Shown here in pieces: positions 1-46,398 of a stretch of 46,398 bases of DNA. Below the pieces are notes generated by a model. The model saw only the letters and a list, made by a program, of their open reading frames with translations, searched no databases and was not told the DNA's origin. The stretch lies in NCBI GenBank assembly GCA_021736135.1, contig JAIPGO010000020.1:1-46398 (forward strand), in the 5' to 3' direction. The stretch comes from Candidatus Cloacimonadota bacterium (GTDB taxonomy: Bacteria > Cloacimonadota > Cloacimonadia > Cloacimonadales > TCS61). Positions within the stretch are counted from its first letter, which is position 1. Each line of letters starts with the position of its first letter. A program made the position numbers and the translations under genes.

Positions 1-60
1 GGTGCCACAACAAGGGACAATCTAACGAAATTATGTTAGATTGTCCCTTGTTGTGGCACC
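1..60. repeat. Perfect inverted repeat at window edge
   Basis: Two 26-bp arms (1-26 and 35-60) are exact reverse complements around an 8-base spacer (27-34). No T-run follows on either strand, so it is not an ordinary terminator. It sits exactly at the first base of the window, so it may be a transposon end, a strong cruciform, or a fold-back assembly artefact. Confidence 0.9.
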
Positions 61-209
61 TGCTACCAACCTAATACCAACCTGATAGTAACCTTAGACA
101 AACTTACTTGAAATTTAAAGACTGGGAGTACGTGATTCGTATTGCGCCAGTAAGCCTTAACAGGATAGTTTGTGAAAGTCCAACAACACAGTTAACTTCT
201 AACCCGAAT

Positions 210-275
210 GTAGCTTAATCTTGTAGCTTAATCTTTCCAGATTAAGTCTTTTAGAATATCAAACTGGAAAGTTTG
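210..275. repeat. Small tandem repeat and two hairpins downstream of the FGE-like gene
   Basis: A 13-base unit is repeated in tandem (210-222 and 223-235). It runs into a hairpin with 8-base arms (227-234/239-246, loop TTCC) and then a second with 6-base arms (260-265/270-275). The rest of 61-381 shows nothing recognisable. This may include the transcript end of the minus-strand gene that stops at 382, but no clear T-tract is present. Confidence 0.5.
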
Positions 276-381
276 ATCTACATTAATCATTTAATCCGTA
301 GGGGCAAATGCGAGATAGTTGAAATTACAATAACTACTACTTAGATTTTAAGTTAACTAATTCATAACGAAGTCATTGGAA

Positions 382-1215
382 TTACATAATTCCTCTGACA
401 ACACGCAAACCCGTTTGCCGACCCATCTCATGGTGATTATCAAAATAGTACCGATTAGAGATGCGGCAACTGTGAGCATAACAATTACTGCTCCCTCCCC
501 GGACTACGTGCAAAGATCCGCTAGCAGGTCCTTTGGGATTATCAACCGGGCTTGCTACATAATAACTGGCAGAATGCCAATCATTACACCATTCCCATAC
601 ATTGCCACTCATGTCATGAATACCAAGCTGATTAGATTCTCTGGTTCCAACTAATTGAGGCCTATCACCACTTACATTTGCGTCATACCAGACAAATTCA
701 TCCAGATTATCAGTCGTTCCACTGTAACGATAGTTTTCCTCCCAGTATATGCCTCCACGGGCAGCATATTCCCATTCTGCTTCTGTGGGCAATCTGTATC
801 CATCAGCACCAAAATTACAATTTCCGTTAGTTAGATCATAGCAGGGTGTAAAACCTTCTAACTCACTGATCAGATTACAATATTTGATCGCATTAGACCA
901 GGTTACTTCATATACCGGACGATCATCACGACCAGCAGCGTATCCCCAACTTGGGTCATAGTCCATCACTTCCAGATATTCGCCATGCGTAACTTCATAT
1001 TCACTAATCCAGAAACTGCTTACCGTTACTTCATGTAAAGGAAGTTCTTCACTCCATCCTTCATCCAAATGGTCACCCATCTCAAAAGTACCACCTTCCA
1101 CAAATATCATTATTCCATCCGGAATATCAGGTTCAGAATATGGATCTGGTCCCTCCATAACGCAGCTAAAAGTAAATAATAGAGTAATTAACGCAATAAA
1201 TAACAAACTTTTCAT
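382..1215 (-). CDS. Lipoprotein with formylglycine-generating-enzyme (SUMF1) fold
   Basis: The protein has 277 residues from the ATG at 1215; GTG at 1218 is possible, but GGAAGGGG is well spaced from the ATG. A hydrophobic signal ends in a lipobox (FTFSC), so it is probably lipid-anchored. The rest is one FGE-sulfatase domain: GGTFEMGD near the start, the YRLPTEAEWEYAARGG signature mid-protein, DMSGNVWEWCNDW, and a terminal GLRVVRG. The two cysteines equivalent to the catalytic pair of true FGE are present in GGSSNCYAHSC (about C245 and C250). GldK and GldJ of gliding/type IX systems are lipoproteins of the same fold, but no gldLMN genes are nearby. Fold certain; enzymatic role unproven. Confidence 0.85.
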   Translation of the reverse strand: MKSLLFIALITLLFTFSCVMEGPDPYSEPDIPDGIMIFVEGGTFEMGDHLDEGWSEELPLHEVTVSSFWISEYEVTHGEYLEVMDYDPSWGYAAGRDDRPVYEVTWSNAIKYCNLISELEGFTPCYDLTNGNCNFGADGYRLPTEAEWEYAARGGIYWEENYRYSGTTDNLDEFVWYDANVSGDRPQLVGTRESNQLGIHDMSGNVWEWCNDWHSASYYVASPVDNPKGPASGSLHVVRGGSSNCYAHSCRISNRYYFDNHHEMGRQTGLRVVRGIM

Positions 1216-1488
1216 CACTTACCCCTTCCAAAATCCTAAAACAGATAACTATGTATTTTTTAATTCAATTTATATATACTATTCAATTTATCCCACGTCA
1301 AGTAAATTCAGCAATTACTGGAATCATTCTTCCGTTAATGTCAAATTTCAGAGTTCACAGCACCAGATCATTAAGAGATTCTCTTCATTTTGAAATATAC
1401 TGATGAAGGAAGATTTATTATAGAGATTAATGACCATTGCCAAGATCAAAGAGAAATCATATTAATCAGTTCTTCGAGTTAGATCTCA

Positions 1489-2610
1489 TTAATAATTCAA
1501 CTCTTTCAGGAATTTAACCGCGTCCCTGATCTCCACTCCGGATATTATCATTTCGGTTTTTAGATTAAACACGATCTGCGTTGCCGGAATATTGTATTTT
1601 TCCTGGAAATAGAGTAGATTTGGGGTAGGCTTATTTTCTGATAGTTTTACTTCTATTAATTTAACTGATTCACTTTCATCTGCAATACAGAAGTCAACTT
1701 CTCTTTTATCCCTGGTTCGCAGATAATAAAGATCCGTGTTATTGCCCTCAAAATCCTGTTCACCATAAACATGTTTTAATAAACTAACGGCCACCAGATT
1801 TTCTGCTTTGATGCCATCATCACCTTTAACCAGTCCGGTATCATAAAAATACAGTTTGGGCTCTTTTGTCAGCGATCTGGCAATATTTTTGGAGAAAGGC
1901 TGGACTTTGAACACGATGAATAGAGCTTCTAAGATATCAACGTACTTCGAAACAGTATTAGGTGATGTCCCGATATCTTCTGCTAAAGACCGGAAGGAAA
2001 CCGGCGACCCTACCCTGAATCTGAGAAGTTCGATCAAGGTGTGCATCGCTTTGAAATCGCGGATGTTCTCGAAATCTAAAATATCATTGCGGATGATCCC
2101 ATCAATGTATTGTTTTCTCCATCTTTTAATATCCGTTTCGCTTTCAGCCAGGAATGGTTCGGGAAATCCGCTGCTGAAGATGATTTTATCTAGTTCCTTA
2201 TTTAAATTAATGGAATCCATTTCTTTATAAGAAACAGGAAACAGCCGGAAGCGGTAGAACCTGCCGGACAGAGCATCTCCACTCTGCCTGAAATGATCAA
2301 GCCTGGCACTGCCCGTTACTAATATCTTCTGTCCTTCAGGTTTGGTGTCATAAACTCCTTTCAGGTAGTTTTTCCAGCCTTCCATTTTCTGAATTTCATC
2401 GAATATTATTAACTCAACACGGGGAAACCAGCTCTGATGATTAATAACCTCCCTATCTGCCGGATTATCATAATTCAGATATAGGGTATTCCGATAATTT
2501 TCGGCAATATTCCGGGCCAGCCAGGTTTTTCCAACCTGCCTTGGTCCCACGATAAATACCATTTTATTTTCCAGGTCTCTAATTATCTGATTTTTTAAGT
2601 ATCTATCCAT
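1489..2610 (-). CDS. AAA-type ATPase with C-terminal DUF4143 domain
   Basis: The start is the ATG at 2610, preceded by AGGAG at good spacing; a longer reading to 2664 lacks such a site. The 373-residue protein has Walker A GPRQVGKT (residues 22-29), Walker B LIIFDEIQ, a sensor-like LVTGSARLD motif, and then the DUF4143 half (winged-helix-like SPNTVSKYVDILEAL and a nuclease-like DLYYLRTRDKREVDF segment). This AAA_14/DUF4143 architecture is common in bacteria and archaea, often as single genes in variable regions. Function is unknown; toxin-antitoxin or DNA-related roles have been suggested. It stands alone here, with a repeat-rich region behind it. Confidence 0.85.
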   Translation of the reverse strand: MDRYLKNQIIRDLENKMVFIVGPRQVGKTWLARNIAENYRNTLYLNYDNPADREVINHQSWFPRVELIIFDEIQKMEGWKNYLKGVYDTKPEGQKILVTGSARLDHFRQSGDALSGRFYRFRLFPVSYKEMDSINLNKELDKIIFSSGFPEPFLAESETDIKRWRKQYIDGIIRNDILDFENIRDFKAMHTLIELLRFRVGSPVSFRSLAEDIGTSPNTVSKYVDILEALFIVFKVQPFSKNIARSLTKEPKLYFYDTGLVKGDDGIKAENLVAVSLLKHVYGEQDFEGNNTDLYYLRTRDKREVDFCIADESESVKLIEVKLSENKPTPNLLYFQEKYNIPATQIVFNLKTEMIISGVEIRDAVKFLKELNY

Positions 2611-2642
2611 AGTAATCTCCTTTCTCACTCGTGACAAATGTT

Positions 2643-2684
2643 CAGCGTAATGAATATTTGTCACGACATTTATTCATTACGCTG
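2643..2684. promoter_or_regulatory. Inverted repeat upstream of the ATPase gene
   Basis: CAGCGTAATGAATA (2643-2656) is exactly mirrored by 2671-2684 around 14 bases. An overlapping 8-base pair (TGACAAAT/ATTTGTCA) lies at 2632-2664. It sits about 33 bases upstream of the ATPase start, where an operator or leader hairpin would be expected. The role is inferred from position only. Confidence 0.4.
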
Positions 2685-2796
2685 CGCAATTGCCGTAATT
2701 TATGATAGTATTTTTCGGGAAACAATACATCCATCTATGTTGAATTATTCTCTCATTAGCTCCCTGACTTTAGTCGGGTGGTTTGAATTGATCACC

Positions 2797-2874
2797 TCAT
2801 CCCCCCCCATCCGTCGGAGCTCCGCGCTGGCGGGGGGGGGGGCTTATTTTATAACACCATAATGAATTATGGTG
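2797..2874. repeat. Homopolymer-flanked GC-rich palindrome plus adjacent hairpin
   Basis: A C8 run, a GC-rich core containing GGAGCTCC, and a run of about 12 G lie at 2800-2842, so the flanks can pair into a long stem. A second hairpin, CACCATAA/TTATGGTG, lies at 2855-2874. It resembles the GC cores of the elements at 30081, 30414 and 43044 in general design but not in sequence. Homopolymer length here may be unreliable. Confidence 0.5.
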
Positions 2875-2898
2875 CTAATGAAAGAACACAAGCGAAAA

Positions 2899-3115
2899 CC
2901 TTACGAATGGTCGCAGACCTCCGTAATGGTTGACCAAACCGGCACCAGGTTTACAGGAAAAGTCGTCACCATTGCGAAGGTCTAAAGACCATTCGCAAGG
3001 TGACTTTTCAATTGATAATGGATGATGGACAATTAAAAATTGATAATGGACATGTTGCATTGGTGCATATCTGACGAGGGCAACCATTGCGGAGGTCTAC
3101 GACCATTCGCAAGGT
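2899..3115. repeat. Three dispersed copies of a 35-bp repeat
   Basis: A unit reading ACCATTGCGGAGGTCT then GACCATTCGCAAGGT occurs at 3081-3115, as a variant at 2967-3003, and inverted at 2899-2932. Between them lies a duplicated AT-rich phrase (AATTGATAATGGA, about 3010 and 3040). The region 2665-3240 carries no credible gene; the short reading frames across it are artefacts of these repeats. Confidence 0.7.
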
Positions 3116-3240
3116 TTTGGCTGGGAACGAGTTGAGCAGTATCATCGGATCATTTTGAAAAGCTTTAACAAAATCCTTGACCTTTCATAAAGATTTACAA
3201 TGTTCAATTCCAAAAAGAAAAAAAGGATAAGGGAGGATCA

Positions 3241-4890
3241 ATGTTATATTCTCAGAAGGAGATATTGCAGAAGATTGACAAAGTGCTGGATAATCATGGG
3301 CATACCATAATTAATCCGGCACGTAAGTTTATGATCCAGCGTACGCTGGAAAACAGAGAAGCAACGACGGCAGCCTGTGGTGCGATCAATACCTGGACGC
3401 TACCGGAATCAACAGGCAGGAGCCCTAAAGATACTTATATAGTAAAACGGGCAGAAAGTGAAGGCAATATAGACTGGGACAGTCCCAATAACATTGGCAT
3501 GCGTCCGGAAACATTTGATATGCTGCTGGAAGATGCCTGCCAGGCTTTATCTTTCAAGCCGGAACTATATGTTACCGATAGAGTAGTGGGTGCGGATGCA
3601 AGCTTTGCCTTAAAGACACGAACTATTTCCGATACTGCTTTGGTTGCTTTATTTACTGATAATATGTTCCGTCCCTTGCCGGAAAACCTGAACAGTTGTC
3701 TGGAACCTTTTACATTGATAGCGCTCCCCTATGAAAAGCTGGATCGTGAGCGCTATAAAGGTCATTTACGGGTAATGCCCAAAGGCAAGACCTCGAATAT
3801 GGCAGTTGCTATGGACTTTGACCGTCGTATTGGTATAGTCTATGGCTCAGCTTATTGCGGCAGCGTGAAGAAATTGATGTTTACGGTTATGAATTACTAC
3901 CTGCCTGCTGAAGGTATTTTACCTCTACACTGTTCTGCAAATGAAGGTTTGGACGGCGATTGTGCCCTGCTTTTGGGTTTGAGTGGTACCGGTAAAACTA
4001 CGCTTTCTGCAGATCCCTCCCGAGCCTTGTTGGGAGATGATGAACACGGCTGGAATAATTATGGCGTAGCCAATTTTGAGAACGGCTGTTATGCTAAATT
4101 GATCAACCTGAGTAAAGATAAGGAACCGGAAATATATCATGCCGTATTTCATAATGACATCTATCTGGAACATGGCTCGATAGTGGAAAACGCCATGATT
4201 TATCCTGACGGCACCTATGATCTGGATGACGAGCGCCTTACGCCGAATTCACGAGGTTCCTATCCTTTAAGCTTTTTAAGCAATATCAAGGAATCATCCT
4301 GCAGTGGTCATCCGAAAACGATAATCTTTCTTACTGCAGATGCCAACGGCGTATTGCCACCGGTAGCGAAACTGACACCAGCCCAGGCAATGCTCTGGTT
4401 TTTAATGGGTTATACTTCCAAGCTGGCAGGCACGGAAACAGGGATCGTAGATCCGGTATCAACCTTCTCACGCTTTTTTGGTGAACCTTTTATGCCCCGC
4501 AATCCCGATGTATATTCAAGAATGCTGGGTGAAAAGATGGAAGAATATAACACGCAGGTATATTTAGTAAATACCGGCTGGAGCGGAGGTGCTTATGGAA
4601 CCGGCTCCAGAATGGATATCAACCTGACCAGAGCGATTGTGGAAGCCTGCTTAAACGGTTCCTTGAACGAAGTGGCATACGAAGAAAACGAATTATTCCA
4701 TATATTAATCCCTAAAAGCTGTCCCGGAGTTTCCCAGGAAGTACTGAATCCGCGAAATACCTGGGCAGATAAAGCAGCTTATGACAGCAGAGCACAAAAA
4801 CTGGCCACAGATTTTGCCAATCATTTTGCCAAAGCATACAGCAACAAAAATATTGCCCCGGAAATTGCAGCACAATGCCCTGGCAGATAA
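3241..4890 (+). CDS. pckA: Phosphoenolpyruvate carboxykinase (ATP)
   Basis: This enzyme interconverts oxaloacetate plus ATP with PEP, CO2 and ADP in the cytoplasm. Its 549 residues match the usual length of the ATP-dependent family. The kinase-1a P-loop GLSGTGKTTLSADP lies at about residues 246-259 and is followed by LLGDDEHGWN, which supplies metal- and substrate-binding residues. RMDINLTRAIVEACLNG near the C-terminus is also typical. GGGAGG precedes the ATG. It stands alone, with a hairpin shortly after the stop. In anaerobes of this kind it may run towards oxaloacetate or towards gluconeogenesis; the sequence does not decide. Confidence 0.97.
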   Translation: MLYSQKEILQKIDKVLDNHGHTIINPARKFMIQRTLENREATTAACGAINTWTLPESTGRSPKDTYIVKRAESEGNIDWDSPNNIGMRPETFDMLLEDACQALSFKPELYVTDRVVGADASFALKTRTISDTALVALFTDNMFRPLPENLNSCLEPFTLIALPYEKLDRERYKGHLRVMPKGKTSNMAVAMDFDRRIGIVYGSAYCGSVKKLMFTVMNYYLPAEGILPLHCSANEGLDGDCALLLGLSGTGKTTLSADPSRALLGDDEHGWNNYGVANFENGCYAKLINLSKDKEPEIYHAVFHNDIYLEHGSIVENAMIYPDGTYDLDDERLTPNSRGSYPLSFLSNIKESSCSGHPKTIIFLTADANGVLPPVAKLTPAQAMLWFLMGYTSKLAGTETGIVDPVSTFSRFFGEPFMPRNPDVYSRMLGEKMEEYNTQVYLVNTGWSGGAYGTGSRMDINLTRAIVEACLNGSLNEVAYEENELFHILIPKSCPGVSQEVLNPRNTWADKAAYDSRAQKLATDFANHFAKAYSNKNIAPEIAAQCPGR

Positions 4891-4916
4891 CGTTTTAGGG
4901 ATACAAATGAAACTGG

Positions 4917-4942
4917 AAATGGCTGCCTGCGTGCAGCCATTT
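4917..4942 (+). terminator. Hairpin after pckA, probable terminator
   Basis: AAATGGCTGC and GCAGCCATTT form a 10-bp stem with a 6-base loop, 26 bases after the pckA stop. The T-tract is short (TTTTC), so termination may be weak. Confidence 0.55.
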
Positions 4943-5041
4943 TCGCTATCCATAAAAATGGCATTGACTAAGAAGTGTGGTTATCAGTGAATGGTACAGT
5001 GTAATTTGAAGAGAATTCAAAATAAAGTCTGGTGAGAAGTT

Positions 5042-5605
5042 ATGGAAAAAGAGAAGCTGTTGGTTCATATCTGTTGTGCACCCTGTTTTATTGCTCCTTA
5101 TGAGCATTTAAAGGCAGAGAACAGGTTTGATTTACGGGGTTTCTGGTTTAATTCCAATATACATCCTTACCAGGAATACAGCAAAAGACGAGACACTCTG
5201 CAGGAATTTACAGAGAAGCAGAGCATACCGATGATCTGGAAAGATGAATATCTTCTGGAAGAATTTTTACGTAAAGTAAGTTACCGGGAAGGTGAACGCT
5301 GCCGCATTTGCTATTATGAGAGGTTGCGTTATGCGGCTATCATAGCTGCCAAAGGCAATTTTGATTATTTTACCACGACCCTGCTTTACAGCAAGTTTCA
5401 GAAACATGAACTGATCAGAGAAACCGGGGAAGCTTTAGGCAAAGAAATGGGAGTGAAGTTTTATTATCAGGATTTCCGTGAATACTGGAAAGAGGGCATT
5501 GAACGTTCAAAAGCAGCGAATATGTACCGGCAGCAGTATTGCGGATGCATTTTTAGTGAAAAGGAACGCTTTCAGGAAAAAGAACCGAAGAAGGACCTGA
5601 GATGA
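5042..5605 (+). CDS. queH: Epoxyqueuosine reductase QueH
   Basis: QueH performs the last step of queuosine formation, reducing epoxyqueuosine in tRNA, and replaces the unrelated QueG. The DUF208 family pattern is complete: an N-terminal CCAPC (residues 11-15), a central CRICYYERL (about 87-95), and a C-terminal QQYCGCIFS. These cysteines hold the iron-sulfur and metal centres known from the family. The length (187 residues) is normal. It overlaps panB by four bases (ATGA), so the two are translationally coupled although their pathways are unrelated. No other queuosine gene is in the window. Confidence 0.93.
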   Translation: MEKEKLLVHICCAPCFIAPYEHLKAENRFDLRGFWFNSNIHPYQEYSKRRDTLQEFTEKQSIPMIWKDEYLLEEFLRKVSYREGERCRICYYERLRYAAIIAAKGNFDYFTTTLLYSKFQKHELIRETGEALGKEMGVKFYYQDFREYWKEGIERSKAANMYRQQYCGCIFSEKERFQEKEPKKDLR

Positions 5606-6405
5606 AAAATTTAAAAGAATTCAAAAAAATGAAAGAAGCAGGTGATAAGATTGCCATGATCACGGCTTATGATTACCCTTCCGGCAAATATGTGGAAGCC
5701 TCAGGTGCAGATGTGATATTAGTGGGTGACAGTCTGGGCATGGTCATTCAGGGTTATGAAAACACCTTGAAAGTAACTCTGGAAGATATGGTATATCACA
5801 GTCGGGCAGTACGTCGCGGTGCACCCAATACATTTATCATAGCAGACCTGCCATTTCTCAGTTACCATATAAATTTAGCAGAAACTAAACGTAATGCTGC
5901 ACGTTTATATCGTGATGGCGGGATAAATGCCGTTAAACTGGAAGGTGGTAAAGCCAGTCGGGTAGATGCCATAAAAGCAATCGTGGATTGCGAGATCCCA
6001 GTATGTGCTCATCTGGGATTAACTCCGCAGTCCATTGGGGCACTGGGTGGTTATATCGTGCAGGGCAAAGAAGAGAAGGATTACCAGAGAATATTACAAC
6101 AGGCTATGGAGATAGAGGATGCCGGTGCTTTTATGCTGGTTCTGGAAGGAATACCGGAACCTTTGGGTGAGGAGATCACCCGTAAAGCCTGCATTCCAAC
6201 GATTGGCATTGGTGCCGGCAGATATACTGACGGACAGGTTCTGGTTTTTCATGACCTGCTGGGAATGAGTGATATAAAACCTAAATTTGTGAAGCAGTAT
6301 GCAAACCTGGGACAGGATATTCCTGCCAGTTTAAGCCAATGGAAAGATCAGGTTAAAAACAAGGAATTCCCTGAACGTAGAAATGTATATAATCCCATGG
6401 ATTAG
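5602..6405 (+). CDS. panB: 3-methyl-2-oxobutanoate hydroxymethyltransferase
   Basis: PanB transfers a hydroxymethyl group from methylene-tetrahydrofolate to 2-oxoisovalerate, the first committed step to pantothenate. The 267-residue length and barrel signatures fit: MITAYDYPSGKYVEASGAD, VILVGDSLGMVIQGY (metal and substrate site), AVKLEGG, GLTPQSIGALGGY, and LEGIPEPLGEEIT carrying the catalytic glutamate. It starts inside the queH stop. panC and panD are not adjacent, so the pathway genes must be scattered. Confidence 0.97.
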   Translation: MKNLKEFKKMKEAGDKIAMITAYDYPSGKYVEASGADVILVGDSLGMVIQGYENTLKVTLEDMVYHSRAVRRGAPNTFIIADLPFLSYHINLAETKRNAARLYRDGGINAVKLEGGKASRVDAIKAIVDCEIPVCAHLGLTPQSIGALGGYIVQGKEEKDYQRILQQAMEIEDAGAFMLVLEGIPEPLGEEITRKACIPTIGIGAGRYTDGQVLVFHDLLGMSDIKPKFVKQYANLGQDIPASLSQWKDQVKNKEFPERRNVYNPMD

Positions 6406-6444
6406 AAAATATCAGGAAAAATATAAAAAAGAGAGGAAATGAAT

Positions 6445-7065
6445 ATGTGGCAAAATGAAGAAATGAGCATTGAAGAGAAATTGAAAGCTGCCGTGAATTT
6501 AAAAAATCAGATGGAAAACAGCTTTATATCTCTGGGACAACTGCTTTCTGAGATGAAACGCTATAAGATCTATGTGCAGAGGGGCTATAAAACTTTTAAC
6601 GAATTTGTGGAAAATGAATTCAATATGGCTTCATCCTTTGCCAGCAAGCTGATCAGTACTTTCGAGCTTTACATCGAAAATCTGGATAAAGATGAAATTA
6701 CTGTTCAAACAATAGGTCTGGATAAGCTGAATATGATCAAACCTTTCGTGAAGCAGGCAAATTTTATGGAAGCCGAAGAATGGATCACCAAAGCTTCAGA
6801 AATGCCGACGGCGCAATTACGTGAAGAGATCAAGGAAATAAGGGAAATCAAATCACGTAATAAGAAAACGATGAAAGACGTGCTCACAGAGCAGTTCCTG
6901 GAAAGGATGGTCACATTCTTTAATTGCGGACGCAAGGAATTAAATTTCAAGTTGGCCTTGTTCTTTCAGGATCAGGATCTGGAAGAAGTTCGCAATGTAA
7001 TTCGGGATAAACAGCATAATTTTGAAGCAGACCAGATCAAAGCGACGGAGGGTAATGAAGAATAA
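6445..7065 (+). CDS. Uncharacterised helical protein upstream of porX-like gene
   Basis: No family is recognised with confidence. The protein is about 206 residues, charged and predicted almost entirely helical. It has an N-terminal segment (IEEKLKAAVNLKNQMENS) reminiscent of the sporadic DUF3102-like group, and then YKTFNEFVENEFNMASSFAS, which could be a helix-turn-helix. The C-terminus is acidic. The ATG at 6445 is chosen over that at 6439 because GAGAGG is only two bases from the earlier one. It lies 39 bases after panB and 59 before the PorX-like gene, suggesting a shared transcript and possibly a regulatory partnership; that is inference. Confidence 0.75.
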   Translation: MWQNEEMSIEEKLKAAVNLKNQMENSFISLGQLLSEMKRYKIYVQRGYKTFNEFVENEFNMASSFASKLISTFELYIENLDKDEITVQTIGLDKLNMIKPFVKQANFMEAEEWITKASEMPTAQLREEIKEIREIKSRNKKTMKDVLTEQFLERMVTFFNCGRKELNFKLALFFQDQDLEEVRNVIRDKQHNFEADQIKATEGNEE

Positions 7066-7124
7066 TTGCTCATTCTGCAGCCGTTATCAGGCATCTTGAC
7101 CAAAAATAAATTTGGAGAAAGACC

Positions 7125-8678
7125 ATGCAACAGATAAAGATACTCTGGGTCGATGATGAAATCGATCAGCTTAAACCTTTTGTAATTTTTCTGGAAGAAA
7201 GAGGCTATAAAGTCGATACCGTTTCCAACGGCTCAGATGCCGTTTCTATGATAACTGAGAATCCTTATGACCTGGTACTATTAGATGAAATGATGCCCGG
7301 AATGGATGGTTTAGCGACCCTCAGGGAGTTTAAAAAAATCAATTCCTCGCTGCCCGTGGTAATGGTAACAAAAAGTGAAGAAGAAGGTCTGATGGATGGA
7401 GCCATTGCCGGACAGATTGCTGATTACCTGCTGAAACCAATCAATCCCAAACAGATCATTATGGCGATCAAAAAGATCATTCAGGCAGACGACATCAGAC
7501 GCGATATGATTGGTCAGGAATATGCGCAGTTTTCGGCAAAACTGAATCAGAAACTGTTCGCAGGTCCTGATTTTATCGAATGGGCAGAGCTATACCGAGA
7601 TCTCTGCCGCTGGGATCTGCGTCTGGATGAGATCAATGAACCCAATATCACGCAAACTCATTTTCTGGAAAAACTTAACTGCAATTCCGAATTCACTGAA
7701 TATATCATGAATAATTACAAGGAATGGCTGCATTCCGAGATGCGACCGCAGCTTTCCATTGATATAGTACCGGAAGTACTGCTGCCTGAGCTTGGCAAAG
7801 GACATCCAGTTTACCTGATAGTACTCGACTGTATGCGTCTGGATCAGTATTTCGCCTTTGCTCCCATGCTGAGTGAGTTATTTGATGTGAACCTGCAATT
7901 ATATTACTCTATATTACCAACGGCCACTCCTTATTCTCGTAATGCCATTTTCAGCGGACTGCTACCCATTGATATTGCCGAGCGTTTCCCGGAATACTGG
8001 AATGAGACCGATGACATTGATAACAGCCGCAACCGCAATGAACACCAGTTGATAGATTCGCAGCTTAAAGAACTGGGCAGCGGATTAAGCGAGAGCCGGT
8101 ACGTGAAAATATTTAATTCGGAAGAGGCTAACTTTGTGCAGCGTAAGATCAACAACTGGAATAATGAAGAACTCATTGTACTTGTCTATAATTTCCTCGA
8201 CATGGTAGCTCATCACCGCTCTAAAAGTCCGATACTCAAAGAAGCAATTCCGGATGAAAAAGCACTGCGTGATTTCACCAAACACTGGTTTATTCATTCT
8301 ACATTTTATACCACACTCCAAGAGATTGCGTCTCAGAAGGGTACCGTAATAATCACTACCGATCATGGTTCCATTCGGGTAAATCGTGCCTCCCAGATAG
8401 TAGGAGATAAAGATACAACTTCGACTGTCCGCTACAAGCAGGGTAAGAATCTGAAGGTGAACAGCAAAAATGCCTTATTGATCAAAGACCCGGTAGAATA
8501 TGGGCTTCCCACGCGCAATATCATTGATAGCTATGCCCTCACGCGGGATGATTATTATTTCGTATATCCCAATTCTTTTCATCAGTATCAGAAGCAGTTC
8601 AGCGGCACTTTCCAGCACGGTGGTATTTCCATGGAAGAAATGATCCTGCCGGTAGTGGTTTGTCACTCAAAAAAATAA
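7125..8678 (+). CDS. porX: PorX-like response regulator with PglZ/alkaline phosphatase-type domain
   Basis: An N-terminal receiver (about 1-120) has the acidic pair D10/D11, phosphoacceptor D54 in LVLLDEMMPGMDG, and the conserved lysine in YLLKPINP. After a helical linker, residues about 220-517 form a PglZ domain: VYLIVLDCMRLDQY (metal-binding Asp), ILPTATPYSRNAIFSG (nucleophile-type Thr), and ITTDHGSIRVNR. This order and the 517-residue length match PorX, which in Bacteroidota controls type IX secretion and has nucleotide-phosphodiesterase activity. No PorY kinase or SigP-like sigma factor is nearby. GGAG precedes the ATG; a terminator follows the stop. Domain calls are firm; orthology to PorX is strongly suggested, not proven. 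Confidence 0.85.
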   Translation: MQQIKILWVDDEIDQLKPFVIFLEERGYKVDTVSNGSDAVSMITENPYDLVLLDEMMPGMDGLATLREFKKINSSLPVVMVTKSEEEGLMDGAIAGQIADYLLKPINPKQIIMAIKKIIQADDIRRDMIGQEYAQFSAKLNQKLFAGPDFIEWAELYRDLCRWDLRLDEINEPNITQTHFLEKLNCNSEFTEYIMNNYKEWLHSEMRPQLSIDIVPEVLLPELGKGHPVYLIVLDCMRLDQYFAFAPMLSELFDVNLQLYYSILPTATPYSRNAIFSGLLPIDIAERFPEYWNETDDIDNSRNRNEHQLIDSQLKELGSGLSESRYVKIFNSEEANFVQRKINNWNNEELIVLVYNFLDMVAHHRSKSPILKEAIPDEKALRDFTKHWFIHSTFYTTLQEIASQKGTVIITTDHGSIRVNRASQIVGDKDTTSTVRYKQGKNLKVNSKNALLIKDPVEYGLPTRNIIDSYALTRDDYYFVYPNSFHQYQKQFSGTFQHGGISMEEMILPVVVCHSKK

Positions 8679-8685
8679 TAAAATG

Positions 8686-8720
8686 ATCCCCTGGAATATT
8701 ACTTGCAGGGGATTTTTATA
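8686..8720 (+). terminator. Rho-independent terminator after porX-like gene
   Basis: ATCCCCTG (8686-8693) pairs with CAGGGGAT (8706-8713) around 12 bases and is followed by a run of T. The right arm contains the only Shine-Dalgarno-like AGGGG for tsaE, so the same hairpin may also mask the tsaE ribosome site on read-through transcripts. Confidence 0.75.
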
Positions 8721-8723
8721 TTT

Positions 8724-9137
8724 ATGGAAATAGAAATAATCCTCAAGACGAAAAAAGACACCCAGCGCCTGGCAGAAAGCATCGCCAGACAAGTGAAAAC
8801 AGGTGACGTTATAGCATTATATGGTGAGTTGGGAGCAGGGAAAACGTTCTTTGCCCAGGCATTCTGCCGGGCTTTAGGAGTGGAGGAATACGTGTCCAGT
8901 CCCAGCTTCGTAATCATGAATGAATATGCAGGAAAATTTCCTGTCGCTCATCTTGATCTTTATCGTCTGGCAGCCGAAGAAGAAATCTATGAACTTGGAC
9001 TCGAAGACATAATGGAACAAAGGGTCACTATCATCGAATGGCCAGAAATTGCCCAGAATATTCTGCCACTCCAAACTATTCACATCCATTTTAAGCTGGA
9101 TGGTGATATCAGAATTGTGAAGTTAATTAGAACCTAG
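8724..9137 (+). CDS. tsaE: tRNA threonylcarbamoyladenosine biosynthesis ATPase TsaE
   Basis: TsaE is the ATPase that works with TsaB-TsaD to make t6A37 in ANN-decoding tRNAs. Its P-loop GELGAGKT lies at residues 34-41, followed by VSSPSFVIMNEY and HLDLYRL, then LEDIMEQRVTIIEWPE; all are family signatures. Length (137 residues) is normal. The ATG at 8724 is used because an in-frame TTG at 8703 falls inside the terminator stem. A TsaC-like domain is encoded at 15646; tsaB and tsaD are not seen. Confidence 0.94.
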   Translation: MEIEIILKTKKDTQRLAESIARQVKTGDVIALYGELGAGKTFFAQAFCRALGVEEYVSSPSFVIMNEYAGKFPVAHLDLYRLAAEEEIYELGLEDIMEQRVTIIEWPEIAQNILPLQTIHIHFKLDGDIRIVKLIRT

Positions 9138-9173
9138 AGAAAAGTGACACGTGTTGTTTCACTTCCTCCGAAA

Positions 9174-9473
9174 TTAACTTACCAGATGATAGAGCATTAT
9201 CAGCAGAAGAACGATGATAATGATATTACCCCAGAGCAGCCGGTTTTTCAGGTCTTCCAGCTCCTTGCGGTTATGTTCAATCTTATCTTCCAGTCTCACG
9301 ATAAGATGCTCAATATTCTGTAATCCTTCCTTATACTTATCGATTTTTTTTACCTTCTGCTTATTATCGAAATCTGTGATAAAATGCCGCACAATATCAA
9401 AAAAAGCAGCGATGATTGTGCTGATCATCGTATTATTGACGGGCTTTGCGGGAACATTGTTATTCTTCTTCAT
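9174..9473 (-). CDS. Small tail-anchored coiled-coil membrane protein
   Basis: No family is recognised. The 99-residue protein has a polar N-terminus, a weakly hydrophobic stretch (about 15-33), a charged coiled-coil-like region (about 40-78, KYKEGLQNIEHLIVRLEDKI and following), and one strong C-terminal membrane helix (IIIIVLLLIMLYHLV). GAGGAG lies ahead of the ATG, so translation is likely. It is the last gene of the minus-strand run, 14 bases after the PorV/PorQ-like gene, which suggests an envelope-related role. Confidence 0.7.
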   Translation of the reverse strand: MKKNNNVPAKPVNNTMISTIIAAFFDIVRHFITDFDNKQKVKKIDKYKEGLQNIEHLIVRLEDKIEHNRKELEDLKNRLLWGNIIIIVLLLIMLYHLVS

Positions 9474-9487
9474 GTTATCTCCTCATT

Positions 9488-10351
9488 CTATTTAAATTTA
9501 TAATTCAATCCAAAGTGATGTGTGCCATCCAGTACGGCATGGGTATTATAGGCATAATCCAGAGTAAACTCAGATAATTTGAAACCTGCGCCAAAACTAA
9601 AGGAATCCGGGTCGTTCCTCACTCCCGTCCGCAGCATAAGCATATCGTGAGCCTTAAACTCGATTCCTCCGTGTATTTCCGTTTTTCCATTTTCCGCTCC
9701 ACTCCTTCCGGATTTTTTTTCCAGTTCCAGAGCTGCGAGCAAAACAGGAAACGGCTCATAAGCAAGACCTGCAGTCATCTTCTGTGCCAGATATTCGCTC
9801 TGATCCTTTCCGAAAGCAGGATTATTAAGATTATTGACGGTAAATCCCAGCCGTACACGCTGCTTAAAAATTGCCAAAGCGCCCAGATTCAAACCCAAAG
9901 CGCTTTCACTTCCGAAAGTATCCAGTGAAAGAGAATAGAAATTGCCGGAATACCCCAGATATAATTCGCTGTCAGTATCACTGATCAGAATGAAAGCATG
10001 ACTTATATTATATATCTTTTCGCTCATCAGATTCACGTCAAGATAGTCAACATCCATTGCTTCCAGTCCCAGCGCGAAAGAACCAAAATTACGAGGCAGT
10101 TCATAGGAAAATCCCAGGGCATTGAGAACCTGAAAGTCATTATTGAAAATTTTGCAATAGGAAACACTGATGCCGCTTCCAGCTAAAGCCACTCCCGCCG
10201 GATTGTAAAATACTCCCAACTGGTCGTCTGAAATTGTATAAAAAGCACCACCCATTGCGCGGGCACGGGGAGAAGGTTCATAATCGTCAAAAATCGCCAG
10301 CAGACTGCTGCTGCTCAATATCAGACAAGCAATCAACAGGATTTTTTTCAT
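9488..10351 (-). CDS. PorV/PorQ-like outer-membrane barrel protein
   Basis: The 287-residue protein has a signal peptide (cleavage near SLLA), then RARAMGGAFYTISDDQLGVFYNPAGVALA, of which the part AMGGAF...DD...YNPAG is the hallmark of the PorV/UPF0164/FadL-related group, and then alternating amphipathic strands. It ends LNYKFK. It is shorter than the second PorV-like protein at 31025 and closer in size to PorQ or UPF0164. It follows a secreted protein with a sorting-type C-terminus by 12 bases in the same operon, consistent with a role at the outer membrane for such cargo. Precise function unknown. Confidence 0.8.
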   Translation of the reverse strand: MKKILLIACLILSSSSLLAIFDDYEPSPRARAMGGAFYTISDDQLGVFYNPAGVALAGSGISVSYCKIFNNDFQVLNALGFSYELPRNFGSFALGLEAMDVDYLDVNLMSEKIYNISHAFILISDTDSELYLGYSGNFYSLSLDTFGSESALGLNLGALAIFKQRVRLGFTVNNLNNPAFGKDQSEYLAQKMTAGLAYEPFPVLLAALELEKKSGRSGAENGKTEIHGGIEFKAHDMLMLRTGVRNDPDSFSFGAGFKLSEFTLDYAYNTHAVLDGTHHFGLNYKFK

Positions 10352-10363
10352 ACTGTTTTCGCC

Positions 10364-11965
10364 TTACTGCAGTGGAGCACCGATCACAATCGGTACTTTT
10401 GCCGCTTTCAGTTCTCCGCTATTTTGTTCCTGCACTTCCAGATGACAGATATACAAACCCCAGGGCAGCACTTCACCGGCGGCATTACGACCATCCCAGT
10501 TATAACGGTTAATACCGTTAGCACTTGTAATGATCCGGTTTTCGGGAGTAATCATCAGTTTACCTTCGGCATTATAAATCCGCATAAGTGCGCGGTCACC
10601 TGTCTGGGCATAATATTCAATACCGATAACTTCCTTAGCGGGATTAAACGGATGGGGTGGGACTTTTAAGATAGCCTGATGACTTTTAACCGGAAACGTA
10701 TAGGAAATCTGATCATAGAAATATATATCCATAAAATCATTGTAAGCATAAACGCCTATATACAGTGTAGCACCCTCTTTCTGTCCCGGAATTTCTCCTT
10801 GAAATAGACTGCTGTCAAGGCTGTCCTGTTTCAGTTCCGCCAGAAATTCTTCACTGTGAAAATCAATTGTATAGATGAGCCAGGCTTGAATATAAGCGTG
10901 CAAAGGATATTCCAGAATCACTTCCAGGAGCAGGCTGTCTCCAGCCAGAGGCATATTTGCCAGTGAAATATTCACGAGATCTATAGCAGGTTCCAGGAAC
11001 TCGATGACCAGAGCAGAAGACATAACTTCATAATCATCATTATCCCGGGCAGTTATGGAATATTCATAATAAAACGCTCCCAATTCCAGACCCGGCAGTT
11101 CAAATTCATAATAATCGTCAGATATTGGCAGCAGGCTATTCGTTTGCCAGGCTCCGGCAGTACCCGTTACTTCACGCCAGGTAATGCTGGCATACGTTAT
11201 GAATCCGTCATAGTCGCGAATTAGCGCTTTAACTGTTACGTCTTCACCGATAACGGGAGATTCAGGTTCAATAGTAATCTCTTCTATAAAAGGCATACCT
11301 GTTAAAACAAAATCACCTGCATTACGGGGATTTATGCCATATTCATCATAACTGTAATCAACTACGCCGGTAATACTATTGAAATGAGTACCAATGGTAA
11401 CCTCGCCAAAGCTGAAAATGGCATCATCTATCTGGCAGGCACCGCTGCCGTCGTTCACATACCATTCTCCATAATTATTAGTAACAGCAGTAACATCAAC
11501 TATCTCTACTTTAACCAGGCATCCTTCATATGCTTCTTCCGAAGCAGCTTCCTGTGTTGTTACAGTAGCCGGTTCGGGGATAGAATTACCGGAACTGATA
11601 ATCTGGAGACTGGACACATTATTTAACTCCGTAAATCCATAATATTCTTCAACCTGAGCTGTCAATTCCACCAGATCTCCTGCAGACACTTCATAATCGG
11701 AATTATAACAGAAAATCCCATGCCAGGCGCCACCTGCCGGATCACTGAGAAAAAAACGGTTGTAATTTGCCCCGGAATAATAACCGGAAGCAGTTACGAT
11801 GCCGCTTACAGTAACCGTTTGCCCCAGATAGGGAGAATTACCTTGCGCATCGTTAGTATATTGAATATCAAAAACGGTTACTGCCGGCAGGATAGCAGGT
11901 ATTATTAATGACAGCAGGAATAGTACTATAACCGACCGCTTCCTTAATGTCATCAATCTTCTCAT
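10364..11965 (-). CDS. Secreted OB-fold protein with FlgD-like C-terminal sorting domain
   Basis: The protein has 533 residues. A signal peptide (LRKRSVIVLFLLSLIIPAIL) is followed by an OB-fold region (about 30-215; LGQTVTVSGIVTA, YNRFFLSDPAGGAW, YEGCLVKVEIVDV, WYVNDGSGACQIDD) of the kind found in YhcR-type and DUF5689 proteins. Immunoglobulin-like segments follow, then a C-terminal FlgD-type domain (HPFNPAKEVIGIEYY, YNWDGRNAAGEVLPWGLYI). Such tails serve as type IX-type sorting signals in related phyla. No nuclease catalytic domain is visible, so this is not a complete nuclease. An internal ATG 12 bases downstream is an alternative start. Confidence 0.8.
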   Translation of the reverse strand: MRRLMTLRKRSVIVLFLLSLIIPAILPAVTVFDIQYTNDAQGNSPYLGQTVTVSGIVTASGYYSGANYNRFFLSDPAGGAWHGIFCYNSDYEVSAGDLVELTAQVEEYYGFTELNNVSSLQIISSGNSIPEPATVTTQEAASEEAYEGCLVKVEIVDVTAVTNNYGEWYVNDGSGACQIDDAIFSFGEVTIGTHFNSITGVVDYSYDEYGINPRNAGDFVLTGMPFIEEITIEPESPVIGEDVTVKALIRDYDGFITYASITWREVTGTAGAWQTNSLLPISDDYYEFELPGLELGAFYYEYSITARDNDDYEVMSSALVIEFLEPAIDLVNISLANMPLAGDSLLLEVILEYPLHAYIQAWLIYTIDFHSEEFLAELKQDSLDSSLFQGEIPGQKEGATLYIGVYAYNDFMDIYFYDQISYTFPVKSHQAILKVPPHPFNPAKEVIGIEYYAQTGDRALMRIYNAEGKLMITPENRIITSANGINRYNWDGRNAAGEVLPWGLYICHLEVQEQNSGELKAAKVPIVIGAPLQ

Positions 11966-11974
11966 TTCTTCAAA

Positions 11975-12478
11975 TTAAATTTCTGCCGGAGGAATTACCG
12001 CTTTCTTTCTGTTTTCCACAAAAAGAAAATAGATGCTCAAGAGAAATATTGCCACCACCAGAGAGCTGTCTGCTACATTAAATATTGGCCAGCGCTGCAT
12101 TATGAAATCAGGGAAATCACAATTTATAAAATCAGTAACACTTCCTTTCATTAATCTATCAATCAAATTTCCCAATGCTCCTGCCAGAACCAGCGCAAAA
12201 CCAGTCTGCTCAAGGGAATGTTTTGCCTTCAATAGCAGATATGTGACCAGGATACAAGCTAAGAACGTGATGATACTGAATAGTATCCGGTTCAGATTAT
12301 CACTACCCAGGCTGAAACTGAATGAAGCACCCGTGTTCTCAACATAAGTTATCCAGAGATATTGAGGAGTAATCTTCAGGGTTTCACCCTCAACGAAATT
12401 CAGCCTGATCAGGTATTTGCTAACCTGATCCAGCACCAGTATAAAAATAGCGAGGAGAAAATAGCCGGTTTTCTTCAT
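11975..12478 (-). CDS. lspA: Lipoprotein signal peptidase (signal peptidase II)
   Basis: LspA is the inner-membrane aspartyl protease that cleaves signal peptides of prolipoproteins. About 167 residues contain four membrane helices. Both catalytic aspartates are visible: GNLIDR (about residue 107) and FNVADSS (about residue 136), with VENTGASFSF upstream. Its ATG (12478) shares a base with the stop of the preceding DksA-like gene (TGATG), so translation is coupled. Likely substrates in the window are the proteins at 382 and 39107. Confidence 0.97.
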   Translation of the reverse strand: MKKTGYFLLAIFILVLDQVSKYLIRLNFVEGETLKITPQYLWITYVENTGASFSFSLGSDNLNRILFSIITFLACILVTYLLLKAKHSLEQTGFALVLAGALGNLIDRLMKGSVTDFINCDFPDFIMQRWPIFNVADSSLVVAIFLLSIYFLFVENRKKAVIPPAEI

Positions 12479-12873
12479 CAATGTTTTTTCTTTTTCTTCT
12501 CATCTGCGCTTTTACACTCTATGCAATACCGCGCATAAGGTATGGCATGTAATCGTTTTTCACCTATTTGTTTTCCACAAATCTCACAAACACCATAACT
12601 TTTATCATAAATACGTTTCAGAGCAAGATTAAGCTTGCGCAGTTTCTCAATTTCGCCATTGAGATAATAAACTCTTTTCTCAGCATAAATAGTATCAGTA
12701 CCCAGGTCTGCCTGGTGTAGAGAATAGGACGAAAGATCACCACTGCTATCCTTTAAACTGTGCTTCTGCAATTCATCAAGTTCCCGGATCAATTCTTCCG
12801 AAGCCTGGCGTTCCTTGAGTATGATCTGTTCAAACTCCTTGAGTTTTTCTGTCGTTAATTCTTTGTCTGACAT
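12478..12873 (-). CDS. DksA/TraR (YteA)-type zinc-finger regulator
   Basis: The 131-residue protein is an N-terminal coiled coil (about 5-95) followed by a four-cysteine zinc finger, CEICG-(about 16)-CIEC, and a lysine tail. The ADLGTDT segment at the coiled-coil tip resembles YteA-type proteins more than E. coli DksA. Family members bind in the RNA polymerase secondary channel. DksA-like genes next to lspA are common. AAGG lies 7 bases before the ATG. Target genes cannot be inferred. Confidence 0.9.
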   Translation of the reverse strand: MSDKELTTEKLKEFEQIILKERQASEELIRELDELQKHSLKDSSGDLSSYSLHQADLGTDTIYAEKRVYYLNGEIEKLRKLNLALKRIYDKSYGVCEICGKQIGEKRLHAIPYARYCIECKSADEKKKKKH

Positions 12874-12885
12874 TTTCTACCTTCT

Positions 12886-13704
12886 TTATTCCATTATTAG
12901 GTTTAATTCTTTTATTAATTTTTCCAGCTTCTGCCTGCTTTGCGCAGCATAGCGGCGGATGTCCTTCTGCGTATGAGCCTGACGATGAAATATATTACCC
13001 AGATTTGTGACAGAAGAAACTGCTATTACCCGCAAGCCACTGTGTATGGCCACAATAACTTCCGGCACTGTGGACATACCCACCAGGTCTGCTCCCAGAT
13101 TGCGCAGCATCCGGCATTCCGCCCGTGTTTCCAGGCTGGGTCCTGCTACTGCCGCATAAACACCGCTTTGCAGTTGAAATCCCGCAGCCTCAGCGATGGA
13201 CTGCGCCTGATGACGTAACTGAACGTTATAAGGCTCATGCAGACTGGGGAAACGTTCCCCCAGAGAATCATAATTATTGCCTATTAAGGGATTCGCGCTC
13301 ATAAAATTGATGTGATCCTGCAGGATCACCAGATCTCCGGGCAGCATTGCAGGATTCAAACTGCCGGCAGCATTTGTGAGAAAAAGCACTTTGATTCCCA
13401 AAGCTGCCAGAACTCTGATTGGAAATGTGATCTCCTGCATCGTGAATCCTTCATAATAATGCAGCCTGCCCTGCATGAACACAACTGTTTTACCCGATAG
13501 TTGCCCCAAAATCAGCCTTCCGGCGTGCGAGGGTGCCGTTGATACTTTAAAATGCGGTATTTCTTTATAATTAATGGTAACCGGATCTGTTACTATATCC
13601 ACAATGCCGTTCAAGCCGGTGCCCAGGACAATTCCCATTGCCGGCTGCAACTCTGTTTTACTGCGAATGTAAGCAAAAGCTTCTGCTATCTGATCTTTCA
13701 GCAT
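12886..13704 (-). CDS. punA: Purine-nucleoside phosphorylase (trimeric PNP type)
   Basis: The enzyme splits purine nucleosides with phosphate into base and ribose-1-phosphate. The 272 residues carry the low-molecular-weight PNP signatures: GIVLGTGLNG, PSHAGRLILG, the phosphate-site GRLHYYEG, LTNAAGSLNPAMLPGD, GPSLETRAE with the active-site glutamate, and SSVTNLG with the asparagine that selects 6-oxopurines. MTA phosphorylase usually lacks that asparagine. It lies two bases after yggT and near tdk, so this operon includes nucleoside salvage. Confidence 0.94.
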   Translation of the reverse strand: MLKDQIAEAFAYIRSKTELQPAMGIVLGTGLNGIVDIVTDPVTINYKEIPHFKVSTAPSHAGRLILGQLSGKTVVFMQGRLHYYEGFTMQEITFPIRVLAALGIKVLFLTNAAGSLNPAMLPGDLVILQDHINFMSANPLIGNNYDSLGERFPSLHEPYNVQLRHQAQSIAEAAGFQLQSGVYAAVAGPSLETRAECRMLRNLGADLVGMSTVPEVIVAIHSGLRVIAVSSVTNLGNIFHRQAHTQKDIRRYAAQSRQKLEKLIKELNLIME

Positions 13705-13705
13705 A

Positions 13706-13960
13706 TTAAAAGCCCTGAACTACTCTGCCGAGTAGTGATAAAAGCAGGATTGCCACAATCGGTGAAAAATCCACCTGTGAACGAGGCAGATAACGTCTTA
13801 AGGCTGAAAGAAATGGTTCGGTTAGTCTGATCAATAATCGGTATAGCTGATTATAAGGACTCGGTGAAAACCAGGAAAGTATCGCTCTCACCACAATTAA
13901 TAATTCATATACGCTTATTGCCTGAATCAGCAGATATTGAATAAAACTCATTTCCGCCAA
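13706..13960 (-). CDS. YggT family membrane protein
   Basis: This is an 84-residue protein with two hydrophobic segments around an amphipathic region (SWFSPSPYNQLYRLLIRLTEPFL, cited here only as the YggT core at about residues 29-51). YggT proteins are small membrane proteins of uncertain role, linked to osmotic tolerance or cell-division/envelope clusters. The TTG at 13960 is supported by AGGGGG about six bases upstream; ATG at 13951 is the alternative and would lack a well-spaced ribosome site. It sits between tdk and punA. Confidence 0.85.
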   Translation of the reverse strand: MAEMSFIQYLLIQAISVYELLIVVRAILSWFSPSPYNQLYRLLIRLTEPFLSALRRYLPRSQVDFSPIVAILLLSLLGRVVQGF

Positions 13961-13969
13961 AGATGCCCC

Positions 13970-14530
13970 CTATTCCAGTATTTTGTGGCAGTTACGACAG
14001 CGGGCTTCATATTTATCTTCCGCACCCACAACCACTGTATCTTTTTCCCTGCTCAAACGTTGCGTACGGTTAGCAGGATTGCCGCATTTTACACAAATTG
14101 CCAGGTTCTTGGTCACATATTCCGCCAGCGCCAGCAATTGCGGCATTGGTCCAAAAGGTTTACCCCGGTAATCCTGATCAAGACCTGCCACAATAACCCG
14201 CTTGCCCTCATCTGCCAGTTGGCAGCACACAGATATTATACTATCATCAAAAAACTGCACTTCATCAATGGCAACCACTTCCGTATCCGCCTGGATATGT
14301 TCCCGGATTTCTTCTGCCCGACTAATCTTGATAGAAGCTGCCTTCATCATATTATGCGAAACAATATGATCGCTATCATAACGATCATCAATACGCGGCT
14401 TAAAAACCAGACACTTCTGCCGGGCATATTGGGTTCTCCTTACCCGGCGTATAAGTTCTTCTGTTTTTCCACTGAACATACTGCCCGTTATCACTTCGAT
14501 CCAGCCGCTTGAGCTTTTTATTACATTCAT
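13970..14530 (-). CDS. tdk: Thymidine kinase
   Basis: Cytoplasmic type II thymidine kinase phosphorylates thymidine for salvage. The P-loop GSMFSGKT is at residues 16-23, [10 protein letters not shown] is the Walker B/lasso start, and [14 protein letters not shown] and a zinc-binding set ([13 protein letters not shown]) follow. The 186-residue length is typical. GAGG lies six bases before the ATG. It is the first gene of the minus-strand operon running down to 9174; the promoter must lie in 14531-14738. Confidence 0.97.
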
Positions 14531-14738
14531 ACTAAACCTCAGCAGAGCAGGTTTTTTCTCATCCTTCCTTATGTCAATCTATTTGTACTTTTTTTGATAG
14601 TTTATCCTTATCCCGCAACAACTTATGTTTTATCACTCTGCAAATGATTATCACTCCTTTCAGGGAAATATGTTGCCTTGTTTTTTGAGGAAAGCTTTTT
14701 TGGTTACGCTTTAAAAAATTGCGCTAAGGAGATATATT

Positions 14739-15410
14739 GTGACTACAAGAGAAAGACTTTTTGACCGCATTCACATGCTTACATCGCAAACTTTGCAGGA
14801 AGAAATTGCCAGCGGAATCATTCATGGCATTGGTATACTGATTTCTATTGCCGCTCTCGTGCTGCTCGTTGTATTTGCCTCGCTTCAGCATAATGTAAAC
14901 CAGGTGGTTTCCTTTGCCATTTTCGGCGGCTTTGCCGTCTTCTATTATCTTTGTTCCACTTTTCACCATAGTCTAATGCATTACAAGGCAAAACGCATTT
15001 TCCGCATAATGGAACAAAGCGCAGTCTATCTGTTTATTACTGGTACGATATTTCCACTGAATCTGGTAATTCTGCAATCCTCTCTGGGTTGGAGCATCTT
15101 TATCGTTACAGCAGTTTTATGCCTTATCGGTATTTTAAATCTCTTCTTTAATAAGAGGAATTCTGCTGATATTGGTTTCATCATTAACCTGCTGCTCATC
15201 TTATTCCTGATAGTAACTCTAATTATCTGTCTCAAGTTCTTCTCAGCTTCCTTCAAAATATTCTTCATCCCTGGAGCCATACTTTACCTGGTCTCTTTCT
15301 GGTTTGCCTCCATGAACGGCATGAAATATAATCAGGCTTACGCACACGCCATCACCCTGGCTGCTACGATCCTTCATTTCTTCGCCTTCTTCCAGTTGAT
15401 CAATCTGTGA
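14739..15410 (+). CDS. Hemolysin III (PAQR) family membrane protein
   Basis: The 223-residue protein has seven hydrophobic segments and the three conserved metal-site motifs of the HlyIII/PAQR family: EEIASGIIHGIG, STFHHS, and HAITLAATILHFFAFF. The histidines correspond to the zinc site shared with adiponectin receptors. Physiological function in bacteria is not settled; family members are linked to lipid or membrane-fluidity homeostasis. The start is GTG at 14739 with AAGGAG at good spacing. It is divergent from tdk. Confidence 0.9.
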   Translation: MTTRERLFDRIHMLTSQTLQEEIASGIIHGIGILISIAALVLLVVFASLQHNVNQVVSFAIFGGFAVFYYLCSTFHHSLMHYKAKRIFRIMEQSAVYLFITGTIFPLNLVILQSSLGWSIFIVTAVLCLIGILNLFFNKRNSADIGFIINLLLILFLIVTLIICLKFFSASFKIFFIPGAILYLVSFWFASMNGMKYNQAYAHAITLAATILHFFAFFQLINL

Positions 15411-15645
15411 GAGCGTGAGTCGTGAGTCGTGACGGCGCCCCATTTGCGGGTACGCCAGTGGTGCACCTATGACTTATGAAGAGTTTAAACCGCGGAAGAC
15501 GCGGAAAAGAGAAGAGGGATTTTAATCCAAAAGATTACTTGATCTTCAATCTTTCATCTTTCATCTTTCATTTACTTATAACGATTCTCTTGACTTTCTG
15601 GTAGTAAAAATCAGATTAACTATATTTGGAGATAAGGAGTATCTC
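15411..15645. other. Intergenic stretch with short tandem repeats
   Basis: No gene is seen. The stretch holds short direct repeats (GTGAGTC repeated near 15414-15432; ATCTTTC three times near 15552-15570) and a CCGCGGAAGACGCGGAAA phrase with an internal repeat. An AAGGAG ribosome site for the next gene lies at its end. Confidence 0.5.
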
Positions 15646-16707
15646 ATGAAATTATATCATAAGGTGAAAGATGAGTTATTATCAGCCTGGCGCCAGGCTG
15701 AGCATCCGCTATTGCTGCATTATACGGGTTCGATGTTCGGAATTGGCTGTGATGCTCGAGATATATCAGCGTTGGAGCGGATAAATCAACTAAAGCGGCG
15801 TCCGCCCGGAACCGGTTATATTGTTTTACTGGATAGCGTTATTGCCCTTGACAAGTATAGTGTTATGCTGCCGGCAGCAATGAAAGGACTATTAGAGCAG
15901 TATTCTCCAGGTTCTTTAACCGTGGTTTTGCCATGTGCAGCACCTGAGCTGGCACATTTGCAGGTAGCAGGCAAAGTAGCTTTTCGCATACCTGACGAAG
16001 AGGATCTTTTACAGCTTCTTTTTGAACTGAAATTGCCATTGATCAGCACCAGTATCAATATGGCGGGTGAAACGCCGGAAATAGATTTCCGAAACATAAT
16101 GACGACTTACAATAGCTGGTTTGATCTGGCGCTGGTGCCTGATGATGAATTGATCGCGGAGGGTGAACCATCTACGGTAATCACTCTTCAGGATGACAAG
16201 CTGGTATGTCTGCGGGAAGGTAAACTGCCATTTGCGCAACTGGAAGAAGATTATTATGAGCCAGAGGTGAATTTTATGTGTACCGGTAATATCTGCCGCA
16301 GTCCTCTGGCGGAATATTATTTCCGGCAGCAGGCAGAAAGGAAAGGATTAAAATGGCGGGTAATTTCCAGCGGGGTTCTGGATACGGGAGTAGCGATCAG
16401 TGAGAATTCGCTGCTTCTTTTGCAGCGGGAAGGCATAGACGCTTCTGCGCATCATTCTTTGCGTATCAGCCAGGAAATCATTAAACGCAACCGGCTGGTG
16501 CTTACAATGACGCGCCAGCATCGCAATACTTTGATCAATGCCGGCTGGGATAAAGGGAATGTTTTTACGCTGGGAGAATTCGTTGGACATAATGAAGATA
16601 TCAGCGACCCTTATCGTCAATCACTGGAAGTATACGAACAGGCTTATACTCAGATCAAATTTTACGTTGACCTGCTGATCGATAAACTGCTGGAAAAGTA
16701 TAAGTAA
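15646..16707 (+). CDS. TsaC/YrdC-like domain fused to low-molecular-weight protein tyrosine phosphatase
   Basis: Residues about 5-200 form a Sua5/YciO/YrdC domain (GIGCDARD, SPGSLTVVLP, FRIPDEEDLL, LISTSINMAGETP, PSTVITL), related to the enzyme making threonylcarbamoyl-AMP for t6A. The usual PTxTxYGL substrate loop is altered to YTGSMFGIG. Residues about 205-350 form a low-molecular-weight phosphatase with the complete CX5R loop (CTGNICRS, about 211-218) and the general-acid DP motif (DISDPYRQS). The fusion is continuous in one frame with no sign of sequencing error. The TsaC half could be a t6A enzyme or a repurposed nucleotide-binding module. It overlaps rnhC by one base. Confidence 0.9.
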   Translation: MKLYHKVKDELLSAWRQAEHPLLLHYTGSMFGIGCDARDISALERINQLKRRPPGTGYIVLLDSVIALDKYSVMLPAAMKGLLEQYSPGSLTVVLPCAAPELAHLQVAGKVAFRIPDEEDLLQLLFELKLPLISTSINMAGETPEIDFRNIMTTYNSWFDLALVPDDELIAEGEPSTVITLQDDKLVCLREGKLPFAQLEEDYYEPEVNFMCTGNICRSPLAEYYFRQQAERKGLKWRVISSGVLDTGVAISENSLLLLQREGIDASAHHSLRISQEIIKRNRLVLTMTRQHRNTLINAGWDKGNVFTLGEFVGHNEDISDPYRQSLEVYEQAYTQIKFYVDLLIDKLLEKYK

Positions 16708-17612
16708 TGCATCCGGCGATCATGAAATTTCTGGAAACTCTGCTGCCCGTTGCGCAAAGGCATGGGTTGCAGCTTTCTGACGAAAAAGAAATCAATTATG
16801 GAGTGCAGGTGGAATTCTGCAGTAAAGAAGATTCCATCCCCATAAATATCTATTACTCCCAGAAAAAGGGGCTCTCCACAGTTATTGGTGGTTCTCCCAA
16901 GAATAAACTGCGTCCTTTACTGACCCGTCTTTTAAATAAGCCCTATGAGCCGGTGGAAATTGACCATGAATGGCAGAACTGGATAGGGACTGACGAATCG
17001 GGCAAAGGGGATTTTTTTGGACCGCTTGTGGTAGCCGGTTTTTATGGTGAGCGGAAAATTCTACCTTTCCTGCAGCAGATCGGCGTCAAGGACAGCAAGC
17101 TTTTGAAAGATGCAGAGATTGAGGGCATCGGCAAACGGCTTTATGGGGCATATTTCGAACAGATCAAGACGATTACGCTGCTGCCGGCTACATATAACCG
17201 CCAATATGCGGAAATGAAAACCAGAGGTAAAAACCTGAATGACCTGCTTGCCTGGATGCATGCCCGAACGATAGTTGATCTGCATAGTGCCTATAAACCT
17301 GAAGGTATAATGATAGATAAATTTACTACGGAAGGCAGGATCAGAGGTGCATTGCAGGAGATGCGCAATATTCCCTTCACGGCAAGGATCAAGGGTGAAA
17401 ACGATCCGCTGGTGGCAGCAGCATCAATAGTTGCCAGGTTTCACCTGAACCGCTGGTTCGTGAAAACCTCTCAGGAGCTGGAAATGGATATTCCACGCGG
17501 TGCAGGTGCAATTGTAGATAAAGCGGCGCAGGTACTGGCAGAAAAGATAGGGAAAAAGGACATGTCCAATTATGTAAAAACCCACTTTAGTAATTATAAT
17601 AAAATCAAATAG
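16707..17612 (+). CDS. rnhC: Ribonuclease HIII
   Basis: RNase HIII cleaves the RNA strand of RNA-DNA hybrids. The N-terminal TBP-like substrate-binding domain (about 1-85) is followed by the catalytic domain with GTDESGKGDFFGPL (about 94-107), GVKDSK, IDKF and a C-terminal acidic residue, completing the metal site. The 301-residue length is typical and longer than RNase HII. The start (TAATG) overlaps the previous stop, indicating coupling. Confidence 0.95.
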   Translation: MHPAIMKFLETLLPVAQRHGLQLSDEKEINYGVQVEFCSKEDSIPINIYYSQKKGLSTVIGGSPKNKLRPLLTRLLNKPYEPVEIDHEWQNWIGTDESGKGDFFGPLVVAGFYGERKILPFLQQIGVKDSKLLKDAEIEGIGKRLYGAYFEQIKTITLLPATYNRQYAEMKTRGKNLNDLLAWMHARTIVDLHSAYKPEGIMIDKFTTEGRIRGALQEMRNIPFTARIKGENDPLVAAASIVARFHLNRWFVKTSQELEMDIPRGAGAIVDKAAQVLAEKIGKKDMSNYVKTHFSNYNKIK

Positions 17613-17621
17613 AGGACTTTT

Positions 17622-18170
17622 ATGATCTATACATTTAAAGACTGGACTCCGCAGATAGGTGAGCGCTCCTGGATTGCACCATCTGCAGATGTGATCGGCA
17701 TGGTGGAACTGGGTGAAGATTGTTCAGTATGGTTTGGAGTGGTTATCAGGGCTGATATTCATTTCGTAAAGATAGGGAAAGGCACCAATATTCAGGATCT
17801 ATCCATGATCCACGTAACACATTTCACTTTACCGGATATGAGTGACGGAAATCCAACGATTATAGGTAATTATGTAACTATTGGCCATAAGGTGATGCTG
17901 CATGGCTGCACGATTGGTGATCATTCGCTCATCGGTATGAATGCCGTCATTCTTGATGGCGCTGAAATCGGAGCGGAATCTATTGTGGGAGCCGGTGCCC
18001 TGGTGACTATGAATAAGAAATTCCCGCCGTGCAGTTTAATTATCGGTTCACCAGCCAAAGCGGTGCGCCAGCTTTCAGAGGAAGAAGTGCAGGGACTTCA
18101 TGACCACAGCCTGCATTATATAAAATTCAAAGACGACTATTTGCAAGGACATTTAAAGAAAATTACTTGA
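17622..18170 (+). CDS. Gamma-class carbonic anhydrase-like hexapeptide protein
   Basis: The left-handed beta-helix protein (182 residues) matches the YrdA/PaaY gamma carbonic anhydrase group: VWFGVVIRADIHFVKIG, GTNIQDLSMIHVTH, and NYVTIGHKVMLHGC supply the conserved Arg, Gln and zinc-binding histidines. LIIGSPAKAVRQLS is the usual C-terminal element. Such proteins may hydrate CO2 or act as structural homologues without activity; the sequence does not decide. GAGGA precedes the ATG, and it follows rnhC by nine bases. Confidence 0.92.
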   Translation: MIYTFKDWTPQIGERSWIAPSADVIGMVELGEDCSVWFGVVIRADIHFVKIGKGTNIQDLSMIHVTHFTLPDMSDGNPTIIGNYVTIGHKVMLHGCTIGDHSLIGMNAVILDGAEIGAESIVGAGALVTMNKKFPPCSLIIGSPAKAVRQLSEEEVQGLHDHSLHYIKFKDDYLQGHLKKIT

Positions 18171-18223
18171 AAGGAAACAGTAAAGAAATAGAGTGACCAA
18201 TAGTGAAATATATGAGGTAGTTA

Positions 18224-20944
18224 ATGAATAGAATACTTGTTTTATCGGTTATTCTGATTTTTTGTGGAATGTTGGGCAGCGTACCGGTAGCCTGGGTAGA
18301 TGGTGAGGCAATCGAGAGCAGCGCTTTCAGCGAGGAAGTGGCATTATTGCCGGATAGCCTGGATGTCATGGAAAAAAGGCAGATGGCTCTGGATAATCTA
18401 ATCGAACGCAAACTGCTGGAACAATATGCTCACGAGGAAGGAATCACCGTAACAGATGATGAGGTGGAAGGACTTTTTATCAAGGAGTTTTATGATCATC
18501 CGCTGTTTTGCACTGAAGGTGAATTTGATTATGCCAAATATAACAACCTGAAAGACACAGACCGCATTCGTCTGATCCTGGATACTATGAGAAAAGATAT
18601 TCTAATCGAAAAAACGCGGGAGCTTATTGCCCGAACTCAGGAATTAGGCGACGATGAACTGCTTGACAGGTATATACATGAAAACGTTTCTCTGGACATC
18701 AGCTATGCGGAATTTGCTCTGGAAGATGTGAGTATTTCCCGTCAGCTGACAGCAGAAGGTGCCCAGCATTACTGGCAGGTTCATCGGAAAGATTTTGAAG
18801 CTTTACCGGAATTTAAGATTGGCTATGCACTGGTTCCCTTTTCCGGCTTTGTGCAACAGGCAGTAGTGGCAGCAGACGAGTTTTATGAACACGTAAGTCC
18901 ACTGGAACTTTTACCTGTTGAGGAAATAAAAGACAGCCTGCAACTGGCAGAATTCAATAAATCTGTTGAATTAGAAAATCAGAAACGGCGTGATGAGGCT
19001 TATGCTGTGGCACTGGACAGTTTAACACTGGCAGAAGCTCAGCAGGTGCGCAGTCTGCTCAAGCAGGAAATTCCGATCAGCTATCCCAAACTGACAACCG
19101 GCTATATTGCGGAAAACGGCAAAGCAGGACTCCTGGATGAGAACATTATGGAGCAGGTGTCCTTGATGTATCCCGGAGAAATCAGCCAGCCTTATAAACT
19201 AACGGAAGGTTATCTTTTGTACTGGCTGATAGATCATAAACCGACAAGCGTAGTCAGCCTGGATGAAGTTAAAAAGAAAGTCTGGCAGTCTTATATTTCC
19301 GATCAGAGTTTTCATTCTCAGGAAGGAGAATTCAGGAGTTATTTCTTTTCACATCTCGATGAATTCAAAGTACCGGCTGCTTCAGTTTACCGGATTGAAC
19401 TATTTCAGCGGAAATACGGCAGGGAATGGACTCTGGGCGAGAAACGCGATGCAGTTATCACTATTCTGGAACGGTACCTCTTCAATATGAGCTATATGAC
19501 AAGCGTGGCTCGAGATAACGGTCTGCAGGTAGAACGCCGAATGTTATATATGAAGCGTTATCATTACCGGGATAAAGTTGACGAAATGATAGCTGGAGCG
19601 GTAAAAGCCGGTGAAACTTATGGAATAATAGAAAATGAGGGTCGGGAATATTTCTATGTTCTGGAAAGTTATATGCCCAGCTATATTCCGGATTTCGATG
19701 ACCTCAGTATTGGAGATTACTATGGAGTGGAAGTGGAAAACCGCTATGATGAAGCACATTTCCGGAAATATTTTGAAAGCCACCTGAAGGATTTTGATAC
19801 CGCAGACAGCATTGCTGTAGCTGGTGTGCATTACCGCATAGATCCTGAAGCGGTGCAGGTTGAAGATGCCGAAATTCAGCAGTATTATCAGGATAATTAC
19901 AGCCGCTATTATCATGAAGATGCCGTGAACTGCCGTTTTCTGGTATGCACAGACTGGGAGCGCGCTAAACTGGCTTATAACTATCTGCGAAATGGGTATG
20001 ATTATGAACTTGTACGACTGGGTTTTGCCGATACAGAATATGAGATAACAGACGGAACCGTGGAATACGAACGGCTGCCCGAAAGATTACGCAATCTCCT
20101 GAAAGGAAGTATGGAATACAGTGTCCTTCATCCTATTGAGACAGAACAGGGCTGGTTAATCATCAGCAAAATATCAGAAATAGAAAGGGGATATTCCAGT
20201 CTGGATGATGTGAGATTTACAATCAGGAACAGAATAGCGGAATACAGGGCAGATTCACTTGCATACAGTCAGGCGCGGGCTGTTTTTGATTCCACGACCT
20301 ATTATAGCGACTGTTTCGTTTATGCCGATAAGGCAGTGATTTTTGAAACACCACTGCAGGATATCAGGCAGCCATATCCGGAGTTTGGTGATATCGCATC
20401 ATACCGCGCTGCCTTATTACGTCTCTGGCGTAATGAAAAACTAACCCGCATTATCAGAACTGACACAGGATATGCGGTACTTTTTATGCGGAAGAAAGTC
20501 ACATCCAAAGAGCGGAGCTTTGAAGAATCCCTGCCACAGATAAAGGAGATACTTGCGGCAAACCGGCAACTGGAGCTGGCACAGGATTATATCCAGGGAA
20601 TAATTTCAGACTTGAAAAGAGGGGTTGAGCCGGATACATTGTTATATTTCCTGGGAGGTTATAAAAGATTAAGAAACCTGAGATTAAGCAGCAGCATTTC
20701 CGGATTTGAACAAAGCAAGATTTTGATCGATGATATGTTGAAACACGAGAAAGGTTACTACAGCCCGGTTCTGAAGATTGGCGATGGCAGGCTGATGTTT
20801 TATTACATAAACAATATCAATAAAATATCAAAGTCAGACTTTGCACGCCTTAAGAGTAAATACCGGCAGCAGGTGAAACAAGAAGATTATAAAAACTGGC
20901 TTCAGGATTACAAAGAGAAAAAGCGCATTATAATTGAGATGTAA
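18224..20944 (+). CDS. Periplasmic SurA/PpiD-like peptidyl-prolyl isomerase, multi-domain
   Basis: The 906-residue secreted protein has an N-terminal signal (LVLSVILIFCGMLGS), a SurA-N-like helical region (about 25-160; VAWVDGEAIESSAF, DNLIERKLLEQYA), and at least two parvulin-like units. The clearest is about 540-680 with VEDAEIQQYYQDNYSRYY, a ligand-type FLV strand, and GWLIISKISEIERGYSSLDD. It lacks a visible lipobox, so it is soluble or signal-anchored. Such chaperones guide outer-membrane proteins and secreted cargo. Twice the length of E. coli SurA; whether each parvulin unit is catalytic is unclear. GAGG precedes the ATG. Confidence 0.8.
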   Translation: MNRILVLSVILIFCGMLGSVPVAWVDGEAIESSAFSEEVALLPDSLDVMEKRQMALDNLIERKLLEQYAHEEGITVTDDEVEGLFIKEFYDHPLFCTEGEFDYAKYNNLKDTDRIRLILDTMRKDILIEKTRELIARTQELGDDELLDRYIHENVSLDISYAEFALEDVSISRQLTAEGAQHYWQVHRKDFEALPEFKIGYALVPFSGFVQQAVVAADEFYEHVSPLELLPVEEIKDSLQLAEFNKSVELENQKRRDEAYAVALDSLTLAEAQQVRSLLKQEIPISYPKLTTGYIAENGKAGLLDENIMEQVSLMYPGEISQPYKLTEGYLLYWLIDHKPTSVVSLDEVKKKVWQSYISDQSFHSQEGEFRSYFFSHLDEFKVPAASVYRIELFQRKYGREWTLGEKRDAVITILERYLFNMSYMTSVARDNGLQVERRMLYMKRYHYRDKVDEMIAGAVKAGETYGIIENEGREYFYVLESYMPSYIPDFDDLSIGDYYGVEVENRYDEAHFRKYFESHLKDFDTADSIAVAGVHYRIDPEAVQVEDAEIQQYYQDNYSRYYHEDAVNCRFLVCTDWERAKLAYNYLRNGYDYELVRLGFADTEYEITDGTVEYERLPERLRNLLKGSMEYSVLHPIETEQGWLIISKISEIERGYSSLDDVRFTIRNRIAEYRADSLAYSQARAVFDSTTYYSDCFVYADKAVIFETPLQDIRQPYPEFGDIASYRAALLRLWRNEKLTRIIRTDTGYAVLFMRKKVTSKERSFEESLPQIKEILAANRQLELAQDYIQGIISDLKRGVEPDTLLYFLGGYKRLRNLRLSSSISGFEQSKILIDDMLKHEKGYYSPVLKIGDGRLMFYYINNINKISKSDFARLKSKYRQQVKQEDYKNWLQDYKEKKRIIIEM

Positions 20945-21068
20945 GCAATTTAGAATATACTGTTCTCAGGTAATTTTTCGTAATTAAGGATTTTGCCTTA
21001 TTTTTTATTATTGACACCTGAGCAGGCGTTCAGGAAGTTTTCTAAAAATATTAGATTGGAGTATTTTG

Positions 21069-23024
21069 ATGAGAAAAGCGATAATAATGCTGTTGATACT
21101 GGCAGCATCGGGGATTTTACTGGGGGAAGCAGTAAATGAAGAAAAAGTGCTAACGGCAGCAGTGAATATCCTGCTGGAACGAGGCGGGATCGAAGAACTT
21201 ACCTGGGGAGAAAATTATACCGTTGGTGATAGCGAAACCGATTTCTATATTTATAATTATAATAATACAGGCTATGTGATAATAGCAGGTGACGACAGGG
21301 CTGTTCCAGTTCTCGCTTACAGTTTTGAAAAAGAGTATGACCCATCGAATATTCCACCTCAATTAGAAGACTGGTTTTTTGAGTGGCAGTGGCAGATGAA
21401 CCAGATTCGAGAACTTGATCTGGCTGCCGGAGACAGGATAGAAAACGAATGGCTCAGACTGACCAGCAATTCATTTACTCCCCAGCGAGATCTGCGTGAC
21501 GTGGCACCTTTGATGAGCAGTAACTGGAATCAAGATTCACCCTGGAATCAGCATTGCCCTTATGGTCCCACGGGAACAAATCCATTTGTTTATGCAGGCT
21601 GTGTGGCTACTTCAATGGCACAGGTCATGTATTATTGGGGGCATCCGACTCAGGGTACTGGTTCGCATTCATATAATCATCCGCAATATGGTAACATAAG
21701 CTGCGATTTTGAGAATTCATATTTTAATTATGACAGTATGAATAATAATAGTGCTACTTACGAGGCCAAGGAACTGCAATGGGCAGCCGGAGTAGCTGTG
21801 GAAATGGATTATGGTTCAAGTGGTTCAGGCGCTCAGGTTGGTTACGGTCAATATAGTGCCCGGAATGCTATGATTGCTAATTTCGATTATCATCCCAGTG
21901 CCACTTTCCGTGCTAAAGATAGTTATTCCTCTGATACTTACGAGTTTTATGTCCGAGAAGATCTTGATAACGGTTATCCTTTGATCTATAGTGGAGTGGG
22001 CAGTGCCGGCGGACATGCTTTTAATCTCGATGGTTATCAGGGAACGAGTTATTTTCATTTTAATTTCGGCTGGTCAGGTTATGGTAACGGTTATTTTTAT
22101 CTATCCAATATTAATCCTATGGGCAGCAGTTTTAATAGTGACCAGGGAGGAGTTTTCAGTTTATTCCCCTATGAAGACCTTTCAGCACCTTTCGATGTAA
22201 CTGCCGTTGTATTGGATGAGGATGACGTACTGCTGAGCTGGGATCATAATGAAATGAACCGCAGTCTTTTAGGCTTCAACGTTTATAATAACGGACTGCT
22301 GGAAGAGACCACAGAACCTGATGAAAACAGCCTGATGATCAACAATCTTCCCCAGGGAACATATCTTTTCTGGGTAACAGCACTTTTTGTAACCGGCGAA
22401 TCTGAGATGAGTGAAATGGTGGCTGCCACTATAGCTCCACCTACACCACCCATTGCCGATGCTGGTGAACCACTTATTGCCGGCAGCGGAGAAAATGTGA
22501 CTCTTGATGGCAGTGGTTCCTATGATGTTAATGGCGACCCGTTATCATTCAACTGGACGGCACCTGCCGGGATAGTTCTTTCGGGAAGTAACACTGTAAG
22601 TCCCAGTTTTTTGGCGCCACAGGTTACTGTTGAAACCGATTATGTTTTCAGCCTGATTGTGTCTGACGGCACTTTCTTTTCCGAACCTGATGAAGTGATC
22701 GTTACTGTTGTAATGACTGATAACAATGAAAATGAAGTATCCGGTGATAACCTTTACTTGAAGGGTAATTACCCCAATCCTTTTAATCCTGAAACTGAGA
22801 TTATATTCAGCCTGAAATCCCCGGCATCGGTTAGTCTTAATGTTTATAATATCAAAGGTGAACTGGTAAAAGAACTGCTGAACGGTAACCAGGCAAGCGG
22901 AGAACACCGTATTCTCTGGCAGGGTAATGATGAAAATGGAAAAGCTGTCGGTAACGGAATATATTATTACATGATGAGATCAGGACGCTATACTTCCACC
23001 GGTAAGATGGTGCTTTTAAAATAA
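21069..23024 (+). CDS. Secreted C10 (streptopain-like) cysteine protease with sorting domain
   Basis: The 651-residue protein (ATG at 21069; GGAG upstream) has a signal peptide, an inhibitory SpeB-type propeptide (GYVIIAGDDRAVPVLAYSFE), and a C10 peptidase domain with catalytic Cys in AGCVATSMAQ (about C178), His in GGHAFNLDGY (about H316), and Trp in NFGWSGYGNGYF. A fibronectin-like domain (about 375-455), a PKD-like domain (about 460-550), and a C-terminal FlgD/type IX-type tail (NYPNPFNPETEI, VYNIKGELVKE, GNGIYYYM) follow. It is related to streptopain, interpain and periodontain. It is probably secreted and surface-attached or released after propeptide removal. A strong terminator follows. 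Confidence 0.93.
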   Translation: MRKAIIMLLILAASGILLGEAVNEEKVLTAAVNILLERGGIEELTWGENYTVGDSETDFYIYNYNNTGYVIIAGDDRAVPVLAYSFEKEYDPSNIPPQLEDWFFEWQWQMNQIRELDLAAGDRIENEWLRLTSNSFTPQRDLRDVAPLMSSNWNQDSPWNQHCPYGPTGTNPFVYAGCVATSMAQVMYYWGHPTQGTGSHSYNHPQYGNISCDFENSYFNYDSMNNNSATYEAKELQWAAGVAVEMDYGSSGSGAQVGYGQYSARNAMIANFDYHPSATFRAKDSYSSDTYEFYVREDLDNGYPLIYSGVGSAGGHAFNLDGYQGTSYFHFNFGWSGYGNGYFYLSNINPMGSSFNSDQGGVFSLFPYEDLSAPFDVTAVVLDEDDVLLSWDHNEMNRSLLGFNVYNNGLLEETTEPDENSLMINNLPQGTYLFWVTALFVTGESEMSEMVAATIAPPTPPIADAGEPLIAGSGENVTLDGSGSYDVNGDPLSFNWTAPAGIVLSGSNTVSPSFLAPQVTVETDYVFSLIVSDGTFFSEPDEVIVTVVMTDNNENEVSGDNLYLKGNYPNPFNPETEIIFSLKSPASVSLNVYNIKGELVKELLNGNQASGEHRILWQGNDENGKAVGNGIYYYMMRSGRYTSTGKMVLLK

Positions 23025-23047
23025 AGATCAGCTATAAAGATATTTAC

Positions 23048-23080
23048 AAAAACAGGGAAGTCAGCTTCCCTGTTTTTTTT
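23048..23080 (+). terminator. Strong Rho-independent terminator after C10 protease gene
   Basis: A perfect 13-bp stem (23048-23060 with 23065-23077) with loop TCAG continues into a run of T. It starts 24 bases after the stop codon. Confidence 0.92.
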
Positions 23081-23100
23081 ATTATATCAGAGCGTCACCC

Positions 23101-23300
23101 TCTCATTTCATGGTTCCAGCCCTTACCTCTCATTCCAAGGCTCCAGCCCTAATTCTCATTCCAAGGCTCCAGCCTGGAATGTCTTGGCGTCAGCTCCGCT
23201 GACAATTATTACTTTCCTCAAAATCTGGTCGCATCGTATATTGCCTGAACATATTACATATATACAAAGCCTTTTATCTATCCACTGGCTGACAATTATT
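23101..23300. repeat. Left REP/repeat block upstream of RAYT gene
   Basis: A 26-27-base unit (TCTCATTCCAAGGCTCCAGC and variants) starts at about 23101, 23128 and 23154. The last copy continues into the hairpin GTCAGCTCCGCTGAC (about 23189-23203) and an interior about 20% diverged from that in the units at 24071 and 24290. The matching inverted right end is missing, so this is a truncated unit. Confidence 0.85.
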
Positions 23301-23406
23301 AATTTACCCAGAAATTTAATCCCAAAACAAATTAAGATACTGAAAATAATTTGACTCTAAAAACAGACAAATTATAATTCACCATATATTTCATAGTGAG
23401 GTTGAT

Positions 23407-23949
23407 ATGGGAAAATCAGCGTATAAATTTGGCACTGAAGATAATGCTCATTTCTGCACTTGTACAGTTATCAACTGGCAGCCGGCGTTTAATAATCCTG
23501 AAATTGCAGAAATAATTCTCAATTCTTTTAGATACCTGCATGAAACAGGTAGAATACGTCTATATGCCTACGTTATCATGGTCAACCATCTTCATTGTAT
23601 TATTCAGTGTAACAACATCGCTCAACTGATAAGAAATTTCAAGTCATTTACAGCCAGGAAGATTATCGATTATTATATTTTACATCAAAATGTCTATTTC
23701 CTTGAATTTATGCACAAAAACAAGAGAAATCAGAATTCGGAGAGCAAATATCAGTTTTGGGAAGAAGGTGTCCATCCAGAGGAAATATTATCTCCGCAAA
23801 TGATGAAAACTAAAATTGATTATATACATTTCAATCCCGTGAAAGCAGGTTTTGTCAATGAACCTGAGCATTGGCGATATTCCAGTGCCAGTAACTATAA
23901 TGAAGATAATGGGATAATAGAAATTGATAAGGATTGGGGTTTAGGGTAA
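23407..23949 (+). CDS. REP-associated tyrosine transposase (RAYT, Y1_Tnp)
   Basis: The 180-residue protein has the single-strand Y1 transposase fold: YVIMVNHLHCIIQ supplies the HUH metal-binding motif, and YIHFNPVKAGFVNEP with SSASNY is the usual C-terminal signature. Family members process REP hairpins in single-stranded DNA. Here the gene is bracketed by hairpin arrays (23101-23300 and 23991-24560), the expected genomic arrangement. GTGAGG precedes the ATG. A small GCTGA-TTTA-TCAGC hairpin starts just after the stop. RAYTs are usually single-copy and not mobile themselves; that would apply here if no paralogue exists. Confidence 0.92.
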   Translation: MGKSAYKFGTEDNAHFCTCTVINWQPAFNNPEIAEIILNSFRYLHETGRIRLYAYVIMVNHLHCIIQCNNIAQLIRNFKSFTARKIIDYYILHQNVYFLEFMHKNKRNQNSESKYQFWEEGVHPEEILSPQMMKTKIDYIHFNPVKAGFVNEPEHWRYSSASNYNEDNGIIEIDKDWGLG

Positions 23950-23990
23950 TCTGCTGATTTATCAGCTAAATATATTTTCTGCTTTATCTC

Positions 23991-24560
23991 TGATCATTCC
24001 TGGGCTCCAACCCTTACTTCTCATTCCAAGGCTCCAGCCCTACTTCTCATTCCAAGGCTCCAGCCCCACCTCTCATTCCAAGGCTCCAGCCTGGAATGTC
24101 TTTACGTCAGCTCCGCTGACAATTATTACTCTACTCAAAATCTGGTAGTATAGTATATCGCCAGAACATATTGCATATATACAAAGCTTTTTATCTATTC
24201 CCTGGCTGGCAGTAAACTGATAGATGTCAGCGGAGCTGACGAAAAGACACATTCCACGCAGAGCGTAGGAATGAGAATAAGCCCCCACCTCTCATTCCAA
24301 GGCTCCAGCCTGGAATGTCTTTACGTCAGCTCCGCTGACAATTATTACTCTACTCAAAATCTGGTAGCATAGTATATCGCCAGAACATATTGCATATATA
24401 CAAAGCTTTTTTATCTATTCCCTGGCTGGCAGTAAACTGATAGATGTCAGCGGAGCTGACGAAAAGACACATTACACGCAGAGCGTAGGAATGAGAATAG
24501 GGGGCAGAGCGTAAGAATGAGAATGGGAGGCAGAGCGTTGGAATGAGAATGCAGAATGAA
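23991..24560. repeat. Right REP array: 26-bp tandem units and two 208-bp BIME-like units
   Basis: Short 26-base units begin at about 23991, 24019 and 24045. Two near-identical long units follow (24071-24278 and 24290-24498). Each long unit has an inward pair of about 50-bp imperfect inverted ends, each carrying the hairpin GTCAGC-TCC-GCTGAC (24106-24120, 24325-24339) or its complement (24226-24240, 24446-24460). Two more partial right ends lie at about 24504-24550. The minus-strand open frames across this region are products of the repeats. Confidence 0.92.
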
Positions 24561-24563
24561 TAA

Positions 24564-24592
24564 AAAAGGGGAAGCAAGCTTCCCCTTTTATC
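24564..24592 (-). terminator. Bidirectional-type terminator between REP array and TonB receptor gene
   Basis: AAAAGGGGAAGC (24564-24575) pairs exactly with 24578-24589. Read on the minus strand, the stem is followed by a T-run, and it lies 19 bases past the stop of the minus-strand receptor gene. Confidence 0.85.
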
Positions 24593-24607
24593 ATTTCAAA
24601 ACACCCG

Positions 24608-27600
24608 TCAGAACTTTAATTCCATAGTTAAGTAAGCACTAAATAGCGGTGACGGTGTAACATACATATATTCATTATCTGTAAGGTAATCATCCACGAA
24701 TTTACCATCCTCATCAAAGTAACCACGGTTGTAATCGGTGCTTACTCTGGCTGATGAATAATTTTCCCGGTTCAGGATATTATTAAATCCAAGTTTAAGG
24801 AAAGCCTCTTTACCACCAATCAGGAAACTGTATTTCACGTCAGCTCCCATTTCAAAGAAATATGGCAGCTTGGAACTGGTTATTGATGTGGAATCCGGAA
24901 CGAAAGCTCCCGAACTGTTCTCAATATAATTCGCAAAATATTCATTTGTATAGTTCGAATAATATTCGTCCCAGTATTTAGCATTGATCCCGAAGCGTAA
25001 TTTACTATCATTAGTAAAAACTGGTATTGTATATCCCAGGCTGGCACTTGCCATTTTTTCCGGAGAGTAAGGTACAACCTTTCCTTTCATATCTTCAGCG
25101 GACGTTTTAAAAATTTCTTCAACGTTCATCTTTGTCCAGCGATAATTGGCAAGAGTTATTGACAATGCGCTATCGAATCGATCTGACTGGTCTCTTAATA
25201 AGGAAGCAAATGGCAGCCACACAGGAAAACCGGACATACTGATCTCGATTCCCTGATGACGTGCCTGTCCGGCATTAATGACCAGCGCGGCATCGAATTT
25301 TCGTATTTCAATGGAATCATTCAGAACATTGTAATATTCTTCAGTAACAGGCACATCTGCACTTTCGATCTTATCTGTATAATCACTAATATAGTAATTA
25401 ACATCAATATTAAACTCATCACCTTCATATCCCACCCCAAATTCCAGGGTATTGATCCTTTCCGGTTTCAATTCACCGTAAAAGGTTTCTTCCTTATCAT
25501 TATCGTAAGGAACGCCAAGACTATCATAAAGCACTATATTTTTCTCAAACAACTGACGCGTATCCGGTCCATCATAGCCATACCATTCCGATGTTTTAGG
25601 CTCCTTATAGGCAATGGAATAATTACTACGGATATTGAAATACTGCGAGATATTATAGTTAATACCAACCTTGGGCGAGAAGAATGAGTAAACTTTTTCG
25701 TAATCATCCTTACTGAATTTGAGAAGAGTATCCCCATCGACTACTTCTGTCAGGTCTTTTGTATCATAATAGAATATTCCCGTAGGTTCTCCGGTACCCA
25801 GATCATAAATTTCAATGGGATTCTCATCAACTTTGGAAGCATATCTGGCGATCTGTCCGTCAAACATGATATTCACTTCTTCAGCTGGTTTATATTTGAA
25901 TCTGGCAAAAGCTGACATATTAAGCACATTAGTAGTATAGTCATAATTCTTTTCTATAGTGTCATAAACTTCCACGAAGTTGAGAGAGTCAGGATCATCA
26001 TAATAGTGCCGGAAGTTTTCCCGGTTACCAATATGAGTACCACTCCAGTTACGCAGTTCACCACCAAAAACCATATTGAGATTTTCACTTACATCCTGCT
26101 CATAATAAGTATTTAATCCAACCTGGAAATGATCGCTGACATTATTATTGATCCAGGAATAATCATAACGCCCACTAAAGAAATCTGCACCATCAACAGG
26201 ACCATAAATATGTTTTCCTTTATAAGTCGGGCCATAAATTGGGAAAGGCAGAGTATTATCTACTCCATCAAATACAAAATCTTCCGAAACATATCCATAT
26301 TTTTTATACAGGTAAAGAGCATGCTTTCCGAACTCAAAATCTTCAAACTGCTGAGGATCGTCTGAAGTCAGAAAATTATCCTGAAAAAATATTTCCCCGG
26401 TGTTAATGTCAAACTTATCATTGCTGATATATTTGCCGCCGCCATTACCTTTCGTTATAAAAAGGTTAGTCATCATCACTTTATTATCATCAATTTCCCA
26501 TTCATCACGGATCGAGAACTGCGGTTTGAAATAATAATTTTCCTGGTATTTCGTATTATTACGGTTATATTCCCTACCCAGAGTTTCCATTAATTTGGGA
26601 TCAGATTTAAAATAAACCTGGTTATGTGATTGCGGTGCGCCTAAAAAGCTGGTGGAGAGTTTATGACCTCCCACTACATTCTGAGTTTCCAGGCCAAAAG
26701 ACCAGCCTCGGTAATTCGTGCCCTCAATGTAATAATCACCAACTTTTCTCTCTGCCATCAGGCTGTAATTGAATTTTCCACCAAAAAGGGCACCGGAAGT
26801 ATGACGTACCAGAACATTATAATTATAAGGAGAATATGAAGTTAAATCTCCTTTTCCATCTGCCACATCTCCATCTGTTGTAAATGAGCTGTAAGACGTC
26901 CGCAGCGTAGTTTCGCCTTCCTGTTTTGAGCCAATTGTTTCAATATTCAGTGATCCGCCAAAAGCGCCTGAGCCATAAAGTGAAGAACCAGCACCTTTTT
27001 GTACTTGAACTGATTTCACGCTGGAGGTCAAACCTGTCCAGTTTGACCAGTAAACCTTCTGAGACTCCGGATCATTTACCGGGATGCCATTGATCAGCAC
27101 CTGGATCTTATCGGCATCAAAACCGCGCATCGTGATCTCGGAATCTCCCATACCAGTAGTACTGGCAAAAAGACCAGGAACATCTTCCAGAAGTTGAGGC
27201 ATATCTTCTGTGGTATATTTATCCGAAATCTCTTGTTCACTAATATTGGTAAAAGCGATTGGTGTTTCCCGTTTAATGGCGCGGTTAGCACTTACAGAAC
27301 TGCCACCAATGGAAACAGCAGAAATCTTCAGCTCAAAATTGACTGTCAATGTTTCGCCGGCATTAACGGTAACGGCTTTCGTTTCAGACTTGTAACCAAT
27401 AAGTTCTACTGATAAGTTATAATTACCCGGCGCTATATCCTGGATCAGATATTTACCGCTGTTATCCGTGAAACCACCGGTTTTCAGTTCCGTCACTTTT
27501 ACCGCCACCATCTGGAGCGGATCTCCGGTTTTGGCTGATCTCACAATACCAAAAATACGTCCCGCCTCAGCAGCATAACTGATGAAGCATAACAAAAGAA

Positions 27601-27628
27601 TTAAAGCTATGAACAATGCTTTTTTCAT
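24608..27628 (-). CDS. TonB-dependent outer-membrane receptor with carboxypeptidase-like N-domain
   Basis: The 1006-residue protein has a signal peptide (about 1-20), a CarboxypepD_reg-like domain (about 24-105; GIVRSAKTGDPLQMVAVKV, GFTDNSGKYLIQDIAPGNY), a plug (about 125-235; LEDVPGLF, MRGFDADKIQVLINGIPVND, GSSLYGSGAFGGSLNI), and a long 22-strand-type barrel ending in LTMELKF with a terminal Phe. This architecture is typical of FCB bacteria and includes SusC-like and siderophore or vitamin receptors; no SusD neighbour is seen, so the substrate is unknown. AGGAGG lies ten bases before the ATG. It appears to be a single-gene transcript ending at the hairpin at 24564. Confidence 0.93.
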   Translation of the reverse strand: MKKALFIALILLLCFISYAAEAGRIFGIVRSAKTGDPLQMVAVKVTELKTGGFTDNSGKYLIQDIAPGNYNLSVELIGYKSETKAVTVNAGETLTVNFELKISAVSIGGSSVSANRAIKRETPIAFTNISEQEISDKYTTEDMPQLLEDVPGLFASTTGMGDSEITMRGFDADKIQVLINGIPVNDPESQKVYWSNWTGLTSSVKSVQVQKGAGSSLYGSGAFGGSLNIETIGSKQEGETTLRTSYSSFTTDGDVADGKGDLTSYSPYNYNVLVRHTSGALFGGKFNYSLMAERKVGDYYIEGTNYRGWSFGLETQNVVGGHKLSTSFLGAPQSHNQVYFKSDPKLMETLGREYNRNNTKYQENYYFKPQFSIRDEWEIDDNKVMMTNLFITKGNGGGKYISNDKFDINTGEIFFQDNFLTSDDPQQFEDFEFGKHALYLYKKYGYVSEDFVFDGVDNTLPFPIYGPTYKGKHIYGPVDGADFFSGRYDYSWINNNVSDHFQVGLNTYYEQDVSENLNMVFGGELRNWSGTHIGNRENFRHYYDDPDSLNFVEVYDTIEKNYDYTTNVLNMSAFARFKYKPAEEVNIMFDGQIARYASKVDENPIEIYDLGTGEPTGIFYYDTKDLTEVVDGDTLLKFSKDDYEKVYSFFSPKVGINYNISQYFNIRSNYSIAYKEPKTSEWYGYDGPDTRQLFEKNIVLYDSLGVPYDNDKEETFYGELKPERINTLEFGVGYEGDEFNIDVNYYISDYTDKIESADVPVTEEYYNVLNDSIEIRKFDAALVINAGQARHQGIEISMSGFPVWLPFASLLRDQSDRFDSALSITLANYRWTKMNVEEIFKTSAEDMKGKVVPYSPEKMASASLGYTIPVFTNDSKLRFGINAKYWDEYYSNYTNEYFANYIENSSGAFVPDSTSITSSKLPYFFEMGADVKYSFLIGGKEAFLKLGFNNILNRENYSSARVSTDYNRGYFDEDGKFVDDYLTDNEYMYVTPSPLFSAYLTMELKF

Positions 27629-27729
27629 AATTTCACATACCTCCTTATACTTATGAAATAAAACTCAAACTTTTTGCATAATGTAAAAATTCAGCTTTTA
27701 ATGTAAAGGAATTTCCTTAACAATAAGAA

Positions 27730-27763
27730 AAAAGAGTGCTGGTAGAAATTCTTTTACTCTTTT
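27730..27763 (-). terminator. Possible terminator of TPR gene
   Basis: AAAAGAGT (27730-27737) and ACTCTTTT (27756-27763) pair around an 18-base loop. On the minus strand the stem ends in a T-rich tail. The right arm overlaps the stop codon of the TPR gene. The long loop makes it weak. Confidence 0.4.
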
Positions 27764-28617
27764 AGCTCTTGTTGTGCCCGTTCCAGGTTCTGGCGATATT
27801 CCTCGTTATCAGGCTGGATTTTTGCTGCCTGCTGAAAAAAAGGAAGCCCTGCTGCCACATCACCCAGACTGGCATAACAGTATCCGGCATCATTATAGAT
27901 CCTGGCCAGGGTAGGATCACTTTTAAGTGATTCCATATAGGGAGATTCATAATAAAGCGCCGCTGCTGCCTCCGTATAACCGGTCTCAATCAATTTATCA
28001 ATATCATTCATCAGATCCTCATCCAGTTGATAGATAATTCTGGCAGAGCGCAGCGTATTAAGATAGTCGTTTTTCATATCCGGCTTTGTCTCAAAGGCCA
28101 GACTGTAATAATAGAGTGCCTTTTTCCATTGCGAACTGGTGAAATATAACCTGGCAAGGCGGACTGTGGCATCATAAGGTGCCGGGGATGTATCAATCAC
28201 TTTTTCAAGGGCTGCGATCGTTTTCTCACGATCCCGGTTCTTTTCGTAAATAGTCGCCAGGTTATAATAAATTTCATAGGGCTTCTCCGCACCTTCTGAA
28301 AGTAATTTATCATAAATCGCTAAAGCTTCCTGGTTGTGGTTCAGTCTTTCGGCAGCAATTGCCTTGCCGATGGCTGCGGACTGCAGAGAGCTCTCAATTT
28401 CCAAAGCACGACTATAAGAGCTGTAAGCTCCTTCAAAATCACTTTGACGCAGTAGCTCATCACCCTTTAGCTTGTGCTCAGTACCTTCCACGATCTTACC
28501 CTGAGACGATATACCTTGCAGCCATACTGGTTCTATATACCAGATAACCGCAAAAATCAGCAGACAACTCCAGATAAAATACAGGACCCGGCGGACGTAT
28601 TTATTCAGTTTTTCCAT
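27754..28617 (-). CDS. Membrane-anchored TPR protein
   Basis: The 287-residue protein has one N-terminal membrane helix (YFIWSCLLIFAVIWYI, about 13-28), so it is probably anchored in the inner membrane and faces the periplasm. The rest is five to six TPR-like helical pairs (GDELLRQSDFEGAYSSYSRA; NLATIYEKNRDREKTIAALE; NDAGYCYASLGDVAAGLPFF). TPRs mediate protein contacts; the partner is unknown. GGAG is upstream of the ATG, and it lies 11 bases after the VanZ-like gene, so the two are likely co-transcribed. Confidence 0.85.
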   Translation of the reverse strand: MEKLNKYVRRVLYFIWSCLLIFAVIWYIEPVWLQGISSQGKIVEGTEHKLKGDELLRQSDFEGAYSSYSRALEIESSLQSAAIGKAIAAERLNHNQEALAIYDKLLSEGAEKPYEIYYNLATIYEKNRDREKTIAALEKVIDTSPAPYDATVRLARLYFTSSQWKKALYYYSLAFETKPDMKNDYLNTLRSARIIYQLDEDLMNDIDKLIETGYTEAAAALYYESPYMESLKSDPTLARIYNDAGYCYASLGDVAAGLPFFQQAAKIQPDNEEYRQNLERAQQELKE

Positions 28618-28628
28618 TTACTTCTCCC

Positions 28629-29846
28629 CTATCCGTTGTGAATGATCAAAAGAACTTTTTTGCCATCAGCCTGCAACTGATTATAGATTCTGCAGGCTTG
28701 AAGATTAGGATAGACCAGTATCTGCAGGGGTCGCCGAGTGATAGGATTAAATACAAAATAGGATTTTTCTGAGGAAAAACCTTTACCTCCCTGACCTTTC
28801 GTGCCGGAACCGATGAGCATTATATCTTCACAAAGGCCATATATGCGGTTTATCTTGTCTTTTTTATTAAAGTAGATCTTTTTATCCACCAGCTTGGGTA
28901 CACCATCAGTCTGCACCATCAGATCAAACCAGGGTACCGGAATACCACGCCAGCTTAATCTGCCAGCCTGTTTCTGGATAATAATATTTGTGCTATTCTT
29001 TTTGATTGTGATTGACCCGGAAACCACTATTGTTGCCAGCAGCACTATAACTGCAACACGCGACCAGCGGAATTGGAGAAAGAAAAGCAGCAGTATCAAG
29101 GGAATATAAACAATAAAAGACCAAAGAATTGCTGATGGTATGTAACGTGATTCAGTCAATATTGAAGAAATATTGAGGAATATATAGGAAAACAACAGGA
29201 GAATGAACATTGAAGACCAGGGATTTTGAAGATTTGCTAAGGGTTTGCGATAGAGTAGTTTGATCTTCTCCTCTTTATCACGGGTTAATAGAAGTACTAT
29301 TATCAAGCCCACCATCGTTCCCCAGATATCTTTTCCGTTATCGCAGATGTCAAAAACACGACCACTGATAAATATCTGTGCTCCTTCATCAAATACAGAG
29401 ATGAGTACTGCCTGAAGGGAAGTAAACCAGATGTACTTTACTCGAGATGTATTTATCGATTTATGATAAAGATACGATATCCAGGCAAAAATTCCGTAAG
29501 CAAAATAATGCCAGTTATGCTGTAGTTCATAAAAGTCATGATTGAAATAATAATCCGTAGAACTTTGACCAATTCCCATCAGGATGATAGTTATTAATAT
29601 TACCAGCAGATGAAGCAGACGGAGATGCCTGATATTTATAATGATAACCAGTAGCAGCGCTAAAATGGCAGCACTGAGAACATAAGGAATATTCATGCCG
29701 GCAACCGAAAAAGACAACTGACTCAGCATACCTACTGCCTGCTGCAAATAGTTACGCACCAGTAGAAATGGCGTAGCTATTAACAGAAAAGTATAAAGCG
29801 CCATATTTATTCGGGCGGCATTGTTTTTCGGTTTCTTTCTTTTCAT
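28629..29846 (-). CDS. VanZ-like multi-spanning membrane protein
   Basis: The 405-residue protein has about nine hydrophobic segments. Residues about 75-190 resemble the VanZ family: FAYGIFAWISYLYHKS and DEGAQIFISGRVFDICDNG followed by a small-residue helix DIWGTMVG. After two more helices comes a soluble C-terminal region (about 290-405) of unknown fold with no recognised motif. VanZ-like proteins affect glycopeptide or lipid-II-related envelope traits; function here cannot be assigned. Confidence 0.75.
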   Translation of the reverse strand: MKRKKPKNNAARINMALYTFLLIATPFLLVRNYLQQAVGMLSQLSFSVAGMNIPYVLSAAILALLLVIIINIRHLRLLHLLVILITIILMGIGQSSTDYYFNHDFYELQHNWHYFAYGIFAWISYLYHKSINTSRVKYIWFTSLQAVLISVFDEGAQIFISGRVFDICDNGKDIWGTMVGLIIVLLLTRDKEEKIKLLYRKPLANLQNPWSSMFILLLFSYIFLNISSILTESRYIPSAILWSFIVYIPLILLLFFLQFRWSRVAVIVLLATIVVSGSITIKKNSTNIIIQKQAGRLSWRGIPVPWFDLMVQTDGVPKLVDKKIYFNKKDKINRIYGLCEDIMLIGSGTKGQGGKGFSSEKSYFVFNPITRRPLQILVYPNLQACRIYNQLQADGKKVLLIIHNG

Positions 29847-30080
29847 TTAATCTCTTTATGTTTTCTCTGCTTAATACTTATAACCGTCTCATAACGTCAA
29901 ATATTTTCTCTCCGTTGATGACATCTTCATTAGATTGTTTTAAACCCACTTTGAGCAAGTTACTCCTCCCGATGTATCGTGAAGAAGTGAGATATAGATC
30001 TGAAAAAGGCAAATTATACCGGATTAGCAGAGGTGATGGGAAATTGACTTAATTGAGGTTAGTTAGGATTTGAGAAAACT
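29847..30080. other. Intergenic spacer before the first 317-bp element
   Basis: The spacer is AT-rich, following the VanZ-like start codon. A 64-codon plus-strand frame at 29858 lacks a convincing ribosome site or homology and is not called. I see no other structure. Confidence 0.5.
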
Positions 30081-30397
30081 GGCATCCCCCCGTTTTATTA
30101 TTCAGGATATGGGGTAATTTCTTATTTAATAAAGTAATATTTAGGATTTATTTCTTATAATTCTCGGTACGGGATAAATTTGTATAGCGTAAGGTTGCCC
30201 AGAAGGTGCTATTTTATGTAAAAAATGAGCCCCTCCCCCACCCCATCGGCGCTGCGCGCCGATGGGGTGGGGGTATATGCAACATTCATAAAGTAGTCTC
30301 GGATTACCGAGCCAACCTTACGCTATACGAATATATCCCTTTCAGGGAAATGAAACTTCACAAAAGACGAGATATTTAAAAATTTCGGGGGGATGTG
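30081..30397. repeat. Nested-palindrome element, copy 1 (317 bp)
   Basis: Ends GGCATCCCCCCG (30081) and CGGGGGGATGTG (30386-30397) form short inverted termini. Inside, an imperfect 26-28-bp arm beginning GGGATAAATTTGTATAGCG (about 30171) is mirrored around 30313-30340. At the centre an exact 18-bp stem (30235-30252 with 30256-30273) surrounds TGC. There is no coding potential. It has MITE-like size and design. Confidence 0.88.
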
Positions 30398-30413
30398 AGT
30401 TAATGCAAAAACT

Positions 30414-30730
30414 GGCATCCCCACGTTTTATTATTCAGGATATGGAGTAACTTCTTATTTTATAATGTAATATTTAGGACTTATTTCTTATAATTCCCGG
30501 TACGGGATAAATTTGTATAGCGTAAGGTTGCACCGCAGGTGATACCTTTTGTAAAAAAAATCTCCTCCCCCACCCCATCGGCGCTGCGCGCCGATGGGGT
30601 GGGGGAGGGATGCATCATTCATATGGTAGTCTCGGAGTACCGATCCAACCATACGCTATACTAATTTATCCCTTTCAGGGAAAAGAAACTCAACCGGAAT
30701 TGATATTTTTATAAATTTCGGGGGGATGCG
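30414..30730. repeat. Nested-palindrome element, copy 2 (317 bp)
   Basis: It has the same length and layout as copy 1, in the same orientation and only 16 bases further on. The central stem is longer (about 21 bp; 30564-30584 with 30588-30608) with the same TGC loop, and the termini are GGCATCCCCACG and CGGGGGGATGCG. A TTGACA hexamer begins 24 bases past its right end, ahead of tRNA-Leu. Confidence 0.88.
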
Positions 30731-30753
30731 AGAGTCAGAATTTGAGAAAAATC

Positions 30754-30804
30754 TTGACAGTTGAGAATGAGGTAAGCATTTAAGTTTTGATAATAATGTG
30801 TAGT
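30754..30804 (+). promoter_or_regulatory. Candidate promoter for tRNA-Leu
   Basis: TTGACA at 30754-30759 is a perfect -35 hexamer. No perfect -10 box is seen at 17 bases; CATTTA (30777-30782) is the closest match. AT-rich sequence (TGATAATAATG) precedes the tRNA. Confidence 0.35.
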
Positions 30805-30891
30805 GCCGAAGTGGTGAAATTGGTAGACGCAGTGGACTCAAAATCCTCCAAGCTTATGCTTGTGCCGGTTCAAGTCCGGCCTTCGGCACCA
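30805..30891 (+). tRNA. tRNA-Leu (anticodon CAA)
   Basis: The 87-base tRNA has acceptor arms GCCGAAG/CTTCGGC, a 3-bp D stem with TTGGTAGA in its loop, anticodon loop CTCAAAA with CAA at 30839-30841, a class II variable arm (CAAGC-TTAT-GCTTG), T arm GCCGG/CCGGC around TTCAAGT, and an encoded CCA (30889-30891). It reads UUG. The anticodon stem GTGGA/TCCTC has a U-U mismatch at the second pair, which is unusual. Confidence 0.95.
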
Positions 30892-31024
30892 GAAAAATAA
30901 AAAAATAGCGCTAGCTAAAAAAACCCAAATGGAGGGTAAGAAAGTTAAATTGAGTTGTTCTGGTCGCCTGACTATTCATTTTTTTTCTTCAGCCAAGTAT
31001 TAGAATTTTATTCGGAGGATTTAT

Positions 31025-32083
31025 ATGAAAAAAAGTATTGCCTTAATGACTCTGGTGCTGATGTTGATAGTACCGTCGCTGGTTTTTGCTGTATCGGAAG
31101 CCGCTGCGATCTATCTATTAATCGAGCCGAGTTCGCGTTCAGGCGCAATGGGACAGGCACACGTGGCGCAGGTTGACGATGCCTTTGCGGGTTACTGGAA
31201 TACGGGAGCGATGGCATTCAATCGCTCGACACAATTTGCCTTTATGCACACCAACTGGTTTGGTGAAATTTTTGATGATATTTATTATGAATATCTAGGT
31301 GTGAATAAATATTTTGAAGATACCGGTAATCTCGGATTAAGTATAATTTATGCGACTTATGGCACACAGGAGATGTATGATGAGGATGGTACCTTTATAA
31401 AGGATTTCAGTTCCTGGGATGTATCCGCTGCCATAACTTATGGCTATCAGGTATCGAAGAATATTGGAGTAGGTGGAGCATTCAAGTATATCCATTCAGA
31501 TCTGGCACCAGAGGGACAGGGAGAAACGGAAACGGGAGAAAAGGGACAAGGCAGTAGCTTTGCCTTTGATTTTGGCTATCTGCAAAAGAATATCATTCCC
31601 ATAATACCTATGGGCAGGCTTGATTTTGGCTTCAATATTCAGAATTTTGGACCCAACATTACCTATATTAATGAAGAACAGAGTGATCCATTACCTTTGA
31701 ATCTGCGTCTGGGATTTTCCTGGAAAGCTTTTGAATCGGAATTAAGCCGTCTTACGGTGAATACCGATATGAATAAATTGCTGGCAAACCGGGAGCATGA
31801 CTGGTATTCACGACTTGTACAGGACTGGTTTGATCAGCCGCTTGATGCGGAATGGGAAGAAGTAATTCTGGGATTCGGGGCGGAATATGCCTACCTTAAT
31901 TTATTAAGTCTGCGTAGCGGTTATCTGCTTGACCGCACGGGTTCCATCGAAGGTTTTTCCTTTGGTGGCGGCTTATTCTATATTTACGAGGATAGATTCC
32001 GTATTGATGTAGATTTTGCTATGCAGCCCGGTGGAGACCTGCAGGCATATAATAAAACGTTCAGTGTAAAAGTATCGTTTTAG
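31025..32083 (+). CDS. porV: PorV family outer-membrane protein
   Basis: The 352-residue protein has a signal peptide (LMTLVLMLIVPSLVFA), then the PorV signature (IEPSSRSGAMGQAHVAQVDD and FAGYWNTGAMAFN), about fourteen predicted strands, and an ending FSVKVSF with a terminal Phe typical of outer-membrane barrels. In Bacteroidota, PorV (LptO) receives cargo with C-terminal sorting domains from the type IX translocon. Here it is followed after six bases by a protease carrying such a domain. GGAGG precedes the ATG. The family is clear; orthology to PorV rather than another UPF0164 member is likely but not proven. Confidence 0.85.
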   Translation: MKKSIALMTLVLMLIVPSLVFAVSEAAAIYLLIEPSSRSGAMGQAHVAQVDDAFAGYWNTGAMAFNRSTQFAFMHTNWFGEIFDDIYYEYLGVNKYFEDTGNLGLSIIYATYGTQEMYDEDGTFIKDFSSWDVSAAITYGYQVSKNIGVGGAFKYIHSDLAPEGQGETETGEKGQGSSFAFDFGYLQKNIIPIIPMGRLDFGFNIQNFGPNITYINEEQSDPLPLNLRLGFSWKAFESELSRLTVNTDMNKLLANREHDWYSRLVQDWFDQPLDAEWEEVILGFGAEYAYLNLLSLRSGYLLDRTGSIEGFSFGGGLFYIYEDRFRIDVDFAMQPGGDLQAYNKTFSVKVSF

Positions 32084-32089
32084 GCTGCT

Positions 32090-35000
32090 ATGCAGAGAAA
32101 GAAACTACTGACAGTAGTATTGCTGTTGCTGTTTCTTACTCTCTTATCTGCAGATAAAATTGCGCTTCGCAAAGCAGAACCGCAGCCGCAGAGAGAGAGG
32201 AGAATCCACCCCGTTCAGCAATATTTTGAAAAACAGCCACCGCGAGTAAATAGGACATTAAGACCAGGGACGGAAAATCGCCTGCTGGTTATGATGATAG
32301 ACTTTCAGAAAGACGCAGATACTTCCACTACGGGAAATGGCAAATTCCTGAAGGATGCCGGAGATTATCTGCTTGATCTGGGCAAGCCTCCCCACGATCA
32401 GGAATATTACTGGTGGGTGCTGGAAAGCGTTCGCTATTATTATGAGGCAGCCAGTCTTGGTGCATATGATCTGGAATTTGACATCTATCCTCAATATGAA
32501 TATACAGAAGCAGATACAGCCATTATAGCTTATACTTTGCCTCATGAAATGAGTTATTATACTCCGCCTGGAGCAGATACGGATTTAATGATCAGCAGGT
32601 TTGAAGAATATTTCCGCGATGTATTTATCACCGTTGATGCTGATACTACCGTAGATTTTTCCAGTTATGGGCATTTTATGTTCCTGCATGCCGGTGCTGA
32701 TTCCCAGCATGACATCAGAGGAGACAGTTCTTCCGATATACCTTCTTTTTTCATCCAGATTGGCGAAGGCAAAGAAGTAACAGTTGACGGCGTAGTAATT
32801 GATCATGCCTGTAATGTGCCGGAAACCATCAGTCAGGATGGACAGTATGGAGTCCCGAACGGCGTGATTGCTCATGAATTCGGGCATTCGCTGGGTTTTG
32901 CTGATTTGTATAGCACTTTAACGGGAGCACCACAGGTCGGCTGGTTTGATATTATGGATTCAGGTGGCATGGGCGAACTGGTGGTTATGGAAATTGATGG
33001 CGAACTAATCACCCTGGAAGGCGGACTTCCAACTTTACCAAGCGCCTGGCATCGGGTTCTTGCCTGGGAAGATTATCTGCGTAATAATAAAATGCTGGTT
33101 GATATCAGCGAACTGGACTGGAGCCAGCCTATCCGGATTGATCCGGCAGAAAAGCTGTATGAAGGCGGTAGAGTTGAATATCCTTATTTTATAAAAGTGC
33201 CTTTAACAGATAAAGAATATCTGCTCATTGAGAACCGGCAGGTTGATCCTGACGGAGACAGCGGATTGAATTTTAAGGGTGCTTTGCCGCAAAATCCTAA
33301 CAGCACGATCGATAAGAAATACCGCGTCTTGTGGTATCCCACCTATCCTGCACCTGACCCGCGGGATACACCGAACTGGGAATATGATCTCTTTTTACCT
33401 GGCTGGCAGAATACCGGTGACGACGGCAGAATATATAATTACGGCGGCGGACTTGTCATCTGGCATATAGATGATGGCATCATCTATGAAGAAGGTGAAT
33501 GGGAAGGTGACGAGTTTTACTCCAACTATGCGATGAACACGGTGAATGCCCTGCATACGCACAGGGGAGTGAAAGTAATCGAAGCAGATGGTTTTGACAA
33601 TATCGGCAATTACAATGACAGTTATAATATTCTGGGCTCAGCGTGGGATCCTTTTTTCCGTTATCAGCCCGTTTTAACCAAAAACGGCGAATTTGTACGC
33701 TGGGCAGACCAGGGTATAGCTATCAATGTAATATTGAGTAATGAAGATGAGTTTATTCATACTGTAGATTTTAATGGAATATCCATTCCTGCCATGATGA
33801 CGAATGACGGTGATCCTTCCTTTCTGGGATTATCGGAAATAAGTTCCTATAATATTAACCCGGGTATGGAAAGATATATGTCTTTCCGTTATGGCTGTCA
33901 GGCTTATGATGAGATCAGCATCCTGCGAAATTACGATACTCTGAATGCTATCAGCCGACCGGGAATTGTTTATCAATATCCTTCGCTGGCGGTGCTGGCA
34001 GATGAAAACATAGAATTATTGACCAGGATCGGAAATGAATGGAATAACTCATATGACGTGATTTATAACTGGGCACATGAGATCACCCAGCCTACAGTAA
34101 GTTATGATTATGATAGCGATGGTAACAATGAATTCGTGCTGGTTTCAGACAACATCCTGGCAATAGTGAACGAATTGGATGTCAGCGAAGAGGAATATCC
34201 TGCTGCTTTCAGTGACGCCCCCATGTTCCTGCCAACGGGACAGACGATATATCCCCTGGCAGACCGGCTTATGATTAATGAACTGGAATTGACCATAGCA
34301 GGTGCAAAAGTAGCCTGGGATGGAGAATATCTGATTGCTCAGACATCTGACCGGCTTTATTACGTTGATATGGTTTCTGCTGATATCCAGGTAGAATATT
34401 TACTTCCCGAAAGCAACATTGCCTATTATCCACAAATATTTAGAGATCTGGAAGGAAATACAACCTGTTATACCGCTTCTGAAAATGGCAGTATCCGTAG
34501 ATATAATCTGAACGGTGAGGAAGAGATCTTCAATTCCAGTGATTATAACAAGGCCGCACCGAGCCAGATCATTTTAACACCACTTGTTTACAATGGAGCG
34601 GTAAGAATGGTCTTTGCTGCTGGTGAAAAACTCTTTGCCTTAACCCTGGAAGGTTCACTGGAGACCGGCTATCCCATATTACTGGAAAACAGGGCAATTA
34701 CAGCAGGCAGCAATATTCAATCACTGCATCTGTCGAACAATATAATCTTAATGCTGCAACGCGAAACCGGCGGTAAATTAGCGGTGGACACAGCAGGCAG
34801 TTATCATCAGGAGTATTCCAGTATTCTACCTTCCGGTGGAATTATCCCACAATACTGGCATGATGCGGATACAGAGAGCTTGAACTGGTTTGGCGGTGAT
34901 GAGAGTGGAGCATTATATAATGCCCTGCTTTATGATCATATAAACAACCCGCTAATCAACTGTGGCTGGCGTCAGAACGATTTTGGAATCTTTATTGGAA

Positions 35001-35287
35001 AAGCCTGGGATGCTCTACCAGATGAACAGGAATTTTCTGCCTACGCCTATCCAAATCCATCCAGAGAAGGATATGCCCGTTTCAGAGTCACAGGCGCACC
35101 GGCAGATATCAGCCTCAAACTTTATGATATTGCGGGAAATCTGGTTTATAAAACAAACAAACTCAAGGAAACCGGAGAATATCAGGACATCCGGCTGGAC
35201 ACAAGTAGTCTGGCAAGTGGTGTTTATTATGCGCGTATCAGCAGCGCAAGTAAAATGTTGACAACTGCCTTGGGCATAGTAAAATAG
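32090..35287 (+). CDS. Secreted M6-like metalloprotease with C-terminal sorting domain
   Basis: The 1065-residue protein has a signal peptide (VVLLLLFLTLLSA) and a basic, Arg-rich propeptide-like stretch (about 25-55). Its M6-like catalytic domain has HEFGHSLGFADLY (about 261-273; zinc ligands H, H, D), followed by the met-turn-like WFDIMDSGG and WHRVLAWED. A beta-rich C-terminal half (about 560-970) resembles a propeller and ends in a sorting tail (AYPNPSREGYARF, LYDIAGNLVYK, LASGVYYARI). It is likely secreted through the PorV protein encoded just upstream. It belongs to the immune-inhibitor-A-like M6 family. Calcium or substrate specificity cannot be read. Confidence 0.92.
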   Translation: MQRKKLLTVVLLLLFLTLLSADKIALRKAEPQPQRERRIHPVQQYFEKQPPRVNRTLRPGTENRLLVMMIDFQKDADTSTTGNGKFLKDAGDYLLDLGKPPHDQEYYWWVLESVRYYYEAASLGAYDLEFDIYPQYEYTEADTAIIAYTLPHEMSYYTPPGADTDLMISRFEEYFRDVFITVDADTTVDFSSYGHFMFLHAGADSQHDIRGDSSSDIPSFFIQIGEGKEVTVDGVVIDHACNVPETISQDGQYGVPNGVIAHEFGHSLGFADLYSTLTGAPQVGWFDIMDSGGMGELVVMEIDGELITLEGGLPTLPSAWHRVLAWEDYLRNNKMLVDISELDWSQPIRIDPAEKLYEGGRVEYPYFIKVPLTDKEYLLIENRQVDPDGDSGLNFKGALPQNPNSTIDKKYRVLWYPTYPAPDPRDTPNWEYDLFLPGWQNTGDDGRIYNYGGGLVIWHIDDGIIYEEGEWEGDEFYSNYAMNTVNALHTHRGVKVIEADGFDNIGNYNDSYNILGSAWDPFFRYQPVLTKNGEFVRWADQGIAINVILSNEDEFIHTVDFNGISIPAMMTNDGDPSFLGLSEISSYNINPGMERYMSFRYGCQAYDEISILRNYDTLNAISRPGIVYQYPSLAVLADENIELLTRIGNEWNNSYDVIYNWAHEITQPTVSYDYDSDGNNEFVLVSDNILAIVNELDVSEEEYPAAFSDAPMFLPTGQTIYPLADRLMINELELTIAGAKVAWDGEYLIAQTSDRLYYVDMVSADIQVEYLLPESNIAYYPQIFRDLEGNTTCYTASENGSIRRYNLNGEEEIFNSSDYNKAAPSQIILTPLVYNGAVRMVFAAGEKLFALTLEGSLETGYPILLENRAITAGSNIQSLHLSNNIILMLQRETGGKLAVDTAGSYHQEYSSILPSGGIIPQYWHDADTESLNWFGGDESGALYNALLYDHINNPLINCGWRQNDFGIFIGKAWDALPDEQEFSAYAYPNPSREGYARFRVTGAPADISLKLYDIAGNLVYKTNKLKETGEYQDIRLDTSSLASGVYYARISSASKMLTTALGIVK

Positions 35288-35317
35288 TAAAAAGTATTTT
35301 TGAGAGGGGTATGCAAA

Positions 35318-36223
35318 ATGAAAAAAAGTGTAATTATACTAGCGATGATGGCGATGATGCTGTGGATAAATCTGAGTGCTGAGGAACTGGTAAACGATAT
35401 ATTCCAGGTTGAATACAGCCAGAAGGATGCTCGTACAGCGATGCTGTTTTCTGCACTGATTCCTGGTTCCGGTCAGTTTTATGCCAATCAGAGAGCAATA
35501 ACTGCTTATATTTTTCCTGTTTTGGAAATAGGACTCTGGTTCGGTTATTTCTATTACCGCAGTGAAGGTGAAGATATCACGAAGCAGTATGAGCAGTTTG
35601 CCATTCAGTATTATAGCAGGGAATACCAGTATAGCGCTCAGAAATCACTTATCGATAATCCGCTTTCGGACGATAACTTTTACGCACCTGATGACTATGA
35701 TCCCACTAATCCTACCGATTATGGTTCCGGTGGACATTTCCGGCTTGATGAAGACAACACTCAGCATTTCTATGAAGACATCGGAAAGTATAACAAATAT
35801 ATTTTCGGCTGGCAGGACTGGGTGGAAATATATGCGACCATCGAAGGCACCAGCACCTGGACAGGACCACACTGGATAATAGATGAAGGTGACAAAAAGT
35901 GGAAAGGCAATGATCCGATCAATACCGAATCTGATTATTATGATATGTATCATGATATTTATAACTATAATAACGGAATTTACAGCGTCTTAAGAGCAGA
36001 ATATATTGAAATGCGTAAAGATGCGGAAACAAATTTTGACAATAAGCGTTTGTGTACTTACGGATTGCTGTTCAATCACCTGCTGGCAACTATCGATGCT
36101 GCCCGGGTGACCAGAAGGTATAACATTGACCATCTCACTTATAATCAATGGGGTATAAAAATAGCTCCAACTTATGCTGAAGGAAATATCAATCCTTCTC
36201 TGATGTTGACCTATAAATTTTAA
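35318..36223 (+). CDS. DUF5683-like envelope protein, paralogue 1
   Basis: The start is the ATG at 35318 with GAGAGGGG upstream; an in-frame TTG at 35300 overlaps that site. The 301-residue protein has a signal peptide, then AMLFSALIPGSGQFYANQ (about 40-57) followed by a hydrophobic stretch, a poorly conserved Tyr/Asp-rich middle, and the ending LMLTYKF. 'SALxPGxGQxY' is the hallmark of DUF5683-like proteins. It is the first of three adjacent paralogues (next at 36236 and 36891). Subcellular location is uncertain; the terminal YKF suggests the outer membrane. Function unknown. Confidence 0.8.
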   Translation: MKKSVIILAMMAMMLWINLSAEELVNDIFQVEYSQKDARTAMLFSALIPGSGQFYANQRAITAYIFPVLEIGLWFGYFYYRSEGEDITKQYEQFAIQYYSREYQYSAQKSLIDNPLSDDNFYAPDDYDPTNPTDYGSGGHFRLDEDNTQHFYEDIGKYNKYIFGWQDWVEIYATIEGTSTWTGPHWIIDEGDKKWKGNDPINTESDYYDMYHDIYNYNNGIYSVLRAEYIEMRKDAETNFDNKRLCTYGLLFNHLLATIDAARVTRRYNIDHLTYNQWGIKIAPTYAEGNINPSLMLTYKF

Positions 36224-36235
36224 GCAAAGGATATT

Positions 36236-36907
36236 ATGAAGAAATATATATTCTGCCTGCTGCTGATAATTATTTTGCTGCCACTGGCGGCAGAAGGTAA
36301 ATCGGCAGGCAAGGCAATGCTGTTTTCAGCGCTGGTTCCTGGCAGCGGACAGGCGTATCTGGGCTACAATACAAAAGCCGGCATATTTTTAGCTACCGAG
36401 CTTCTGACATTGGGAGCAGCCATACGCCTGAACCATGAAGTGGACTGGGTTGAAAAGTCTTATGAACAATATGCCTTGAATAAGGCTAATGTTCCCCTGG
36501 GAAGCGATAAAGAACATTATCAGCTGATTCAGAACTATATTTCCAGTGAAGATTACAATCAGCAGATGCGCCAGGATGCCTGGTCGTATTTTGTATTATA
36601 CTATAATGATCTGGATAGTTACTATGCTTACGTGGAGCAAAATCTGCTTTCTGAAGATGCCAGCTGGGACTGGGAAACCACTGCCAACTGGCAGGAATAC
36701 CGCAGCATGCGCCGCGAGCGACAAAATTTGGAAACATATAGTAATCTGGCAGTAGCAGCAGTAGTTCTCAATCATTTAGTAGGATTGATAGATACTGCTC
36801 TCACCGGAGCCGCAGTAAAAAGAAATACCCGTACTCAGGGTAACGTTTACGTAAATCCTGATTTCATCAGGAAAGGAATGAGCATCGGTTATGCGTATAA
36901 ATTCTAA
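36236..36907 (+). CDS. DUF5683-like envelope protein, paralogue 2
   Basis: The 223-residue protein has a signal peptide, then AMLFSALVPGSGQAYLGYN at about 24-42, a helical hydrophobic segment (KAGIFLATELLTLGAAI), a Tyr-rich region with WDWETTANWQEYRSMRRER, and the ending IGYAYKF. WSWETSNNKREYSVYRKR in the third paralogue aligns to the same place, so this region is a second shared block. It lies 12 bases after paralogue 1 and overlaps paralogue 3 by 17 bases. Function unknown. Confidence 0.82.
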   Translation: MKKYIFCLLLIIILLPLAAEGKSAGKAMLFSALVPGSGQAYLGYNTKAGIFLATELLTLGAAIRLNHEVDWVEKSYEQYALNKANVPLGSDKEHYQLIQNYISSEDYNQQMRQDAWSYFVLYYNDLDSYYAYVEQNLLSEDASWDWETTANWQEYRSMRRERQNLETYSNLAVAAVVLNHLVGLIDTALTGAAVKRNTRTQGNVYVNPDFIRKGMSIGYAYKF

Positions 36908-37562
36908 AGCAATCACCATTATAATTGTTTTAACATTCTTCTTCGCTTTACAGGCAGAAGATAATATCAGGCCAGGCTTGAATTTTCTCAAGTCAGCAGC
37001 TGTCCCCGGCTGGGGTCAGCTATCTTTACAGAAAACTTATGGTTTAGGATTTCTGGCAGTAGAAGCCGGATTCTGGACAATGAATTTCTATTACAATTCT
37101 GAATCGGATAATAAAGCAGAAGCTTCCATTAAATATGCCACTAAATATGGCAACATAGATCCTGCAGGTGATTATTCTTACCAGTTCTATGAAGATATGC
37201 GCTATTACATTTGCTCAGGATTCAGTGATGGTGGTTATAATGCACATATTGCTCAGATTGCAATAGGACTGTATCCGGATGATCCCGCTGCGCAGCAGGA
37301 ATATATTGATGCGCATGCTTATGATGAAGAACACTACTGGAGCTGGGAAACTTCCAATAACAAACGGGAATACAGTGTTTACCGCAAACGCATTGAGGAA
37401 TATTCCGATTATCTGAAAGTTCTGGGAGGTGCAATTGCAGCCAATCATATTATCAGCGCGTTTGATGCCTTGCGGTTATCCAACAAGCTGAAAAGAGTCC
37501 GTTTCGGAGTAGATTTCAATTCGGAAAACACCCCCTTGTTATCCTGTACATATAAATTTTAA
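36891..37562 (+). CDS. DUF5683-like envelope protein, paralogue 3
   Basis: The 223-residue protein starts inside the end of paralogue 2 (ATG at 36891), so translation is coupled. It has a hydrophobic signal (IIIVLTFFFALQA), then FLKSAAVPGWGQLSLQ (GWGQ replaces GSGQ), a membrane-like stretch, the shared WSWETSNNKREY block, and the ending LSCTYKF. The length equals paralogue 2. The three genes probably arose by tandem duplication and then diverged strongly. Function unknown; the context suggests an envelope or secretion role. Confidence 0.8.
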   Translation: MRINSKAITIIIVLTFFFALQAEDNIRPGLNFLKSAAVPGWGQLSLQKTYGLGFLAVEAGFWTMNFYYNSESDNKAEASIKYATKYGNIDPAGDYSYQFYEDMRYYICSGFSDGGYNAHIAQIAIGLYPDDPAAQQEYIDAHAYDEEHYWSWETSNNKREYSVYRKRIEEYSDYLKVLGGAIAANHIISAFDALRLSNKLKRVRFGVDFNSENTPLLSCTYKF

Positions 37563-37580
37563 GGAACGTAATTTACGGAT

Positions 37581-39101
37581 ATGATAAATATTGACGGCAA
37601 CAGCCTGACAATGGCTGAGATCAAATCGGTAGCCTCTAATTTCGCCAAAGTAAAACTCACTTCAGAGGCTGTTAAAAAAGTTGTCAAATGTCGCGAATAC
37701 GTAGAGAAGATCATAGCTCGTGGAGATATCGTTTATGGTCTCACTACCGGATTCGGGAAATTTGCCACTATAACCATCCCCCCCGAAGAAATTGACCAGT
37801 TGCAGGAAAACCTGATCATCTCACACGCCACAGGAGTCGGGAATTACCTTTCTCAGGAAGAAGTACGCGCCATTATGCTGCTGCGTTTGAATGTGCTGGC
37901 AAAAGGCAATTCCGGTATCAGACTGGAAACACTGCAGCTTATAATTGATATGCTCAATTGTGGTATTCATCCCCGTATCCCTGAAAAGGGTTCCGTAGGC
38001 GCCAGTGGTGATCTGGCACCGCTTTCGCATCTGGCAATGGTTGTCATCGGCAGAGGTGAAGCAGAATATCAGGGACAGATCTTACCAGGAGCAGAAGCTT
38101 TGCAAAAAGCGGGTCTTGCGCCTGCCAGACTGAAAGCAAAAGAAGGTCTGGCACTCAATAACGGCACGCAGGTTATGACCGGGATCATGGCTTTGAACCT
38201 GCTGCAGGCGGAGAAAATTGTCCGACTGGCAGATGTTTGCGCTGCCATAAGTATTGATGCCCAACTGGGTTCATCGTCGGCTTTTGACGAACTGGTACAT
38301 CAGGTGCGACCGCATCCGGGGCAAATCGCTTCCGCAAAAAACCTTTCCCGACTGCTGGCAGAATCTTCACTGCGTGATTCACACATGAACTGTACTTATG
38401 TGCAGGATGCCTACAGCGTTCGCTGCACTCCGCAGGTCCATGGCGCCATCCGTGCTGCTTTAGAATATAATCGAGCCGTTCTGGAAATTGAGATAAATGC
38501 TGCCACGGATAATCCCCTGATCTTTCCGGAACAGGACAAGGTGATTTCGGGTGGTAATTTCCATGGAGAACCCGTTGCCATAGCTGCCGATAGTTTTGGT
38601 ATTGCCGTGGCAGAACTGGCGAGTATTTCGGAACGCAGAATGGAAAGAATATTGAATCCTGCTCTCAGCAGAGGATTAAAACCGTTTCTGGCAGCTAAAC
38701 CCGGTTTCAATTCGGGTTTTATGATTGCTCAATATACCGCTGCTGCGCTGGTTTCGGAAAATAAAGTTTTAGCACATCCCAGTTCCGTTGATTCCATACC
38801 TACTTCCGCCAATCAGGAAGATCATGTGAGTATGGGCACAATCGGTGCCGTGAAAGCCCGCACTATCCTGCAAAACGTCGCCTGGGTACTGGGAATTGAA
38901 CTGATGGTAAGTCTGCAGGCGCTTGAAGATAGAGATGTGGCAACTTCACCGGTTCTGGAAAAAATTCACCAGTTCCTGCGAACAAAAGTTGCGCGCCTGG
39001 AAACTGACCGCTATCTGAAACCCGATATTGACGCCATGCAGGAGATTTTTCTGCAGGATGAGTTATATAATTATATTCAGAATCTGATCACACTGGAATA
39101 A
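37581..39101 (+). CDS. hutH: Histidine ammonia-lyase
   Basis: HutH deaminates L-histidine to trans-urocanate. The MIO-forming tripeptide ASG is at about residues 141-143 in VGASGDLAPLSHLA, the substrate loop SHATGVG is present, and GGNFHGEPVA and the QEDHVSMG motif complete the active site. The 506-residue length is normal. Residues are as in histidine rather than tyrosine or phenylalanine lyases, though substrate needs testing. No hutU, hutI or hutG is in the window, so this copy is outside a histidine-utilisation operon, embedded between envelope genes. Confidence 0.96.
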   Translation: MINIDGNSLTMAEIKSVASNFAKVKLTSEAVKKVVKCREYVEKIIARGDIVYGLTTGFGKFATITIPPEEIDQLQENLIISHATGVGNYLSQEEVRAIMLLRLNVLAKGNSGIRLETLQLIIDMLNCGIHPRIPEKGSVGASGDLAPLSHLAMVVIGRGEAEYQGQILPGAEALQKAGLAPARLKAKEGLALNNGTQVMTGIMALNLLQAEKIVRLADVCAAISIDAQLGSSSAFDELVHQVRPHPGQIASAKNLSRLLAESSLRDSHMNCTYVQDAYSVRCTPQVHGAIRAALEYNRAVLEIEINAATDNPLIFPEQDKVISGGNFHGEPVAIAADSFGIAVAELASISERRMERILNPALSRGLKPFLAAKPGFNSGFMIAQYTAAALVSENKVLAHPSSVDSIPTSANQEDHVSMGTIGAVKARTILQNVAWVLGIELMVSLQALEDRDVATSPVLEKIHQFLRTKVARLETDRYLKPDIDAMQEIFLQDELYNYIQNLITLE

Positions 39102-39106
39102 AAAAA

Positions 39107-41143
39107 ATGAAAAGCATAAGATTAATTCTGCTGGGGATACTTTTATTCACCGGCTGCGCCTATTATAATACCTTTTATAATGCCAAAAAGTATTTCACCC
39201 TGGCCCAGGAAGAAGACATCAAAGATGGCAAACCTTCGCGGACTGCTATGCAGAATTATGACAAGGCAATGCAGAAATGCGGCATCATTCTCACGGATTA
39301 TAAAGACAGCAAATGGGCTGAGGATGCGCTCTTTATGATGGCTCAATGCCTATATTACAAAAAGACCAGCCGTCTGGAAGCGAAAGTAAAATTTGAGGAG
39401 ATCATCCAGTATTATCCTGATAGCGAACATGCCATGCGCTCACATATCTATATTGCCCGGTGCCTCAAAGAAATGAACCAGGATGATAAAGCATATCAGA
39501 AACTTCGTGATTTCATTGTTTCTGGTATTTCAAAAAAATATCTGCCGGAAGCGCTGCAATTGATGGCGGAATATTATCTGGAAGACGAGGAATATTCCCA
39601 GGCAGAATATTACTATCAGAAATTAATTGATGAGCATCCAAAATCCGAGCTGCAGCAGTCAGCTTATTTCTCACTGGGACTGCTTTATCACCGCAACGAC
39701 AAATATGAGCAGTCGATCAAAACTTTTCAGGATTTTCTTGATATTAAAGCAGATAAAAAGCTGAAGCTGGAAGCCGGATATTACATTGCCAGTAATAATC
39801 TGCTTGCCGGAAATCCTGCTCTGGCAATGGAACAGATCGAAAAGCTCCTGAAAGATGAATATCGTGAACCGGAGCTAAATAAACTTCGCCTTTTGAAAGC
39901 ACGCGCTTTAGCGAAATTAAATTCCACTGAAGAAGCTGACATCATCTTTGAACTCTTGATCACAGAGAATCCCAAAACGGATATTGCTGCTGAAAGCTCT
40001 TTCTGGCGGGCTGAAATGCACTTCCGCATCCTTAATGATTATGAAAAGGCTATTGAATACTATAATAACGTCCGCACCGAAAATTCCAAATCTCCCTTTG
40101 TCGAAGAAGCTGTCACTCATAGTTCCGTCGCCAGTCAGATATTACAGTATAACAGCTCATCCTCCGATATAGAACTGGAACAACTCATTAATGAGCAGAT
40201 GAAACTCGCTGAATATTATGTGGAAGTTCTTGCCCTGCCGGATTCGGCTATGGCTGTTTATAACCGCATCATATCTCATCGTGATATAATCGCCACCCGT
40301 ATCGTCAATTATCGGGCTGAGCTTGATTCGCTCAGCAGAATTGTTTTCCCGGAACCGGTTATGGAAGATACTCTCGCAGCTATTACAGACTCTCTGGTAA
40401 TCACTCTGCAGGACTCAATTTCTGTCCCGCCCGTGAAACCACAACCAACTCGCAGTGATACTCTTTTGCAGAAAATCGAGACGGGCGAAAATGAAATTGT
40501 ACAGTATGATCAAAAATTTATACCCTATGTGCAATTCGTGAAATTGTGGATGCAGAAAACTGTTTTTCAAGACTCTCTTGCCGTGCAAGAGTTATATGAC
40601 CTGCTGCTGAAAGATTATCCTGATAGCCGCTATACTTATGCTGCCGGTCAATTTATCAACAATGAACCGGTAGATTTTTTAACACCTGCGGAACGAAAAG
40701 AAAACGAAACTATGCGCCTGGCTCTGGAAATGATACCTGAGCTGGCAGATTCAGCGCTGGTTCTGCTGACGGAGCTTTCGGCTGATTCCACAGCCACTTA
40801 TTATGAAAAGGCACTATATACCAGAGCTTATATCCAGTTCCATATTTATTCGGACACTCTGGCAACTAAACCTCTCTTTAACAGGCTATTAGCTTTTAAT
40901 GAAAATTCTGTTTATGCAGAGAATATTGCCAATGTATATAATGGTGAGAAGTTTTTGATCCTTGACAGACTGCCTGCACTGGTCGAACTGGAAGCAAAAG
41001 AACAGGAAGCTTTAGAAACTGAAGAAGCTGAAAACGAGGAAGAGCAAATGATCCTGGAACTGGAGGATATTGAAAAACCGGAATCCGATGCTCCCGCTTC
41101 CGCTGCCCCGGAAAGATCCCCACACCCTAAAACAAACGAGTGA
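39107..41143 (+). CDS. TPR-rich outer-membrane-type lipoprotein
   Basis: The 678-residue protein has a lipoprotein signal (LILLGILLFTGC) followed by YYNTFYNAKKYF, an N-terminal motif often seen on TPR lipoproteins of FCB-type bacteria. TPR and BamD-like helical pairs follow (about 45-330; FEEIIQYYPDSEHAMRSHIY, FQKLIDEHPKSELQQSAYFS type pattern), then a second helical region (about 470-640) and an acidic, Pro-rich tail. It may scaffold envelope complexes, like BamD or YfgL-related proteins; no specific function is claimed. It begins five bases after hutH. Confidence 0.85.
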   Translation: MKSIRLILLGILLFTGCAYYNTFYNAKKYFTLAQEEDIKDGKPSRTAMQNYDKAMQKCGIILTDYKDSKWAEDALFMMAQCLYYKKTSRLEAKVKFEEIIQYYPDSEHAMRSHIYIARCLKEMNQDDKAYQKLRDFIVSGISKKYLPEALQLMAEYYLEDEEYSQAEYYYQKLIDEHPKSELQQSAYFSLGLLYHRNDKYEQSIKTFQDFLDIKADKKLKLEAGYYIASNNLLAGNPALAMEQIEKLLKDEYREPELNKLRLLKARALAKLNSTEEADIIFELLITENPKTDIAAESSFWRAEMHFRILNDYEKAIEYYNNVRTENSKSPFVEEAVTHSSVASQILQYNSSSSDIELEQLINEQMKLAEYYVEVLALPDSAMAVYNRIISHRDIIATRIVNYRAELDSLSRIVFPEPVMEDTLAAITDSLVITLQDSISVPPVKPQPTRSDTLLQKIETGENEIVQYDQKFIPYVQFVKLWMQKTVFQDSLAVQELYDLLLKDYPDSRYTYAAGQFINNEPVDFLTPAERKENETMRLALEMIPELADSALVLLTELSADSTATYYEKALYTRAYIQFHIYSDTLATKPLFNRLLAFNENSVYAENIANVYNGEKFLILDRLPALVELEAKEQEALETEEAENEEEQMILELEDIEKPESDAPASAAPERSPHPKTNE

Positions 41144-41751
41144 TGAGACCCGCCAGTCTGTTCCATACTCAGCACCCGCTTCTGAAAGTTATTGTTACGC
41201 TGGCTCTGAGTATCGGAATTATTATTGCTCAACCGCTTCAACTTGGTGGACTTTTTCTGCTGCTGCTTTTATATTTTGCCTTGTTTCCTTCCCTGATACT
41301 GCACTGGTTAAAGCTGCTCTTAAAACTGCTGCCTCTCTTTATAACTATCTGCCTGTTTGGAATAATTTCGGGAAATGACTTTTACGGAGTTTTAATGCTT
41401 TCTGCCCGGCTTGCCATTTTGCTGCTGCTTTCCGCATATCTGTTTAAAACTGTGGAAATTGAGGAACTGGCTGCGCTTTTGCCCCGACATAAAGGCTTTC
41501 AGGCTTACCTGGCAGCGACATTACTCTTCGTTCCACTTTTCTTCGCCGGTTTTCAGGAAGCACGCCGGCAGACAAACAATCCGGCAACACTGATCAATTT
41601 GAGCCTGGAACTTACCCATGCACATCTGGAAGAAATCCGGGAACAGGTTTATAATTCTAAAAATCCGCAGACGGGATATAGCTATAAAGCTGATGCAACC
41701 GGTATTGGCCTTTTAATTATTTCACTTACAATATTTATATTTTTAAGGTAA
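41143..41751 (+). CDS. EcfT/CbiQ-like transporter membrane protein
   Basis: The 202-residue protein starts at the ATG within the stop of the previous gene (TGATG). It has five to six hydrophobic segments after TQHPLLKVIVTLALSI; a soluble ARRQTN loop near residue 147 may be the coupling helix. Size, an HP-x-x-K start and its position directly before truA (as in the ecfA-ecfT-truA cluster of Firmicutes) suggest an energy-coupling-factor transmembrane subunit. The usual ABC ATPase genes and an S component are not adjacent. The assignment is moderate. Confidence 0.55.
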   Translation: MRPASLFHTQHPLLKVIVTLALSIGIIIAQPLQLGGLFLLLLLYFALFPSLILHWLKLLLKLLPLFITICLFGIISGNDFYGVLMLSARLAILLLLSAYLFKTVEIEELAALLPRHKGFQAYLAATLLFVPLFFAGFQEARRQTNNPATLINLSLELTHAHLEEIREQVYNSKNPQTGYSYKADATGIGLLIISLTIFIFLR

Positions 41752-41755
41752 AATT

Positions 41756-42517
41756 ATGCCCAGATATCTCATTAGACTCAGTTATGACGGCACTCATTTT
41801 TCCGGCTGGCAGATCCAGGATCACGCACGCACCGTGCAGCAATGCCTGGAAAAAGCGCTCAGCTATTTTGATGCTCCAGTTCCGCTAACCGTTACCGGTG
41901 CCGGACGCACAGATGCCGGCGTGCATGCTCTCCGGCAATATGCTAATTTTGATCTGGAAAAGGAGATCAGCCCTCAGCAAATGGTGGCAGCTTTAAATAC
42001 ACGCCTGCCCGATGATATCAGAGTTTTACAGAGCTGGCAGGTGACTTCTGATTTCAGCGCCCGTTATAGTGCCCTTTCCCGTTCCTATGAATATCACCTC
42101 GCAATACACCGCACTCCCTTTAACCGGCTTTATTCCGCTTTCCTGCCTCGCTACCGCATTAATGCCGAGATTATTGAAAAATGCCTGCCTTATTTCCTGG
42201 GTGAACATGATTTCAGCACTTTTGCTAAACTGAATCCTGACCTTCATCATCAACGCTGCACGGTGCAGGAATTTACTCTGGAAATAAAAGATGATGAACT
42301 GATCTTCCGTATTCGCGCTAACCGCTTTCTGCATAATATGGTCAGACGTATGATAGGCACCAGCATCCGCCTGGGTCATCAGAATAAAGATCCTATGATC
42401 ATAAAAGATCTTATTGCTGCTGCCAATCCAAACAACGACCTTATCTTTACTGCCCCACCGGAAGGATTATTCTTAGCCGAAGTGGAATACATTTTGGAGT
42501 GCATTAGCTCCCGCTAA
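41756..42517 (+). CDS. truA: tRNA pseudouridine synthase A (positions 38-40)
   Basis: TruA makes pseudouridine in the anticodon arm of many tRNAs. The catalytic Asp lies in GAGRTDAGVHALRQ (about residues 48-61). LSYDGTHFSGWQ at the N-terminus and FLHNMVRRMIGT near the C-terminus are family signatures. Length (253) is normal. It begins four bases after the EcfT-like gene and is the last gene of this run. Its stop codon lies inside a GCATTAGC/GCTAATGC hairpin (42501-42520). Confidence 0.97.
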   Translation: MPRYLIRLSYDGTHFSGWQIQDHARTVQQCLEKALSYFDAPVPLTVTGAGRTDAGVHALRQYANFDLEKEISPQQMVAALNTRLPDDIRVLQSWQVTSDFSARYSALSRSYEYHLAIHRTPFNRLYSAFLPRYRINAEIIEKCLPYFLGEHDFSTFAKLNPDLHHQRCTVQEFTLEIKDDELIFRIRANRFLHNMVRRMIGTSIRLGHQNKDPMIIKDLIAAANPNNDLIFTAPPEGLFLAEVEYILECISSR

Positions 42518-42652
42518 TGCAACGAGACGCAGTCGAGTATAAAGCCGTTGAACGGCTAATGCCACAAGACGCAGTCGAGTATAAAGCTGAGTAATCACAT
42601 AGTCGCATAGAAACTACCGAAATAACCCTTAAGTCGCATTAACCTGTTAATG
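42501..42652. repeat. Hairpins and a 42-bp tandem duplication after truA
   Basis: GCATTAGC-TCCC-GCTAATGC (42501-42520) overlaps the truA stop. A 42-bp unit follows in two copies (42513-42554 and 42555-42596), both containing AGACGCAGTCGAGTATAAAG. AGCCGTT-G-AACGGCT (about 42543-42557) and GCATTAAC-CT-GTTAATGC (about 42635-42652) are further hairpins. No T-tract terminator is evident. Confidence 0.75.
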
Positions 42653-42665
42653 CACTCCCAAAACT

Positions 42666-43024
42666 GGGATCCCCCCGGAAAATTATTCAGAGATATTTAT
42701 AACAAATTATTCAGTAATAAGATAGTGCAGATTATGATTATGATTATGATTATGATTATGATTATGGAATTTCTTCTATTAGTCGAACAGATATCCAAGC
42801 TGAGTCAAGAGTTTTGAACGGTACTCCGGAACAAAGCCTGCTCCGATCTATCGGAGACTTTTGGACGACACCAATGAGATGAAGTTTCTATGTAAATAGT
42901 TAATCAGATGCACATTAGTCGCTCAAAAGTCTTGTCCTGGGTACAGTCCAAAACTCTTGGCTTAGCTGGGAGATGATTTCTTTGAATTTCAATTTCAATG
43001 ATTTAAAAAAAAACGGGGGATGCG
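42666..43024. repeat. Related element with different interior (359 bp)
   Basis: The ends GGGATCCCCCCGG and CGGGGGATGCG match the 317-bp elements, but the interior differs. It contains an inverted pair of about 30 bp (CAAGAGTTTTG at about 42808 mirrored near 42950), a second pair based on GACTTTTG (about 42848 and 42929), and a GATTAT hexamer repeated about six times (42730-42766). The linker ATGCACTCCCAAAACTGGCA joins it to the next element. No gene is seen. Confidence 0.75.
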
Positions 43025-43043
43025 AAAATGCACTCCCAAAACT

Positions 43044-43363
43044 GGCATCCCCCCGTTTTATTATTCATGATTTGTGGTAACTTCTTATTTTATAAAGTAA
43101 TATTTAGGATTTATTTCTTATAATTCCCGGTACGGGATAAATTTGTATAGCCTAAGGTTGCACCGCAGGTGATACCTTATGTAAAAAATATGCATCCCCC
43201 CCCTCCCCATCGGTGCACAGCGCCGATGGGGAGGGAGAGATGCATCATTCATATGGTAGTCTCGGAGTACCGATCGAACCAAACGCTATACAAATTTATC
43301 CCTTTCAGGGAAAAGAAACTCAACCGGAATTTATATTTTTATTAAATTTCCGGGGGGGATGTG
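43044..43363. repeat. Nested-palindrome element, copy 3 (320 bp)
   Basis: It has the same layout and orientation as the copies at 30081 and 30414. Central stem CCCTCCCCATCGG (from 43201) pairs with CCGATGGGGAGGG (to 43236). Relative to the other copies an A:T pair has become T:A in both arms, so the stem is conserved by compensatory change. A TTGACA hexamer follows 23 bases beyond its right end. Confidence 0.88.
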
Positions 43364-43385
43364 AATTAATGCACTCCCAAAAAAC

Positions 43386-43430
43386 TTGACACTATTTCAC
43401 AGGTGGGAATATATTGCACACGTGTGTAAT
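43386..43430 (+). promoter_or_regulatory. Promoter and palindromic operator of the TetR operon
   Basis: TTGACA (43386-43391) and TATATT (43410-43415) are separated by 18 bases. Overlapping and just after the -10 box is the near-perfect palindrome TTGCACACGTGTGTAA (43414-43429), a natural site for an autoregulating TetR protein. GGAGG (43432-43436) then leads to the ATG at 43441. Confidence 0.75.
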
Positions 43431-43440
43431 TGGAGGCAAG

Positions 43441-44070
43441 ATGAATAGAAAAGAAAAGGAAATGCTGAGAAGAAAAAGCGATATTATCCAGGCAGCGCAT
43501 GATCTATTTCTGGAAAAGGGATATGATGACGTTACTATGGAAGAGATTGCGCAGAAAGCGGAGTTTACGCGGCGCACGCTGTATTCCTATTTCAATGGCA
43601 AGCGAGACCTGGTCGTGGAAGTATTGATCGAAGCTGTCGATGGATTTGAAATGGAATATCGAAATGCCGTTGCCGCAGCAGCAAACAGTTACCAGGAACT
43701 GGCGGGACTGGCTGCCACTTATTTCCGGTTTTATGATCAGACCCCCATGTATTATTTATTGATGCAGCAGTTTGACCTGGCTGTTCATAATGACTGGGAT
43801 AAATTAAGTGACACGGTCAAAGATGACCTGCGCAATATGAATTTCAGCATGGATGCTCTGGCTGAGGAGATTATCCGTCGGGGTATGGGCAACGGGACAT
43901 TCCGCGCCGACCTGATCCCGGAACTGGCAGCGACATTTTTCTGGAAATCGCTTTATGGTATTGTGCATCAATACATTTTGCATGCCCAGTTTCCCAATAG
44001 TTATTATTTTATCGAAGTCCGTTACATGTTAAGAGGATTAACGATTGATCCTGCCCGTTATGAGGAGTAA
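43441..44070 (+). CDS. TetR family transcriptional regulator
   Basis: The 209-residue protein starts at the ATG at 43441 after GGAGG; a longer frame from a TTG at 43414 would translate the operator. The N-terminal DNA-binding domain is typical: IIQAAHDLFLEKGYDDVTME, then IAQKAEFTRRTLYSYFNGKR (about 15-58). The C-terminal ligand domain is helical and unassigned. The palindrome at 43414-43429 is its probable operator. The gene leads a three-gene operon with a secreted DJ-1/PfpI protein and a secreted propeller protein; the ligand is unknown. Confidence 0.94.
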   Translation: MNRKEKEMLRRKSDIIQAAHDLFLEKGYDDVTMEEIAQKAEFTRRTLYSYFNGKRDLVVEVLIEAVDGFEMEYRNAVAAAANSYQELAGLAATYFRFYDQTPMYYLLMQQFDLAVHNDWDKLSDTVKDDLRNMNFSMDALAEEIIRRGMGNGTFRADLIPELAATFFWKSLYGIVHQYILHAQFPNSYYFIEVRYMLRGLTIDPARYEE

Positions 44071-44073
44071 TTA

Positions 44074-44700
44074 ATGAAGAAATTAATGTTATATTTCATT
44101 ATCTTAGTGTCAGTTACATCACTCTCCGCTGAAAATGTGAAGGCTTTGATGATTTTGCCGGATAACTACGGAGCCAATTTTTACTGTTATCTGGAGCTTT
44201 GCCGGAATCTGGGCTGGGATATTACCACAGCTTCCGTAAACCAGGTTGTAACGCCATGTCCGTCTTATGCAGCGCCACTTGGCTGCGGAAATATTACGGT
44301 TGATTCCCTGATCTGTGAGATCAGCGATGTGACGATTTATGATTGCATCATGATCCATTCTTCCACCTCATTCAGCGGAAATCCTTATTATGAATTTTTA
44401 AATGACGTGGATACAATGCTGCTTTTAGGGCTGGCAGATGCGGCAGACATCGTGATCTGGACGTCATGTGCCGGTGTGCGGCTTTTAGGAGTTGCCGGAA
44501 TAGCTCAGGGCGTTTCGATGCAATGCCCGGCAGGTTATCAAAATGAACTGACGGCAGCAGGCGCAAATATTGTCGGCGAAAAGATCCCGCCCGTTATTGA
44601 CGGCAATATCATCACTACGATGCGCGGACAGTTTTATACCCAGCAGAACGTTTATGCCATCCTCACGGCTTTGAAAAATCTGCAGGAGGTAGAAGAATGA
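44074..44700 (+). CDS. Exported DJ-1/PfpI-superfamily protein
   Basis: The 208-residue protein has a signal peptide (MLYFIILVSVTSLSA), then a class I glutamine-amidotransferase-like fold: KALMILPDNYGANFY, a strand-turn YDCIMIHSS, the nucleophile elbow IVIWTSCAGVRLLGVAG with its cysteine, and VIDGNIITTMRG, which matches the C-terminal DJ-1/PfpI pattern. Most family members are cytoplasmic, so export is unusual. Possible activities include deglycase, chaperone or peptidase-like; none can be assigned. It starts three bases after the tetR stop with GAGGAG as ribosome site and overlaps the next gene by four bases. Confidence 0.8.
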   Translation: MKKLMLYFIILVSVTSLSAENVKALMILPDNYGANFYCYLELCRNLGWDITTASVNQVVTPCPSYAAPLGCGNITVDSLICEISDVTIYDCIMIHSSTSFSGNPYYEFLNDVDTMLLLGLADAADIVIWTSCAGVRLLGVAGIAQGVSMQCPAGYQNELTAAGANIVGEKIPPVIDGNIITTMRGQFYTQQNVYAILTALKNLQEVEE

Positions 44701-46184
44701 GAATTTATCTATTAATTCTAATAATTTTTGCCAGCCTGACAGTAAGCGCGGAATTTGATCTGGAATGGGAAGCTTATACTGGTGGTGAAAATGCTGAATC
44801 CGCCAATGCCTTATGCCGGTTATCTGACGGCAGTTTCGTGGCTGCCGGTTATACGGCATCAGTAGAGGGCAATAATACCGATATATATCTCGTATGTTGT
44901 GATGCTGCGGGAAATGAGATATGGAACCATAGCTATGGCAGCAGCGGCTGGGAATATGCCAGGGGAATATGCACCGCCCTTGATGATGATGGTATCGTGG
45001 TCTGCGGCTTAACAACTGCCGGTGAAAATGAAGGTTTTGATATTTTCATTTTAAAAACCGATATTCTGGGTAATGAAGAATGGCTGCGCACTTACGGCGG
45101 GGACGGTTTTGACACGGCAGAAGCGCTCTGCCGTACGAATGACGGTTACCTGCTTTGCGGATATACAGATTCCAGAGGACTGGGTGAAGACGATATTTAC
45201 GTTCTCAGAACCGATGTCTGGGGAGATACGCTCTGGACGCAGACTTACGGTTCCGCAAATTCCGATAGTGGTAACGGTATAATTGCCTTATCTGATGGCA
45301 GTTATCTGATCACCGGCTCCACGGGTGAATTTGATCAGCCCTGGGCAGGCAGCAGCGGCAGGAATCGCGAAATTGAACTCTTGAAGATCGATGGTGATGG
45401 CAACGTTCTGGCAGAAAATTCCTACTGGACGATGAATACGCATCAGAACAGTTATGATCTGGGAAATGCCGTATGCGCCTGTAACGATGGCGGATTTTAC
45501 GTTATCGGCAGCACTTCGCAGCATTTAGGTGAATTGATGGATGCGGCCTTGATCAAGGTCGATAGCGAACTGAACCACGTATGGAAAAGGCATCTGGAAT
45601 TTAACGGTTTCTATGATTATGGCTACGACATCTGCGAAGATGCTCAAACGGGTAACGTCTTTATCTGCGGTTCGGCAAATCAGTCACAGGCGCATGATTA
45701 TCGCGCTTTCGTGGCAGTGGTGGATAGCAATGGCATCAGACTTGATTATGAACTGTTTGAGGGCAATGGCAGCGGGAATGCCCTGTTCCGCGATGATCAG
45801 GGATTTTTGACCATTGCCGGTTATGGCAGGCAGGATACTGAAGAGAATTCCGATCTGAAGATATTTCAACTGTCTTATCAGCAGAATCCCGCAGAAGAAA
45901 ATGATCTGGCAGAAACCTGCATTAAGATATATAATCACCCTAATCCCTTCAATCCCAGCACGACCATCAGCTTCGATCTGCCGGCAGACGAATTGCCTTC
46001 TGCCAGTTTCAGCATCTATAACGTGAAAGGGCAACTGGTGAAACATTTCGGCAACCTGCAGGATAATCAGCTTGTCTGGGACGGTAGAAATCAACAGAAT
46101 ATCAGCGTTAGTGCCGGAATATATCTGGGATGTTTAAGTTATGAAGATAAGATAATTACGCGGAAAATGGCACTGATAAAATAA
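44697..46184 (+). CDS. Secreted beta-propeller protein with C-terminal sorting domain
   Basis: The 495-residue protein starts in the previous stop (ATGA). After a signal peptide (LLILIIFASLTVSA) come about seven repeats of roughly 50-55 residues, each with an ALC..DG.....GYT pattern, D-I-x-L-x-K-x-D, and an aromatic 'W...YG' strand, which suggests a seven-bladed propeller (about 20-400). The C-terminus is a FlgD/type IX-type domain (HPNPFNPSTTISFDL, IYNVKGQLVKHFG, SAGIYLGCL). It is likely exported and surface-exposed. It resembles 'delta-60/FG-GAP-like' secreted proteins; substrate or partner unknown. Confidence 0.88.
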   Translation: MRIYLLILIIFASLTVSAEFDLEWEAYTGGENAESANALCRLSDGSFVAAGYTASVEGNNTDIYLVCCDAAGNEIWNHSYGSSGWEYARGICTALDDDGIVVCGLTTAGENEGFDIFILKTDILGNEEWLRTYGGDGFDTAEALCRTNDGYLLCGYTDSRGLGEDDIYVLRTDVWGDTLWTQTYGSANSDSGNGIIALSDGSYLITGSTGEFDQPWAGSSGRNREIELLKIDGDGNVLAENSYWTMNTHQNSYDLGNAVCACNDGGFYVIGSTSQHLGELMDAALIKVDSELNHVWKRHLEFNGFYDYGYDICEDAQTGNVFICGSANQSQAHDYRAFVAVVDSNGIRLDYELFEGNGSGNALFRDDQGFLTIAGYGRQDTEENSDLKIFQLSYQQNPAEENDLAETCIKIYNHPNPFNPSTTISFDLPADELPSASFSIYNVKGQLVKHFGNLQDNQLVWDGRNQQNISVSAGIYLGCLSYEDKIITRKMALIK

Positions 46185-46187
46185 AAT

Positions 46188-46248
46188 GCAGCTCAAGGCT
46201 TCTCAGCCAATATACACTCCCCCGATGCGGTTGAGAAGCCGGAGTTGC
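46188..46248. repeat. Long stem-loop after the propeller gene
   Basis: GGCTTCTCA (46197-46205) pairs exactly with 46232-46240, and a further seven-pair outer stem (46188-46194 with 46242-46248) extends it around a small internal loop. It starts four bases after the stop and lacks a T-tract. It is also the 3' exon flank of the intron that follows on the other strand. Confidence 0.7.
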
Positions 46249-46269
46249 AGGAATAAAGATATCAACCAG

Positions 46270-46398
46270 TAGAGTAGAGACAGGCTTCAGTTGAGCTTCC
46301 CCCTGTCCCCCTCATCAAACCGTGCATGCGGTTTTCCCGCACACGGCTTTCCGACAAAGTTCGTTCCAAACGTTCACAGTTTCATCAGACGAACCTGC
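46270..46398 (-). mobile_element. 3' end of a group II intron (domains V and VI), truncated by window edge
   Basis: On the minus strand, 46350-46317 folds as a canonical 34-base domain V: AAAGCCG at its start (containing the AGC triad), a GAAA-type loop, and a CGGTTT end. It is followed by TGATGAGGGGGACAGG, then domain VI with GACAGG pairing to CCTGTC, and a 3' end near CTACTCTACT. A GTTCGT/ACGAAC stem before it may be the base of domain IV. The intron continues off the window; the encoded reverse transcriptase is not seen. Exact 3' splice site uncertain by a few bases. Confidence 0.8.

Follow-up and report, generated by a model that had tools for sequence, protein, structure and literature searches.

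Two surface complexes of the type IX secretion system (T9SS), PorU:PorV and PorQ:PorZ, have been reported in Porphyromonas gingivalis (PMC5562754). A second known arrangement is that of the PorP-like anchors of type B cargo, where an outer-membrane partner is dedicated to one T9SS cargo (PMC9143113). For Cloacimonadota, the T9SS is listed as possibly present in the available part of one report (PMC11285876), and the available part of another infers a CTD-anchored complex in one genus and describes the phylum as encoding diverse proteases and histidine degradation (PMC8542988). The PorV-M6-D operon analysed here is not described in the available parts of these two sources. In the literature searched, the domain DUF5683 is essentially without papers, and none joins it to type IX secretion.

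The window, a stretch of 46,398 nucleotides, is contig C141 of a Cloacimonadota MAG of 4.14 Mb with 98% completeness. Five genes encoding a PorV-family barrel (PorV), an M6-type metalloprotease (M6) and three DUF5683-like proteins (D1, D2 and D3) were found on a single strand at 31025-37562, overlapping or only a few bases apart (Table 1). The sequence-only reading of this stretch had placed a PorV-like gene six bases from a protease, followed by three diverged paralogues that overlap or nearly so; the reading frames confirm the six-base gap, and the coordinates together with hhalign homology over most of the length confirm the three paralogues. The overlap between D2 and D3 is 17 nt in the window and the same 17-nt overlap occurs at 29 of 62 loci.

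As in PorU:PorV and PorZ:PorQ, which belong to the T9SS attachment complex, the locus combines an exported surface protein with a barrel of the PorV/PorQ family, and here the two genes are adjacent. The partner, however, is of M6 type and is neither PorZ nor the C25 sortase PorU, which has matches elsewhere in the genomes. We know of no counterpart of D1-D3 in that system. The locus also differs from the PorP-like system, which involves a PorP-like anchor and type B cargo, in having a type A tail and a PorV-family barrel. The parts are of known kinds, whereas, to judge from the literature searched, the way they are combined and the enlarged DUF5683-like set are new.

On balance we consider it probable that the operon acts as an accessory module for the T9SS of Cloacimonadota, consisting of a surface M6 held by PorV together with D1-D3 as dedicated envelope partners. 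M6 would be exported across the inner membrane by Sec and leave the cell through SprA in the outer membrane. The PorV encoded next to it would then take it over, and the PorV:M6 complex would stay on the surface, much as PorV holds PorU and PorQ holds PorZ in Porphyromonas. D1-D3 would be exported to the periplasmic face of the outer membrane or into it, with a helical body and a C-terminal hairpin whose last residue is aromatic, and may build a dedicated hetero-oligomer serving to assemble, gate or scaffold the PorV/M6 complex; we infer their envelope position from sequence features. In the sister order, one D protein may do the whole job.

Table 1. Coordinates of the core genes and of the extended operon in the window.
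Feature	Coordinates	Strand	Remarks
PorV-family outer-membrane barrel, carrier/anchor of T9SS cargo	31025..32083	+	352 aa; PF19572, NF033709
M6-type metalloprotease with C-terminal T9SS type A sorting domain (M6)	32090..35287	+	1065 aa
D1, DUF5683-like envelope protein	35318..36223	+	about 301 aa; ATG 35318, alternative TTG 35300
D2, DUF5683-like envelope protein	36236..36907	+	223 aa; PF18935
D3, DUF5683-like envelope protein	36891..37562	+	223 aa; hhalign to D2
Histidine ammonia-lyase HutH	37581..39101	+	TIGR01225 690 vs 539; operon neighbour in the window's family and sister order
TPR lipoprotein, weakly PorW/SprE-like	39107..41143	+	NF052312 76.8 vs 250; tol_pal_ybgF 81.5; lipobox LFTGC
U203, 203-aa protein, conserved neighbour	41140..41751	+	synteny
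TruA, end of extended operon	41756..42517	+	TIGR00071 171 vs 143; synteny

The order of the five core genes is conserved far beyond chance, while the neighbours outside the core vary between families. Among the testable loci of the set found through D1, adjacency was observed for PorV and M6 in 49 of 49, for M6 and D1 in 68 of 68, for D1 and D2 in 66 of 66, and for D2 and D3 in 62 of 63. Loci found in this way cannot reveal a loss of D1, so a D2-based set and a phylum survey were added; with D2 as bait, matches were found in 38 of 40 relatives. The complete PorV-M6-D1-D2-D3 arrangement occurs in the fetched neighbourhoods of families f1, f2, f4, f5, f6, f8, f9, f10 and f11, those of f3 and f7 being cut by contig ends. 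Protein identity to the window's copies is mostly 30-45% beyond the nearest genus. The check on gene order that the sequence-only reading had proposed thus returned an order that is kept across the taxonomic order, and with a single D gene in the sister order. The relatives found via D1 are MAGs of Cloacimonadota, together with a few records that bear the names Cloacimonetes, Tenebribacter, Zophobacter or Syntrophosphaera. One locus labelled Armatimonadetes (L068, JABMPU010000012.1) matches a member of the window's family (G009) in content and coordinates and is probably mislabelled. Through this phylum-wide gene order, the locus ties a longer form of DUF5683 to a named secretion system.

Each of the 29 high-quality genomes among the relatives has a match to SprA (E<=0.001), which scored over its cut-off in 35 of 40, and PorU-type proteins were likewise matched in 29 of 29 (E<=0.001) and scored over the cut-off in 13 of 40. 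The T9SS response regulator PorX lies in the window itself at 7125-8678 on the + strand (NF052313, 665 bits; cut-off 300). The secretion or surface module suggested from the sequence alone is well supported because the phylum has SprA and PorU-type sortases and the window has PorX; the dedication of PorV to this protease, like the role and envelope position of D1-D3, is putative. The locus also offers a handle on how a T9SS works outside the Bacteroidota.

The barrel scores 80.7 bits against PF19572 (cut-off 27) and is over the cut-off of the PorV/PorQ family (NF033709, 244.5 vs 90), but under that of the T9SS PorV equivalog (NF033710, 164.2 vs 250), and is therefore classed as PorV-family only. 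It resembles PorV as solved in 6h3i (E 1.5e-17) and its C-terminal residue is F or Y. Exclusivity of this PorV for M6 is unproven because each genome has between 4 and 15 PorV-family matches, fifteen of them being found in the window's genome, where the gene at this locus is the top match. Elsewhere in the window, the interval 9488-11965 (- strand) encodes a short PorV/PorQ-like protein (78.7 bits, under the cut-off) and, next to it, one of 533 aa whose N-terminus gives an ExeM-like match and whose C-terminus is an Ig-like domain, lspA being the next gene. On another contig (G000:C116:28946-33534), a C25-like protein in a frame of ~1700 aa is followed directly by a PorV-family gene, which recalls porU-porV, and similar pairs are present in many relatives.

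In the M6 protein, a signal sequence and an M6-type domain are combined with a T9SS type A tail that exceeds the cut-offs for type A cargo (TIGR04183, 36.5 vs 23; PF18962, 35.5 vs 27), from which its secretion through SprA is predicted. Since it scores under both M6 family cut-offs (PF05547, 20.6 vs 22; TIGR03296, 69.3 vs 110.8), we call it M6-type and do not file it as a member. Its zinc motif is intact (HEFGHSLGFAD in the window); HEFGHxxGxxD is intact in all 53 full-length orthologues, as is HExxHxxGxxD in eight of eight proteins of the sister order. The T9SS-dependent, M6-like inactivated metalloproteases of NF052323 have the same overall architecture and length, but M6 differs from them in being catalytically intact by motif and reaches only 197 bits of the required 600. 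That family is closer to a distant M6-like paralogue found in the phylum (L179, with HQFGH), whose best score is to NF052323 although it also remains under the cut-off (281 bits). Of five genomes read, four have HQFGH or HQYGH in this paralogue and one lacks any such motif, and a PorV/PorQ-like barrel lies right behind it at four of five loci. The pairing of an M6-like protein with a barrel thus recurs in the phylum, with one pair active and one inactive by motif, and the two pairs fit the known PorV/PorQ anchoring of a T9SS-exported protein (PMC5562754). At the L179 locus (7376-15580) and also in L180-L183, the barrel is PorQ-like and is followed by a protein of 1.4 kaa, which in L179 is a serine-protease-like T9SS cargo. 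A role of M6 as substitute for the PorU sortase was ruled out by PorU-type matches in every genome, located on other contigs.

A sister family (L155-L164), which shares the class but lies beyond the order, has PorV, M6 and a single D gene at ten loci; HutH, the TPR lipoprotein, U203 and TruA usually come next. One member of the window's own family (genome G002, locus L041) has PorV-M6-D2-HutH with D1 and D3 cleanly missing. The sole break between D2 and D3 is at L104 (refetched as L165), in a family that has D1 and D2 and in which another ORF replaces D3; this 207-aa ORF was considered as a diverged D3 and ruled out, being an unrelated membrane protein. In a tree of 27 loci, D1, D2 and D3 each form one clade (SH-aLRT 100, 99 and 97 respectively), and once the sister family is included its single D groups with D2 (support 100/98). 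Given this grouping and the presence of D2 in every arrangement seen, D2 is the universal copy. Because the single D groups with D2, an early duplication followed by later loss appears favoured, although copies may instead have been gained, as D1 and D3 are on long branches.

In the phylum survey, the D1 profile was matched in 97 of 104 genomes that are at least 80% complete, the matches in the sister family being weak cross-hits to its single D. Two genomes of 99% completeness (G042 and G066) are without any D1 match. In these two as well as in G059, G037 and G079, the distant paralogue is the top M6 match, and no D gene occurs at those loci; G088, G007, G083 and G080, whose M6 gene is incomplete or at or near contig ends, do not count for or against a loss of D1. 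As G042 and G066 keep only the distant paralogue and have no D1, the M6 of the cluster and D1 are missing together. This joint absence bears on the idea that the operon is core T9SS, with PorV as a general shuttle and D1-D3 needed for all cargo. That PorV is the top PorV-family match in its genome and that the extended operon holds a PorW/SprE-like TPR lipoprotein would agree with such a role, but the lipoprotein scores well under the PorW cut-off (Table 1), and the two genomes that lack both D1 and the M6 of the cluster have nevertheless kept T9SS-tailed proteins or the M6-like/PorQ-like pair. A core part is not expected to be lost with one protease, and hence we regard a core role as unlikely. 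For the accessory module that we prefer, the natural one-, two- and three-D versions and the natural absences make the role of D1-D3 directly testable.

D1-D3 are true paralogues of common origin. Pairwise hhalign comparisons gave E-values of 2.5e-40 for D2-D3, 9.6e-27 for D2-D1 and 1.6e-24 for D3-D1, with homology along most of the length. The label DUF5683-like given to all three in the sequence-only reading stands by the Pfam cut-off of PF18935 for D2 alone (27.2 vs 26.7), with D1 (20.2) and D3 (15.4) under it and tied to D2 through the hhalign matches; PF18935 is matched at E<=0.01 by 25 of 27 D1 orthologues. The W-[DS]-WET motif described for the set was similarly found in D2 (WDWET) and D3 (WSWET), whereas D1 has FGWQDW. 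Like DUF5683, the three proteins have a signal sequence, a SALxPGxGQ hairpin, a Glu in the next helix and a C-terminal YxF end, but they are longer (223-302 vs 150 aa), contain an acidic helical insert, occur in tandem and are tied to PorV-M6. A short DUF5683 protein of the window's genome (L061) ends in LLEYKF and matches this layout at its ends but lacks the long middle.

The AlphaFold models of D2 and D1 are fairly confident (mean pLDDT 88 and 84 respectively) and agree in layout: the signal helix and a short helix that PG interrupts are followed by two long helices with the acidic middle between them, and a two-stranded hairpin forms the C-terminus. The aromatic residue in which these proteins end resembles the C-terminal signal carried by outer-membrane proteins. 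This aromatic end was found in 67 of 67 D1, 66 of 66 D2, 61 of 61 D3 (a count that takes in two D3 with the aromatic as second-last residue) and 10 of 10 single D proteins, against a background of 13.6% in 250 neighbouring ORFs. Such features point to a probable outer-membrane or periplasmic position. The outcome that the sequence-only reading had named as refuting it, unrelated cytoplasmic paralogues, was not observed: D1-D3 are homologous, each begins with a signal sequence, and their acidic middles are unlike cytoplasmic loops. By sequence or fold, no solved-fold match in the PDB was found for D1 (best E 1.9) or D2 (best E 0.096), and a relation of D1 to GldM was rejected as the matches (E 1.9 and worse) are at chance level.

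The two helices could also be read as transmembrane, which would make D1-D3 inner-membrane proteins serving the T9SS, for example as an energising or ring complex. They are hydrophobic and have conserved polar residues, the first-helix Glu being found by a simple pattern in 67 of 67 D1, 58 of 61 D3 and 41 of 66 D2, and none of GldL, GldM and GldN was matched over its cut-off in 20-30 Cloacimonadota genomes with profiles that had no positive control. The hydropathy peaks of the helices are marginal, however (KD 0.8-1.6), the middle is strongly acidic (net charge -7 to -15), the C-terminus is as in outer-membrane proteins, and D1 is missing where T9SS tails and the other M6-PorQ pair are kept. 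An inner-membrane position is thus improbable.

Downstream of D3, the run of HutH, TPR lipoprotein, U203 and TruA is kept in the window's family and gone from the cluster in several others, the TPR lipoprotein having the same distribution as HutH. Profile searches gave no significant family match for U203, and the VanZ-like upstream neighbour of the window is absent at the other loci examined. HutH and TruA have no clear link to secretion. The position of HutH beside the cluster, both in the window's family and in the sister order, would suit a protein-feeding operon in which a surface protease is combined with histidine use by HutH, D1-D3 take up or bind peptides and PorV is incidental, as would the proteases and histidine degradation noted in the available part of PMC8542988. 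Nevertheless, we consider this quite unlikely: several families have an intact PorV-M6-D1-D2-D3 core with no HutH left in the cluster, PorV is adjacent to M6 at every testable locus, and in profile and PDB searches D1-D3 resembled no transporter or binding protein. It is likewise decidedly doubtful that D1-D3 are a new T9SS component, a three-subunit envelope complex, built from a tandemly expanded DUF5683-like protein, that in Cloacimonadota would drive or organise cargo delivery to the surface and stand in for parts of the Bacteroidota machinery (GldL, GldM and GldN).

In addition to the single HutH gene of the window, HutH-like genes were observed as a tandem pair in much of its family (L038, L043, L044, L047 and others) and in the sister family. 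Upstream of PorV, two long REP-like palindromes lie within a duplicated 333-nt unit at 30075-30732, and a tRNA-Leu (CAA) is found between these repeats and PorV at 30805-30891 on the + strand. A REP-associated tyrosine transposase is encoded at 23407-23949 on the + strand. Further T9SS-tailed cargo genes are located at 21066-23024 and 44697-46184, both on the + strand, one of them being a C10-family peptidase with an inhibitor-like propeptide. Finally, a group II intron match (52.5 bits) was found at the contig end at 46269-46351 on the - strand.
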